Source: Tridacna crocea (Eukaryota; Mollusca; Bivalvia; Cardiida; Cardiidae). Taken from it: a stretch of DNA of 64,000 nucleotides. The position numbers and the translations under genes are program-made. Below are positions 1 to 64,000 of this stretch, piece after piece. Each line of letters starts with the position of its first letter. Positions within the stretch are counted from its first letter, which is position 1. Below the pieces are notes generated by a model. The model worked only from the letters and a program-made list of their open reading frames with translations, searched no databases and was not told the origin of the DNA. The stretch lies in contig OX031066.1 of assembly GCA_943736015.1 (NCBI GenBank), forward strand, positions 10,358,245 through 10,422,244, read 5' to 3'.

Positions 1-1740
1 ACTCTCCACTCACTCACTTTCTTGTTGTCTCTCTCTCTCTCTGTTTGTCTCTGTCTCCCTTTGTTATGCTTCTTACCGTCTGTCACTGGGTGTCTTTCCG
101 TATCTCTGTCTCTCTGTCTTTCTTTCTTTGTCCCTCTGTCTGTGTGTATGTCTGTCTGTCTGAATGTCTATCTGTTGTCTGCCTTCTGTTTGTCTGTCTG
201 TTTGCTCCTCTTTCTCCCCATGTCTCTTTGTCTCCCCCTCTCTTTTTCTCTTTCTCTCTCTCTCTTTCTCTACTGATATGTGTCTTTTCTTGAGTGTCTT
301 TCTCACCAACTTGACCCAAATCAAACATTCCCTCTACAACAATCCCTCCAACAAGTCCTCTCCTATCGTTCTTCATCTGCTTTGCCTCTGCCTCACTCTC
401 TCACACACTCATTCACAACTTACTCTCCACCTACTCACTTACTCACTTATCAGTCTGTCTGTCTGTCTCATCCCTTGTTATGTCAGTCCCTGTTTGGCTG
501 TCTGTCTGTCTGTCTATATCACTGTCTTTCTTTGTCTCTCTGTCTGTGTATGTGCCTGTCTGTTGTCTGTTTCTATCTCTTCCCTTGTTATGCCTGTCCT
601 CGTCTGTCTGTCTGTGTGTATGTCTCTCTATCTGTCTTGTTTTTCTGTCTTTGTGTCTGTGTGTCTGTCTGTACCTCAATCTCTCTGTGTTGGTATATAC
701 ATTTTATAAGTTACTCACCAACTTGACTCTGGTAACACATTCTCATATTAACCATCCATAAGTCCTTTCCTATCTTTTTCCCCCATTCACTCTCTCTCTG
801 TCCATCTCACTTAGTTATTTCTCTGTTTGATTATACCATTATTCACTCAGTATACATTCATTTTACTGTCTGCCCATGAGTCACTCTCACTCCCCCTTTC
901 ACTCACTCACTCACTCACTCACTCACTCACTCACTGTATGTGTGTGTGTTTCTCCCCTGTTTTTGCCTGTCCCCATCTGTCTGTCTACCTGTCAGACTGC
1001 TCCTCTCTCTCCCTCTATCTCCCTCTGTTGGTCTGTCCATCTCACTTCTCTCTGTCTGTCTCACTTTGTTATTCCTGATACTATTCCTATTCCTGATATT
1101 CACTGATACAATAATTCACTAACTCACATATACTTTCAAGTTACTGTAAGTCCATGACTCACTCACTCACTCACTCTATTACTCTATCACTCTCCTTGTT
1201 TTTGTCTGTCTCTGCCTACCCTTTTGCCTGCTTGCCTGCCTGCCTGCCTGTCTGTGTGTCTGTATCTATGTCTGTATCTATGTCTGTCTGTGTGTGTGTG
1301 TCTGTCTCCTCTCTCTCTCTCTGTATCTTTGATTTTCAGTATATGTCTTTTCCTGTGTCACCTACCAACTTAAGCCCAGTTGCTCATCTGTCTCTTAGTC
1401 TGTCATTTTCATCCACCACTAACTCACTCACTCAATTAGTCTCACTCTCTCTGCCTGTCTGTCTCTGTTTCTTTCTCTTACCCTGTTTTTGCCTGGCCCT
1501 GTCTGTCTGTTTGTCTCTCTGTCTCTCCAGTACCCCTATCCACCCATTATTACTTAATATTTCATTAACCTTAAGTACTTTTTACCCACCCATCCACTTT
1601 ATCACTCACTGACTCACCTACCCACTAACTAAATTACTCAACCTAACTAAATTACTCGTTCATTCACTTACTCAGATCACTCTATCTCTCACATAATCAC
1701 TCATCCCCTCTCTCTCAATTAACCATAATCCTGCTAAATA
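1..1740. repeat. Pyrimidine-rich low-complexity tract (CTGT/CACT)
   Basis: The top strand is almost purine-free and built from irregular CTGT, CTCT and CACT tetramers. Several long open frames exist on both strands, but they encode only Leu/Ser/Cys/Val (or Arg/Gln/Thr on the other strand), which is what the tetramers dictate in every frame. No gene is supported. A strand this asymmetric could form triplex or other non-B DNA. Confidence 0.9.
899..935. repeat. (CACT)n microsatellite
   Basis: About nine near-perfect tandem CACT units lie inside the low-complexity tract. Shorter runs of the same unit recur near 1155-1180. Confidence 0.9.
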
Positions 1741-1824
1741 ACTAAAATGGATTTTTCAATTCGATAGTAAAAACCAAAATGTTGCTACTTCAAATTTGTG
1801 CTTTGGGGAATAATGTTTCCTTAT

Positions 1825-1889
1825 CGGACAGTGTAGATCCAAGATCAGACTGCACATTCTTTGCAGTCTGATCTTGATCTACACTGTCT
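1825..1889. repeat. Palindromic element, family D
   Basis: Two arms of about 27 bases (gtagatccaagatcagactg and its reverse complement) are separated by a short loop, and outer bases also pair (gacagtgt with acactgtc). The same palindrome recurs at 42505-42575 and 46312-46405, with half copies near 21640, 28855 and 29905. This marks a dispersed family. Confidence 0.75.
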
Positions 1890-2534
1890 ACAAAAAGTCA
1901 GTAAGTCATGCTTAGCAGCCTAAGGGTCAATTACACACTCTTCTCCCCTCTCTTCCTGAATTTCTACTACTCAATCTCTTCATCTCTCTGTCTCTATTTT
2001 TCTTTCTGTCCTTCTTTCTTTTTGTCTCTGTTTCTCTTTCTATCTCTCTGTATTTCACTCTCCATCTCTTACTCATTTTCCTATTCATCCACTAACCCAT
2101 TTACACGCTTTCTTACTTATTCATCTATGACCCACCGTCTAACTCCTTTATTTGCTCATGCATGTACCAATTCATTCAACAAACTGTTTTACTCATAAAC
2201 TTATACTTATACTTATTCATTCACATATCACTCACTTACTTTTTAAACAATTACTTAATAACTTATTCCTCCAACTGTCATACTCTCGCCCTCATTTACC
2301 AATTTAACCACCCATCTTCCCACTCACTGACTCTACCCACTCACATGCTTACTCATTTCACAATCCCCTTACATAACCATTCACTTAATTCTTAACCTAT
2401 ATTTACCAACACACTCATTCAATGATAACTTCATTTACTCACCAACTCAATCTTAATTGCCCATGCACACACTCAACTACCCATGCATCCACTCACCAAC
2501 CCATTCAATTACTCTTTCAATCATTCACCATTCA

Positions 2535-2676
2535 TTAACTCATTACCAAATGACAATATTTTTGTCTGGTCCAAATCGAAAGCATTTGCAGACGACAACA
2601 TAAAAGTCACTGGAAATTTGAAATTTGATTTGTGAAGAGTAGAAAACATTGTGGGAAAAGGAGAAAATGCTGTTAA
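2535..2676 (+). mobile_element. Family-1 MITE, left half only
   Basis: The copy runs from the TTAACTC terminus to the first half of the central palindrome (gggaaaaggagaaaatgctg) and stops at a TTAA. The right half is missing. It lies alone in the low-complexity tract. Confidence 0.7.
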
Positions 2677-3086
2677 ATCTCTTTCACTCACTTAACAATT
2701 TAATCAAGTATTGGCATACCCATCCATCCTCTATCTAATTCGACTGACCACTGATTTATTTATTTATCTATTCCTTTTTCACTTCAACCTGTCACGCACT
2801 CAACAACATACTCATTTACTTCCTTTTTTTCTATTCCTCTTTGATTCTTTGTCTATTTGTCTGACTCTTTTTCTGTATCTCTGCATCTCTTTTCTCTCTC
2901 TCTCATCCTTGTATCCATTTACTCCTTCACAGAAACATTTATCTCCAAAATACTAACCCACCTACTAATTTACTCAACAACTCACTCATCTCATCTGCCA
3001 CTTGATCACATTTACTTACATACTTATTCTCCCTGATCATTTCCTTATCTTAACCAGTGCCAAACTCTTTTACATCCTTTACATTT

Positions 3087-3400
3087 ACCCATTTGTTTGC
3101 TCTCCCAACTACCCTTTTACCCAATCACCTCCCCATTAAATAAGATGTCTAATTTACCTACTCCCTCCCTCACATATATTTTATTCGCGCATTCATATAC
3201 TCCCTCCCTAAATTACCCATTAATCCAAACACCCTTTACTTTTACCCATTTGTTTGCTCTCCCAACCACCCTTTTACCCACTCACCTCCCCATTAAATAA
3301 CATTTCTTATTTACCTACTCAGTCCCTCATGTATCTTTTATTCGCACATGTATATACTCCCTCCCTAAATTACCCATCAATCCAAACACCAACCTTCCCA
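3087..3400 (+). repeat. 157-bp tandem duplication
   Basis: A block beginning acccatttgtttgctctccc occurs at 3087 and again at 3244. The two units are collinear through ctccctccctaaattaccca, with scattered substitutions. This points to local expansion of the low-complexity DNA. Confidence 0.8.
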
Positions 3401-4048
3401 TTTGTTTTCATTCCATCAGTCACTATCTGAACTTACCCACTTAGTCCCTCATCTCACTCACTTACCAACTCACCTGTTCACCCAATTTCTAATTTATTCT
3501 CCCACAAACTTACCTATCCAATATCAGCCCAGTTCCTTACACACTAACTCACTTAACTACCCATCATCCTTACTCACTCACTCATTTAGCCACTCATTCA
3601 CCTACACCACCCACTCACTTACCCTCATTTTTACTCACTCACTTATATACCCACACATTCACCTACACAGCCATCAGTCTACTCATTCTTTCACGTACCC
3701 ACCTAACCATCACTCACTAACTCACTAACTCACCAACCCAACCACACAGTTCACTTAACCCTTCTTCCACCCATCCACTCACCCTCCCACTCACTTACTC
3801 ACTCACACTCTTTCACTCTCTTTTCTTTCACTCACTCACTCACTTCCTAACTTCATCTTGCACTCACTAAAGAGACAGTGTGCAGGATTCCATTTTCTTT
3901 GGACAGCTGCCAGCTACAAATTGATTGATACTGCACTGACGGAGATGCTGAAGTATGGAAAATTCCTTGAGAGAGATCCCATGAAGCTGAAATGCTGACT
4001 GTGACATCTGTGAGGAGAGTTTCATCATGGTCTCAGGCTGCATAAATA

Positions 4049-7000
4049 CGCTCTACCTCCTTACGCAAACACCATCAAGCATGAGTCACAGAATCTGATG
4101 TCGGCCTGTCAGATATGCAGAATTGCTAGGTCAACTTCCTCACACCAACACCATGGATGTGAGCCGCAGATTCTGATGTCAGCCTGTCTGATATTCAGAA
4201 TTGCCCGCTCAACCTTGATACACCAATACCATTGAGCATGAGTCGCAGATTCTAATGTCAGCCGGTCAGATATTCAGAATTGCCAGCTCAACCTCCTTAC
4301 GCAAAAACCATCGAGCATGAGTCGCAGATTCTAATGTCAGCCTGTCAGATATTCAGAATTGCCCGCTCAACCTCCTTAAGCAAACACCATCGAGCATGAA
4401 TCACAGATTTTGAAGTCAGCCTGTCTGATATTCAGAATTGCCCGCTCAACCTCCATACACCAACACCATCGAGCATGAGTCGCAGATTCTGATGTCAGCC
4501 TGTCTGATATTCAGAATTGCCCGCTCAACCTTGAAACACCAACACCATTGAGCATGAGTCACAGATTCTGATGTCAGCCTGTCAGATATTCAGAATTGCC
4601 AGCTCAAACTCCTTACGCAAAAACCAACGAGCATGAGTCACAGATTCTAATGTCAGCCTGTCAGATATTCAGAATTGCCCACTCAACCTCCTTAAGCAAA
4701 CACCATAGAGCATGAGTCACAGATTCTATTGTCAGCCTGTCTGATATTCAGAATTGCCAGCTCAACCTCCTAACACCAACACCATCGTGCATGAGTCGCA
4801 TATTCTAATGTCAGCCTGTCTGATATTCAGAATTGCCAGCTCAACCTCCATACACCAACACCATTGAGCATGAGTTGCAGATTCTGATGTCAGCCTGTCA
4901 GATATTCAGAATTGCCAGCTCAACCTCCTTAAGCAAACACCATCGAGCATAAGTCACAGATTTTGAAGTCAGCCTGTCTGATATCCAGAATTGCCCGCTC
5001 AACCTCCTTACACAAACACCATCGAGCATGACTCACAGATTTTGATGTCAGCTTATCCAATATCCAGAATTGGCCACTGAACCTCCTCACACCAACACAA
5101 TCAAGCATGAGTTGCGGATTCTAATGTCAGCCTGTCAGATATTCAGAATTGCCAGCCCAACCCTCGTACACCAATACCATGGGGCATGAGATGCAGATTC
5201 TAATGTCAGCCTGTCAGATATTCAGAATTGCCAGTTCAACCCCCTTGACCTCATCACCATCGAGCATGAGTCGGAGATTCTAATGTCAGCCTGTCAGATA
5301 TGCAAAATTGCCCGCTCAACCTCCTCATACCAATACCATCAAAAATGAGATGCAGATTCTAATGTCAGCCTGTAATAGAGTCAGAATTGCCTGCTCAACC
5401 TCCTTACGCAAACACCATCTAGCATGAGATGCAGATTCTGATGTCAGCCTGTCAGATATCCAGAATTGCCCGCTCAACCTCCTTACCCAAACACCATCGA
5501 GCATGAGACGTAGATTCTGATGTCAGGCTGTCAGATATCCAGAATTGTCCGCTCAACCTCCTTACCCAAACACCATCGAGCATGAGACGCTGATTCTGAT
5601 GTCAGCCTGTCAGATATCCAGAATTGCCCGCTCAACCTCCTTATGCAAACACCATGGAGCATGAGATGCAGATCCTTATGTCAGCCTGTCAGATATACAG
5701 AATTGCTCAACCTCCTAACCCAAACACCATCAAGCATGATTCGCGGATTCTAATGCAAGCCACTCAGATATTCAGAATTGCCAGCTCAACACCATCACCT
5801 CATCACCATCGAGCAAGAGTTGCAGATCCTGATGCCAGCCTGTCAGATATTCAGAATTGCCTGCCTCCCTGTCATACACCAAGACCAGAGCATGAGTTGC
5901 AGATTCTGATGTCAGCCTGTCAGATATTCAGAATTACCAGCTCAACCTCCATACACCAACAGCATCGAACAAAGTCGCAGATTCTGATGTCAGCCTGTCA
6001 GATATTCAGAATTGCCAGCTGAATCTCCTTACGCAAACACCTTCGAGCATGAGTCTCAGATTCTAATGTCGGCCTGTCAGATATTCAGAATTGCTGGCTC
6101 AACCTCCTTAAGCACACACCATTGGGCAAGAGTCGCAGATTCTGATGTCACCCTGTCAGGTTTTCAGAATTGCCCACTTAACCTTCTCACACCAACACCA
6201 TCGAGCAAGAGTCGCAGATTCTAATGTCAGCCTGTCAGATATTCAGAATTGCCCGCTCAACTTCCATACACCAACACCATCAAGCATGAATCGCAGATTC
6301 TAATGTCAGCTTATCAGATATTCAAAATTGCCTGCTCAATCTTCATACACCAACACCATCAAGCATGAGTCCTGTATTCTGATGTCAGCCTGTCAGATAT
6401 TCAGAATTGCCAGCTCAACCTCTTTACGAAAACACCATCGAGCATGAATCGCAGATTCTGATGTCAGCCTGTCAGATATCCAGAATTGCCCGCTCAACCT
6501 CCTTACCCAAACACCATCGAGCATGAGTCGCAGATTCTGATGTCAGCCTGTCAGATATGTAAAATTGCAAAGTCAATCTCCTTACGCAAACACCATCGAG
6601 TATGAGTCCAAGATTCTGATGTCAGCCTGTCAGGTTTTCAGAATTGCCCGCTCAACCTCCTTACCCAAACACCATCGAGCACGAGTCGCAGATTCTGATG
6701 TCAGCCTGTCAGATATCCAGAATTGCCCGCTCAACCTCCTTACGCAAACACCATCGAGCATGAGATGCAGATTCTGATGTCAGCCTGTCACATGTCCAGA
6801 ATTGCCCGCTCAACCTCCTTAAATTGCCTGCTCAATCCTCATACACCAACACCATCAAGCATGAGTCCTGTATTCTGATGTCAGCCTGTCAGATATGCAG
6901 AATTGCCAGCTCAACCTCTTTACGAAAACACCATCAAGCATGAGACGCAGATTCTGATGTCAGCCTGTCAGATACCCAGAATTGCCCGCTCAACCTCCTA

Positions 7001-7255
7001 CCCAAACACCATCAAGCATGAGTCGCAGATTCTGATGTCAGCCTGTCAGATATCCAGGATTGCCCGCTCAACCTCCTTACGCAAACACCATCGAGCATGA
7101 GATGCAGATTCTAATGTCAGCCTGTCAGATATCCAGAATTGCCCGCTCAACCTCCTTATGCAAACTCCAGCGAGCATGAGTCGGAGATTCTAATGTCAGC
7201 CTGTCAGATATCCAGAATTGCCCGCTCAACCTCCATACACCATCACCATCGAGGG
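4049..7255 (+). repeat. 79-bp satellite array, about 40 copies
   Basis: The unit contains gagcatgagtcgcagattct, then atgtcagcctgtcagatatt, then cagaattgcccgctcaacct. Landmarks at 4313, 4392 and 4471 give a period of 79. Copies diverge by point changes (gatattc or gatatcc; ccagctc or cccgctc) and small indels. Because 79 is not a multiple of 3, the frame shifts each unit; a few copies with compensating indels give open frames up to 132 codons with repeats such as ILMSACQIFRIA. I regard these as chance. The array borders low-complexity DNA on the left and ordinary AT-rich DNA on the right. Confidence 0.92.
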
Positions 7256-7899
7256 ATTCACACTCTTTAAACAGCTTGAACTGCAGTTTTTCTCACTAGC
7301 TGTAACAATGTATCTTTAGCAAACTATGAGTAATATATACTTTTGGCATAATACTACTTCTTTATTTTAAAAATACATGAAAATCACAATTTTGCATTAA
7401 AGGAATTGCATTTTTTTTTTGGATATCAAGAATAATATTGGTTAACGGAATGAAGCTTATTATATTTTTGTCTTTTGGCTCGTGAAACCAGGCCATGTTT
7501 ATGCATACAGCTGTATAGTGATGGCGAGTTCCTATTATTATGCCATACTTTTAAAGTATACTCATTATTGGTGGGTAAATGATATGTTCGAATATTAGAA
7601 TTAAAAACAATGAAAGGTAGGGTGTGAGACGATGCTATTTATAAATGATTCTACATGGGTTACAGTGCTGTGTTACGCGGTAAGTCTTTAACTCTTATCG
7701 ACTCCAACAAGACTTGTGATGTCCTAAACAGTTATAAAACCCATTAATTTCTGGCTACCCATATTGTAAGTCCTTCTGAAATTGGGAACCTGTCTACTAT
7801 CATTGATATAAAATAGCTGTAATGTTTATATAGCTGCTGAGCCAGTAGTCTATTCTATCAGATATTACCATTTTGAGATATCTTAAGAACAAACTCCGT
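7256..7899. other. No recognisable feature
   Basis: AT-rich, apparently single-copy DNA. I see no gene, RNA or repeat here. Confidence 0.5.
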
Positions 7900-8110
7900 A
7901 ACAAAGACACAAATTTACAAATGCAAAGCCCAAGTACAAAGGCACCTGATGGGATTTGAAACCATGAAGGACAAAGATCCTCGTTTTTCAAGGTTAAAAG
8001 ACCAATACCATAACCACTGTGCCAAAGAGATATCTCCCCAATGTAGTGGTCAGGTATTGTATTTAAATTGGGACAAAGCTATGCATATAGGAGTGGTCTC
8101 CCATAACAGA
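7900..8110 (-). mobile_element. tRNA-related SINE-like repeat, copy 1
   Basis: Read on the minus strand, gggagatatctctttggcac leads into a tRNA-like head with an A box (TTGGCACAGTGGTTA), an anticodon-loop-like CTTTTAA and a B box (GGTTTCAAATCCC). CTTTTAA suggests descent from tRNA-Lys(TTT). The copy at 38535-38720 shares the head plus about 75 bases upstream of it, so the repeat unit is longer than the tRNA part. It is too degenerate to be a tRNA gene. Confidence 0.6.
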
Positions 8111-8461
8111 TAAAACAGATGTCTGACAAAAACAAGACTGGTCATAATGCTCAGTGGACAAAATTTCTGTTGGTTAAAATGGCTCATGAACAGGTATGTC
8201 CTAATTTATTTTTTCTCTTTTATTACTGTTCATGAAAATAATACAGCTTAGTAATTTGTAATCTGATTTCATATATTTTTTGAAAATATTAGTACTTAAA
8301 AAAAAATTGTATTAATCATCACAAATTTTATTAATTTGATCATGTCCCAAACTTAGGATACTGGGCACAGCGGTGTACACAATGACATAAACCTTAGTAA
8401 TATGTATGATATGTACTGATATCACTTTTCATAAGTTTAAATGTTATACCCATTTATTCTT

Positions 8462-8640
8462 ACAGATGGTACATATGGACTGCACAGGCCAGCATGGCTC
8501 AATACTTTTTGCAGATGCATCAGGCCCTCTCTTGACAGACTGTGGATCATATACAGAAATGGGGCTAGACTCAAAAAGCGATGATAGACTCAAAAAGTAA
8601 TGACGGGTTCTGTCCCTGACATTATTGTACAAAATATTTG
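8462..8640 (+). repeat. Palindromic element family C, half copy
   Basis: The segment carries the right arm typical of family C (gactgcacaggccagcatgg, then caatactttttgcagatgca and tcaggccctc). The left arm is not recognisable. The complete copy is at 46718-46955. Confidence 0.55.
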
Positions 8641-8749
8641 GATCTCTACAGAATATCTTCCAAGTGTGAAAGCCAACCTCTGTTAGTTTTCAGATGACAA
8701 ATATGCAATATGTATCTATTCCAGTATTCAGAGGGCCAAGTGTGGGGCT

Positions 8750-9570
8750 GCTGGTGTAAAGAGTCTTGAATAACAGTCCTACAGTATATACCACTGTCTG
8801 CGGGTGTAAAGGGTCTTGAACAACAGTCTTACAGTACTTACCACTGTCTGCGGGTGTAAAAGGTCTTTAACAACAGTCTACAGTACATGCCTCTGTTCGC
8901 CAGTGTAAAGGGTCTTAAACAACAGTCTACAGTACATGCCTCTGTCCACCAGTGTAAAGGATCTTGAACAACAGTCTTACAGTACTTACCACTGTCTGCG
9001 GGTGTAAAGTGTCTTTAACAACAGTCTACAGTACATGCCTCTGTTCGCCAGTGTAAAGGGTCTTAAACAACAGTCTACAGTACATGCCTCTGTCCACCAG
9101 TGTAAAGGATCTTGAACAACAGTCTTACAGTACTTACCACTGTCTGCGGGTGTAAAGTGTCTTTAACAACAGTCTACAGTACATGCCTCTGTTCGCCAGT
9201 GTAAAGGGTCTTTAACAACAGTCCTACAGTACATGCCACTGTCTGCGGGTGTAAAGTGTCTTTAACAACAGTCCTACAGTACATGGCACTGTCTGCGGGT
9301 GTAAAGGGTCTTTAACAACAGTCCTACAGTACATGCGTCTGTCCACCGGTGTAAAGGGTCTTGAACATCAATCCTACAGTACATGCCTCTGTCTGCCAGT
9401 GTAAGGTGTCTTGAACAACAATCCTACAGTACATACCACTGTCTGTGGGTGTAAAGGGTCTTGAACAACAGTCCTACAGTATATGCCACTGTCTACCGAT
9501 GTAAAGGGTTTTGAACAACGATTCTACAGTACATGCCATTTTCTCCAGATGTAAAGAATCTTGCAGATCA
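8750..9570 (+). repeat. 50-bp tandem array with 148-bp higher-order unit
   Basis: About 16 units of the form gtgtaaagggtcttgaacaa followed by cagtcctacagtacatgcca. Landmarks at 8761, 8811 and 8861 give a period of 50. Three successive variants (49+49+50) repeat almost exactly at 8863, 9011 and 9159, a 148-bp higher-order unit. No open frame is conserved between copies. Confidence 0.88.
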
Positions 9571-9720
9571 GTTCCTCAGTACAGGAAACAGTCGTCCTGT
9601 CACCATATATAGGGCAAAAAGGTACACAGAAAAGATGTGCCTTTTGATGGCTTTATTTGCATTTCATTATGAATGATGAAAGAAGAACTAGATAGATAAA
9701 CTAGATAGAGAGTCCTCAGT

Positions 9721-9920
9721 GCCCTCTTTACCAAACAACAAAATTTTAGACTGGTCCAAATTGAATGCATTTGCAGATGACACACATAAAAGTGACTGAA
9801 AAGTTTAAACTTGTTTAGTGAAGGGTAGAAAACATTGTGGGAAAAGGAGAAAAGGGTGGTTACAAACTAAAGGCTTCTTCTCAGGGTTGTCAAAGTAGGG
9901 ATTGTGTGGTAATGGGTTAA
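9721..9920 (+). mobile_element. Family-1 MITE
   Basis: The left part and the right end (ggattgtgtggtaatgggttaa) are present. The right arm of the central palindrome is largely lost, so gaaaagggtggttacaaact runs straight into the aaggcttcttctcagg segment. Confidence 0.8.
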
Positions 9921-11079
9921 AATCTTATTATTATGCAAAAATGTGTAGGCATAATATTTCATTTACAATAATAATAATGTAATGTGGTAAAAGAAATTCA
10001 TGAGTAAATAAAGATTTGGAACCCAATTATCTAGCATCCAATATTTTGTGGATTTGCCTGAAAGTGCCTACATATGATCCATAAAGAGTTACCAACTCTT
10101 TTGAAATTTCACCTTCGATTTATTTCTATAATAGAGTTTTATTTTTCTTTTATTTGTTTTATGCTATTTTGTTGCTTTCTGCCCTGGATTTTTAGTATTT
10201 GCTTTTGTGAAAACCGAGAGGTCAAACTCATAGCTACAGTGTTCTGCTGCTAAACAAATCTTCATCAGTCACATTATCAAACAATGATACTGGGTCAACA
10301 GGAATTGTTCAGGATATAGCTGCTCAAACATAACTCAAACAACCCAGCAGCAGTCAATTTTTATAATTACCGTACTAGATTGTCTGTTGCGTAATTTGTA
10401 ATAAGCGCACTAGAGAACAATGGTGTCAATAACTAATATGGTGTAAAAATCCTTCTTGCAAAATGATTTGACCCATACTTCTAGAGAAAAAGTGGGGCAA
10501 GATTGACATAAGAAGAATCATCAGTAAGGTCATTGTTTCTTTTTTTTTAACTGTCACATTATCATGAAATTCTGGAATTTTTTACCACCATAATATAAAT
10601 TATCTAGGTCTATGCAAATCTGTATGGATAGTAAAACCTACCTACTGTGTTGCACCACTGCGAGATTGCTAAATGGGTCATAGTACATGTATCAAAAGTA
10701 GTAGCACATGAAATTTGGCAGTAGCACTTGAATACACATTGCACTGTTTCATGGAGCTGTCAGAGAGCTGTACATAACTTATATTTGCTTCAGATTTTGG
10801 CAATGGGGTACCACTAAAAGAATTCAGGTCATGACTATGAACAGGTGTTCCTGAAAGAAAAAAATTCAGGCTGCCCAAGTTGGTTGAGATTTAGCAAAAA
10901 TCACAATCAACTGACATGCCTTTTTTTTTGTTGGTGCTGTTGTTATTTTTTTCATGGACAATGGATATACTTTGGAGAGCATCAGTTGAAAAGTCAAGCT
11001 TGGGCTGTTTAGAGATGTGTGAAGTTCCATATATGGTCATTGTGGTCCAGAAACTTTCATGTAACCGAGAGGCTTTGAA
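9921..11079. other. No recognisable gene
   Basis: AT-rich DNA with small open frames on both strands that overlap one another and show no protein-like pattern. I see nothing I can name here. Confidence 0.45.
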
Positions 11080-11600
11080 ATGGGATGAGGTAATGGTGAA
11101 TTTATTTTCTAAATTTAATTTAGAATTTGAATTAGGGAAATTTAAAAGTTTTTGGACTGACAAGAATTCAGTAAAAAGTCCTTTGCACAATAAAAATTCT
11201 ATGAGTGCTTTGTTTTCAAATGCCAAACAGTTAAATTTCTTCAAAGACAACAAATTTCATCTGATTTTCTTTTTAGATTGTTTAATTCTAATACAAATTA
11301 TTCTATTTTAGAATTTGATATTAATTTATTCACTACGTAATGCAAGGGAAAACTTGAAAATACATCTCATGCACATGCAAGTGGAAAATGCTTTTTTTTT
11401 TTTCAGTTTGCAGTGTAAGACCTGATAATTATGGGCAATACAGACTTAAGGATCCAAGAGATCCTGCTTGGGCTGGGTTTTGAACCTGCACAGCCTATGT
11501 ACAAAATGGCATTGCTAGTCAATGGAAAGTCTCTGGATATTGACCAAAGTTGTATGCTAGCTGCCTCTTTAATTTCAAGCTTTGCATTATGCAGATCATA

Positions 11601-11810
11601 TTAATTTTTTTACCAAATGGCAAAATTTTAGACTGGTCCACTTGAAAGCATTTGCAGATAACAAAATTTTAAATTTGTCATGAAAGGTAGAGAACATAAT
11701 GGAAAAAGGAGAAAATACTGGTTACCAGCATTTTTCTCCTTTTCCCACTAAGTTTTCTACAGGCTTCTTCTCAGGGTCGTCAAAAGTAGGGATTGTGTGG
11801 TAATGGGTTA
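11601..11810 (+). mobile_element. Family-1 MITE
   Basis: The copy starts ttaattttttaccaaatgg and ends gtgtggtaatgggtta. The palindrome is partly deleted. It is absent from the corresponding place in the 31-kb duplicate. Confidence 0.8.
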
Positions 11811-12205
11811 GCCTGAAAAAAAGTTTTGTATATAATGGTAGGAAATATATTGACAGGGGCATTTGCATTGACAGTGTGAACTTACAGTGGCAAAAGGAGC
11901 CAGACTGCTTTGGACTTGAGGGCCATAAATTCCATTTTGATATTTGTAAGCCTTTTTTCATATTATTTCCCATTTCATTGTTTGTCTAGCTGTCCTTCTT
12001 GAGACCTCTTAAAACTATTTCTGTGCACAGTAAGATTCGACTGATAGATGCTAGCATTGTTTAAGGTCTTTCATTATACATCTTCATCATCTAGGATTCA
12101 TATCTATATGCACTACCAAAAAATGCAATTTCATGGGATGGCCATTGATATTTCTAGTATTGCAGTTTCTATTGGAATGCTCTTTAAAAGGAGTGTTTCA
12201 TGATT

Positions 12206-12435
12206 TTAACTCTTTACCAAATGACTAAATTTTAGACTGGTCCGAATTGAAAGCATTTGCAGACGACAAAATAAAAGTGGCTTAAAAATTGAAATATGTT
12301 TTGGGAAGGGAAGAAAACATTGTGGGAAAAGGAGAAAATGCTGGTTACCACCCTTTTTCTCCTTTTCCCTCAATGTTTTCAGAAAGCTTCTTTTTTAGGG
12401 TCGTTAAAAGTTGGGATTGTGTGGTAAAGAGTTAA
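12206..12435 (+). mobile_element. Family-1 MITE, full length
   Basis: TTAA-flanked on both sides, with ttaactctttaccaaatgac at the left and gtggtaaagagttaa at the right. The left hairpin arm is intact and the right arm mutated. In the 31-kb duplicate the equivalent slot holds a MITE in the opposite orientation (31801-32028). Confidence 0.85.
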
Positions 12436-12657
12436 ACATTTGTCCGATTTTGATAATGTGATTCCGTCTAAGATAATGCCGGGTCTCTTTCAGATGATGT
12501 AAAGAAGATAGGACGGCCTCCATGTGGCTGTGACATCATGAATGGTTCATGATCTGTCTGTGACTGAAAATGTAACAATGTTTTTATGTGGAGATGTTTC
12601 ACCCAAGTTGTGAGTATTCAGGTAATTTCTTTCTTTCTTGGAGCCAAATTCCTTTTC

Positions 12658-12883
12658 TTAACTCTTCATAAAACAACAAAATTTTGGACCTGTCCAAAAT
12701 AAAAGCACTTGCAGATGAAAATTTAAATGTGACTCAAATGAGGAAATTGGCCATTGGCAGGGTAGAAAACATAGTGGGAAAAGGAGAAAATGCTAGTTAT
12801 CAGCATTTTCTCCTTTTCCAACAATGTTTTCATCAACCTTCTTACTCGGGGTTGTTAAAAGTTGGGATTGTGTGATAAAGGGT
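12658..12883 (+). mobile_element. Family-1 MITE, first of three in tandem
   Basis: It starts at TTAACTCTTC and ends tgtgataaagggta, directly fused to a family-2 element with loss of the intervening TTAA. The central palindrome is near perfect around gctagttatcagc. Confidence 0.8.
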
Positions 12884-13093
12884 ACCCCATAAGGCATTCC
12901 TATCTCTGATGGACCCTAAATAACAGCAAGGATGAAGCCATTTCTTATGTGTATATGACACCTTTTGATAGTGTAGTAAACATTGTGGCAAAAGGTGAAA
13001 TTGCTCGTCACGAGCAATTTCACCTTTTGCTACAATGTTTTCCAAAGACTCCTATGAACAATGCATAGAAATATCCATGGAGTAAAGGCTTAA
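12884..13093 (-). mobile_element. Family-2 MITE (TTAA sister family)
   Basis: It has the same CYCTTTACC-type terminus as family 1 but a different body: a hairpin core ggcaaaaggtgaaattgctc / gagcaatttcaccttttgc, and an internal segment with gaagccatttcttatgtgta. It sits between two family-1 copies; the right boundary TTAA (13090-13093) is also the left TTAA of the next element. Confidence 0.8.
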
Positions 13094-13315
13094 CTCTTTA
13101 CAAAACAACAAAATTTTTAACTTGTCAAAATTGAAGACATTTGTAGACAAAAAAGTAAACATGGCTAAAATGATGAAATTTGTCTTTGACAGGATGGAAA
13201 ACATGGGAAAAGGAGAAAATGCTTGTTACCAGCATTTTCTCCTTTTCCTACAATATTTTCAAAAACCTTCTTTGCCAGGACGGTGAAAACCAGGGATTAT
13301 TTGGGAAAGAGTTAA
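13090..13315 (+). mobile_element. Family-1 MITE, third of the tandem trio
   Basis: TTAA at 13090-13093 and at 13312-13315. The hairpin is well preserved (gggaaaaggagaaaatgctt and its partner arm). The spacer is shared with the family-2 element to the left. Confidence 0.82.
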
Positions 13316-13631
13316 AAAAGCTGAAGATGAAGGGCTTTTTCTTCTTCATTTGTCCAATCTTCTTTCTTCATTCCTACATTCTGTCTGTATCTGACCAATT
13401 CTATTGCTCTGTTTTCTTCTTTTTTATTCAGTGAACCTAGATAAATATAGTCTTTAATATGTTTCTGTCTGTTATTCACTGGAATTTATCCACCCAAATG
13501 ACATTCTCACTGAGTACACTTTTCTGATTGGACAGGTACCTGTAAGCCCAGCTGGTCCTATGAAAAAATTCCAACTGTTCCAATGTTCAAAGAGTGCCTG
13601 CTCTTATATCACAGTTTTGAGCTGTTTAAAT

Positions 13632-13835
13632 TCTAGGTTTGTCCAAATCAAAAGCATTTGCAATCAACAGTAGAAAAGTGACTGAAAATTTGAAATTTGT
13701 ATTGTCAAGGGTAGAAAACATTGTAGGAAAAGGAGAAAATGCTGGTTACCAGCATTTTCTCCTTTTCCCACAATGTTTTCTAAAGGCTCCTTTCTCAGGG
13801 TCGTCAAAAGTAGAGATTGTGTGGTAATGGGTTAA
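13632..13835 (+). mobile_element. Family-1 MITE, 5' truncated
   Basis: The first 20 or so bases are missing (it opens at ttctaggtttgtccaaatca), but the hairpin is almost perfect and the right end gtgtggtaatgggttaa is intact. Confidence 0.82.
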
Positions 13836-14605
13836 AAGATGAAAATATGCTGACAATTGAGCCATGCATAATTTAATATGCAGTACTGGTATTCCATAAC
13901 AGTTAAGTTAGTGTTCTGTAAAGGCCATCAACTTTTACATTTCCTACTCTCAGTTTGATTAATAATGCTTGACTTTTAAAGGAAAAGCTGAGAAATGTGC
14001 ATTTGGCTGGTCACATGAAAGATTTTAAAAAAAGATGAGGAACCCTTTAATCTTATCCTTAAAAATGTAATTTTTGATGACAAGGCTACTTTTTATGCAA
14101 TGTTATCAGTGTACCTTACATGTTCATAAATGAAAAATAGGTAATAAAGACAGAAAAAAGGGGGTCCTGAAGAGTATTCTCTTTTTTCCATTGAGCATTG
14201 ACTGAGAGATGTTTGATTTTGTTGTCATAGTCACTTGGCTTAAAATTTCCATTCTTTTAGGGTCTGGTCCACAAAAATGGTCATGTTAAAAGAATGGGTT
14301 TTTCTCTTTGAAAATGACCTTGATTTCTTTCTGGCTAATTTTTTCCTTGTTGTAATACCTAGGTTCAGTCAGAAGGCCCAAAAAAAAAACTCAACTTGAA
14401 AGTGAAATTTAGATAAGAAGGAAGAAAAGTGACAGTCCAGTGACCATGTTTCCAGGCATAACCTGCTGAAAGGTGCATGCTCACTCACTTTAGGATGTAG
14501 CCTCACATAATTATGACCGAATTTTAGACAGCATAAAATGGCTGTTTTGAAAATGTGTCTGATGTAAGTAGACTTTGTAATTTCATTTATGCATATCCAA
14601 ATTTA
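13836..14605. other. No recognisable feature
   Basis: AT-rich DNA without supported genes or repeats. A short stretch near 14365 (acctaggttcagtcagaagg) resembles 33728, so the segmental duplication may extend faintly here. Confidence 0.4.
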
Positions 14606-14705
14606 TTAATTCTTTATCACACAATCCCGACTTTTAACAACCTTGAGAGAGAACCCTTTTGAAAAGATTGTGGAAAAAGGAGAAAATGCTGGTAACCAGC
14701 ATTTT

Positions 14706-17040
14706 TAGCTCACCTGAGCACGAAGTGCTCATGGTGAGCTATTGTGATCGTGCTGTGTCCGGCGTCCGTCGTCCGTCGTGCGTCGTCCGTCGTCCGTCGT
14801 CAACTTTTTACCTTGTGTACACTCTACAGGCCACAGTTTTGGTCGGATACTCATGAAAGTTGGTCAGGATGTTTGTCTCGATGAAATCTCGGACGAGTTC
14901 GAAAATGGGTCATGTGGGGTCAAAAACTAGGTCACTAGGTCAAATCTTAGAAAAACCTTGTGTACGCTCTAGAGGCCACATTTTGAGTCGGGTACTCATG
15001 AAAGTTGGTCAGGATGTTTGTCTCGATGATATCTCGGACGAGTTCGAAAATGGGTCATGTGGGGTCAAAAACTAGGTCACTAGGTCAAATCTTAGAAAAA
15101 CCTTGTGTACGCTCTAGAGGCCGCATTTTGAGTCCGATACTCGTGAAAGTTGGTCAGGATGTTTGTCTCGATGATATCTCGGACGAGTTCGAAAGTGGGT
15201 CACGTGGGGTCAAAAACTAGGTCATCAGGTCAAATCTTAGAAAAACCTTGTGTACGCTCTAGAGGCCGCATTTTCAGTCGGATACACGTGAAAGTTGGTC
15301 AGGATGTTTGTCTCGATGATATCTCGGACGAGTTCGAAAGTGGGTCACGTGGGGTCAAAAACTAGGTCACCAGGTCAAATCTTAGAAAAACCTTGTGTAC
15401 GCTCTAGAGGCCACATTTTCAGTTGGATACTCATGAAAGTTGGTCAGGATGATTGTCTGGATGATATCTCGGACGAGTTTGAAAGTGGGTCACGTGGGGT
15501 CAAAAACTAGGTCACCAGGTCAAATCTTAGAAAAACCTTTTGTACGCTCTAGAGGCCACATTTTCAGTCGGATACTCATGAAAAATGGTCAGGATGTTTG
15601 TCTGGATGATATCTCGGACGAGTTTGAAAGTGGGTCACGTGGGGTCAAAAACTAGGTCAACAGGTCAAATCTTAGAAAAACCTTTTGTACGCTCTAGAGG
15701 CCACATTTTCAGTCGGATACTCATGAAAGTTGGTCAGGATGTTTGTCTCGATGATATCTCGGACGAGTTCGAAAATGGGTCACGTGGGGTCAAAAACTAG
15801 GTCACCAGGTCAAATCTTAGAAAAACCTTTTGTACGCTCTAGAGGCCACATTTTTAGTTGGATACTCATGAAAGTTGGTCAGGATGTTTGTCTCGATGAT
15901 ATCTCGGACGAGTTTGAAAATGGGTCACGTGGGGTCAAAAACTAGGTCACCAGGTCAAATCTTAGAAAAACCTTTTGTACGCTCTAGAGGCCACATTTTC
16001 AGTTGGATACTCATGAAAGTTGGTCAGAATGTTTGTCTGGATGATATCTCGGACGAGTTTGAAAATGGGTCACGTTGGGTCAAAAACTAGGTCACTAGGT
16101 CAATTCTTAGAAAAACCTTTTGTACGCTCTAGAGGCCATATTTTCAGTTGGATACTCATGAAAGTTGGTCAGGATGTTTGCCTGGATGATATCTCGGACA
16201 AGAACGAAAATGGGTCATGTGGGGTCAAAAACTAGGTCACTAGGTCAAATGTTAGAAAAACCTGTTGTAGGCTCTAGAGGCCACATTTTCAGTCCGAAAC
16301 TCTTGTAAGTTGGTCAGAATGTTTGTCTTGATGATATCTCAGACAGGTTTGAAAATGGGTCATTGGGGGTTAAAAACTAGGTCACCAGGTCAAATCTTAG
16401 AAAAACCTTGTATATGCTCTGGATGCCACATTTTCAATCCAACACTCTTGAAAATTAGTCAGAATGTTTGCCTTTATAATATCTTGGATGAATTTGAATA
16501 TGGGTCATGTTGGGTCAAAAACTGGGTCAATAGGTCAAATGTTATAAACACCTTTTGTATGCTCTGGAGGACACATTTTCAGTCTGATACTCCTAAAACT
16601 TGTTCATAATATTTGTCCTGGTGATACCTTGAATGAGTTTGAAAATGGGTCATGTGGAGTCAAAAACTAGGTCAATGGGTCAAATATTAGAAAAACCTTG
16701 TGTACACTCCAGAGGCTACATTTTCTGCCTGATACTCTTCAGACTTGGTCAGAATGTTTGTTTTGGTGATGTCTCAAAAGAGTTTGATAATGGGTGTTTG
16801 TCGGGTCCAAAACTAGGTCACTTGATGAAATCTTAGAAAAACCTTTTGTACACTGTAGAGGCCACATTTTCAGTCCAATACTCATGAAACTTGGCCAGAA
16901 TGTTTGTCTTATTGATATCTCAAAAGTGTTTGATGATGGGTAATGTCTGATAAAAAACTAGGTCACTGGGAAACTAGATGGTACATGTTTGGTCAATAAA
17001 CTCAGGTGAGCGATTTCAGGGCCATCATGGCCCTCTTGTT
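14706..17040 (+). mobile_element. Pearl/HINE-like element A, complete
   Basis: Order of parts: a 5' end tagctcacctgagcac with a small hairpin (gagcacgaagtgctc); a GTCC/GTCGTCC-rich microsatellite (about 14758-14806); about 15 core repeats of 145 bp; ctcaggtgagcgatttcagg, which inversely matches the 5' end; and a 3' hairpin gggccatcatggccc followed by tcttgtt. This layout, and insertion between T residues without an obvious target duplication, matches pearl elements of bivalves and the Helentron-associated HINE class. No protein is encoded. Confidence 0.75.
14815..16985 (+). repeat. 145-bp core tandem repeats, about 15 copies
   Basis: The unit includes gttggtcaggatgtttgtct, cgatgatatctcggacgagt and ggtcaaaaactaggtcac. 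The first ten units are very similar, while the last four or five (from about 16250) are progressively diverged. Overlapping 71-codon frames appear every 145 bases because each unit happens to be open; I do not regard them as genes. Confidence 0.9.
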
Positions 17041-17168
17041 TCCTTTTCCCATAATGTTTCCTACCCTATCAAAGACATGGTTTATCATCGGAGCCCACTC
17101 TAAATTTTGATCTGCAAATGCTTTGAATTTGGACAAGTCTACAGTTTTATCACATGGCAAAGAGTTAA

Positions 17169-17575
17169 CCAGTTTTCATTTTAACCAGAAGTAAGACAAT
17201 ATCTAACTATGATTTTGTCATTTTCACCTGAAAACACAAAAATAACTGTTTAAAAGGCTTTTTTTTTTTGTACGGTGCCATCCCTTGACCAACTTGATAT
17301 CAGATGAATTAGGCTCTCTGAAATATGACAAAAAGTAAAAAAGTGAAATGAATTTTGGTTGAGTTCTGGCACCACTGCTAAATTTCATAAAAGGCTAGGT
17401 TTTGTGGTTTTCGGTATGGATCTAACATCTGACAGGTGATAGTACATATTATGATTTTATTCAGACTGTGATGGTTGGCTTTTGAATATTAGATTTCAGA
17501 TATTCTTTATCATGGCTTAGATAACTGTTCATCTGCACACTGGCTGTCACTTTCATCCATTGTTTAGAAGAAGCC
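17169..17575. other. No recognisable feature
   Basis: AT-rich DNA with no supported gene or repeat. Confidence 0.45.
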
Positions 17576-17809
17576 TTAACTCTTTACCAAACGACAAAAT
17601 TTTGGATTAGTCCAAATTGAAAGCATTAATTTTGCAGATGAAAAAATAAACTTAAACCAAAAATTGAATTTTTAGTTTGAGAAGGTAAAAAACATTGTGG
17701 GAAAAGGAGAAAATACTGGTGTCAAGCCTTTTCCCCTTTTCCCACAATGTTTTGAAAAGCTTTCCTTCTCAGGGTCGTTAAAGGTCAGGATTGTGTGGTA
17801 AAGAGTTAA
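17576..17809 (+). mobile_element. Family-1 MITE, left member of an inverted pair
   Basis: TTAA at 17576-17579 and at 17806-17809. It carries a short insertion (gcattaattttgcag) also seen in the copy at 30368, so those two belong to one subfamily. Confidence 0.85.
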
Positions 17810-18031
17810 CCCTTTACCACACAATCCCATCTTTTAACCACCTTGACAAAGAAGCCTATTGGAAAACATTGTGGAAAAAGGTGAAAATGCTGATAACCAG
17901 CATTTTCTCCTTTTCCCACAATGTTTTCAACCCTTCCAAAATCAGAATTCAATTCTTTGTTCTCATTTATTTTGTCGTCTGCAAATGCTTTCAATTTGGA
18001 CTGGTACAAAATTTCGTCATTTGGTAAAGAC
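17806..18031 (-). mobile_element. Family-1 MITE, right member of an inverted pair
   Basis: It starts in the same TTAA that ends the previous copy and runs in opposite orientation (ttaaccctttaccacacaat to cgtcatttggtaaagactta). The hairpin (gctgataaccagc centre) is near perfect. Confidence 0.85.
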
Positions 18032-18084
18032 TTATGACATGAATCTAATATAGATTACCTTTCTGACAGTTGAAAAAATACTTT

Positions 18085-18308
18085 TTAACCCTTTACCCCA
18101 TAGATACACATTTCTACGCATTGCTTGAAGGAGCCTTTAGAAATTATTGTGGCAAAAGGTGAAATTATGACGAGCAATTTCACCTTTTGTCACAATGTTT
18201 TCTATGCTATCAAAAGGTGTCATATACACATAAGACACGGCTTCATCCTTGTTGTTATTTAGGGTCAATTAGAGATACCATAGAAATGCCTTGTGGGGCA
18301 AAGGGTTA
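18085..18308 (+). mobile_element. Family-2 MITE, full length
   Basis: TTAA-flanked, with ttaaccctttaccccataga at the left and gtggggcaaagggttaa at the right. The core is ggcaaaaggtgaaattatga / gagcaatttcaccttttg. It is the cleanest copy for defining family 2. Confidence 0.85.
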
Positions 18309-18564
18309 AATTGATGGCTATGTGTTAGAGTATGAAACTGAGATTGTGCTTATAAATAATTGGAAAAAGAAAAATATTAATGCATAGTGGTATGACATCA
18401 TTTCCATTGAAAATAGGTGAATGACATTCCTCACATTTACAGCATTGTGCGAGCCATCATTTATTACAAAATATATTTTAGTTACATGTTTTTGAAAAAT
18501 TTTCATCAAGAACAATTGGGAATGATAAATAAACATAGATATTATACACCAACAATGAAACATA
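18309..18564. other. No recognisable feature
   Basis: AT-rich spacer between the family-2 MITE and a weak tRNA-like stretch. Confidence 0.4.
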
Positions 18565-18640
18565 GAGCTGTAGCACAGTAAGTCCAGTGGTAGACCCATA
18601 GATCAAGGGTGTGAAGATTGAATTCTGTTGTGACCACTTT
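18565..18640 (+). repeat. Possible tRNA-like remnant
   Basis: The stretch tagcacagtaagtccagtgg tagaccc has an A-box flavour, and gattgaattctg about 45 bases downstream resembles a B box. It is too degenerate to assign. Confidence 0.25.
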
Positions 18641-19987
18641 TTTATTGGCAACTTTTTTTTTTTTTGACTGGGTTAGCAGATAATAATCATCTTCTATTAT
18701 ATATTTTACAGGATGCTTGATGTAAAGGATAATTATTTAACTATGTAATATGCATGAAAACTACAAACCAAAAGAACAAGAAAAATGCAATGCACGCCTT
18801 CAGAAACTTTTTAGGAAAACATTTTTTGTTGATTGTGAAAAGGACTCAGTTCTGTGTAATAATTGTAGACATAAATATAAGGACACAGAAAAGCTTCAGT
18901 CAGCAAAAAGAAAGCAGGATTTGGATTCAGATTCTGACTATGAACCTCCGCAAGAAAAGAGACAGAAAATAAGTAGCCCACCATCCATTCCAGTGCCATT
19001 ATAAACAAGACTAAGGTCCCATGCCGATTGTTTTATTAGAAGAAAGCTTGGCCTAAAGCTTGTGGTAGTTTCATCAAATAGCAGAATGCAAGTTTTGGTT
19101 AAAAAAAAATATTTGGGTACCTCTTGGATCTAGATGTTGCCCAACATAATGTTGAAAATAGAAGACTGAAAGAGGAATGTTTGAAACTTCTCAGTTTGTT
19201 GTCTGATACTTGTTGAATGAATAGAAGTACATGTACATTATTGGATATCCTGAATCAACTTCTTAAGATTTGTATTTTACAAAACAATACCAGACTGAAG
19301 TTTGATAATGTAAGCACTCGAAGTGACAATTATTTTATCCAGCTGACTAGATTGCCAGAAGCAAGCTTCAGCAGTATCTTTCAGTGCATCCATCAGTGTA
19401 TTACACCAACCAGAAGCCAGAGGAAAACATTGGCTTTATTTTTATGAAAAATGGCATGGCAAACAAGTTACTTGCTACATTCTTTAACATCTGTAAGTTC
19501 AGTGTAAGGAGGGCCATAAATGCTGTTTGGGCAGCATTAATAGAATATTCTTGCCAAACAACCTTGGATTTCACCACAAATCAAGACAGACTCTCATTGA
19601 AAATTATACCCTTGGCACAGAGACCTTATGGAAATGTTGAAAAGCTCAGTGCAATTTTAGTGTTAAATGGAAGATACATCTACATAGAAAAGACACACAA
19701 CTTCCTTTTCCAACAAAGATCATATAGTTTGCACAAAGATAGACCTCTTGTCAAACCAATGCTTATCACATCAACATCTGGATATATTGCTTCCATACTA
19801 GGGCCATACTTTTCTGATTCTAAAAAACACTGATGCCTCTATTTTGAATCACATCTTAAAATCAAATCTTGATCATATTAGACAATGGGTACAGGAGGAC
19901 GATATTTTTGTAGTAGATAGAGGACTCAGAGACTCATTGTTGCTCTTGGAAGACCTTGGTATAAACTTCATATATGAACTCCTTAAG

Positions 19988-21068
19988 GTAAGGCGCCGAT
20001 ACAGTTTTCCCGGATTTTCAATTTGACCCTGTGTCATGGAAAAAAGGGACTTAATGCAAAATTGCAATTTTTACCAATATCTCATTCAGTTTTTGTCAGA
20101 ATATCATGAAACTTCATGGTTATACTGTTTATGGAAAGTTTTAGCATGTGCCCTTGCTATTTTTAATCTGGGCATTTTTTAATTTGATGCTCTGTCATGG
20201 AAAAAGGGGGCTTCTTGAAAAATTCCAATTTTTACTAATATTTCATTCAGTTTTGGTCAAAATTTCATTAAACTTCATGTTTACATTGTTTTTTTCAAAG
20301 TTTCACCATGTGCTCTTGTTTCTTTATCTATGTGTTTTTCAATTTGACCCTCTGTCATGGAAAAAGGGGGTTTCTTGTAAAATGAAAAAGGGGCCCTAAT
20401 GCAAAATTGCAATTTTTACTAATATCTTGTTCAGTTTTTGTCAACATTTCATGGTTATATCTTGTTTTACAAGTTTCAACACGTGCCCTTTGTTTTTGCA
20501 ATCTATGAATTATTAATGCGCAAATATATCTTTCCTGGTTTCTCAAATTAAGGCTGCATCACGGAAAAAGGGGACTTCATGGAAAGAATTGTTTTTCACT
20601 AGGTTCTCCTTTATCAGTGCTCAAAACTTTGTGAAATTTCAAATCTGAACTTGTTGGAACCTTGCCCTGGTACCTCTCTTCCTTTTTCTCAATTTCAGGC
20701 TGCGTCTCGGAAAAAGGGGGCTTCATGTAAAAAATTATTTTATGTAATATTTGATACATGACTGCTCAAAATTTTATGAAATTTCGAATTTTGAATTATT
20801 ATTCAAAAATGCCACAAACCACACACCCGTTGTATTTATTGCAATGATCCAATATTGTCTTATGGGAAAAGGGGGCTTAAAGGGGGTTTATTGTCCTCTA
20901 CAAGTTTGTGTTGGCTATCTCTAAGATAGTAATTGCCTTTTCACTTCAGATTTTGGGGGGCAAGAACAGGTTCTTATAGGATAAAAGAAGTGAATTTATA
21001 TCAATTTCTTATATTTTATGACAAGCACTTGTTCTGGGAGCATAACCCGTCTCTGACGGCCCTTGTTT
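19988..21068 (+). mobile_element. Pearl/HINE-like element C inside the transposase fossil
   Basis: About 160-bp core repeats (20010-20880) are followed, near 21048, by gtctctgacggcccttgttt. This is the hairpin-plus-CTTGTTT 3' end seen on elements A and B, although the sequence is unrelated. The 5' boundary is uncertain and no microsatellite is obvious. Confidence 0.5.
20010..20880 (+). repeat. About 160-bp tandem repeats, 5-6 copies
   Basis: Each unit has a gtcatggaaaaaggggg-like motif at 20033, 20194, 20354, about 20558, 20704 and 20860, followed by a segment ending catttcatgaaacttcatgg or a variant. Divergence between units is high. Confidence 0.75.
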
Positions 21069-21573
21069 AATACAGGCAGATTGATCCTGGATGGCAAGGG
21101 ATTACAACAGGGCTTTTTAAAATAAAAAATATATTTTTGTCAGTGAACTGATTTGATACTAAAAATTATAGGAGTCAAACTAGAGTTTTTGCCCTTTGTT
21201 TATTTTCACACTTGAATATTGCCCAGTGCATATCTTCAAAACGATACTAGGTATAGATATGAAATTTCATGCGTCGATACATTCCATGAAGGGGAACTGC
21301 TGTGCATATAAATTTCAATTCTTGCTTGCTTAATTTTTGAGTTATTGCCCTGTGTTTTTTTTTTCAAACTTGAATTTTGTATGATGCATATCTCCCATAC
21401 TATACTAGCTGGGGTTATGAAATTTCAACACAAATACACTGCCATTATCTTCAGTAAACAACAAAAAATTCTGCACTATTTTTTTTTCTGTACCTCCCCT
21501 TTATGATCATTATGCTCCAACTTTACAACTTGGGGTAAGACAGGCGTATCTTGCAACAATTTGCTGCTGTTGT
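21069..21573. other. Diverged repeat-like DNA, no gene
   Basis: Two similar segments (cttgaatattgcccagtgca and cttgaattttgtatgatgca, about 180 bases apart) suggest a decayed tandem repeat. There is no coding signal. Confidence 0.35.
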
Positions 21574-21613
21574 TAGAGTTGTTAAAAGTCAGAATTGTGT
21601 GGTAAAGAATTAA
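21574..21613 (+). mobile_element. Family-1 MITE, right-end fragment
   Basis: Only the last 40 bases survive (gttgttaaaagtcagaattg tgtggtaaagaattaa). Confidence 0.65.
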
Positions 21614-21635
21614 GCTGCAAAGAGCAACTTACGGA

Positions 21636-21680
21636 CCATCTTGTAGACACTGTAGATCAAGATCAGACTGCACAGAAACA
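21636..21680 (+). repeat. Family D half copy
   Basis: gacactgtagatcaagatca gactgcaca matches one arm of the family-D palindrome; the other arm is missing. Confidence 0.5.
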
Positions 21681-21879
21681 GGACCTTTAGTGTACAACAG
21701 GGAGATTGTTTGAACCACAAAATAACAGTAAAATAACAGAATTTATTTTTATACTATTGGTTTCACTTATTTAGCAGGATTAAATACCAGCAGTTTCTCA
21801 TTTTCACTACACTATTCATCCATTTTGTATTAAATTTCACAGAGAATGTCTATACATTTTAGCCATGCACAATGATGAA

Positions 21880-22165
21880 AAAGGGGCTTTATGCCTAGAT
21901 CTGCAGAAAGTATCGACCCAGGTCAGCCTGCACAGTCGGCACACGTTAACCTGAGTTGAATCTTTTTGCTTTTGGTCAGTAAGCTGCATGTACAAGGATC
22001 ATTCTACCTCATAATCCAGTAATTTTTGAGATAAAAATTAATCCATATTTGTGACCTGTCATACAAAATGAGACCATCTGGGAACTGTGAAAAGTGTCAA
22101 CTCTGGTCAGACTGTGTGAATTGCACAGGCTGACCAGGGCTGACACTTTCTTTAATGTATATTTT
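21880..22165 (+). repeat. Two family C palindromic remnants
   Basis: 21880-21965 (ctgcagaaagtatcgaccca ggtcagcctgcacagtc) and 22065-22165 (aaagtgtcaactctggtcag ... gcacaggctgaccagggctgacac) are separate diverged copies of the palindrome. Both lie within the gap of the transposase fossil. Confidence 0.6.
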
Positions 22166-22760
22166 CTGTATGAAAAGTGGTCATTCTACCTTGTTATACA
22201 ATCATTTTTCAACTGTCAGCTTAAATTGACATGCACTGTCTTTGGCCTGTTTTCATCTAATTGATGTACAGAATTCCCAGATTGCCCCATTCTGCGTGAT
22301 GGGTTACATTTAAATGATGACCAGCATGGTGTGATGCATCAAGGAGATGATTTGACTCTTGTATTGCTAGAGTATGGCTCATGTACTTTTTCTCTTCATC
22401 AGGTACAACGGATAGTTGGGTCTGCTAATTCCAGGGTAAAAAAGAAACTGCAGATATTCATCCAAGGCACTTCCATCAAACCATGTGCCTTATACTGGTG
22501 ATTGTGTGAGTCCTTACTATCACCAACAATTATCATACCCCTCCCACTGAATCAACCCACTAGTCATTCTGTGGATGAAGCTGAGGCAACAAAAATGCTC
22601 TGTTTATCACAAGAAGTCAATTCACTCCAGTGCTACATAGAAGAAAAAAATCTGTTATGGAAAGCATCTCCTTGGAAGCAAATAACCAATACTGATTTAT
22701 TAGACTTTCCAACATCGAGTGAGGACCAACTGCATCATATAACATGTGGATCATAACAAC

Positions 22761-22840
22761 TGAAACTTAGCTCCCCTTATATTCAAGAACTCACAGACAT
22801 TGAAACTTAGCTCCCCTTATATTCAAGGACACACAGACAT
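22761..22840 (+). repeat. 40-bp tandem duplication within the fossil
   Basis: tgaaacttagctccccttat starts at 22761 and again at 22801, with the same tail up to cacagacat. Because 40 is not a multiple of 3, the duplication shifts the reading frame of the transposase remnant. Confidence 0.85.
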
Positions 22841-23100
22841 TGACAGTGACTTACTGTTTCATAAAGATGACCCAACTTTATTGCACATTAAGATTCAGAG
22901 CAGACACGTTGCTTTCAGAGAATACACAGTTTGGGTATGTTAGATCAATGATGAAATATTGTTTCATGGTTTTGTTTATGCTGTGCTGGAGCAAGAGTAG
23001 TTGGTGTTTGTTCCTATATTTCAGCTATGTTGTGGTATCTTGGTGGGGCTTGATTTTCAGGAAAGAAGCTGTTTGGTGTTCATGACCCTGGAAAGACTGT

Positions 23101-23769
23101 TGATGATACAGCAGATATTAGAGTCCATTGATGAGTGTGAAAGTGATAAGATTTTGATACAGAAGAATAACCACTTGGTGTATTTCTATCTTTACTGATG
23201 TAAGCACCCTTTCATGATTTCGCAAACAGAATTATACCTTGATAAGACAGCTTCTGCAGAAGTTTTCCGATCAGAGTCCTGTTTTAGCATAATGTATTGT
23301 TGACCAGAACTTACGCTGTTGGCTACAATATTATAATCCATTATGCAAAATCTATTCAATCTCAAGCCTAGTGGACAATGTGTTTGCATGAATGGTCGAC
23401 GGGTAAATGTTAATGATTGGTATAATTCTACTCAACCTGGCATGCATTATTACCCTAGAAACCTCAATTTAGACATAGATTACTCTGTGTTTTGTCTGGT
23501 CTCAAATGGCTCATATAGGCTTCTGTATTCTTTTTTGTCCATAAAATTGACATTAATGTGGGAAAAAAAAGACAATTTTATTAATTGGAGAATTTGGTTT
23601 CCATGGCAACTTAATAGGAATTATAAATATTTGAGGAAAAAATAATGATTTGTAGACCGGGGTCTAATCTATACAATATTGTAAACATCTCCCTTTGCGG
23701 GATTCATCGTTTCGTAAAGTTATTGTCTGCAAGGTTTAGTGATTTAGTTACCTTTTAATTCTGGATTTC
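23101..23769. other. No recognisable feature
   Basis: AT-rich DNA downstream of the transposase fossil. Small open frames show no protein-like pattern that I know. Confidence 0.4.
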
Positions 23770-24135
23770 TAGAAATTAGACTACAGAAATATGTTTTCCG
23801 TCGGGATTGGTCCAGAAAAAACCCTTGGGCCAAGGAAACGAACAATAAATGTAAAGCCCTTTGTCATAGCTGTAGAAAAGAAATCAATATTGCTAGCATG
23901 GGTGAAAGTGCACCTGGTCTCATTCCAAAAGCGACTTGCATTAAAAAAGTGGAAAGTCCATGAGTGGAATGTTTTCAGACTACTAGTATTTTGTAAAATG
24001 TTCAGTCATAAAAACGAGTCCGAGTGTAAAAAAGAAAATGAAAGTACAACTACAGCATCGCCGTCAGGGGCAGAACTAACCATTCCTAATCTCATTGTGT
24101 TTAAGATAATTACAGAAAACCTGTCTTTGGCTTAA
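23770..24135 (+). pseudogene. BED/C2H2-like zinc-finger exon remnant of a transposon
   Basis: In one frame the sequence reads NKCKALCHSCRKEINIASMGESA, and after a one-base shift LVSHSKSDLHKK. The pattern C-x2-C, then IASMGESAL.SH, then H resembles the N-terminal zinc finger of transposon proteins in fish, cnidarians and bivalves, in which (A)NMGESAL.SH is conserved. The 114-codon open frame starting at 23791 is a different frame and does not show this. The domain name is from family memory and the fragment is frameshifted. Confidence 0.4.
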
Positions 24136-24239
24136 AAAAGGTAGGTATTATATTTTTAAAAAAAGGTTCTTGAAAATGAGTTTTATGTACTTGACAAGTC
24201 CTTGAAAAGTCCTTGAATTTGGTCAGCACTTGCCTATAT

Positions 24240-24560
24240 GAACCTTGTTCTAGTGGACCTCTACCAAGTTTGGTCATATGATGTCCCTGGCGTCAAAACT
24301 GGCCATGCCCGGAGGTCACAAGTTGGAACATAGGAACAAAGACGGAAAACTTTATATTTCTTTTTCTCTTAAACAGGAAGGTGTAGAGCTTTGATACTTG
24401 GTATGTAGCATGTTTGAGTGGACCTCTACCAAGTATGTTCCAAGGATGCTGTTTTGGTTAAAAATGACCCAGCTCTGGGGACCACAAGTTCGAACATAGG
24501 ACAAAGAAGGAGAATGTAAAATTCTTCTTTGAAACTGGAAGGTGTAGAGCTTTGATATTT
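24240..24560 (+). repeat. About 177-bp tandem repeat, two copies
   Basis: agtggacctctaccaagt, then a cacaagtt.gaacatagga segment and gaaggtgtagagctttgata, occur twice in order. A distant relative may be present at 50930-51430. Confidence 0.6.
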
Positions 24561-24750
24561 GATTGCCCTATGTGTGGCGTCTGTCACCTGTCAACAATTT
24601 CTTTAAACATCTTCTTCTCCTAACCCATTGGGCCAATCTTGATGAAACTTGGCAGGGATGTTGCTTCGGTGAAGCTTTATCAAAGTTGCTCAAAGAATTG
24701 AATTTCACTCATAAGCTATAGTCTAAGGTGAGCGTTCCAGGGCAGTTAGT
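24560..24750 (+). mobile_element. Pearl/HINE-like element A, internally deleted fragment
   Basis: gtgtggcgtctgtcacctgt caacaatttctttaaacatc matches the start of the core of the copy at 25651, and taaggtgagcgttccagggc matches the 3' region. Confidence 0.5.
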
Positions 24751-24984
24751 CATTGAAGCATAGATTATAGCATACAGGATATGATCACAGCCCCAACTTC
24801 CAAACTCTGTCCGAAGACAAATGATAGTCATTTCAACAGGATCAATTCTGAGAACTCTCACTGCTGAATATTCTTTTGACAGTGCTTATGTGGGAAAGCA
24901 GCCAGTTGTTTCCATTTAGAAAGACCAATGTGCAAATCTATGGTAGAAAACTATCAATGGATGGATTTATGAACCTTAGAAAAA

Positions 24985-25335
24985 AAAAGGTTTTTTATGC
25001 TGAAAATGCTGATACTGCATTTCCTCCTCTCGCCATAATGTTTACTACCTTTTCAAAGACAATTCCTATAATTTGTTGTCTGCAGATGCTTTAACCATAC
25101 AGCACACTATCCCAAGTTATTAAGCCATAGAAAAAAGCTTGTGAAAACATGCTGGGAAAAGGAGAAAATGCTGTCAAGCACCACTTTCTCCTTTTCCCCA
25201 CATAGTTTTGTACCGAAATAGAGACAAAAACGACAAAAAGAGTTACTTGATATGCATCTATTTTTCCTATGCAAATGCTTTCAATATGGATGAGTCTAAC
25301 TTTTAATCGATCATCTAGGAAAAAGGTAAAATGTT
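24985..25335. mobile_element. Degenerate family-1 MITEs
   Basis: Recognisable parts are gaaaatgctgatactgcatt, gttgtctgcagatgcttt, ctgggaaaaggagaaaatgctg with its partner arm, and tgcaaatgctttcaatatgg. They appear to come from two overlapping or adjacent old minus-strand copies. Confidence 0.5.
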
Positions 25336-25650
25336 AAGTTGTGGATATTATAGAAATGCTTTTCTATTTCTAGATTATCTCCAAAATTAGAAGCAACCAT
25401 TTCCCATGCTCTTTTGACATCCCGGGAAGAAGTTAACAAAGTCCCATCTTCACCCTCCACAGTACCAGAAACATGCATGTCCTGACCCCGGGCCCTGGCA
25501 CCTCAAGTCGAGGGCATCACAGTCACAGGAAAACCAAAAGTCTTAGTGCAAAGTAAGTACATGTATTTTAAAATATATGAAATGTGCACTTTCAGTTAGG
25601 TAAATAGACTTTGTAACTACAGTATGAAGGTCATTTTGATCCCTTTTTTT

Positions 25651-26454
25651 AGCTCACCTGAGCACAACATGCTCAAGGGGAGCTTTTAGGATCACCTGGT
25701 GTCCGTCGTCCGTCGTGCGTCGTCAACAATTCTTTAAACATCAACACCTTCTAAACCGCTGGGCCAATTTAGACCAAACTTGGCTGGAATGTTCCTTGGG
25801 AGGTCCTCTCTGTAAATTGTTTACAGAATTTGATTCCATCAAAAACTCTGGTTGCCATGGCAACAAAATAGAATTTTCTAGGTAATTCTTTAAAAATCTT
25901 CTCCTCTAGAACCGCTGGTCAGATTTTCACAGAGATGTTCCTTCGGTGACCCTTTTCAAAAATTGTACGTGAAATTTTGATCCATTCAGAAAAATGGCTC
26001 TGGTGAATGGGGGCTACTTGTACTATACAGAAATGAAGAAATTCTTAAAAATTCTTCTTCTCTGAAACCGCTGATCATAATTTGAAATAATTTCACACAC
26101 AGGGATGTTCCTTTGATGACCCTTTCAAAAATTGTTCACGAAATTTTGATCTGTCAAGAATCATGGCTCTGGTAAAAGGGGGCTACTTGCACTATATACA
26201 GAAATGAAGAAATTCTTAAAAATTCTTCTATGAAACTGCTTGTCAGAATTTGAAATAATTTCACAGAGATGTTCCTTGGATGACCCTTTTCAAAAATTGT
26301 TCGCGAAATTTTGATCAGTCAAGAACCATGGCGCTACTTGCACTATACAGAAATGAAGAAATTCGTAAAAACTCTTCTTCTCAGGAACCACTGGTCAGAT
26401 TTTGAAATAATTTCACAGGGATGTTCCTTGGATGACCCTTGGCCCTCTTGTTTT
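25651..26454 (+). mobile_element. Pearl/HINE-like element A, second copy
   Basis: It starts tagctcacctgagcacaaca, has a short gtccgtcgtccgtcgtgcgt microsatellite and about four diverged core repeats of 150-170 bp (landmark ggggctacttg at 26010, about 26179 and 26333), and ends ggccctcttgtttt. The left arm of the 3' hairpin is missing. Its core differs from the 145-bp core at 14815, so the same ends carry different tandem repeats. Confidence 0.7.
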
Positions 26455-27558
26455 AAACATAATTTTAGATCATGTAGGTCAAAAACAAAGCTGCAGTGCA
26501 GATAGTATTTAGGAGTAGTCATGTTTTTTAAGTCGCATGTTTGTCAAAATGTTCGACTTTTTGCGATGAGCTCGAAGAGCTCAGGGTAAGTTGGGGGGTG
26601 TCTATAGTGGGTTGGAGAATCATGTTAAAAATTGGATCAAAAACGTTGTATATACTTCGTAAATGAGGTGCAGTTACTCTGCTTTTAACCCAATGGCTGT
26701 AGAACTACTTTTTCTTTGGTATGTCTGGAATTTGCTCTTTATCTTGGGACTGGATGGTTAACTCATATTATTGATATACCTATGCTAGAAAAAGGAAAAA
26801 CTGACTCAAATTTAAAATTTAAAAGTTTTGTGGTTGTTTTGTACATCATGTGAAAATTTAACATCCATCTTTGTTTGGATGGATAAATAAAACATAATTC
26901 AGCTATGGTATCCCCCCTATCAGGGCTTAATGCGAATTTAAAAAAGGGATTGCGGATTAATATGGCTTTATAATTAGCTTATTTGATTGGTCAATCAACT
27001 GTCGAGGTCTGTATTGTAAATACTGTATGATTTTATTACATGGGCAGATCCAGAGGAGGGGACCCCGGGGTTTGGACCATGCAAACAATGAATTTCAGAG
27101 TTAAATATTGTAGAACTTGCACTATATTTGAAAATTTGTCTCGTTCCGCTACAAAACAAAACATGGCTACAAACCAAGACAATACAAAGTTTTGACACCA
27201 CAAGAGTACAATCGTTTCTTTTTCTTCTATCGGCAATGAAACAAAAGAAGTCACGTGAGCATGTTCCTGGTGAAAATTCAAATTGGAACAGAAACAATAA
27301 AATCCGGGACCAATCATCCGGTTACACTAACTTGGTGGGAAGCTGCCTGTTACAAGTAACTGCATTTGCTCAACTAAATTGCAGACTGATCAAAATCGAA
27401 GAATTGCTGAAAACTAATCAAATGTGACTTAAACCATTAAATTTGAGTCTAATTGGAAGGAAACCTTGAGTAAAAAAATGAGTTTTTCTTTCTTTCAGCT
27501 CCGTTTTCCAAAGTTGCCTCAATTACATAAAAGCAAAATTGTCCTGTAAAGGGGTGAT
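26455..27558. other. No recognisable gene
   Basis: AT-rich DNA. Overlapping open frames at 26995-27427 on both strands have no family resemblance. A small palindrome gagctcgaagagctc sits at about 26568. Confidence 0.4.
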
Positions 27559-28040
27559 CAGGCCCGTAGGAAGCAATTTTGGATTGAGGGGGCCAAAATT
27601 TCCAGAATCAGCTTGTCTTCCAAATTTCATACAGAAATCTATATTGTGTTTGGTTATGCAGTGAGAAATAATCCACCTACTAATACTATGGACCGAAGTA
27701 GAAGGAAATTTGTTCAACAATGTAGTGAATTATGTGATTTGGAGAAAAAAATAAAGCAGAAAATCACACATAATGAAATGTGACCTCAGAAATTAATAGG
27801 TGTCTATCAGATGACAAAAATAGATGAAAAATTCCTTGGTTCGCAGCAATTTGTTTAGAACTAGTTTAATTTGTTTCAAATTTTCTATCAGTAAGCTACT
27901 CTGAAATATCATTTCATCCTCTTTATAATATTATATGACGATTTTCTAGCAATATTCAGCCAAACACTGACACAGTCATTTTTTTGGTGATCAAATTATT
28001 GGGGGGAAGGGGCCTGGCCCTCCCTGTTCTTACGGCCCTG
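27559..28040. mobile_element. Short TIR element (CAGGSCCGTARGAA ends)
   Basis: It starts caggcccgtaggaagc and ends gttcttacggccctg, inverted repeats of about 14 bases with two or three mismatches. GTGAT flanks both sides, a possible 5-bp target duplication. It has a G-rich internal segment near each end (gattgagggggcc; attggggggaaggggcctgg) and no coding capacity. Confidence 0.65.
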
Positions 28041-28135
28041 GTGATGACCATCTATCAGTCCCAAAATATCAAGGTCTCATCATCAGTGCGACTTTCAGGA
28101 CCTTCAGTCCTTTGATTTTAAGTTTGCTTTACATA

Positions 28136-29639
28136 CTGTGGATTCATATAATTTCGATGGTACGAAACTTCGTGGATTTTTCAAATTCGGCATTTTCGTT
28201 GGACCGTAAATTCGTTGATTTTCCATTTCCAAACGAAATTTTTTTTTTTGTATAAAATAATCTTAACTGTCCATTAATAAAGTGTGTGAAAGAAAAAAAA
28301 AGATAACATAAGATGGGACTCGATCGATGACAAGTATACAGGTATCGAGTGTAAAGGGTGTAAAGTTTATGACACTTATCTGATAATCTAATCGCCGGTC
28401 TCGAGTCTATCAATTAAGACATGTGTAATTATTTACAATTTACACCGTTATTATTTAATCCTGTAGTCACAGTTTACAATCAAATTGTAAGCCGTAAAAG
28501 ATACAACGACGTTTTCAGAATCGTCTGCTTTGAAACTGCTGCCTTCCGAAGCTACGCTTCCCACATGTCTGGGTCACTTTGGAAAACAAGACGCATATTC
28601 GCCGATATATTGTGGCAGATGGAAAGAGATCTTTTGTTTAGAGCTCGAGTCGTTACTGAAATGATACGCTTTACCCTGTTGTCCAAAAGTGTGTCCGAAA
28701 TAGTGTGAACTCCGACAAATTTGCATCTAGATCTATATTTAGAACAAGCTTGAAGGGTCGAAATTGTAGTAGACCTAAGTTTCGGCTTCCATTCAATCTT
28801 GTGCGACTGTCTAAAGTTGCCTTCTTATACAAGCTTGTTCAACTGCATGGGATAGATCGACGATCAGACTGCAAGTTCCGTTTAGTCTGACACCGTCCAA
28901 CAAAACGTTGAAATCCGCCATCTTGTCATCACCAAATTCAATATTAGAACGACCCAAATATAAAACAAGCCGTCCGTCGACATGATTTATGCCTGTCGCA
29001 AGTACACACGCGTTTGCAGTAAAATTTTGATTTGGGGTAGATCTATGACGTAACGTGTAGGTCATTCGAGCAAGAGGCTTGTAAAACAAACGTTTGTTGT
29101 ACTAATTTACGACTGTTTTACCCTACGAAATCTATGGTCACATTGCCTTTAGAAATGGCTGTTTCAAAAACACCTGGGCAGTAGTGTCACATGTTTTGTG
29201 TAGTCGGCAGAAATTTGGTTTGGCTGTTTGAAAAAAAAAATCCTCGCAGCCGAAATGCAACAGTAAAAAATAAACATGGATTACTTGACTCGATGCGTGT
29301 AGGTAATTTTTCAACAGTGTTTATGCCGTCGTCGCCGGGATAACAAAAAAAGAAATGAAGTTAAAGCAATGGAGAAATCACTATTTTTACTCGGTAATTG
29401 TTGAGTCTCAACAGAATCTTTATAGGAACAAATAATCTAAGATGTAAGTAACTCTCTGTTCGATAGGGAGTGGGTACATTTTAACGTTAGCGTCGTCATG
29501 TTCGTTATTAATGAAGCCGATCCAAACTAAGTTGAAGATGGCCAAGGACCTATCTTTCGTCGGGAACTTGAATTCGTGGACTTACCTACCCACGAAATCA
29601 ACGAAAATTAGTGCTCAACGAATATTAATGGTTTCACAG
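28136..29639. mobile_element. TA-flanked non-autonomous DNA transposon, 1.5 kb
   Basis: The ends are ctgtggattcatataatttcg and, inverted, ctgtgaaaccattaatattcg. Similarity continues inward (cgaaacttcgtgg, gaaatcaacgaaaat). TA flanks both sides, which fits the Tc1/mariner superfamily. Open frames at 28421-28890 and 28811-29089 lie inside but show no transposase motif that I can recognise. Confidence 0.6.
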
Positions 29640-30143
29640 TATATTTTGTTTCGTGGTAATCATTGTTCATCCTGCAAAGACAACTAATTACATATAGTTG
29701 AACTACATTTGATTATCTGCAATTGCTTCCAATTTGACTGATTCCAAAGTTTTGTCTATTGGTTAACAGTCAACTCCATCAACCCCACTAATCCTTCATT
29801 ACATACAGTTTACAAAAAAAAAACAGATGAGAAAGCAAGTTTAGGTCGGTTTTCTCCCAACAGTTTGGATGAAAATGAATTATAAATTCCATTATCACAA
29901 AACATGCAGTCTGATCTTTGATCTACATTGTCTGCTTAGCTGAAGCAATAAAGAAAGTCCAAAGAAAAGATGAAGTTACAGTATTTTGGACCTTATTAAC
30001 AGACAGAAAATGTCTGTTGGACTTACTCTGTACCCCAAGGGCTTAATTCTATATTAGGCCTACTTGGTGATGGATATTACAACAGTGTGCTGGGTTTCAT
30101 TCAGTGCATTATCTTAATGCTTTAAAAACCTTCTGACCTTCTA
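29640..30143. repeat. Spacer with MITE and family D fragments
   Basis: 29704-29766 is a family-1 MITE end fragment (tgattatctgcaattgcttc through ttggttaaca) and about 29905-29935 is a family-D arm (gcagtctgatctttgatcta). Nothing else is recognisable. Confidence 0.5.
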
Positions 30144-30371
30144 TTAACCCTTTAATCCATATGGCATTTCTATCATATCTCTAATGGACAGTAAATAAGA
30201 GCAAGGATGAAGCCATTTCTTATGTGTATATTACACCTTTTAATAGCATAGAAAACATTGTGACAAAGGTGAAATTGCTCATCATGAGCAATTTCACCTT
30301 TTGTCACAATGTTTTCCAAAGGCTCATACAAGCAATGTATAGAAATGGGTATCTATGAAGTAAAGGGTTAA
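30144..30371 (-). mobile_element. Family-2 MITE sharing TTAA with the next element
   Basis: It runs ttaaccctttaatccatatg to gaagtaaagggttaa. The hairpin gaaattgctcatcatgagca atttc is perfect. The terminal TTAA (30368-30371) also begins the family-1 copy that follows. Confidence 0.85.
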
Positions 30372-30580
30372 CTCTTTACCAAACAACAAAATTTTAGACT
30401 GGTCCAAATTGAAAGCATTAATTTTGCAGACGACAAAATAAATGTCAATCAAAAATTGAAGTTGATTTGGAAAGGGTAGAAAACATTCTGGGAAAAGGAA
30501 AAAAATGCTTTTTACCGCAATGTTTTCAAAGGCTTTCCTTTCTAAGGGTCGTCAAAAGTCGGGATTTTGTGGTAAAGAAT
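30368..30580 (+). mobile_element. Family-1 MITE, hairpin collapsed
   Basis: The left part is intact with the gcattaattttgcag subfamily insert. One hairpin arm is reduced (aaaaaatgctttttaccgca), and the right end is gtggtaaagaatttg without a clean TTAA. Confidence 0.78.
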
Positions 30581-30734
30581 TTGCACTGGTTGCCCTCTGA
30601 TTTTCTCTTGCCTCTGTTGTCCCCATTTTGGATCACTGAAACAGATAGTTAACCATTTACAAGACATTTTAGATTTTTAACAACAGAGAAAGAGGCCTTT
30701 TGAAAACTTTGTGAGATACAGAAGAGATGCTGAA

Positions 30735-31060
30735 AAGTTTGATTCGTCAATAAACATAGCTCTGGTGAATAGGGGCTACTTGCACTATATGGCCATGAAG
30801 GAATTTTTTAAAATTCTTCTCTGAAACAGCTGATCAGATTCTGAAGTAATTTCACAGAAATGTACCTTAGTTGACCTTTTTTAAAATTTGCTTGAAATAT
30901 TTTGATCCATCAAGAAACATGGCTCTGATGGCTGTGGGCTGTTTACACTATACAGACATGAAGAAATTCTTAAAAATTTTCCTTCTCTGAAATGGTTGTT
31001 TAGATTGTAAAAATTTGCTATGGCCCTCTCAAAAATTCAGGGCCATCTTGGCCCTCGTGT
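30735..31060 (+). mobile_element. Pearl/HINE-like element A, 5'-truncated
   Basis: Two core repeats (aaacatagctctggtgaata; aaacatggctctgatggctg) are followed by gggccatcttggccctcgtgt, the family-A 3' hairpin. The 5' end and microsatellite are missing. Confidence 0.65.
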
Positions 31061-31189
31061 ATTGATGTTTCTGTTGAGTACTTTTTTGTGTAAATCTGAG
31101 GTAAAGCCAAATTTGGTAGTTTCTGAACCTGTGCCTTTGATAGACAAGTAGCTGAGAAGCTTTGAATAAGGATTCTATCAAATATTTTG

Positions 31190-32220
31190 CTGTGATATTT
31201 GAAATTTATTTTCTTAATTAAATCTAGAATCTAAGTTGGCAAAATCTCAAAGTTTTTTGACTGGCATGCTGAGATTTTTGTCAAACAATCCCTTACACTG
31301 GAAATCTATGGAAGCTTTTTCTGCAAGTTTTCAAATGCCAAATAGTTGAATACACTTAGATAAATAATCTAATTTTATTTTTAGATTGTGTAAATTGAAT
31401 ACTTTTATTCAAGAATTAAAATTGATTCATGTTGCATAAAACATTTTGAAAAACTTAAAAATGGATCCAAATTTCATGCAAATGTAAAATACTGTTTTTG
31501 GATTTGTAACGTAAGACTACATGGGCCATTCAGATTTAATAATCCAAGGGATCCTGCTGGGGGGAGGGGGGGGGGGGGGGGCGTTAAAACCTGCACAATA
31601 TATGATCTTAATCATCTGGGATTCATATCTGCATGTTCTGCAGTAAAATTGCAACTTCAGTGCAGGCCCATTGATATTTTTAGTCTTGTAGCGAAAAATA
31701 ACCATCACATCACATCTGATCATGCAGTTTCTATTAGAATGCTCTTTGATAAGAATGTCAATGGTTTCAAGCATTTTCCCCATGATGCTGTGGTTCCATC
31801 TTAATGCTTTACCAAACAAACCTGACTTTTGATGACCCTGACAAAGAAGCCTTTTGAAAACAATGTGCGGAAAGGATAAAATGCTGGTAACCAGCATTTT
31901 CTTCTTTTCCAATAATGTTTTCTACCCTTCCCAAAAGAATCATTGAAATTGGAGTCAAATTTATTTGTCGCCTGCAAATGGTTTCAATTTGACTAGTCTA
32001 AAATTTTGTCATATGGTAAAGACTTGAATAATTCCTGATCTCTTTCAGATGATGTAAGGAAGATGGTATGGACCCCAATGTGGCTTTGATGTCATCAATG
32101 TTTGGTGATCTGTCTGTGACTGAAAATGTGAATATATTATTTACATGTATGTGGAGATGATTGACTCATCTTGTGAACATTCAGGTAATTCATCTCTCTG
32201 CCAATTTTGACTGGCAGGTC
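31190..32220 (+). repeat. Segmental duplicate, copy 2 (partner 11080-12650)
   Basis: Collinear with 11080-12650, but lacking about 590 bases that include the MITE at 11601. It carries a MITE in reversed orientation at the position equivalent to 12206. A pure G run of about 16 bases (31566-31581) interrupts it. Confidence 0.75.
31801..32028 (-). mobile_element. Family-1 MITE, reversed relative to its paralogue
   Basis: It begins ttaatgctttaccaaacaaa and ends gtcatatggtaaagacttga. The same duplicated flanks around 12206-12435 enclose a plus-strand copy. Confidence 0.82.
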
Positions 32221-32283
32221 ATATTTGCAGATCAAAATGCAGTACAGGTATATTGTGTCATGTAAACAAAAAGTAAAGACAAC

Positions 32284-32376
32284 ATAAATGCTGGTTACTA
32301 GCATTTTTTCACAAGGTTTTCAGAAGGTTTCTTTTTCAGGGTCATGAAAACCTGGGATTGTTTGGTATAGAGTTAA
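32284..32376 (+). mobile_element. Family-1 MITE, right half
   Basis: It opens inside the hairpin (atgctggttactagcatttt) and ends ttggtatagagttaa. The last TTAA is shared with the following copy. Confidence 0.75.
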
Positions 32377-32599
32377 CCCTTTACCACACAATGCCTACTT
32401 TTGACGCCCCTGATAAAGAAGCCTTTTGAAAACACTATGGGAAAGGAGAAAATGCTGGTAACCAGCATTTTTGCCTTTTCCCACAGTGTTTTCTACCCTT
32501 CCCTGAACAAATTTAAATTTTTCAGTCACCTTAATTTGTTGTCTGCAAATGCTGTCAATTTGGACCAGTCTAAAATTTTCTTGTGTGGTATAGAGTTAA
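32373..32599 (-). mobile_element. Family-1 MITE, full length
   Basis: ttaaccctttaccacacaat to gtggtatagagttaa, TTAA on both sides. The hairpin centre is gctggtaaccagc. Confidence 0.87.
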
Positions 32600-32767
32600 G
32601 ATCATGTGAACTAGCATTCCAAAATGGAACACTTTTTGACAAGGTTAGATATTGGTATGGAATTGGCCAAGTTGTGAAGAGCATATGATTGCTTTGCCAT
32701 GGGCACTGACTAGGACCCCAACAGCAGTGTTAACTTCCTTATAAAATTTGTTGCAATATTACCTCTA

Positions 32768-32994
32768 TTAACTTTTACCAAACAACAACATTTTTGACTG
32801 GATCAAACTGAAAGTATTTACAGACAATAAATTAGATGTAGCTGAAATGATGATTTATTTCTTTGATAGGGTAGAAAACATTGTGGGAAAAGGAGAAAAT
32901 GTTGGTTACCAGCATTTTCACCTTTTCCTATAATGTTATAAAAGCCTTCTCTTTCCCGGTCGTTAAAAGTCAGGATTGTGTGGTAAAGAGTTAA
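32768..32994 (+). mobile_element. Family-1 MITE, full length
   Basis: TTAA at 32768-32771 and 32991-32994. The hairpin around gttggttaccagc is well preserved. Confidence 0.87.
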
Positions 32995-33139
32995 TTGCAT
33001 CCCCCTGGGGAAAATGTATATTGAATGGTAACTTGAAGGTCCAGGCTCAAGGCTCAGGTTCATTCACAGCAACCATGATTAATGCCCCCCCACGCCCGTT
33101 TATGAAACTACATGTTTCAGGGGTAAAGTGTAGTTAACT

Positions 33140-33196
33140 GACAGGTCACTTTTCATGTGACAGGTCACTTTTCATGTGACAGGTCACTTTTCATGT
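33140..33196 (+). repeat. 19-bp minisatellite, three copies
   Basis: gacaggtcacttttcatgt starts at 33140, 33159 and 33178 with no mismatch, followed by a partial fourth unit. Confidence 0.95.
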
Positions 33197-33322
33197 GACT
33201 TGGCTGTAGAGCCAGTCAGTCTGTCTGTGCCATGATTCAAGGGTCATTTCCTGCAAAATCAGTCACATGACAATTTTTTTCATTTTTCACTCTGTTACTA
33301 GCTGGCCTTTGTTGAAGAAAAT

Positions 33323-33553
33323 AATCAACTCATTACTAAACGACAAAATTTTAAGTTTATCCAAATCAAAAGCATTTGCAGAAGACTAAATAAAAGTGAC
33401 TGAAAATCTGGAATTCTTTTTGTGAAAGGTAGAAAACATTGTGGGAAAAGGAAAAAATGCTGGTTACCAGCATTTTCTCCTTTTTCCATAATGTTTTCTA
33501 AAGGCTTCTTTTTCAGTGGCGTCAAAACTAGGGATTGTGTGGTAATGGGTTAA
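33323..33553 (+). mobile_element. Family-1 MITE, plus orientation, left of duplicate A
   Basis: It starts caactcattactaaacgac and ends gtgtggtaatgggttaa. A near-perfect hairpin surrounds gctggttaccagc. Confidence 0.85.
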
Positions 33554-34226
33554 AGAATTTTGTTGAAGGATAAGAATATTTTGAACAAGAACTTAGGAGA
33601 AAAAGTCCCTGAGATATATAATAAGGTTGTTATAATTTGGATTTTCTTTTATTTCTTAGTTTCTAGCATTTGAGAATATGGTTTTTATCTTTTCATTCCA
33701 CTTAAGATCTTGTTACCATTTTGTACCTAGGTTGAGTCCAAATTTGGTTTTCCCTCCGTAGAGTACTTGAAGCTGGAATTTTTCTTTATTAATCCATTAC
33801 CACATGATCCCTACTTATGACGCCCCTGAGAAAGAAGCCTTTTGAAATGGTAACCAGCATTTTCTCCTTTTCCTACAGTGTTTTCTACCGTTCCTAGAAC
33901 AAATTTCTTTTTTTTCAGTCACCTTTATTTTGTCGTCTACAAATGTTTTGGATTTGGACAATTCAAAAATATTGTCGTTTGGTAATGAGTTAAAGAATTT
34001 TGTTAAAGGATAGGAATGTTTTGAACAAGAATTTTGGAGAAAAAAGTCTTTGAGATATAAGCTTGTTATAATTTTGATTTTCTTTTATTTCTTAGTTTCT
34101 AGCATTTGTGAATATGGCTTTGATCTTTTTATTCCACTTGTCCTTCAGATCATTTTTACCTAGGTTGAGTCCAATTCTCATTTTCCCTCCCTAGAATACT
34201 TGAAATCGGCATTTTTCTTCATTTAA
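33550..34226 (+). repeat. Local tandem duplication (A at 33550-33792, A' at 33990-34226)
   Basis: Both copies start ttaaagaattttgtt.aagg, share gaacaagaa, gattttcttttatttcttag, tttctagcattt and tacctaggttgagtcc, and end before a MITE. Each copy is bounded on both sides by family-1 MITEs in the orientation order plus, minus, plus. Confidence 0.85.
33789..33993 (-). mobile_element. Family-1 MITE between the duplicated blocks
   Basis: ttaatccattaccacatgat to ttggtaatgagttaa. The left hairpin arm is deleted (ttttgaaatggtaaccagc). The flanking sequence gagttaaagaattttgtt is the same as on the right of the plus-strand copy ending at 33553. Confidence 0.82.
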
Positions 34227-34449
34227 GTCTTTACCAAACGACAAAATTTTAGGTTTGTACAAATTGAAAGCATTTACAGACAACAAAATTAGAGTTACTG
34301 AAAATTTGAAATTTGTTTTTTGAAGAGTAGAAAACATTGTGGGAAAAGGAGAAAATGCTGGTTACCAGCATTTTCTCCGTTTCCCACAATGTTTTCTAAA
34401 GGCTTCTTTCTCAAGGTCGTCAAAAGTAGGGATTGTGTGGTATTGGATC
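34223..34449 (+). mobile_element. Family-1 MITE, plus orientation, right of duplicate A'
   Basis: It starts ttaagtctttaccaaacgac. The hairpin gctggttaccagc is near perfect. The right end is gattgtgtggtattggatca, with the TTAA mutated. Confidence 0.85.
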
Positions 34450-34622
34450 ATACAATTTCTTACCTTTTGGCTAGTCTGCACTATTCTTCTTATGTCAATA
34501 TTTTCAGTTACCTAATTGTCTTACAGGAGTAAGAGTGACTGTCCTGATTGGTGAAAAAGAAAGAAAGCACTTTTATTATTTTCACATTTGGTAAGTGCTT
34601 GTTTTGCATTGAAGCTCAAATA

Positions 34623-35477
34623 CCGTATTTATAACAGGTTTTTTTTACGTGCTGCCAATTTTTACTAATTTTTACGCGTTAAAAAGATTCGTAAAAATTT
34701 GACGCGTAAATAATTACAGCGTAAAACCGTAGTATTGTATCGATATGAAATAAAGCCTTATCAGTATGTAATACCTGTACACTAAATACATGCAATTTTT
34801 TCACTTGTGTACTGATTACGTGTGATATGACTTCTCTCAATCAGTCATCTCTATTTGGATATTTTAAGCCACGGCTACCGTGCCCAAACGGAAAACTAAC
34901 AGAGAATTGCAATCCATACTATACGTGAATTGAATATTCAGGTTAAAAATGCTTTGACACCACGTAAACGAGGTACCTTCATGATACTCGACATGTTGAT
35001 CATGGTGGTGATGAGAATTGACTCGGCATTGGGCCGCTCCAAAAATGTCACAAATGGTTCATGTGAAAAGACGTGGCTATGCAACTGCAAAACCCGAGGT
35101 TTTAAAATTTCGATGAGCTAAATGAGGGCTTTCTAAACAGAGTGAAAAAAGTAATGACAAATGACAATGTGCCTCCACAGTTTGTTATCAATTATGATCA
35201 TATAGGTATCTGTTAAAACAGTTATTTGCGCATCAAAACAATTACCGCTATTCGCACGCCAAACAAAGAGTGACACTTTTCTTTTAATCTGTATTTAAAA
35301 CTAACAATTCACTTATAATCTTAAATGAAAGAGTGGACAATGCACTGATATTTTTAATGCTGTAATTTTTTACGCATGTTGAGAATTAGTAAAAAATAAA
35401 ATCGTAAAAATTTAAATCACATGTTTTTAGCTCGAATTCGTCATTTTTTACAGCAGTAAAAAAAACCCGTTATATGG
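34623..35477 (+). mobile_element. Pogo-like deletion derivative
   Basis: The ends are inverted repeats (ccgtatttataacaggtttt and, reversed, ccatataacgggtttttttt), each flanked by TA. Inside is a fragment of a pogo-type transposase, so this 855-bp element looks like an internally deleted descendant of a pogo-like transposon. Subterminal regions are A/T-rich, with repeated tttttacg motifs in opposite orientations. Confidence 0.7.
34895..35215 (+). pseudogene. Pogo-like (DDE_1) transposase fragment
   Basis: In one frame the sequence reads ELTRHWAAPKMSQMVHVKRR then GYATAK; after a one-base shift it continues ELNEGFLNRVKKVM, then NVPPQFVINYDHIGI. In pogo/Tigger transposases the LTRHWA..LL.RM.FVKRRG segment ends the DNA-binding part, and the (I/L)N.D.TG motif holds the first catalytic Asp; both are matched here. 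The upstream segment (LTPRKRGTFMILD) suggests an internal deletion, and everything after the first catalytic Asp is gone. A stop follows immediately. It cannot encode an active enzyme. The family call is from motif memory. Confidence 0.6.
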
Positions 35478-35479
35478 TA

Positions 35480-36012
35480 TCTTATATACATATGTCTTTC
35501 ATGATTTTCTTGAACAAACTATGGTAGAGTTTTAAAGCAGAGAGTACTACTGTATATGTGGATACCCGTGTATATATGTGTCGAAAAATTCCTGAATTAT
35601 GGATAAAGGGCATTTTTGGAACAGAAATGTTTGCTAATTCAAAGCATGCAATTATCATATTTTTTTATATATTTGTGGTAAAATATCAGAGGTGGAAAGT
35701 TAGCAAACTTTTCAAATTCGCAAAACCTAGCTAGCAATGGTTTATCCTTGGATATGCATGAGTACATGAGCTGTTACTGATGAAATATAGCTGAAATAAC
35801 ATTGAAAGCAGTGTAAAACACATTCTATACCTTTTCATGTGAAGATTATTTGCCACCCATGAGATAAAAGGGAGGAAAGCAAACATCTGAATCTGAAAAA
35901 TAGGGAGTTGGGGAAAAACCCCGGATATCTCAAACATTTCACAGCAGACATTTATATTCTAAAATATATGGATACTCAAAAATTTAATGAACTGAAGCCA
36001 TTAAAGTCAAGT
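35480..36012. other. No recognisable feature
   Basis: AT-rich DNA. A minus-strand open frame at 35731-35937 shows no family resemblance. Confidence 0.4.
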
Positions 36013-36100
36013 TTCAATTTTGGAGTCATGATTATTTTGTCGTTTGTAAATGTTTTGAATTTGGACTAGTCTAAAATTTTGTCGTTTGGTAAAGGGTTAA
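36013..36100 (-). mobile_element. Family-1 MITE, end fragment
   Basis: tgattattttgtcgtttgta through ttggtaaagggttaa. The hairpin and the other end are absent. Confidence 0.7.
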
Positions 36101-36867
36101 AGGGTTTATTCAGTAGAATTACCTTTCAGAGGCCATGACGGGCTTGAGTATGACAGTTGCAGTGGTGTTTCTCCCTCGACTGACATAGTTTGACCCTTTG
36201 AACTTGGCCCTTCTTAACCCTGCTGCAACCAAGGATTACTAGAATTCTGAAATGGAAGAAAAGATGGAACTGGTGTTGTGAGGCAATTGAAAACTTCTAT
36301 TAATTTTTGCGTTTTGTAAGTTTGGGCATGTATTAACTGTGTCTTTGAACAACAGATGATCAAATGGACTCATCTTCTCTTATGCATGTTTCAAAATAGA
36401 TTTATGCATCTTATTAGGTATGCATGAATGGCACATTCACAAGTGCAGAAAATTGCAAGTAAAGGTTTTGAGTACGAACCTTTTGTCGGGGTATAGGTTT
36501 ATTTTGAACCAGAATGCATGGAATTTATTGAAGGCATAGTCTTTGGAAAACTCAAAGAATTATATAAAATCATTTTCAAGTAAAAAAGAGTTGATTCTGA
36601 TACGACAGCTTTTATTGGAGGCTTATTAAACTAATGCCTTATGCTTAGCTAAAACATGATATTTGACTGCAGGCATTGTATCACAGGATCACACTTGAAG
36701 ATGACAGTTGTACCACCAAAAGCTCATGATTGTAGATCATTATAATTAAAGTTTTGCCTAGTAGATAGGCTTCAGCTTTTATTCCTTTGCAAGAGCATAG
36801 ATCCTAATCAGAAACTTTCTGTAGCTGTCTTATAAAGGTCTTCTCTGTAGTGAAAATCAGTGGCGTG
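36101..36867. other. No recognisable feature
   Basis: AT-rich spacer with no supported gene or repeat. Confidence 0.4.
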
Positions 36868-36960
36868 GATGCAGAGCGATCTGGTAAGCTCTGTAGTTAG
36901 AGCAATTGCCCTATAAATGAGGAATCGCTGTTTTGAATCCTGTACAGGTCACACTTTTTC
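36868..36960 (+). mobile_element. tRNA-derived SINE head, degenerate
   Basis: The stretch tggtaagctctgtagttaga gcaattgccc resembles a tRNA D-arm/A box, and ctgttttgaatcctgtacag resembles the T-arm/B box at the right distance (about 40 bases). It is followed by a T/C-rich tail. Similar heads occur at 7900 and 38535 on the minus strand, but the families differ. Confidence 0.5.
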
Positions 36961-37295
36961 CTCTTCAAGTTTCTAGAACTCTTTGTTTGCACATGTTGGT
37001 TATACTGTTGGCCAGGTGCTTTTGAAATGATAATATATATATTCATGGGTATTCCTTACTGAAGTTGTTAACATGTGAAGTAAAATGATGTAATTTTTTA
37101 CTTGCAGATCTGTTAACATTGATAGGCAGCAGTACTCAATCTGTGCAACTCTAACTTTTGTGGAATCTGTAATGCAGTTGGTATGTTGCATGTTAATTTT
37201 GGGTCACTTGACAGTAAATGTATACCAAGCCTAACCAGTTTTTGGCAATGGTAATGGTTAATTTCTCCATACACTACTGAAAATGGTGTATAGTA
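36961..37295. other. No recognisable feature
   Basis: AT-rich spacer; a short (AT)n run lies near 37030. Confidence 0.4.
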
Positions 37296-37499
37296 AATCA
37301 ACAAAATTTGACTGACTTTAAGTTGAAGGCATTTGCGGACAATAAATGAGATGTGTTACATATTATATCTGAAAAAGGGTAGGTAACATTGCAAGAAAAG
37401 GAAAAGATGCTGGTTACTACCTTTTCTCATTTCTTTAAAATCTTTTAAAAGCATTCTCCTTCTGGGTCATTGAAAGTCGGAATTTTTGGTTAAGGATTA
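37296..37499 (+). mobile_element. Family-1 MITE, diverged
   Basis: caacaaaatttgactgactt through gttaaggatta. The hairpin is decayed (gatgctggttactacctttt) and the TTAA ends are lost. Confidence 0.65.
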
Positions 37500-38154
37500 A
37501 ATAAGATATTATGTCTACTGCAAAAAAAGGGGGGACAGTAAACACTTGAGTCTACAGTGCTGAACAAAGGAACATTTTCTTGCTTCCAAAGAGATATCAT
37601 GTTGCACCAACTATACCACTGAGCTTTCATTAAAGTCTTCCTGTATATGTCTATCATTTTGTGCTATTTTTATAACCATATTATTAATAGTAAATTAGAA
37701 AACTTTAGCTTTTCCGCTTTTTTGTGAGCAAAGGAGACCATAATCTAAAGGTTGTTCCTGTATGAAGCTGTCTGATCTGGGCTAGCTCCTTTTACAAAGG
37801 CTTACTAAAAATATACACAGAGAGTAAAGATTTAAGTAAGAAGTTGGACACTAGTCTTTCATTAGATTATCCGATACATTCATGCAAAATTTTTACATCT
37901 TTTTTTTTATATAAATCATGTCATATCCTGGGGTGAGACAACAAGAGAAATGAAACAGTGGCAAGGGACCTTGGACACAGTAAGACAAATAAATGGCCAC
38001 AGATGCAATACCAAGTAAGGTCATTATCAACATATACATAGTCACTGTGCTTTGTGTGAATAGATTGTTTACATGCAGAGAGTCACTGTAAAGCTACAGA
38101 AGATTTGCTTATGTGAGCTCTACAAAGTGAAAACAGGCATTCAGAGATATGCAT
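37500..38154. other. No recognisable feature
   Basis: AT-rich spacer, nothing supported. Confidence 0.4.
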
Positions 38155-38335
38155 TAAGTATCATCTCAGATCAGCCTGCACAGACTGTTTTGCTCAAGTC
38201 TACTGAAGAACAAAATCTAATGAAGTCATAAAGTGCCGTATCGAATTAACCTGCAAGGACTGCACAGGCTGATGCAAGACGACATTTTACGCAAGTGTCA
38301 GAATGCCCCTTTTTGCTTGTTACAGCCCATATTAG
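38155..38335 (+). repeat. Palindromic element family C, diverged copy
   Basis: cagatcagcctgcacagact and, about 90 bases on, ctgcaaggactgcacaggct with agtgccgtatcgaattaacc and gcaagacgacattttacgca. The arms are related to the core of the complete copy at 46718. Confidence 0.55.
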
Positions 38336-38534
38336 ATGCGGCGAGTGCTTTTGGATAATTGTTCATCATTAAGCAGCAAACCAATTTGAGTGAATATTTA
38401 GTGCTTTTGTAGACAGCATACACAGTATCAAGATCAGACTCCACTGATGTATAGCAAGATGTTAAATCTACATCATTACATTTGCTGAGACCTTCAAGAT
38501 TTTAGGGACATTGAAGTTTGCAACAAATGCATAG

Positions 38535-38720
38535 CTGACATACAAACCGCATCTGGTGGGATTCGAAACCATGTGGACACTTATCCTTATTTTTTGAGGT
38601 TTAAAAGACCAATACCATAACCACTGAGCTAAAGAGATATCTCCCTAAAGCAGTTGTCAAGTATTGTATTTAAATCGGGACAAAGCCATGCGTGAAGGAG
38701 TGGACTCGCGGAACAACTAT
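38535..38720 (-). mobile_element. tRNA-related SINE-like repeat, copy 2
   Basis: Minus strand: gggagatatctctttagctc agtggttatggtattggtct tttaaacc, then ggtttcgaatccc. The A box and B box match tRNA promoters closely and the anticodon-loop CTTTTAA points to a tRNA-Lys ancestor. It shares about 170 bases with the copy at 7900. Confidence 0.7.
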
Positions 38721-38945
38721 AGGCTGGAAAATGTCCATTGAATTTATTTAGCAGTATGAAGGGTAAGTACACAAAATATTAACAAAAAGTTTTACAGCAA
38801 AGTGTTCAGGCTTGAGTCCAGCAAACTTTTGTCTGTAACGGCCATTTGAGTTTTTATGACAGGGTCCACCAACTATGAATAGAGCTGTTGCGTTATGACA
38901 CTTGCCTCAAGTTATTCTAATTCAAACATTCATGAACAATTCCAT
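38721..38945. other. No recognisable feature
   Basis: Spacer between the SINE-like repeat and a mariner-like stretch. Confidence 0.35.
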
Positions 38946-38949
38946 CCAC

Positions 38950-39436
38950 CATGAATACACGGGCAGTCAGAAAGTTCCCCAACTGGTCAATTTATAAGCA
39001 TACTAAAATTTGCTACTCGTAAACTTCATCTCGCCTCTTTAGTTTACATGTGTTGAAAAACAATTGTAATAATTCATCTGTAGAAAGTGCTTAACAATAG
39101 GTGGGTACTTAGTTACGGAGCAATTTAAAGATTTTAGCTTGTAGGAAATTCTTGATCATAGACAAACATTATAATTTCATTAAATGTCAGTCCATCATTA
39201 CTCATTCTAAAATCTTGGGTTGTTACTTTATCCACAATGGCGCAGCCAATTCCTACAGCATCAGTGATTTCGCCCAGTGTCTGACAAATCGAGGGTCTCC
39301 ATCCTCTTGACCTCTCTGCAATCTTCCTGGTCTCCTGCTCTTATGCTTTATATCTGAATGCACTTTTTTAAAAAGTCTATGCCACGCTATCACAATACCT
39401 CTGGATACTTTCTGTGCAACCTCCTTATAATTCATG
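38950..39436 (-). pseudogene. Mariner-like transposase fossil (helix-turn-helix part)
   Basis: On the minus strand one frame reads AWHRLFKKVHSDIKHKSRRP GR, which resembles the W..(R/E)FK.GR.S..DD.R.GRP motif after the first mariner helix-turn-helix. A second frame reads LGEITDAVGIGCAIVDK, which resembles the second one (RE(I/V)A.AVGIS...). Downstream at 38950-38975, cagtcagaaagttcccc is like a mariner terminus. The DDD catalytic domain is not seen. The N-terminal side is cut by the pearl-like element starting at 39437. The frames are shifted relative to each other. The assignment rests on motif resemblance only. Confidence 0.45.
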
Positions 39437-40500
39437 AATTTTTTATACTCCCGGTTTACGCAACCCCTCCTACAGTTTCCATCGGAATTATTTAAAACAT
39501 GCCACAATGAATCTCCATGATGTCTAGTTGTGCACCTGGGTCTTAGAATTTGGATCGCTGTTTGCGTTCTAAAATTATCTGCTCTTGATTTCTGAAATAA
39601 CCAACTTTTCAGTTTGAATTGTTGTCCAGGCAATAACTTCCATACTACAAAAGGTATCAACTTGAAACTTAATACATGTACACTGATAGAACACATTATG
39701 GAGAAGTGCAGTGCACATAAAACATAACTCTGCCACCATTATTTTTTGAGTTACTGCTCTTTGTTAATTTTCAATTGAATATTTATCCAGGCCATAACTT
39801 CTAAACTATGAAAGCTATTAACTTGGAACCTCATACACTGATAGAACCCATTGTGGAGAAGTGCATCACACATGAACCATAACTCTGCCACGTTATTTTT
39901 TGAGTTATTGCCCTTTGTTAATTTTCAGTTTGAATTTTTGTCCAGGCCATAACTTCCAAACTATAAAAGCTATTATCTTGGAACTTCATACACTGATAGA
40001 ACTTATGATGGAGAAGTGCATTGCACATGAATCATAACTCTGCCACCTTTACTTTTGATTCATTGCCATTTGTTGATTTTCAGTTTGAATTTTTGGAAAG
40101 ACCATAACTTCCAAACTTCAAAATCCATCATCATGTAACTTCAAAGACTAATAGAACACATTATGAAGAAGTGCATTGCACAAGAACCATAACTCTGCCA
40201 TCCTTCTTTTTGAGGTATTACCCTTTTCACTTTGAATTTTCGTCTGGGCCATAATTTCTAAAATATAAAAGATATTATCTTGGACCTTCAAAGACTGATA
40301 GAACACCTTGTGGATAAGAGCAAATCACAAAATTTGTAACTTTGCTACCCTTATTTTTTTTATTGCCCTCTAATATTTTTCACATATCATGGAGAATAAC
40401 TACTCTTCATTCATGGTCCATTAGTCAATGCAACTCATTTCACTGACAAGCCCCATCGGGCGTATATGCGCCGCTCTGCGAAGCTCTTGTTTATGTGTCT
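39437..40500 (+). mobile_element. Pearl/HINE-like element B
   Basis: The 5' end is tatactcccggtttacgcaa ccc; then about five core repeats of about 155 bp (landmark gccataacttc at about 39630, 39791, 39946, 40101 and 40248); then a 3' region cgtatatgcgccgctctgcg aagctcttgttta, which folds into a short GC hairpin before cttgttt. The copy at 58048 has the same 5' end with a long GTCC microsatellite, which is missing here. A 147-codon minus-strand frame (39253-39696) crosses its left border and is an artefact. Confidence 0.68.
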
Positions 40501-40794
40501 TTCCGCATCATTCTGGCTCTGATGCATAAACTTTTTATGACTGCAGGCTGCTCCTTGCAATCATATGATGTTGATGTTTGACCCTCCTGAAATTCTTCCA
40601 TTGCTATCAAAAATACTCATCAAATTTAAGATAATAAACCAATCACACTGGTTCTTCATAATTACTTTCGAATAAAGTCGATACCTTTTATTTGTGTGTG
40701 TGCATGCGCTTATATGCATCTATGGCACCTTATGTATGTTTTCGCTGATACTGCTGTCGATGATCTGAAAGTTTGCCGGGTACAGTTGTCAACG
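40501..40794. other. No recognisable feature
   Basis: Spacer; contains a short (TG)n run near 40694. Confidence 0.4.
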
Positions 40795-41333
40795 TTAAAG
40801 GTGGGTATTTAGAATTTTCACATCCCACCAAATTAAAAAATATATATATCACTGAAATTTATATGAAAAAGCAATACAAATCATCAATAATTAAGAATCA
40901 CAAAATTACAAAAAAAAATTTTTTTGGTGGTATTCCCTTAAAAGGCTACGTAGCCTCTTAGGCTATTTTTAAATTTCCCGCCAAAAATAAAGAAAAAGCA
41001 TTATGGGAATGTTAAATGATTGGTATGTGACTAATGACGCTGAAATTCCATAATATAACAAATATGTTATTATTTTCCATAATGTCTTCTTCGGGGGCTA
41101 TGTTTGAAGCTGCATCTGTACATTTCCGGTATGTAAATTAGTGAGTTGCTAATGTAAAAATAGAATGTGTATCCCGTCGATGTCGACCTGGGCTGTAGTA
41201 AATCTCTAATTTCTCTTGTCGGCGGATGATTTTCGACCACTGGGGTTTTATGAATGAAAATTATAAGGCTTTGGGATTATAAGGATTATTTTTTGTAAAA
41301 TTTTCGTCCCAAAATCTGAAGGGCCACCTTTAA
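40795..41333. mobile_element. TTAA-flanked element with AGGTGG ends
   Basis: It starts ttaaaggtggg and ends ggccacctttaa, giving a TTAA duplication and about 6-7-base inverted termini. It contains a perfect palindrome aggctacgtagcct (about 40942-40955). No coding sequence. It is a separate family from the MITEs but has the same target, consistent with piggyBac-type mobilisation. Confidence 0.5.
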
Positions 41334-42504
41334 TGGATACGGCTGTCGATGATTGAGCGAGAATGTAACAGACAGATTTTTCCTGGGTAATAACCAGTTA
41401 AACAATAAAATTTCTGAAGAATAGTCTTGGAAAGAGAAACATTTTGACATAAATTTCATGTAATCTGTCCAAATTTAAAAGGAAATTATAGAGGTCTTAA
41501 ATTCTGTTGCGCGAGTCCATAACGAGGCTGTAAGCTGATCACCAAATATGAAATCATTATCTTAACATACCTATGCGATTTAATGCTGTGTGACATGGTG
41601 TCAGAAGATGCATTTATGCCGAATATAAACCTTGATTTTTTTTTCTTATTTCTGATCCAAACATAGCTTTTAAGGGCTCTTTGGAACCGCCTCGGTGAGG
41701 TGGTTCTAAAGACCAACCAAAACCTACGTTTCAAACATAAATAAGAAAAATAGAATTTTTGGCCTGTTTTAGCATTTATACGTCAAGCGCCTGTGCTCTT
41801 TCCGACATCATTCTTCAAGAGTATTTGCGCATGTTTGCAGCCCTATTCCTTTATCAAAGTACTGAAAATACTGACAGGCTAGCGAATTTGGAACTAGTGT
41901 GTGGCTATGGTAAATGTAAATCTTTGTTGATTTATACCAGACTGAAGAAATATTGTCAAATATTTGGTTTCTGAGTCCGTTCCAGGTCCATCGGTTAAAT
42001 CTGGTTATGAAATCCAATTTGGTTCAATTCAAATGCAGTTCAATCCATTGACTTTACGCAGCGCTCTTGACTATTTTCTTCTCTAACACAATAAATATCA
42101 CGAAAAACTTCAGTTTGTTAACTTTCAATTTAAAACATGTTATTTTGTTGAGATGAAATCTCCTGCCTGAAAAGACATCTTCAGATAGAAAGAAATAAGA
42201 GGTAAATTGTGTTTTGCGTGTACACCTGGCCTTTTAGTCATTTCCATAGCATAGCATTTGAAAAGATAAGACAAATATGATTGTATGCGGCCTATAAACA
42301 AAATTAATAGGAAGTTTCATAAAATTTTGTTAAAAAGATATCAGTCCGTAATGGAAATATACATCAAGTCCTCCTTTTCCGATGACACGGCATCAAATGA
42401 AAGAGGAACCTTTATCGGTGGGCTATCGTAAGGAATACATGAATGATGTTTCACAATTTTCATCAAGGATTTTAAAAGATGTCTGTCTGGACAGAGGAGC
42501 TGAC
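41334..42504. other. No recognisable gene
   Basis: AT-rich DNA. Open frames at 41486-41734 (minus) and 41759-42017 (both strands) overlap and show no protein family. Confidence 0.4.
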
Positions 42505-42575
42505 AGACAGTGTGGAATAAGATCAGGCTACACAGTCTGTACAGTCTGATCTTGGATCTATACTAACCGATAATG
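42505..42575. repeat. Palindromic element family D
   Basis: gacagtgtggaataagatca ggctacacagtctgtacagt ctgatcttggatctatact: both arms present, diverged. Confidence 0.65.
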
Positions 42576-42672
42576 GGATATTTTTCTTTTACAAAAATAT
42601 AACCATACGCCAGAATGTTTTATTTAACCCTTTTTTTAACAGGTTGAGGATTAACTTTGATTATACAGTTAA

Positions 42673-42856
42673 TTAACCCATTACCACACAGCAAAAAATT
42701 TAGACCTATCCAATTTGAAAGCATAATGGAGACGGCAATTTCAAAGTGGCTCAAATGGTGCAATTTTGCTTTGATAGGAAGAAAACTGGGACAATGATTT
42801 CAAAAGGCTTCTTCCTCACGGGCGTTAAAAGTTGTCATTGTGTGGTAAAGGGTTAA
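42673..42856 (+). mobile_element. Family-1 MITE lacking the hairpin
   Basis: TTAA on both sides (42673-42676; 42853-42856). The left segment and the right segment (gcttcttcctcacgggcgtt) are present, but the central palindrome has been cleanly lost between gatagg and gggacaatg. Confidence 0.8.
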
Positions 42857-42882
42857 CAGCACCGGATGCAAAAGTCAACTAT

Positions 42883-43112
42883 TTAACTCTTTACAAAACC
42901 AAACATTTTACGGCCCTCTACATTAAAAGCTGTTCCAGACAATAAAGTTAAATTTGATTAAATTTATGAAAACATTCTAAAAGGGTTGACAAAACACGAG
43001 AAAAGGGGAAAATGCTTGTATCCAGCATTTTCTTATTTCTTTTCCCGCATTGTTTTCAAAGGGCTTGTTCCCCACTAATATGAAAACTCGGGATTGTGTG
43101 GTAAAGGGTTAA
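42883..43112 (+). mobile_element. Family-1 MITE, full length
   Basis: TTAA at both ends. The hairpin gaaaatgcttgtatccagca ttttc is intact although the flanks are diverged. Confidence 0.82.
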
Positions 43113-43123
43113 TATACAAGACG

Positions 43124-43384
43124 TTAAACAACAGTGTAACATATCAGTTTCGCATTAAAAATTATCTTAATAATGAGTGACTGGAGGAATGAGAAAGAGT
43201 CCCTGGCCAGTGACAGTAAGAGCTTGATGACAGACGGTATCTTGAACTGGCCACCGTTGTATACCGTGTATCCTATACACGTAGTAGTATCAGGGGCGGT
43301 AACCAGTCTAAGCGGATATCTATCATAACTATCGTGCAGAAGATCCATAACTATTATAAATACCATTTTCGATATCGTCATCAA
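43124..43384 (-). CDS. Unknown 86-codon open frame, doubtful
   Basis: An ATG-initiated minus-strand frame with varied composition (YDRYPLRLVTAPDTTT, CIGYTVYNGGQFKIPS) and a hydrophobic start. I do not recognise a domain. It could be an exon, a decayed coding fragment or chance. No clear splice signals or partner exons are visible nearby. Confidence 0.15.
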   Translation of the reverse strand: MMTISKMVFIIVMDLLHDSYDRYPLRLVTAPDTTTCIGYTVYNGGQFKIPSVIKLLLSLARDSFSFLQSLIIKIIFNAKLICYTVV

Positions 43385-43529
43385 GAGACTCGTTCTCGTG
43401 AATATGATTTAATAATAATGATCATCAACCAACAACCATTCGTATGCCTTTTAAGCGGCACACCTAAAAGTAAGTAGTAATATCTAATACTATGCTTTAA
43501 ATATTGATCAGCGATACTCTGTGAAAAGG

Positions 43530-43620
43530 AGGCCTAATGCATCTGCGAAAAGAATCTGCCCAGGTCAGCTTGTTGATTCCGCCCAGACGGAAGTGGACCG
43601 AGACTTTTCGCTTTAGGTCA
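43530..43620 (+). repeat. Palindromic element family C, diverged copy
   Basis: aggcctaatgcatctgcgaa aagaatctgcccaggtcagc followed by accgagacttttcgc. The right terminus is missing. Confidence 0.6.
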
Positions 43621-44047
43621 TTTTTTTCTGTATGTTCAAGGACCAGTTTACCTAAGGATACCTCTCCCTCTCTCTCTTTTTCACGATGGGTGTCTGATTA
43701 TGCCAGCTTAATAAAATTGGGGATAGAAACAGAGAACCCGAGATCGCCTGAATATATGCCCAGTAACATTAGGCCTATTGATAGAAAAAAAGAGTTCAAC
43801 GTGTTTTAGAATTGTACGTACTTCCATTCAAGTATTTACTAAACTACACTACGACTGTGACTACGATTATTAATATAGAATCTTGACCAAAATAACAAAA
43901 TTGTTCTGTTACACAAACCCATACGCTTACCATAACTGCAAAAATTTATGTATGATTATATAAAAATAATAGAAAAAGTTAGGATAAAAACTAAGCTATA
44001 ATGATATAAATATGTAAATCAAACTATTATTTTGACCATATCTGAAA
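43621..44047. other. No recognisable feature
   Basis: AT-rich spacer; nothing supported. Confidence 0.4.
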
Positions 44048-44140
44048 AGTGGGCCGTTTTGGTACTCGTATTCGTGGACCGTTTTGGTAAAGTGGGCCGT
44101 TTTGGACCGGGCCGTTTCGGAATTGGGCCGTTTTGACCCT
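44048..44140 (+). repeat. Irregular GGGCCGTTTTGG repeats, five copies
   Basis: gggccgttttggtactcg, ggaccgttttggtaaa, gggccgttttggac, gggccgtttcggaatt and gggccgttttgaccc follow one another with unequal spacing. Nothing like this flanks it. Confidence 0.8.
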
Positions 44141-44983
44141 ATCCCCGAAATTAACAAGGTACGACATGACTGGAAAACTGTACAGCCTTGACCAATGGAA
44201 ACAAGGCATTTATGTGGACGAGTCCATTTCTCACGAATAGCGAAAATAAAAGTAATAATTGGGCGGATTTTTTGATGTTGTAAGTGTTAACAGACTTAAC
44301 AGAACAAAAATAGTATCGTATTGTAATTTCGTAGTTTAAGAATGAATTAAAAAGCCAGTTTAAGGCGAAGTAGAAAGATTCCTTGTTAACCTAACACCCC
44401 TATAAAAATGAAATTCCCACAATCCATATCCTAACTCGAAAAACTACTAAAAATATAGTCGCGCGCTTCTGCGTGGCGACTAATAAACCTTTGGCCAATA
44501 GATTTGTATGGACAGTAATCAAAATCATCATCGCCTGGACCCAAGATAATAGGTAGCATTTGCAGACGACAAATGCTGATGAATTCTCTTGTAGTGGTGA
44601 CAGTCCTTTTTCATATCTGCTCAAGATAAGCATACATTAGTTAACTCTTCACCGTTGAATGTCTGTCTTTAAATTTTTAGTTGATACTTTTGTTTACTTT
44701 CCTGAAAAGGGTGTAATTATTATCTCCCTTTGTAGTGAGAGTAGTGGTTTTAGTTTTATTATGATAATTCTAAGAAGGGATAAAAAGTGGCTCGGTTAAA
44801 GTAGTACAATTATAGTCATTCTTTACACATAATTCTTTTTTTGTGGGGTCAATTTTTAGTGGAAATAGGATATTTCTACCCAAGTCTCTATTTAAAGAAC
44901 TGTCCAAAAACTTCTTCAGTCTTTTTTCTTTGTGAAATAAAATCAAATCACTTTTTTACACCTTTTAAAAAATCTTATAACAT
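44141..44983. other. No recognisable gene
   Basis: AT-rich spacer. A short hairpin gtcgcgcgcttctgcgtggc gac lies near 44458, and gcatttgcagacgacaaatg near 44558 is a tiny family-1 MITE remnant. Confidence 0.4.
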
Positions 44984-45265
44984 GTTAAACTTTCAATCAT
45001 TGGCAGAAGACAAAATAAACGTGACTAAAAATTTCAATTTGTTTTGGAAAGGCTAGGAAACATGTATTTTCGTGAAAATGAGAGAAATCTAATGTTGGAG
45101 TTTTCTCCTTTTTTAAGAATGTTTGCAAAAGCCTTCTACTCCCCCTCTTGGCGAGCCAAGGTTACGATCATTGCGTGGATCCAACGTGTTTAGAGTAGCG
45201 TAGTGGATCATCACCCTTGGCTTGAGTAGATGTCTTTTCCCGTTCGTTTAAAGTCGGTTTATTGT
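44984..45265 (+). mobile_element. Family-1 MITE with an 85-bp insertion
   Basis: The MITE left part (ggcagaagacaaaataaacg tg) and right part (cttttcccgttcgtttaaag tcgg) are separated by about 85 bases at 45150-45232. That insert has its own inverted ends (agccaaggttacgatca; gatcatcacccttggct) and a pair of ggatc motifs. It looks like a very small inverted-repeat insertion. Confidence 0.6.
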
Positions 45266-45892
45266 GGATGCATAGAGGATTTATAAAAATAGCAACACTG
45301 TAGAATTTCCTAAACTATATTTAGACCACCGACTTATAAATAGTAAATCGTTGGTAAAACCCGGATCCTTTTCATGACTACCGCAAAACATGCATAGACA
45401 GAAAATATCACGAAATTCTCTTGTTCTTGTTCTTTGTATAAAACAAAAAACACATGAAAACTAACACTTTTAGTTATCATTTATTTGATTTTTTAAAGAC
45501 TCCTTTGTGTCTATATATCGTTAAATGATAATCGAGTCTCTCATAACACTACATAAATTTTCTTTTTATTTCTTTATGGTAAGCATTTCGTTGTTTTATA
45601 TCTACATCAATATCTCCTTTCTATGGAGCGAAATCCATAGAACTAATTCAGTGCAGGTCAACAGAAGTAAAAATTTACTAACCCATTCTTCACCAGGTTA
45701 TAAAGTTTTCAAAGCTTCTATCTAACCTGACGATTTTAACTTTAAGACTTATTAGACATGTGAAAACACTTGCGACATCAATAGTATGGCTATATAAAGA
45801 TTCCGAAACTTGACCGTTTTTGTTATCTGGAGATACTGAGATGAGTATAACATGCGCAAGATTTACAGTTCTGGGTTATAGGATGCTTATCT
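45266..45892. other. No recognisable feature
   Basis: AT-rich spacer; nothing supported. Confidence 0.4.
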
Positions 45893-46108
45893 CTTTACCA
45901 CACAATCACGATTTTTAACGACTCTGAGAAAGAAGCCTATAGAAAACGTTGTGGAAAAAGGAGAAAATGCTGGTAACCAGCATTTTCTCATTTTCCCACA
46001 ATATTTTCTACCCTATCAGAGTCAGAAATAATCATATTAACAAGATTTCACTTGTCTGCAGATTCTTTCAATTGGCCCAGTCCATAAATTTGTCATATAA
46101 AAAATTAT
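45893..46108 (-). mobile_element. Family-1 MITE
   Basis: ctctttaccacacaatcacg to aaaaaattattaatt. The hairpin gctggtaaccagc is intact, the terminal tetranucleotides diverged. Confidence 0.82.
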
Positions 46109-46311
46109 TAATTCCCCAATTGTTACAATGCAGTCCTTGAAATGTGCAAAAATAGGTTTGCAGACAAGACACGCTGCGTAACTCGCAATATAGTTATCCT
46201 AGAAATACCACTTACCTTACTAAACGAAATATAACCTCATGAAATCTTCATCTGACAGTAAAAAAACGAATCATGAATGTTATTTCAACTTTTTTAAAAA
46301 GAAATATGGAC

Positions 46312-46405
46312 TTATCGGATAGAGTAGATCCAAGATCACGCTGAACATCTTATGCGGTTCGATCTTGATCTACACTGTCCGATATAAGTCATCGAGTCGG
46401 ATTAG
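46312..46405. repeat. Palindromic element family D
   Basis: cttatcggatagagtagatc caagatcac and its partner gatcttgatctacactgtcc gatataag. The outer arms cttatcgga / tccgatataag also pair, extending the element beyond the copy at 1825. Confidence 0.75.
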
Positions 46406-46717
46406 CAGGCCAAAGGTTAATCGTTATTCAATGATACTATTATTACAACTCTGTACTTTTTTTTCAGGGGTTATTTATTACTTTCTTGAAGTTGAAGGAA
46501 CCTACAATCAACTCAGTAAGTCCCTCTCTCTCTCTTTCTCTTTCTCGCTACATGCATAATCATTCTTATTGTCACTCAGGCTTATAGAAATTTCGTCCGT
46601 GTTTTTTAAAGAGCTTCATGCACTACAGTTATTGAAAGGTATAGAGAGCAAAATATCAAAAATGAAGGTAACTTTTGTAATTTGAGCCACGCTCTAGCAA
46701 AAAAAAAAAGGGGGGGG

Positions 46718-46955
46718 GGGGGTTAATGCATCTCTGTGATGCATTTTGCATTTTACCTAGCAAGGCATCACATGATTATGTATCCACAAAAATCCATTTA
46801 GTCTCACAACAATCTGAATCATGAGATAGACTGGTCCTTTGACATACAGGAAATTGATCAAAAGCGAAAAGTTTCGGCCCAGGTCAGCCTGTGCATTCCG
46901 CGCAGGCTGACCTGGGTCGATACTTTTCGCAGATACATTAAGCCCCCTAATCACA
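46718..46955. mobile_element. Palindromic element family C, complete
   Basis: The ends are inverted (ggggttaatgcatct; agatacattaagcccc). The body ends in a strong palindrome (ggcccaggtcagcctgtgca / tgcgcaggctgacctgggtc). About 240 bp, no coding capacity. It defines the family seen at 8462, 21880, 22065, 38155, 43530, 47045 and 48470. A homopolymer (A then 13 G) directly precedes it. Confidence 0.75.
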
Positions 46956-47044
46956 GAGCATGACACATATTAGTTATCACTATCCTGCTACAACTGTTTT
47001 AATCAATTTCGTGCAAGTATATATGAGCCATGGTCTAATGAAAA

Positions 47045-47890
47045 GAGTGTTTGATGCATCTATGAAAAGCATTGAACCAGGTCAGTCTGGGAAACTCCGT
47101 TGTCTGCGCACGTCATATTCTTCGAAGATTCGACCTGTCTTATGACACATCACTAGCCCATTATCTCCCGCTAGATTGCATTCTATAAATACTTGTCAAT
47201 CTGATATGGGCATTCTGGGTACAGAACCGAACCACTTTCCTACGCGACAACCGTTACTTTGAATTTAAAACAAACAAAAAAAGGCTTTACCCAATAAAAC
47301 GCTATCTCGTGCAATTCACTCAACTATGATCACCAGTTTAGAGAAATCTGTTGCTAAAGCAGGTCTCATTTCTCCTCAAACGTATTGATACGTAAAAGCT
47401 ATTTTCAACATTGCTAGTTTATAGAGCGTAATATTACAGTCAGCCCGCTTTCGGGGCTAGTAGTGATGCGTCATATAAGACAGTCGAATCTTCGAAGAAT
47501 ATGACATGCGCAGACAACGATCACTAGCCCCGAAAGCGGACAGACTGTGATATTACGCTCTATAAAGTAGCAATGTAGAAAATAGCTTTTATCAATATGT
47601 TTGAGGAGAAATGAGACCTGCTTTAGCTCTAGATTTCTCTAAACTGCTGATCATAGCTGAGTGAATTGCACGAGGTAGCGTTTTAGTGAGTAAACGTTTA
47701 TTTTAGTTTGAAATCCAAAGTAACGGTTGTCGCGTAGGAAAGTGGTTCGGTTCTGTACCCCGGATGCCCAAATTAGATAGATGAGTATTTATAGAATGCC
47801 ATCTAGCGGGATATAATTGGGAAACCCGCTCGGGCTGACCTGCATTGAAACTTTTCGCTGCAGGTCATTTTTTTGCATTTGAAAGATACC
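47045..47890. mobile_element. Family C element split by a foldback
   Basis: The left part ends accaggtcagtctgggaaact at about 47095. The right part resumes gggaaacccgctcgggctga cctgcattgaaacttttcgc at about 47820. The gggaaac.c repeat on both sides may be a target duplication of the intervening foldback. Confidence 0.65.
47097..47820. mobile_element. Long-TIR foldback element
   Basis: Arms of about 300 bases (about 47158-47460 and 47520-47818) are reverse complements with roughly 90 percent identity by eye, for example tttatagagcgtaatattac against gtgatattacgctctataaa, and cctacgcgacaaccgttact against agtaacggttgtcgcgtagg. The 60-base loop (47461-47519) is also present in inverted orientation just outside the left arm (47098-47157). 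No open frame. Confidence 0.8.
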
Positions 47891-48159
47891 ATTCTACGTC
47901 ATCATTCATCGGTGGTTAGAGAAAATGGATTTTATCGACCCATAGGTAGATAAGAATTATTAGCCTATTTATTGTATACCTAGCAGTGAAATCCTGGAAT
48001 TCCCAGTGTAATAAATTTTGATATCATCACTAGTGACGTTATCAACTTTCACTTTCAATTCCTGCCGTAATTTGGGAACTACGTTTTCTTTTCGACTACA
48101 TTTTTTTCGACTTTCAAACGCAAAATTACAAATAATGATGTTAATAAGGTATATAATAA
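47891..48159. other. No recognisable feature
   Basis: AT-rich spacer. Confidence 0.35.
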
Positions 48160-48274
48160 ATAGAATAATCAACTGGTTGAAAACTCGTGCTGCGCACTCG
48201 TTTTTTCAACGCCTAATAACGCATCCTCGTGAGATATTTTTCATATCAAAAACAACCAGTTGATTATCCTCTAT
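48160..48274. mobile_element. Miniature inverted-repeat element, 115 bp
   Basis: Arms atagaataatcaactggttg and, inverted, atagaggataatcaactggttg enclose about 75 unrelated bases. Too short to code. Confidence 0.65.
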
Positions 48275-48469
48275 ATCTTATGACTTGCTTTGTATTTATA
48301 TGATGCATCACAAAGGTGCAAATTGCATAAATGCTTCAGACAGGGAGAATAATGTGGAGAAAAAAATAATCTAAGAGAGAGAAGAACACAATTGCTCTAA
48401 AAGTTATAACTTTTTGTTCATGTTGTATCAAATTATATTATTAAATCCCACACCCCACCCCCGGCAGTC

Positions 48470-48725
48470 GGGTGTTTGATGCATGTTTGTGATGTCTTTA
48501 TTAGGCAAGACGTCACACGATTTCAGATCCATAAAAAGAACAATATTTTGTCTGGCAACCAAGTGAATCTTTGTGTAGTGCAGTTCCTTTGCCATGCATA
48601 AAATTCACAAATAGCCAAAAGCCTCGACCCATGTCAGCCTGCAGAGTCCGCACCGACTGGTCAACATGGTGCAATACTTTTTGCAGATGCATCAATCCCC
48701 TCATGACAGCTGCGAGGGATCAAAT
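48470..48725. mobile_element. Palindromic element family C, near complete
   Basis: It opens gggtgtttgatgcatg and closes gcagatgcatcaatcccc, with the diverged palindrome cccatgtcagcctgcagagt / gcaccgactggtcaacatgg. It aligns along its length with the copy at 46718. Confidence 0.7.
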
Positions 48726-48762
48726 TAATGCACTTGATACCACCCCATTATGTAATTCGTGA

Positions 48763-48963
48763 CCAAACCAAGGAATCTTAGACTTGTCCAAAATTTAAGT
48801 ATGATCCAAACACTTGAAAGTGTCTCTGAAAGGGTAGAAACAACGTGGAAGAAGGAGAAAATGATGATTTCTGGTATTTTCTCCAGTATCTATAATATTC
48901 TCAGGCAGCTTCTTCTCCAAATTCGTTAATAGTCTTACTTGGAATCCTGAGGTAAAGGATTAT
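48763..48963 (+). mobile_element. Family-1 MITE, diverged
   Basis: accaaaccaaggaatcttag acttgtccaaaattt to ctgaggtaaaggatta. The hairpin is decayed (gaaaatgatgatttctggta ttttc). Confidence 0.7.
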
Positions 48964-49499
48964 CAAGAAGTAAACTATAGACGGAACTATATATACAAGT
49001 TTATATATATAAATTGGTTTCCCAAGTTCGTACACACTATATCGGCGTTACTCATGAAGTACAGTAGAAGCTAAATTTCATCACCAATATTTGTTTCGGT
49101 AAGAAATTTACATTTATAATATCTGTCTTGTTAATACCCAAGATTCTTTAACGAAATTGCATACTGGCATAGTTTGCAGGTCGGTTTAGTCAGTTTAAAC
49201 ATATTTTATTTCAAAAGATTTGGAATGGGGTTGGGCCACAAGTTCTGCCAACTAAGAATCGGTCTTTCGCCTACAAAACAGTTTCAATAGATCTTAGTAT
49301 TAATATTCGGTATTGCTTTCTAATTGGCAGTAAAATCATCAAATAATAAGCGAACAAGTGGCGGCCAAAAATAAAACGATGCAAGTGTTAGTCGCTTTGA
49401 GAAAAAATCGAATTTTGAAATTGGGTAAATAGTTAGTTTAGTTTTAATAAATCCCTCAAATATACATGGAAATGGGGTTGAGTCACAAGTTATTACAAC
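48964..49499. other. No recognisable feature
   Basis: AT-rich spacer; nothing supported. Confidence 0.4.
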
Positions 49500-49731
49500 T
49501 TAACCCTTAACCAAACAATCCCTGGTTTTTACGACCCTGAGATGGAAGCCTTTTGAAAACATTTTAGGAAAAGGAGAAAATACTAGTAACCAGCATTTTC
49601 TCCTTTTCCCACAATGTTTTCTACCCTTCATAAAACAAATTTCAAATTTTCAGTCATTTTTATTTTGTCGTCTGCAAATGCTTTCTATTTGGACCAGTCT
49701 AAAATTTTGTCGTTTTGTAAAGAGATAAAGG
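49500..49731 (-). mobile_element. Family-1 MITE, full length
   Basis: ttaacccttaaccaaacaat to cgttttgtaaagagataa. The hairpin gaaaatactagtaaccagca ttttc is intact. Confidence 0.84.
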
Positions 49732-50329
49732 GTAAATAGTTGCTAACTTTTATGGTGGCATATTTTTGCCATAAGATACAAGATAGCCATCATTATATTC
49801 TTACAAAACTATCTTGACAAATCGGAGTTTCTTGGAATTTTTATCGAAATAGTGAACAATTTCCTGATAAAAATATCATGATAAACTTTGTTATTATCAG
49901 TAAGATTTCACATTGATCAGTAAATATTTTGTCGCAAAATTTCTCAATCGTGCACGAAGCTCACATTCGAGATAAAACTACGGTAGTAGTTTTATTTCCT
50001 TTTTGCTATTTCGATGATCTCGGTAGTTTTTTCACTTCACAATATTGCAATAAGTGAAAATCCAAATTAACAATTTCAACTTAATTGGAAAACCTTGACA
50101 AGACTCGTAAAAGTTCCGAAAGTCTGTAAAATCACAAAGACGACTCGAACTGCATCCCACGAACAATTTTAAAGTCATTCAGCTGAAAAGTAGAATTTGT
50201 AAGATTGTAGAAAAAGATGTTCCGAAACCGTATTTTATTATAGATACCGTGAATGTTAGTTGCGGGCACGAAAGCAAAAAAAAAATAATGATAACAGAAG
50301 TATCGCGATATTTATATCGTGAAAATTTT
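49732..50329. other. No recognisable feature
   Basis: AT-rich spacer with short ATCG-type palindromes (tcgcgatatttatatcgtga). Confidence 0.4.
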
Positions 50330-50403
50330 TATTGTCTAGATAATGTTCAAGGAAATTTTGTTTTATCACGATAATTCTCATAAATCGCAAAATTAAATAT
50401 CTC

Positions 50404-50694
50404 CTATCTCGCGGCAGAAATGCCACCATAAAGACGGGGAAAAGTTTGTTTGACAGGAAAACAAAACTCTGCAATTTCGTACATCTCGAAAAATCTTCTT
50501 GTCCACAACCAAAAGGTCTCTGACAACCACATTTGACACGTAGCTCCATCCAACTGACTGCTACATGTACCATGAGTATTTGAATTACAGTCCTTGGAGC
50601 AAAAAGTGACATAGCTCCGGTGTTCACAAGTTATATATGGGTTTATGTCGTGAAAATTTAAAACTTGATCGAATTGTAAAGAGCCATCAGGCAT
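50404..50694 (-). pseudogene. Possible EGF-like exon remnant
   Basis: One minus-strand frame of 96 codons contains CSKDCNSNTHGTC and SSQLDGATC. The overlapping frame contains CGCQRPFGCGQEDFSRC. Joined by one frameshift, the Cys spacing (C.xx.NxHGTC ... C.C.xxFGxxC) resembles an EGF-like repeat. This is the only hint of a host-type coding segment in the window. It could equally be chance. No splice signals are convincing. Confidence 0.22.
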
Positions 50695-50929
50695 AGGGCT
50701 ACCAAACTCTGTACTTTTAATGTTTTTTTTTTATCTAGAAGACCCTAGCCTGGATTCATGTAATTCTAATAAACGAGGTACACAACTACAACAAAGTTAC
50801 AGAAATATGTGTTGTTACTTGCCCTTCTTCTGAAATACAGGTCAAATCAGACATTCAGAACATTGAGAATACAGAGTTTTGGTTTTGCAGTTTTACTTAA
50901 TGATTTTCTTTAATGAAAAGGCTCTATTT

Positions 50930-51430
50930 AACGGACTGACATCAGTCTAAGAAGACCCCTACCAAGATTTGTCAAATTGTGCTTACAGGCCAAGGTACTC
51001 GGTCAAATATGGCCCTACCCCTTAATCCGAAGGGTCACCAGCGAGTTTGCTCAAAATAATCCCTTGAGTTAAAATGGCTCTGCCTCGCCTTAACAAGTTT
51101 TATATTGGCCTAAGAACTGAAAACTAACAGAGATCTTTTTCTTCCTTATCACGAGGCCAAGGCTACAAAATTTTGCAATAAGCTTCATCTAGTGAACCTC
51201 TTCCAACACTACTCAAACTATAGTCTTGGGATCAAAATTAGCCTCACCTTGGGGGTCACAAATTCTTCGTGCGTTTAGGCTTATATGGTGAAAACTTTAG
51301 ATATCATCTTACTCCAAAGTTTGGGGCTATAGCTGTAACATTTTAAATGTGTTATCATATTATAGGCTTGCACCAAGATTTATCTTAGAATTATTGCCAT
51401 GGGTCAAATTTGGCCCACACCATGGATCCA
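50930..51430 (+). repeat. Diverged tandem repeat
   Basis: Three or four loosely similar segments carry acc.agattt and ggtcaaatatggccc-type motifs (about 50968, 51004, 51235, 51380). They may be related to the tandem repeat at 24240. Confidence 0.4.
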
Positions 51431-51436
51431 AATTCA

Positions 51437-51525
51437 GCATATGGTCGATTTACTTCCAAAACCTCGTAACTACAGCTTGTTACAAGCTGTAGTTACGAGG
51501 TTTTGGAAGTAAACCGACGATATGC
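51437..51525. repeat. Near-perfect 44-bp hairpin
   Basis: gtaactacagcttgt / tacaagctgtagttac meet with almost no loop. The arms extend to tttacttccaaaacctcgta and beyond with only a few mismatches at the outer end (gcatatggtcg against gcatatcgtcg). Confidence 0.92.
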
Positions 51526-51907
51526 TTAGCTTGTGAAAATAGGACAAAGAATTTTGTTTTTAACCATAAATTCCAGGAAGATCAAATTTTGGATAAACAG
51601 CTCACAACCGAACTTGTTCAAAATTTAAATAGACCTTGGTTCAAAATTTACGCGAGGGTCACACCTGTACAACATCTTGTTGTTCAAGACTATTCCTCCC
51701 AGATCTTTACTAATTATTTTGTACATGTAGTTTTTTTGTGGAACTCTACCACAACTAATCATCGAGCTGGCTTTGGTAAAAAACATTAGCCCCGCCCTGG
51801 GGAAGAGGGGGGGGGGGGGTTAACAGCTTTCAAATGGCCATTTTGTCAAATATCTCTTTGTCAGAGTTATTCCATACGAAATACTCCACTGGACCTTCCT
51901 GTAATCG

Positions 51908-52134
51908 TTAACTCTTTACTGCACAATGCTGACTTTTAACTACCCTGGGAAAGAAGTTTCTCATTTGATACACATTGCGGGAGAAGGGGAAAGTGCTGGT
52001 AACCAGCGTTTTCTCATTCCCCACACTGTTTTATACCTTACAAAGAAATGTTGCACTATTTGAGCTACGATTAAATTGTCCTCTGCGTATGCTTTTAATT
52101 TGGGCAAGACTAAAGTTTTGTCGTCGACTAAAGG
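51908..52134 (-). mobile_element. Family-1 MITE, diverged full length
   Basis: ttaactctttactgcacaat to gtcgtcgactaaagga. The hairpin gctggtaaccagcg is retained, with compensating changes in the stem (gggagaaggggaaagtgc). Confidence 0.78.
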
Positions 52135-52282
52135 ATTCATATTATCTTGGTAAGAGAAAAAGATCTGACTTTTCGGGGGTTAAACTTATTCTCTCTGTGG
52201 AATTGTATTGGACTTGAAGTACACGTATAAGCGTCTCACAGGATAATGACTGTCGATGACAATTGAATGAATTACACATTTA

Positions 52283-52505
52283 TTAACTCTACCAAACGAC
52301 AAAATTTTAGACTGGTCCAAACTGAATGCACTTGCAGACGACAAAAGAAACGTAGCTCAAACATTGAAATTTCTAGTAGGGTAGAAAACATTGTGGGAAA
52401 AGGAGAAAATGCTGGTTACCAGCATTTTCTTCTTTTCCCACAATGTTTTCAAAGGTATTCTATCTCAGGGTCGTAAAAACCAGGGATTGTTTGGGAAAGG
52501 GTTAA
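52283..52505 (+). mobile_element. Family-1 MITE, reference copy
   Basis: A clean copy that shows the family plan. TTAA target; CTCTACCA terminus (usually CYCTTTACCA); a left region with acaaaattttagactggtcc and gcacttgcagacgac; a palindrome of about 66 bases (gaaaacattgtgggaaaagg agaaaatgctgg / ttaccagcattttct tcttttcccacaatgttttc); a right region with ctcagggtcgt; and ggaaagggttaa. TTAA duplications and CY-starting termini fit piggyBac-type MITEs. No coding capacity; the autonomous source is not in this window. Confidence 0.88.
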
Positions 52506-52602
52506 AAGCCCATTCACGGAAAAAATACGACAGCTGATAAATGCATTCCAATTTAAATCATACCATGTAAAAGTATGGAATATAAATGAAGATGACATAA
52601 AG

Positions 52603-52749
52603 TTTATTTCATCAGTTTGCGATTAATATGGGGAAAAAGGGAAAGGTGTGCGAAAATAACGAGTGCCTAAAGGCACGAATTATTTTTGCGGACCTTTCCC
52701 TTTCGAGGCAAATGTTTCCACGTATTAACCACAAACTGATGAAATAAAT
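52603..52749. repeat. Imperfect foldback
   Basis: tttatttcatcagtttg and caaactgatgaaataaa are perfect inverted ends. Inner matches are ggaaaaagggaaaggt / acctttccctttcg and a central gtgcctaaaggcac. Confidence 0.8.
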
Positions 52750-53182
52750 TATATATTTCCTCTGATTATTTTGTCAACGAATGCCACTTTTAAAACTAGT
52801 GATCTCAAGTCAATTAAGGTAGGAGGAAAATATTCCCTGTGACGGGGAAATAATTCTGCCCAGCTAAATTACATTACTTTACCCATACAACAATTCTTTA
52901 ATCTGTTATTGTGCGGCCGTTCCAAGTGTTAGTCACATGTAGGAGAATGAATTTTAAAATCAGGCAAAAAGTCCACAGAAGACCAAGCAAATCTACATTT
53001 ATAAGTATTTTTCTACCAGTGAATAACTTTTTGGCCGACCGTAGAATCACAGATCATGTTCTTCAAAATAATTTCCACAGGGCTATGTTTTAAATAGCAT
53101 GATTTATATTTAAACGCATTTAACACCCGCTTTGTTTGGCAACTTCTATTACTTTGTTACGGTAAGTAGTGGAACGATACAT
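52750..53182. other. No recognisable feature
   Basis: AT-rich spacer. Confidence 0.35.
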
Positions 53183-53212
53183 GGCCATACGGCCATCACG
53201 GCCCTCTTGATT
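53183..53212 (+). mobile_element. Pearl/HINE-like 3' end only
   Basis: ggccatcacggccctcttga is the family-A 3' hairpin and tail. Upstream there are no core repeats. Confidence 0.5.
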
Positions 53213-53399
53213 AAATTTTCATCCTCAGCTGCTTTTGATGAAATCTTTCAAAATTTTGTAGTTAAAAAAAGGTGACGACAAAAGAAATGTGACGATGAAT
53301 AACGTTCTGACTCACTCTCAGAATGCTAAGCTGTGTCAATGAGTGTCGCCAGAGTTGTTTGAAAAAAAAAATATATATCCACACTCTTTGGTGTTAATA

Positions 53400-53574
53400 T
53401 ATAGAGGATATTTGTTTTTTTCGGTGAAAGATCGAAATTTATTTCATCGAGTGAACACCATCGGTAATATTTTCACACGTGGCGCAGCTACGAGTGAAAA
53501 TATCACCGATGGTGTTCACGAGATGAAATAAATTTTTATCTTTCACCGAAAAAAAAAAACCAAATATTCTATTT
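53400..53574. repeat. Foldback with about 75-base arms
   Basis: agaggatatttgtttttttc ggtgaaagat pairs with atctttcaccgaaaaaaaaa aaccaaatattct, and gtgaacaccatcggtaatat tttcac pairs with gtgaaaatatcaccgatggt gttcac. The loop is about 11 bases. Confidence 0.88.
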
Positions 53575-54172
53575 ATTTCATGCTTTTAACCCTTTCTGGG
53601 AGGAGTTTTATCAAGATCCAGTATAGTTCTTTTCCGTTATTCCCCATGGCGCAGCCCTCCTTCATAGCAACGCATTACAATATTAAGTAAAAAGCGCGAG
53701 AAATGTAAGGTATATGACGCCATATTTCCCATCTGGTTGTGAGGCACGCGCAATTTACCTAGACAACAAGAACGTGAAAATCGGTATTTTCACTGGTGGT
53801 ACCAGAGTAAGATCGAAAAATATTTTCACTGCCATTTCTCGATATCCTACCGGAAAGCATGAAATAAAACACAATATTCAAGACGAACCAATCTTACTCA
53901 ATACTGAGTACGTTGTGAAGCATAAATTTGACCTCAAATTATATCATACTGTGTAATGAGAGCTAGACCGTGAAACAAAATTGTACGATTTTCTTTGTTG
54001 CACCATTGCCAAGTTATCAAAGCGATATCTGAGAAGATGGGAAACTGTAATTTACCATAACGACAAGGTCATTCTCGAATGTCTGCCTGGTAAATATCTA
54101 GCTCCATCTACTGATGCCACTACATTTTGTCCCAGGAATTATCATTCATTAAAAGTAATCACAAATGATAAA
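53575..54172. other. No recognisable gene
   Basis: A plus-strand open frame (53714-53956) continues in style into 53981-54205, but I recognise no family and the two are in different frames. Confidence 0.35.
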
Positions 54173-54352
54173 CTAAATTGTTTACCACACAATTCCGCGT
54201 TTTAACGATCCTGAGAAAGAAGCATTTGAAAAGCATGATAGGAGTAAGAAAGAATGCTGATTACCAGTGTTTTCTCCATTTTCGAAGGATTATTCCCCCA
54301 AATAGCGACATTTTACTCGTCGCGTGCAAATACTTTCAGTTTGGGCAAAGCC
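54173..54352 (-). mobile_element. Family-1 MITE, degenerate
   Basis: aaattgtttaccacacaatt ccgcgttttaacgatcctga to cagtttgggcaaagcc. The hairpin is decayed (gaatgctgattaccagtgtt). Confidence 0.65.
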
Positions 54353-54907
54353 ATATGAAATCTAGCAAAGAGGTAAACCGTCTCTATCGCCTAGATCTGA
54401 AATACATGTCTATTTTAATATGAAAAGGTTTTTATTTATTCATTTATTTATTTATTCAGTTACAGAGATGCGTTCTTTCGTGCCTTTTCTTTTTTTCCGT
54501 GCTCTCGGCTTTAACACTTTCAAAAGCCTTTAATGAGAAGACCAACTGTAATGGGAAAAGTTGCTAAAAGAACACGACATCTGAATGACCTCGAAACAAA
54601 TTGTGTGATATACTCCGTCGGCACTTGATTCGTCAGTAACTAGTACTAGAGATGTACAAGAGATTCGAAAGTCGAGAACGAAAGCCGAAAGCGGAAAAAC
54701 TCCAGGGGTCGTATAAATGCGCTCCACGGAATGAAGTTTGTGATACTGATTCAAATAGCGTTAACTTTTTTCGTGCATTATTCAGTTTCAGAGGGTAAGA
54801 CCTACTTCTATCCCACAACATACCAGTTTACCATACATATAAACTGTTTTGTACGAATATCTCCTTTTGGTTTCTCCAAACACTGTGGATGGCCTTATAT
54901 ATTTTGG
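54353..54907. other. No gene; (TTTA)n near 54430
   Basis: A short ttatttattcatttatttat microsatellite lies at about 54430-54460. The rest is AT-rich DNA with overlapping small frames. Confidence 0.45.
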
Positions 54908-55110
54908 GAATCCTGCGTGTCTTAGTGGTAAAGTGTTGGGCTTGTGACCTGGAGGCCCAAGGGTCTAGCCTCACTGGATCCATTGGGTTTTTAACGGGAG
55001 TGTCATTAGGCAAGATACTTCAGAGCCCTAGCCTAGTGCCGGTGAAACCCAAGAAATACATGTATATATGCGAGCTGTCGCCGTGATATGACTGAAATGA
55101 TGTTGAAAGC
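54908..55110 (+). mobile_element. tRNA-derived SINE, likely full head and body
   Basis: The tRNA-like head (gcgtgtcttagtggtaaagt gttgggcttgtgac) has an A-box form, with a degenerate B-box region near ctagcctcactggatcc. The body contains gtcattaggcaagatacttc and ends gatatgactgaaatgatgtt gaaagc, a 3' motif widespread in molluscan SINEs. The exact family (V-SINE or Meta-SINE type) cannot be settled by eye. Confidence 0.6.
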
Positions 55111-55121
55111 TGTACTTTGAT

Positions 55122-55456
55122 TGTGAAAGTATACGTTTTGAACGTGGTGATTGTGAATGGTCTGTGTAGCATGTTAATAAAATCTGGATAGAAAATTAAC
55201 GCCTATTTCAAGGCGCCTTGCACGAGTTGTTATAGGTGATGCATAGCTCTATGTATACAGATCTACATTCGGTTTTGGAAACCGATTCAATACGGACTTT
55301 AAAGGAAATATTAATTTTGATTTTGAAAGTACATGTATACGTTTTGAAAGTGGTGATTGTGTACGGCCATTGCTTATCGTTATTAATTAAGTTCCTATGA
55401 TTCGTTTCGAAAACAGAACGGACACAATCACCATTTTCAAAACGCATACTTTCACA
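55122..55456. repeat. Direct plus inverted repeat block
   Basis: gaaagtatacgttttgaacg tggtgattgtg at 55126 recurs at about 55325 (gtacatgtatacgttttgaa agtggtgattgtg) and again inverted at about 55420 (cacaatcaccattttcaaaa cgcatactttc). Confidence 0.75.
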
Positions 55457-56509
55457 AAGAATATATTTATATTTTCTTGTGAAATGTATGTTCGCAGACG
55501 CCAACAACTTATTTAAGCAAAACTTTGTGCCAACTGCCACCCGACTTCGTAGATTGTCGTAAATATGAATAGACTTCCGGAAATTATGTGCCAATTACCG
55601 CCAATCGCATTTCTTGGTATTCGCAACAGATTGCATTATGATTATGACAGTATTCTGGGAGAAATGTTTTTCGAATATGATGTCAACAATACGAGTTTTT
55701 TTTTTTTCAAGCAACGGGTGGAATCCAAAAACATTTCTTCATTTAGTCAATATGGTAGATTCACCCAAGTTTAAAATTGTTTCGTCGAAACGCAATAGTT
55801 CTTCTATATGTGGTTACGAACATATCCGATATATAGAATGTTTTCAACACTTTTCAATGAGAGTTTATCAACTGTTGTAAATGAGAAACAGACCGCTATT
55901 CAAGTATTTTATACGTGTTTAGCAGGTTAAGTTGGCTGGCCATCATAGATGAGTGGCGAAATATGGAGGGCACATGGCATAAAATTGAGGCAGCTTTAGG
56001 TGCCATTAATGCCAATAGTCACGATATTCATCGTGTAACCAAACATCAAGGATATTGCTCCTCTTGACATCGCCATTGTTTATATGCTTAAATCACGATT
56101 GATTGCTCGGACACTAGAATGACGCACAGCAGTTCTGTTTAATGCGCCAAATTGGAGATTTGCCTATATTGCCTTTTCTAGATCAATTATTAGTAGAAAT
56201 GATTTATCCCGATAACTCCATTCACTGCAGCACAACAACTAAAGTTCGAGATGCACGCCCTTACAGGAAGTTCAACCGCTATCACAGACGATACTGTGTA
56301 AATGTTGATCATGCCATTGCGCAAATAAAAGTTTACTGGAAGGCCACCAGCAATGTTTGAAGACATTCACGGAAATATATGACTGAAACCGTTATCTGTG
56401 GTGCGTTGGTATAAAGTAAGAAAATCATAGACCTGTCTTATCCTCTTTTATCCTCTTAAACTGAAATATTGCTCTGAAAAGTTAACGCTATTTGGAACAG
56501 TTTAACATA
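55457..56509. other. No recognisable gene
   Basis: AT-rich DNA with overlapping small frames (55565-55880, 56142-56360). I recognise no family. Confidence 0.4.
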
Positions 56510-58013
56510 TACTCAAAGAAAAAAGAAACGCAACTTTTTCAAAATTATATATATTATGTCCATGCAATGAAACGTCGTTCTTTCTATAATTGGTCATCAC
56601 TATCGATATTTACTCACTTTGTTTTAGTAAATGTAACCCATGCGTTATGCCGTATTCAGCAAATTTAATTTTTCACGTGCACGTTGCACTGAACAACTTG
56701 TATGTGAGAACCTATTCAAATTTCATCGTAGGATTTACCATACAGGCTCAAGTACAAATAATCCAGACTTTTTTAGCGTTTTTATGCGGTTATTGCTATG
56801 CCACGCTTAAGCAAAGAACAGCGCGAACACGCCGTCAGGATGCTGATGAACGGGACTTCGCAACGCCAAGTTGCAGCGCAACTACGGGTTCATAAAAGTA
56901 CCATATCTCGAATGGTTAAACGTTTGAGGGAAACTGGTACTACTGCCGATGGCCAAAGATCAGGCCGTCCTCGTGCCACTACACGTCAGGAAGACGCTTA
57001 TATACGCCTGACACATCTACGTCAGCGGTTTCGTACAGCCACTGAAACCGCAGCGCACATGAGAGGAGTTCGTGTGAGTGCTAGGACTGTAAGAAACCGT
57101 CTGCGTGAATTCGGCTTAAATGCCAGGAGGCCGTATGTTGGGTTGCCGCTGACCCCGGATAGACGACGTCGCCGTATGGAATGGCTTACTGCCCACCGTC
57201 CGGGCGTATTTTCTCTTCGGCAATGGAGAGAAGTCTTATTCTCTGACGAGTCCCGTTTCTTGCTGTATCGTTCAGACAGAAGAACTCGTGTCTACTGACG
57301 TCGAGGTGAACGTTTCTCAGACGCTTGTGTGGTGGAGTGTGATCGCTTTGGAGGTGGTGGGTTGATGGTGTGGGCAGGCATATCACATGGGCAAAAAACT
57401 CCACTCATATTCATAGAAGGATCTTTGACAGCTGTTTGTTACAGGGACACTGTGCTGCAACCGATCGTCGTCCCATTCGTGCAACGTCACAACGTCACTT
57501 TCCAGCACGACAATGCACGGCCACATGTTGCTAGGATATGCCAAGCCTACCTGGCCGACAACAACGTGAATGTTATGCCTTGGCCGGCGTTCAGTCCCGA
57601 TCTTTCGCCGATTGAACATCTTTGGGATATTTTGGACAGACGTGTACGTAAACGGAATCCACCGCCGACGTCACACGATGAGCTGAGACAAGCACTCACT
57701 GAGGAGTGGGAAAACATCACTATCAGACAGGTGAACGGTCTGATCAATTCCATGCACAGACGGATTAGAGCTGCAATGGCTGCCAACGGGGGCCATACTC
57801 GGTATTAGACATTTGAACGGCGCATTCGCCACCCTTATGTCATAAAAGCTGCAATATTTATCAATGTGCGTTTGGTTTCGTGTCAAGAAAAGTTACAGTG
57901 AAAGAAAGCCTCTTGTGTTGTTATTTCAAGAATGAAATCAGTTTATATTGTGAATAAATTTACATTTAAATTCTGTGCTTAATCTAGAGTTGCGTTTCTT
58001 TTTTCCCTTAGTA
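56510..58013 (+). mobile_element. Tc1-like transposon, nearly intact
   Basis: Terminal inverted repeats (tactcaaagaaaaaagaaac gcaact at the left; the same with two or three differences, inverted, at the right) are bounded by TA on both sides. The single internal gene occupies 56798-57808. The 288-bp 5' and 205-bp 3' noncoding parts show no further repeats. Good TIR identity and a single stop in the gene point to a recent insertion. Confidence 0.9.
56798..57808 (+). pseudogene. Tc1-like DD34E transposase with one premature stop
   Basis: Cut-and-paste transposase. It would bind the element's TIRs and move it into TA sites. The frame has 336 codons, a normal Tc1 length. Residues 1-60 form the first helix-turn-helix (SKEQREHAVRMLMNG, QRQVAAQLRVHKSTISR), followed by a GRPR hook at about 56-59. 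A second helix-turn-helix lies at about 75-115 (VSARTVRNRLREFG). The catalytic domain has SDESRF (D150), QHDNARPH (D238) and SPDLSPIEHLWD (E273), with 34 residues between the last two. Start: the only ATG before the helix-turn-helix. At codon 167, TGA replaces what is CGA (Arg) in the RVYRRRGERF motif, a C-to-T change. There is no frameshift. The protein could be made only by read-through, so I call it a pseudogene, recently inactivated. Confidence 0.88.
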
Positions 58014-58047
58014 TACATTATAGGAGCATATAAACGAGCCTTGAGTT

Positions 58048-58458
58048 TTTATACGCCCGGAGGGTCGTATTATGTTATACCCCCGGTCGTCCGTCCGTCC
58101 GTCCGTCCGTCCGTCCGTCTGTCCGTCTGTCCGTCCGTCCCTCCGTCCGTCCGTTAGCAATTTCTTGTGTGCGCAACTCCTCCTACAGTTTTCATCGGAA
58201 TTATTTGAAACTTGCCACAAAGAATCTCCATCATGTCTAGTTGTGCACCTGGGTCTTAGAATTTTGATCGCTGTTTGCATTCCAAAATTATCTGCCCTTG
58301 ATTTCTGAAATAACCAACTTTTCACTTTGAATTTTTGTTCAGGCCATTACTTTCATACCATAAAAGGTATCAAATTGAAACTACATACACTGATAGAACA
58401 CATTATGGAGAAGTGCAGTGCACATGAAACATAACTCTGCCATTTTTAGTTTTTGAAC
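58048..58458 (+). mobile_element. Pearl/HINE-like element B, cut by the retrotransposon
   Basis: 5' end tatacgcccggagggtcgta ttatg, then the microsatellite, then the first core repeat (cttgccacaaagaatctcca; gccattactttcataccata aaagg). Homology with the copy at 39437 stops at about 58458 after aactctgccatttttag, where retrotransposon sequence begins. The 3' part should lie beyond the window. Confidence 0.75.
58086..58154 (+). repeat. (GTCC)n microsatellite
   Basis: About 17 tetranucleotide units, mostly GTCC with occasional GTCT and CTCC. It sits at the position where pearl elements carry their microsatellite. Confidence 0.95.
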
Positions 58459-59071
58459 CCCCAGCTGGGCGGGGGGGATAGAAATAGCTCAGCTGTCGCA
58501 CTATAGCAGGGGTAAGACCCCCCCCCCCCCCCCACTGTGCCTGCCTGTTTGCCGTGGGCTGCAACTGGTGTCGTTCGATGACGGGATCCTGGTGGTTGAG
58601 TGGATTCAGAGTATGGCCCTTTGATAGCTCTGTTTTTGCAACACACCACTTTGGCCTTGAACTGAACTAAACGAGGGGTCGGGAAGGCCCGTCCTGATCA
58701 ATCGGCTGGTCACGCCGAGCCCTAGGGTGTTTCTGTGTCTCTGTTTTCTTTTAGAAGTACATACACATAAAAATAAAATTCATGTCTCTTCTCTACCATC
58801 AGTAGCTGTATATCAAAACCCTAGAAGGCGGTGGCTCATGGGCTAATCGGTTGAAAGAATGGTGTTTGGTTGACACTTGTAAATGCCCAAAGACAGTCAA
58901 TGCTTGGTGTGACATTCTGCGGGCCTACATTTGTCCAGTCTAGCCCTTTCACTTCGAGTATATCACCGATGTATCCTTGTCATGATCTGAGTTGGGTTTC
59001 CCCAGATCATGTCCCCTTGTTGGGCTCCGGGGCGGGTGGGGAACATCGGTGATGAACCCTATCAAATAAAC

Positions 59072-60586
59072 ATGGCAACACAAAAGAAAGCCAAGCGTGT
59101 TCTTTCTGACTCTGATTCAGAGTCAGACATATCATTCAATACAAAAACAACATTTGCTCGTTTTATTGTAGTAGATGCGGTTGATCCAACCAAGCCCATC
59201 TCAAAACTTTCTCCATTTGTTATAGAGAAGACAGTTTCTTCCATTTTAGGCACACCAAAATCTGTGAAAAAACTAAAAAATGACACTTTGCTTGTTGAAT
59301 GTCATTCTCAACAGCAAGCCAAAAATCTCCTAGGTCATAAAAGATTTCACAATTTGGATGTAAAAGTTTACCCTCACAAAACTCTTAACACCAGTAAAGG
59401 AGTCATCAGATGTAAGGAACTATCCTACTGTGACTCGGTGGAAGAGATTAAAAGTAACCTGAAATCTCAGGCTGTGTCTGAGGTCAAACGGATCTCTATT
59501 TTCAGGAATGGTATGCGTAGAGATACAAATACCTATGTCCTTACCTTTTGTACACCAGTTCTTCCAGCTTCCATCAAAATAGGATTTCAATCTGTGAAGG
59601 TTGATGTGTATGTGCCTAACCCTCTGCGCTGTTATAAATGCCAGAGGTACGGCCATCACGAAAGTAATTGCAAAAGCACACCTGTCTGTCCAAAATGTGC
59701 TTTTGAGGGCCCTGACCATGAGCCTAATACTTGCAATAACCCTGTTCTCTGTTTTAATTGCAAGTCCAATCATCCAGTCTTTTCGAAAGAGTGCTCAGTC
59801 TGGAAGGATGAAAAAGAAATCCTATCTATAAAATATAAAGAAAATATTCCTTTTGTGGAAGCACGAAAGATCATTGAAAAACGCAGAAATGACCAAACAT
59901 TGTTGAATTGTTCAACATCCTATGCAAAAGTGTCTTCTGCAACATCCGGAAAGGAACATTGCTCTACTTGTGAACTCTTGGCAAAGAAACTTCTTGAAAA
60001 GTTTCCAGAAATGGCCAATGAGTTAAAAAGCTTAGTTCCTGATATTCAACCTTCCGTACCTCCAAAGCCTTCAAAACAGACACAGCCTACTCCCAAACCC
60101 ACCACTTCATCCACTACACTAAAAACACCATCTACCCCTTCTCAAAGTATTTCTTCGAAAAAACCTTCAAAGACATCTACCTCTGTGCAAAACATCTCAC
60201 AAAAAGCTTCAAAACCATCTCCCCCTTCACAACAGACACCAAAGAAACCACAACCTCCATCTTCACAGTCTACAACCAAATCCAACGTCTCATCTAAAGA
60301 CAATCCGAATCATACACCCCTACCTCCTAAAAGGTCTTCTTCAAAATCTAAACCACAATCTAAAGATAACCAAGGATCTTGTGAGATCACAGTCAAAGTA
60401 AATGATCCTGTCCCTACGTCCAACAGATTTTCGGAGCTAGAGGACATGGACGCAGATACTGAAAATCTGGAAGGTGAGGCTTCAGATTCAGAAGCCTCTA
60501 TCTGGTCCACTTCCAAAGATCTTTGGAACAAGGATTTTGACGCGTGGCAATCATCCAAAGCCGAGACATCTGTAATTAAATCTTAA
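59072..60586 (+). CDS. Retrotransposon ORF1p (gag-like, zinc knuckles)
   Basis: Nucleic-acid-binding protein that would coat the element's RNA and assist target-primed reverse transcription. About 504 residues. I chose the ATG at 59072 (MATQKKAKRV) over the upstream in-frame ATG at 59009, because the upstream residues look like untranslated leader. Order: a Ser/Asp-rich start, an RRM-like alpha/beta region (about 25-180, FIVVDAVDPTKP, NLDVKVYPHKTLN), three zinc knuckles at about 187-250 (CYKCQRYGHHESNC; CPKCAFEGPDHEPNTC; CFNCKSNHPVFSKEC), then a long Pro/Ser/Thr/Lys-rich linker (about 330-460) and an acidic C-terminus (SELEDMDADTENLEGEASDS). There are no stops or frameshifts. ORF2 follows 72 bases downstream in another frame, so ORF2 is probably translated by reinitiation or a similar mechanism. 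Confidence 0.88.
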   Translation: MATQKKAKRVLSDSDSESDISFNTKTTFARFIVVDAVDPTKPISKLSPFVIEKTVSSILGTPKSVKKLKNDTLLVECHSQQQAKNLLGHKRFHNLDVKVYPHKTLNTSKGVIRCKELSYCDSVEEIKSNLKSQAVSEVKRISIFRNGMRRDTNTYVLTFCTPVLPASIKIGFQSVKVDVYVPNPLRCYKCQRYGHHESNCKSTPVCPKCAFEGPDHEPNTCNNPVLCFNCKSNHPVFSKECSVWKDEKEILSIKYKENIPFVEARKIIEKRRNDQTLLNCSTSYAKVSSATSGKEHCSTCELLAKKLLEKFPEMANELKSLVPDIQPSVPPKPSKQTQPTPKPTTSSTTLKTPSTPSQSISSKKPSKTSTSVQNISQKASKPSPPSQQTPKKPQPPSSQSTTKSNVSSKDNPNHTPLPPKRSSSKSKPQSKDNQGSCEITVKVNDPVPTSNRFSELEDMDADTENLEGEASDSEASIWSTSKDLWNKDFDAWQSSKAETSVIKS

Positions 60587-60658
60587 CCAGTCTATTTTAA
60601 AATGCATTGGTTTACGACCTCGTTTTTTACTATAGTCTTTATACTTTCCTCATGCACT

Positions 60659-63600
60659 ATGGATACCATAATCCAGTGGAATTGTCGAGGTCTGAAGTCA
60701 AACTTTGACGAACTTTCACTTTTAATCAATGAGCACAAACCAGTTGCTGTTTGTCTGCAAGAAACCTTCCTTAAACGGGAGGATGATATCACTATCAAAT
60801 ATCATTCTGTTTACAACAAGATTTTTACCGAACGTGAAAAAGCCAGAGGAGGTGTTTCTATTATTGTAAACAACAACATTCCTCACAAAGTTATCTCTTT
60901 AAATACAAACCTGCAAGCTGTTGCTGTCAGGTTATCTATACACAGTGCTGTTACACTGTGTTCTTTATATCTCCCGCCAAGCATACCTATCAATGAGACC
61001 AATCTGAATGATCTCATTTCACAATTGCCATCCCCCTATATTCTTGCTGGGGACTTTAATGGTCACAATGTTATGTGGGGTTGCAATGACACCAACCAGA
61101 GAGGTCTCCAGTTGGAGAACTTCATTTCGAACAACTCTCTGTCTTTCATGAATGATAACAAATCCAAAACCTACTTACATCCAGCAACTGGATCTTACTC
61201 TTCCATTGATTTAACATTATGCAGCCCAGTCTTACTTCCCAATTTTACTTGGAAAGTGACTGAGGATTTGTGTGGAAGTGATCACTTCCCCATTATCTTT
61301 TCATCTACACAACCGTCCAGCAGTGTACGACCGCAGAAATGGAAGCTTTCCAAAGCCAATTGGAATAAATTTGAAACCCTATGTGAACAGACCATTACAC
61401 ATGATAAATTTAGAAATTGCGATGATCCTGCTAAACTTTTCACTTCCCTATTAATTGATGCAGCTAAACAGTCCGTCCCTCAGACCTCGACAAACCCAAA
61501 ACGACCTGACAAGCCTTGGTACAATGATGATTGTAAACAGGCTGTCAGAGACAGAAAACAGGCCCTTAGAAAATTTAACCTCAGGCCTACCAAAGAAAAT
61601 CTCGACTTATTTCGTATTTCCAGGGAAAAAGCCCGTCGTACCATTAGAGAAAGTAAGCGTAAGGCTTGGAGACAGTATGTCTCTAAATTAAATAGTAGAA
61701 CTACTACTAAAAAAACCTGGGACATGATCAGAAAGATCAATGGCAAAGGCCAGACCCCTGTTAGTCACCTTGAGGTTAACAATACTTCGTTGGAATCTCC
61801 CCAGGATATAGCTGATGCTCTTGCTAACACCTTTTGCAAAAAGTCTTCCTCTGCAAACTATTCAGAAAAGTTTCAGAGGAATAAAGCTAGAGAAGAAAAG
61901 AAAAAGCTTAATTTCAAGTCTTCGAATTCAGAGCATTTTAATAAACTCTTCACTTTTAAAGAATTAAAATCTGCTCTGAATAAAGCTCATGATTCTTCTC
62001 CTGGCCCAGATAAAGTTCATTACCAGTTTTTAAAACGCTTCCCTTTTACTTCCCTCTCAGTTTTACTTGATATTTTTAATGATATCTGGCAGTCAGGTGA
62101 TTTTCCTGCATCTTGGCGGGAGGCACTTGTCATTCCTATCCCAAAACCTGGCAAAGATGCTAGTGACCCGGCTAACTATCGGCCAATAGCTCTTACTAGT
62201 TGTCTCTGCAAGACCCTAGAACGTATGGTCAACGACAGGCTTGTCTGGTTTTTAGAGAAGAACAACCTCATCGTTGATGTACAGAGTGGATTTCGTCGCC
62301 AGCGTGGCACCATAGATCATCTTGTCCGCTTTGAAACCTTTGTCAGAGAAGCCTTTATTAATAGACAGCATGTAGTATCTGTCTTTTTCGACCTTGAAAG
62401 CGCTTACGATACAACTTGGAAATACGGAATTATGAAAGACTTGCATGACTTTGGTCTTCGAGGCCGTCTTCCTCTTTTTATTTCAGCCTTCTTGGATGAA
62501 CGTCTTTGCCGTGTCCGAGTTGGTAATACTGTCTCGGGAGCCCGTGAACAGGAGATGGGTGTACCCCAAGGATGTATTCTCTCTGTTACACTTTTCAGTG
62601 TGAAAATAAACAGTATAGTCAAAGCTATCTGTCCTGGTGTAGACTGTTCCCTCTATGTTGATGACTTCGTCATATGCTTCAGATCTCGAAATATGAATAT
62701 TATTGAGAGACAACTTCAGCAATGTCTCAACAAATTGCAAACATGGTCTGATGAAAATGGCTTCAAATTTTCAAAGTCCAAAACTAAGTGCATGCACCTC
62801 TGTAATCTACGAGGTGTTCATCCAGATCCTGAACTTTATCTGGACAAAACTAAAATTGAAGTCGTTTCCGAGTTTAAATTTCTTGGAGTCATCTTTGACA
62901 GAAAGCTTTCTTTCCTTCCTCACATCACTGCACTTAAAAAGAAGTGCAAGAAGGCTCTTAATCTTCTTAAGGTTGTGGCTCATTCTGAATTGGGAGCAGA
63001 CCGTAAAGTCCTCTTGCGGCTTTATCGGTCTTTAGTTCGCTCCAAGTTGGACTATGGATCTGTTGTATACGGATCGGCCCGTAAATCCTATCTGAAAATT
63101 CTCGATTCCATACATCACGAAGGTCTACGTCTTGTACTTGGAGCTTTCAGAACTTCTCCCGTCAATAGTCTGTATGTTGAGGCTAATGAACCTTCTCTTT
63201 CTTACAGGAGAGAAAAACTCTCACTTCAATATATTTTAAAACTTAAGTCGAATCGTTTTAATCCAACTCATAACGTTGTCTTTAAACCTGAATATAAACG
63301 TCTCTTTGAAAGGAAACCAAATGTTATTCCTCCATTTGGTATCCGCATGGAGCCCATTGTAGATAACCTTGGCATAGACACCGAGTCTATTGCCGACTAT
63401 AAAATCTCTGAAATCCCTCCATGGACACTAAACAGTGCAGAATTCAGATTTGACCTTGCATCTGACAAAAAATCTGTCACGGATAGAACTGTATTTCATG
63501 CTAGATACAACGAGATAAAGGAGCATTATTTTTCCTTCAAACCCATCTATACAGATGGATCTAAAGAAGGCAATTCTGTAGCAGCTGCCGCTGTTTATGG

Positions 63601-64000
63601 ACAAAGGAACTTAAAATGCCGCCTTCCAAACAACTCCTCTATCTTCTCTGCTGAAATTAAAGCAGTAGATCTGGCCCTTAATCTAGTTGAAAGTTCTAAT
63701 TCCAACCGTTTTATTATCTTTTCAGACTCTTTGTCAACATTACAGGCCCTTTCAAATCAACGACTTGAGAATCCTTTAATCTGCAGTTTACTTAAAAGGA
63801 TCTCACAAATTTCTTCTAAGAATAGATTGGTGTTCTGCTGGCTTCCAAGTCATGTAGGCATCAAAGGCAATGAAAATGCCGATAGGTCTGCCAAATCTGC
63901 ACTTAACCTTCCCATTTCAGATTTTAAAGTTCCACACACTGATTTTAAATCCACCGTTTTATCACATATCCAATCTTCTTGGCAATCCCAGTGGGATGCT
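60659..64000 (+). CDS. Retrotransposon ORF2p: endonuclease, reverse transcriptase, RNase H (3' truncated by window)
   Basis: Enzyme that would nick target DNA and copy the element RNA into the genome. I read 1,114 codons in one frame from ATG 60659 to the last base, with no stop. Endonuclease: WNCRGL (7-12), QET (E35), AGDFNGHN (D132, N134), SIDLTLCSP, GSDHFP (D208, H209). Reverse transcriptase: AHDSSPGPDKVHY, YRPIALTSCLCKTLER, motif A SVFFDLESAYDTTW (D578), GVPQGCILSVTLF, motif C YVDD (D668, D669), FLGVIFDR. RNase H: IYTDGS (D966), AEIKAVDLAL (E999), IFSDS (D1023), GNENADRSAK (D1075). All expected catalytic acids are present. Minor oddities are Ser where I expect Lys in FDLEKAYD, and Cys where I expect Ser in PQGS. 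The start lies 72 bases after ORF1. The C-terminus is not in the window. Confidence 0.92.
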   Translation, partial: MDTIIQWNCRGLKSNFDELSLLINEHKPVAVCLQETFLKREDDITIKYHSVYNKIFTEREKARGGVSIIVNNNIPHKVISLNTNLQAVAVRLSIHSAVTLCSLYLPPSIPINETNLNDLISQLPSPYILAGDFNGHNVMWGCNDTNQRGLQLENFISNNSLSFMNDNKSKTYLHPATGSYSSIDLTLCSPVLLPNFTWKVTEDLCGSDHFPIIFSSTQPSSSVRPQKWKLSKANWNKFETLCEQTITHDKFRNCDDPAKLFTSLLIDAAKQSVPQTSTNPKRPDKPWYNDDCKQAVRDRKQALRKFNLRPTKENLDLFRISREKARRTIRESKRKAWRQYVSKLNSRTTTKKTWDMIRKINGKGQTPVSHLEVNNTSLESPQDIADALANTFCKKSSSANYSEKFQRNKAREEKKKLNFKSSNSEHFNKLFTFKELKSALNKAHDSSPGPDKVHYQFLKRFPFTSLSVLLDIFNDIWQSGDFPASWREALVIPIPKPGKDASDPANYRPIALTSCLCKTLERMVNDRLVWFLEKNNLIVDVQSGFRRQRGTIDHLVRFETFVREAFINRQHVVSVFFDLESAYDTTWKYGIMKDLHDFGLRGRLPLFISAFLDERLCRVRVGNTVSGAREQEMGVPQGCILSVTLFSVKINSIVKAICPGVDCSLYVDDFVICFRSRNMNIIERQLQQCLNKLQTWSDENGFKFSKSKTKCMHLCNLRGVHPDPELYLDKTKIEVVSEFKFLGVIFDRKLSFLPHITALKKKCKKALNLLKVVAHSELGADRKVLLRLYRSLVRSKLDYGSVVYGSARKSYLKILDSIHHEGLRLVLGAFRTSPVNSLYVEANEPSLSYRREKLSLQYILKLKSNRFNPTHNVVFKPEYKRLFERKPNVIPPFGIRMEPIVDNLGIDTESIADYKISEIPPWTLNSAEFRFDLASDKKSVTDRTVFHARYNEIKEHYFSFKPIYTDGSKEGNSVAAAAVYGQRNLKCRLPNNSSIFSAEIKAVDLALNLVESSNSNRFIIFSDSLSTLQALSNQRLENPLICSLLKRISQISSKNRLVFCWLPSHVGIKGNENADRSAKSALNLPISDFKVPHTDFKSTVLSHIQSSWQSQWDA

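Follow-up and report, generated by a model that had tools for sequence, protein, structure and literature searches.

The right edge of the window (the whole 64,000-nucleotide stretch of Tridacna crocea DNA analyzed here) cuts through a complete mobile element of 6,538 bp that runs from 58457 to the equivalent of 64994. Our account, which we consider very likely to be correct as a whole, is that we have here a complete and autonomous I-superfamily LINE, probably a member of the Nimb clade, and that it belongs to a young family whose copies have exchanged segments with one another, mainly by template switching. From 5' to 3' the element consists of a 5' UTR, ORF1, ORF2 (endonuclease, reverse transcriptase, and RNase H), and a CATT tail, and all features described below lie on the + strand. 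The combination of an endonuclease and a reverse transcriptase in one ORF2 with a target-site duplication and a 3' tail identifies it as a LINE.

An earlier note on this DNA had pointed to an uninterrupted, 1,114-codon ORF2 running off the window, and we confirm it: the frame is open for 1,114 codons from the ATG at 60659 to 64000, and the stop-free stretch (60587-64000) begins directly after the ORF1 stop (60584-60586) and includes an additional upstream in-frame ATG at 60602. Extension of the contig (locus L009, C11:10416245-10426244, in which position x corresponds to window position 58000+x) places the ORF2 terminator, a TGA, at L009 6334-6336 (equivalent 64334-64336), 336 nt beyond the window edge, giving a protein of 1,244 aa if it starts at 60602 and of 1,225 aa if it starts at 60659. 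This is not the disabling stop or frameshift that the note had allowed might lie just past the edge, as it falls where ORF2 ends in the other copies too, behind a C/H-rich C-terminal stretch found in all 20 of the ORF2s with 1,230 aa or more. The frame is far longer than chance would give because 30 first-order Markov sequences of 64 kb each, generated with the dinucleotide composition of the element, reached only 188 codons in their longest stop-free frame (mean, 158 codons; n = 30). Since the frame closes only outside the window, a list of open frames that requires a stop would overlook this ORF2, as the note had warned.

Both ends of the element are in place. A perfect 13-bp target-site duplication, TTTTAGTTTTTGA, occupies 58444-58456 on the 5' side and L009 6995-7007 (window equivalent, 64995-65007) on the 3' side, so that the stop, tail, and duplication which the note had proposed looking for downstream are all present. 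The 5' end, described by the note as apparently complete, is indeed so: matches to the flanking repeat stop at 58453-58456, and the element begins directly after the target-site duplication. The flanking sequence is a degenerate tandem repeat that continues on either side of the insertion. LINEs have no long terminal repeats. No long repeat pair was found within 57000-64000, a range that covers the element up to its last kilobase, and by eye the ends of the copies differ.

The 5' UTR (58457-59071) is of the type that we call module A, with a C-rich 5' end common to other full-length module A copies; module B carries a variant of this end. Neither ARAGORN nor Rfam (at gathering thresholds) gave a hit in the window, and the tRNA-like look of the 5' UTR that had been noticed by eye was dropped. 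ORF1 (59072-60586) is intact, as previously claimed, and open for 504 aa. Its conserved start is the ATG at 59072 (MATQKKAK; MA[TS]QKK is kept in 11 aligned ORF1s) and not the one at 59009 given in the mechanical list of open frames. Three Cys/His clusters at 59630-59794, invariant in the 11 aligned ORF1s, have a pattern that we take to be zinc-knuckle-like; the Pfam zf-CCHC model scores 14.8 bits here, below its curated cut-off of 20.8. The ORF1 of type II LINEs consists of an RRM plus CCHC knuckles. In a single-sequence structure model, the first 72 residues follow a beta-alpha-beta-beta-alpha-beta order at low confidence (mean pLDDT, 38.5), so an RNA-binding fold is hinted at by this low-confidence model only.

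ORF2 (60602-64000 and on to the TGA) lies in the frame of ORF1. The spacer between them (60587-60658) is open in the ORF2 frame, and 15 nt separate the ORF1 stop from the ATG in its AAAATG (60599-60604), a possible reinitiation start of ORF2. ORF1 and ORF2 share a frame in the D copies as well, which might have counted as separate evidence of coupling; we did not use it, as the spacer is recognizably homologous. The endonuclease, reverse transcriptase, and RNase H that the note had read from the sequence are all there, with PF03372, PF14529, PF00078, and PF00075 scoring over their curated Pfam cut-offs (NCBIfam gave sub-cut-off matches only). An apurinic-type endonuclease domain (60671-61297; PF03372/PF14529) aligns with the TRAS1 and L1 endonuclease structures. 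It is followed by a reverse transcriptase domain (62138-62896; PF00078 [RVT_1], 132 bits) that aligns with L1 ORF2p structures and keeps its catalytic residues (the D in FFDLE and the DD in YVDDF). The RNase H domain (63545-63904; PF00075, 46.8 bits against a cut-off of 25.8) aligns with RNase H1 and HIV RNase H and has its four catalytic acids in place (the D of YTDGS, the E of SAEIKA, the D of FSDS, and the D of NENADR). Among the 20 ORF2s that reach 1,230 aa, 19 or all 20 have each catalytic motif checked. The structures of human LINE-1 ORF2p (8sxt) and the TRAS1 endonuclease (1wdu) represent homologous reverse transcriptase and endonuclease, although sequence similarity to them is low. The window part of ORF2 had no relative in viral_contigs or genome_contigs, a reverse transcriptase stretch had none in viral_contigs, a 23-base 5' motif had no exact match in viral_contigs, and the phage collection yielded no match; this is expected because these collections are viral and microbial.

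An RNase H domain C-terminal to the reverse transcriptase marks the I superfamily, and ORF2 has this arrangement; L1 elements are not known to have an RNase H domain. The assignment to a clade was made from domain layout and a published census rather than from a reference tree, and Nimb is the probable clade. In the molluscs surveyed, the I-superfamily clades are Nimb and Ingi only, besides one unknown octopus clade (excerpt of PMC10294476), and Nimbus/BgI of the snail Biomphalaria is a Nimb clade LINE (as cited in an excerpt of PMC11203168). The Nimb LINEs, exemplified by Nimb-1_LVa of shrimp, have the same endonuclease-reverse transcriptase-RNase H order at nearly the same positions, a likeness drawn from the domain table (portion of PMC5055719). 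Ingi in place of Nimb is unlikely but keeps an appreciable chance, as it is also an I-superfamily clade that inhabits molluscs (excerpts of PMC10294476 and PMC11203168). The layout of our element (1244 aa; 24-232, 513-765, and 982-1101) nonetheless closely matches that of the Nimb-1_LVa protein (1286 aa; EEP 97-240, RT 520-777, and RNase H 991-1112; the same portion of PMC5055719), a match that is not strictly discriminating.

The copies compared with this one were chosen by reverse transcriptase score (20 copies) or by a 5' UTR match (8 copies), a choice that favors intact, close members. The window copy inserted recently into the degenerate tandem repeat: private substitutions occupy 27 of its 6,538 positions (0.41%), and the 16 that fall in ORF2 are distributed 5/6/5 over the codon positions, as expected after insertion. 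It is not among the newest copies because its nearest compared relative, L015, is only 98.1% identical over element positions 1-6303. Clear target-site duplications of 10-14 bp were seen in 22 of 29 copies (21 of them distinct, L035 and L036 sharing one), a CATT-type tail was read by eye in 28 of 29, and both frames are open in 13 of 29, in a sample biased to intact copies. L027 and L029, at different loci, differ at 5 of 5,708 sites (element 730-6538). Five main-set copies compared in ten pairs have an ORF2 dN/dS of 0.18-0.33, and the same copies paired with the D copy L014 have 0.11-0.12, values that therefore indicate purifying selection on the lineages between copies. Recent activity of the family is thus supported by the few private substitutions, the duplications, the open frames, and the near-identity of L027 and L029, and we infer from these sequences that the family may be active now. 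The note's suggestion of a live or very recently active element accordingly stands as to recent activity, and the old, diverged lineage that it had named as the opposite outcome is not what the genome copies show. The near-zero divergence it anticipated is found between L027 and L029 but not for the window copy itself.

The family is a mosaic. ORF2 is 96-100% identical among 23 copies, while the 5' UTR and most of ORF1 form deeply diverged modules with sharp junctions; near-identical ORF2s carry three diverged 5' heads, and a fourth head is joined to an ORF2 that is 7-8% away. In the window copy, the exchangeable 5' module (module A; the 5' UTR and ORF1 up to its Pro/Ser/Thr-rich linker) spans 58457-60241, and the C-terminal part of ORF1 (60242-60586) stays coupled to ORF2 in copies with module A, B, or C. 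Modules A and B are about 62-64% identical in their ORF1 part. Synonymous sites of ORF1 are saturated between modules (ORF1N pS, 0.69-0.85), while ORF2 dS is about 0.05 (about 0.02-0.07 within the main set); for the window copy and L025 the corresponding values are 0.736 and 0.046. In all 12 of the 12 B copies the 40-nt identity profile climbs at one and the same place; in the 4 of them listed base by base, dense mismatch stops at element position 1785.

Trees of the different regions conflict significantly. The ORF2 tree rejects clade A (P = 0.008) and clade B (P = 5.8e-5), the 3' UTR tree does likewise (P = 4e-41 and P = 3.4e-5, respectively), and there is almost no linkage between 5' module and 3' UTR type. 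Within ORF2, none of 500 shuffles scored as low as the data in a neighboring-site test. A short ORF2 patch (61579-61723; element 3123-3267) has 12 positions unlike most main-set copies, of which 9 also occur in L037 (and several of them in L010 and D copies) and 3 are private. The compared copies have traded front ends, tails, and internal segments. Exchange is incomplete: the ORF2 tree still groups the A and B labels (9 and 13 of 500 shuffles, respectively, scored as low) and contains one supported clade of five A copies.

The LINE RNA would encode the ORF1 protein, which is probably RNA-binding, and the ORF2 enzyme, which would nick the target and, by target-primed reverse transcription, copy the RNA into DNA starting at its 3' end, each insertion leaving a 10- to 14-bp target-site duplication and a short CATT tail. 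The main route of exchange, we infer, is a switch of template from one co-packaged LINE RNA to another while reverse transcription proceeds, and some new insertions would then be mosaic. An alternative is gene conversion or ectopic recombination among genomic DNA copies once they had inserted. Gene conversion would produce much the same pattern, and we consider this origin of the mosaics less likely but far from negligible: the family offers many similar copies as partners, and the ORF2 patch and the small-scale mixing resemble conversion tracts. However, 10 of the 12 B copies that are alike at the module junction have their own clear duplications, and the junction was therefore inherited and then spread by retrotransposition. 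Conversion by a dead copy, moreover, would often kill the recipient, yet 13 copies of our intact-biased sample have both frames open.

An assembler that mixed near-identical repeats could also generate chimeras, as such copies are hard to assemble. We find this a very improbable source of the mosaics: one junction recurs in 12 copies on several contigs, 10 of them with different clear duplications, and an assembler would hardly confuse modules that are about 63% identical. The fine-scale mixing in ORF2 may still be affected. The ORF1 of some LINEs evolves fast. That a fast-evolving ORF1 in a host arms race merely makes the 5' half look old beside a young ORF2, rapid LINE ORF1 evolution being discussed in the mouse L1 paper (excerpt of PMC3600994), is very improbable indeed: ORF1N is saturated at synonymous sites against a low ORF2 dS (a contrast that also led us to reject positive selection as the cause of the divergence), its dN is well below dS, the untranslated 5' UTR has diverged too (A matches most B copies at about 74% identity), and the shift in identity takes place within about a hundred bases.

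Template switching or not, mosaic LINE evolution as such is known. Mouse L1 (L1Md) has been described as evolving by mosaics, with exchange between families in the 5' UTR, ORF1, ORF2, and 3' UTR and amplification of recombinant lineages (excerpt of PMC3600994), and in these respects resembles the family studied here. Mouse LINE-1 belongs to the L1 superfamily, whereas our element is an I-superfamily LINE. At least six events were reported among mouse family consensus sequences (excerpt of PMC3600994), while here individual copies conflict over their whole length, the counts having been made differently. In the Jockey-superfamily LINEs CR1 and L2, ORF1 is likewise exchanged and has a reticulate history while ORF2 keeps a single one (portion of PMC4120745); that exchange took place between clades over long times with a tree-like ORF2, whereas the exchange seen here involves a single young family of one genome and extends to ORF2. 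Among the titles and abstract openings reviewed in a literature search, none reported exchange of this kind in an I-superfamily LINE. What this family adds is an I-superfamily LINE with unusually frequent exchange.

Many similar, open-framed, mosaic copies in one chromosome-scale animal genome make the rate and route of LINE recombination measurable per insertion and not between family averages. A single family tree, or dating by ORF2 only, can mislead because the closest relative of the window copy changes along its length. It is, in our estimate, an evenly balanced proposition that the family acts as a recombining population, in which several old 5' heads (promoter region and ORF1) circulate on a shared ORF2 engine, with the 5' head near linkage equilibrium with the 3' UTR type. 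If so, different LINE RNAs would routinely be co-packaged, the reverse transcriptase would switch template at high frequency, and selection could act on heads and engine separately.

The long open frame at the 3' edge of the window is part of a LINE with both ends preserved. Upstream, the matches of a degenerate tandem repeat, which is also present at 39459-40322, stop at 58453-58456, and downstream the same kind of repeat starts again after ...CATTCATTCA. A target-site duplication, TTTTAGTTTTTGA, lies at 58444-58456 and at 6995-7007 of L009 (the contig extension C11:10416245-10426244), with 13 of 13 bases identical. The repeat edges and this 13-bp duplication delimit an element of 6,538 bp on the plus strand, from 58457 to the equivalent of 64994 (window numbering continued), and bear out the complete 5' end that the earlier note had called apparent. 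Nearby, a Tc1/mariner-type element occupies 56508-58015. Its inverted termini, at 56508-56535 and 57988-58015, are 89% identical, and one in-frame TGA (57296-57298) breaks its transposase frame. Farther upstream are tandem arrays at 4049-7253 (79-bp unit), 8748-9583 (50-bp unit), and 14810-16967 (145-bp unit), and positions 1-4000 are strongly strand-asymmetric (GC skews of -0.44 and -0.67) across pyrimidine-rich simple repeats.

The uninterrupted ORF2 described earlier is real. An open-frame scan of the window found that it opens at 60587, immediately downstream of the ORF1 stop, and runs to 64000 without a stop, counting 1,114 codons from the ATG at 60659; the longest chance frame in 30 simulated 64-kb sequences of the element's dinucleotide composition was 188 codons. 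The window corresponds to C11:10358245-10422244 of a 1.05-Gb genome, and in the extended contig the frame closes with a TGA at the equivalent of 64334-64336. This is the end that the ORF2s have in common: all 20 that reach 1,230 aa carry a C/H-rich C terminus. ORF1, which had been reported as intact, is likewise open. Its start is most likely 59072, giving 504 aa, and we prefer this position to the 59009 of the mechanical ORF list because MA[TS]QKK is conserved there in 11 aligned ORF1s, across four modules. In the listed copies that were compared, including the D type, the spacer at 60587-60658 is open in the ORF2 frame and an AAAATG occurs shortly after the regular ORF1 stop, an arrangement that would fit a putative ORF2 start at 60602 by termination-reinitiation. 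By eye, the spacer encodes a hydrophobic leader.

The endonuclease, reverse transcriptase (RT), and RNase H acids listed in the earlier note all belong to recognizable domains, each over the Pfam cut-off. The endonuclease and RT can be aligned to known structures, those of L1 ORF2p and of the TRAS1 endonuclease, and the RNase H to RNase H1 and the HIV enzyme, its four acids in place. Among the 20 ORF2s that reach 1,230 aa, every catalytic motif checked was found in 19 or 20; three copies, none of which is ours (the window copy), lack one motif each. RNase H is a mark of the I superfamily, and its presence would place this LINE there. In a mollusc LINE census, that superfamily is represented only by Nimb and Ingi, except for one unknown octopus clade (PMC10294476), and the domain positions of ours match those described for a Nimb protein (PMC5055719). 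ORF1 carries three Cys/His clusters, recognized by their pattern; Pfam zf-CCHC scores are only below cut-off. A single-sequence model (mean pLDDT 38.5) gives a hint only that the first strands and helices of ORF1 are ordered like an RRM.

A genome search with the RT yielded 6,931 first-look candidates, of which 150 were scored; 95 scored rows with an RT match of our 759-base length were taken, and in this sample biased to high scores an open frame of 1,248-1,249 codons was present in 52 of 96 matches (ours included). A 5' UTR search gave 456 candidates, 40 of them scored and 39 of those non-self. The copies fetched with flanks (20 of the 95 RT matches and 8 of the 39 5' UTR matches; n = 29 with ours) are a small, non-random sample, and the trees are quick ones that exclude L019, whose 5' part is unmatched and for which no 3' end could be located, and the internally deleted L030. 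The deletion in L030 leaves one 1,398-codon frame across ORF1 and ORF2 parts, and the copy is flanked by a 13-bp target-site duplication. Both flanks of L031 match ORF2 of the same family, and this copy appears to be nested in another family copy or beside pieces of one. Three family RT matches at C2:58052930, 58072765, and 58092600 are spaced exactly 19,835 bp apart, which suggests a tandem segmental duplication carrying the LINE along. The RT match at C2:12759714-12760472 has a 1,685-codon open frame, a length that no ORF2 frame among the fetched copies reaches; its ORF1-ORF2 stop has possibly been lost.

The copies combine similar ORF2s with very different 5' heads (5' UTR and most of ORF1). 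Across ORF1N, the initial two thirds of ORF1, module A (ours, L010, L015, and L031-L037) is 97-100% identical within itself; module B (12 copies) is 89-100% identical within itself and 62-64% to A, module C (L016) 72-73% to A, and module D (L012, L014, L017, and L018) 47-61% to A. The ORF2 of our copy shows 97-98% identity to the remaining 22 copies of the main set, in which pairs range from 96 to 100%; against the four D copies its identity is 92-93%. Between ours and L025, a B copy, ORF1N pS is 0.736 and dN 0.32, with ORF2 dS 0.046 and dN 0.011; between ours and L015, an A copy, ORF1N dS is 0.023 and ORF2 dS 0.045. The near-equal ORF2 dS values indicate that ORF2 divergence does not follow the head carried. 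The A/B transition falls at one place in all 12 B copies (40-nt identity profile). In the four listed base by base, dense mismatch stops at element 1785 (window ~60241), inside the Pro/Ser/Thr-rich linker of ORF1, and a weaker excess persists to about element 1890. Module C has its junction near element 1745; that of module D is near 2165, where ORF2 begins.

Trees of the different parts conflict. The ORF1N tree groups A and B each with full support, and both clades are rejected by ORF2 (AU p = 0.008 and 5.8e-5) and by the 3' UTR (4e-41 and 3.4e-5). Neither label is clearly clustered on the 3' UTR tree (A, 7 changes versus a shuffled mean of 7.7, 203/500 shuffles as low; B, 6 versus 7.9, 63/500). 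Conversely, the 5' part rejects the group of L015 and four B copies suggested by the 3' UTR (p = 0.001), and the 3' UTR of ours is nearest to that of L016, the C copy. A tandem duplication of ~200 bp (element 6104-6303) in the 3' UTR of L013, L015, and L020-L022 is a further 3' feature common to copies with A and B heads. Within ORF2 (22 copies, 168 sites), incompatible pairs among neighbouring informative sites amount to 0.214 versus 0.367 after shuffling (0/500 as low), a signature of recombination and not of recurrent mutation, and the nearest relative of ours differs between segments. On the ORF2 tree the A and B labels remain clustered (9/500 and 13/500 shuffles as low, respectively), and a supported clade unites five of the A copies (L031-L034 and L037), so exchange has been frequent and incomplete.

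Target-primed reverse transcription is established for LINEs, and the element structure and duplications fit insertion by this route. Clear 10- to 14-bp duplications were read by eye in 22/29 copies, 21 of them distinct; in L014, L017, L018, L019, L021, L029, and L031 they are absent, ambiguous, or spurious. L035 and L036 have one duplication in common and look like a segmental duplication; L011 and L026, both with clear duplications, start ~200 bases inside the element. That copies sharing the B junction carry their own duplications shows that a chimera arose and was afterwards amplified as a unit. Conversion tracts could account for small patches within ORF2, for example element 3123-3267 in our copy. 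For the exchange itself we favour template switching between co-packaged RNAs. Three routes are distinguished in the mouse L1 study: DNA recombination, an RNA/DNA heteroduplex involving a genomic copy, and RNA strand switching. Most of its events join families that were active at the same time, in keeping with strand switching, and some segments come from extinct families (PMC3600994).

The family has been recently active, as its copies show. Both frames (ORF1 at least 500 codons, ORF2 at least 1,248) are open in 13/29 copies, three of them D copies. Ours departs from at least 80% of the other copies at 67 positions, 27 of which are private (27/6,538, 0.41%; 28-row alignment excluding L030). 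Its private ORF2 changes (16/3,747, 29 rows) fall 5/6/5 by codon position, the flat spread expected after insertion, and since about one chance stop (0.95) is expected at 0.41%, its open frames taken alone are mild evidence. The near-zero divergence sought in the earlier note is found between L027 and L029, which differ at 5/5,708 sites (element 730-6538) and are separate loci with different flanks; L029 is without its 5' end and has no clear target-site duplication by eye. With an assumed rate of 1-4e-9 per site per year, ours would be ~1-4 million years old and the L027/L029 pair far younger. Of the suggestion that the element is live or very recently active, recent activity is thus upheld by the duplications, open frames, and L027-L029 pair, and present activity of the family is something we infer.

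Many potentially active LINE families are already on record for bivalves (PMC10294476). Mosaic LINE evolution itself also has precedent, the closest we found being mouse L1, and reticulate ORF1 evolution is known in Jockey-superfamily LINEs (PMC4120745). What is notable here is the frequent exchange inside one family.
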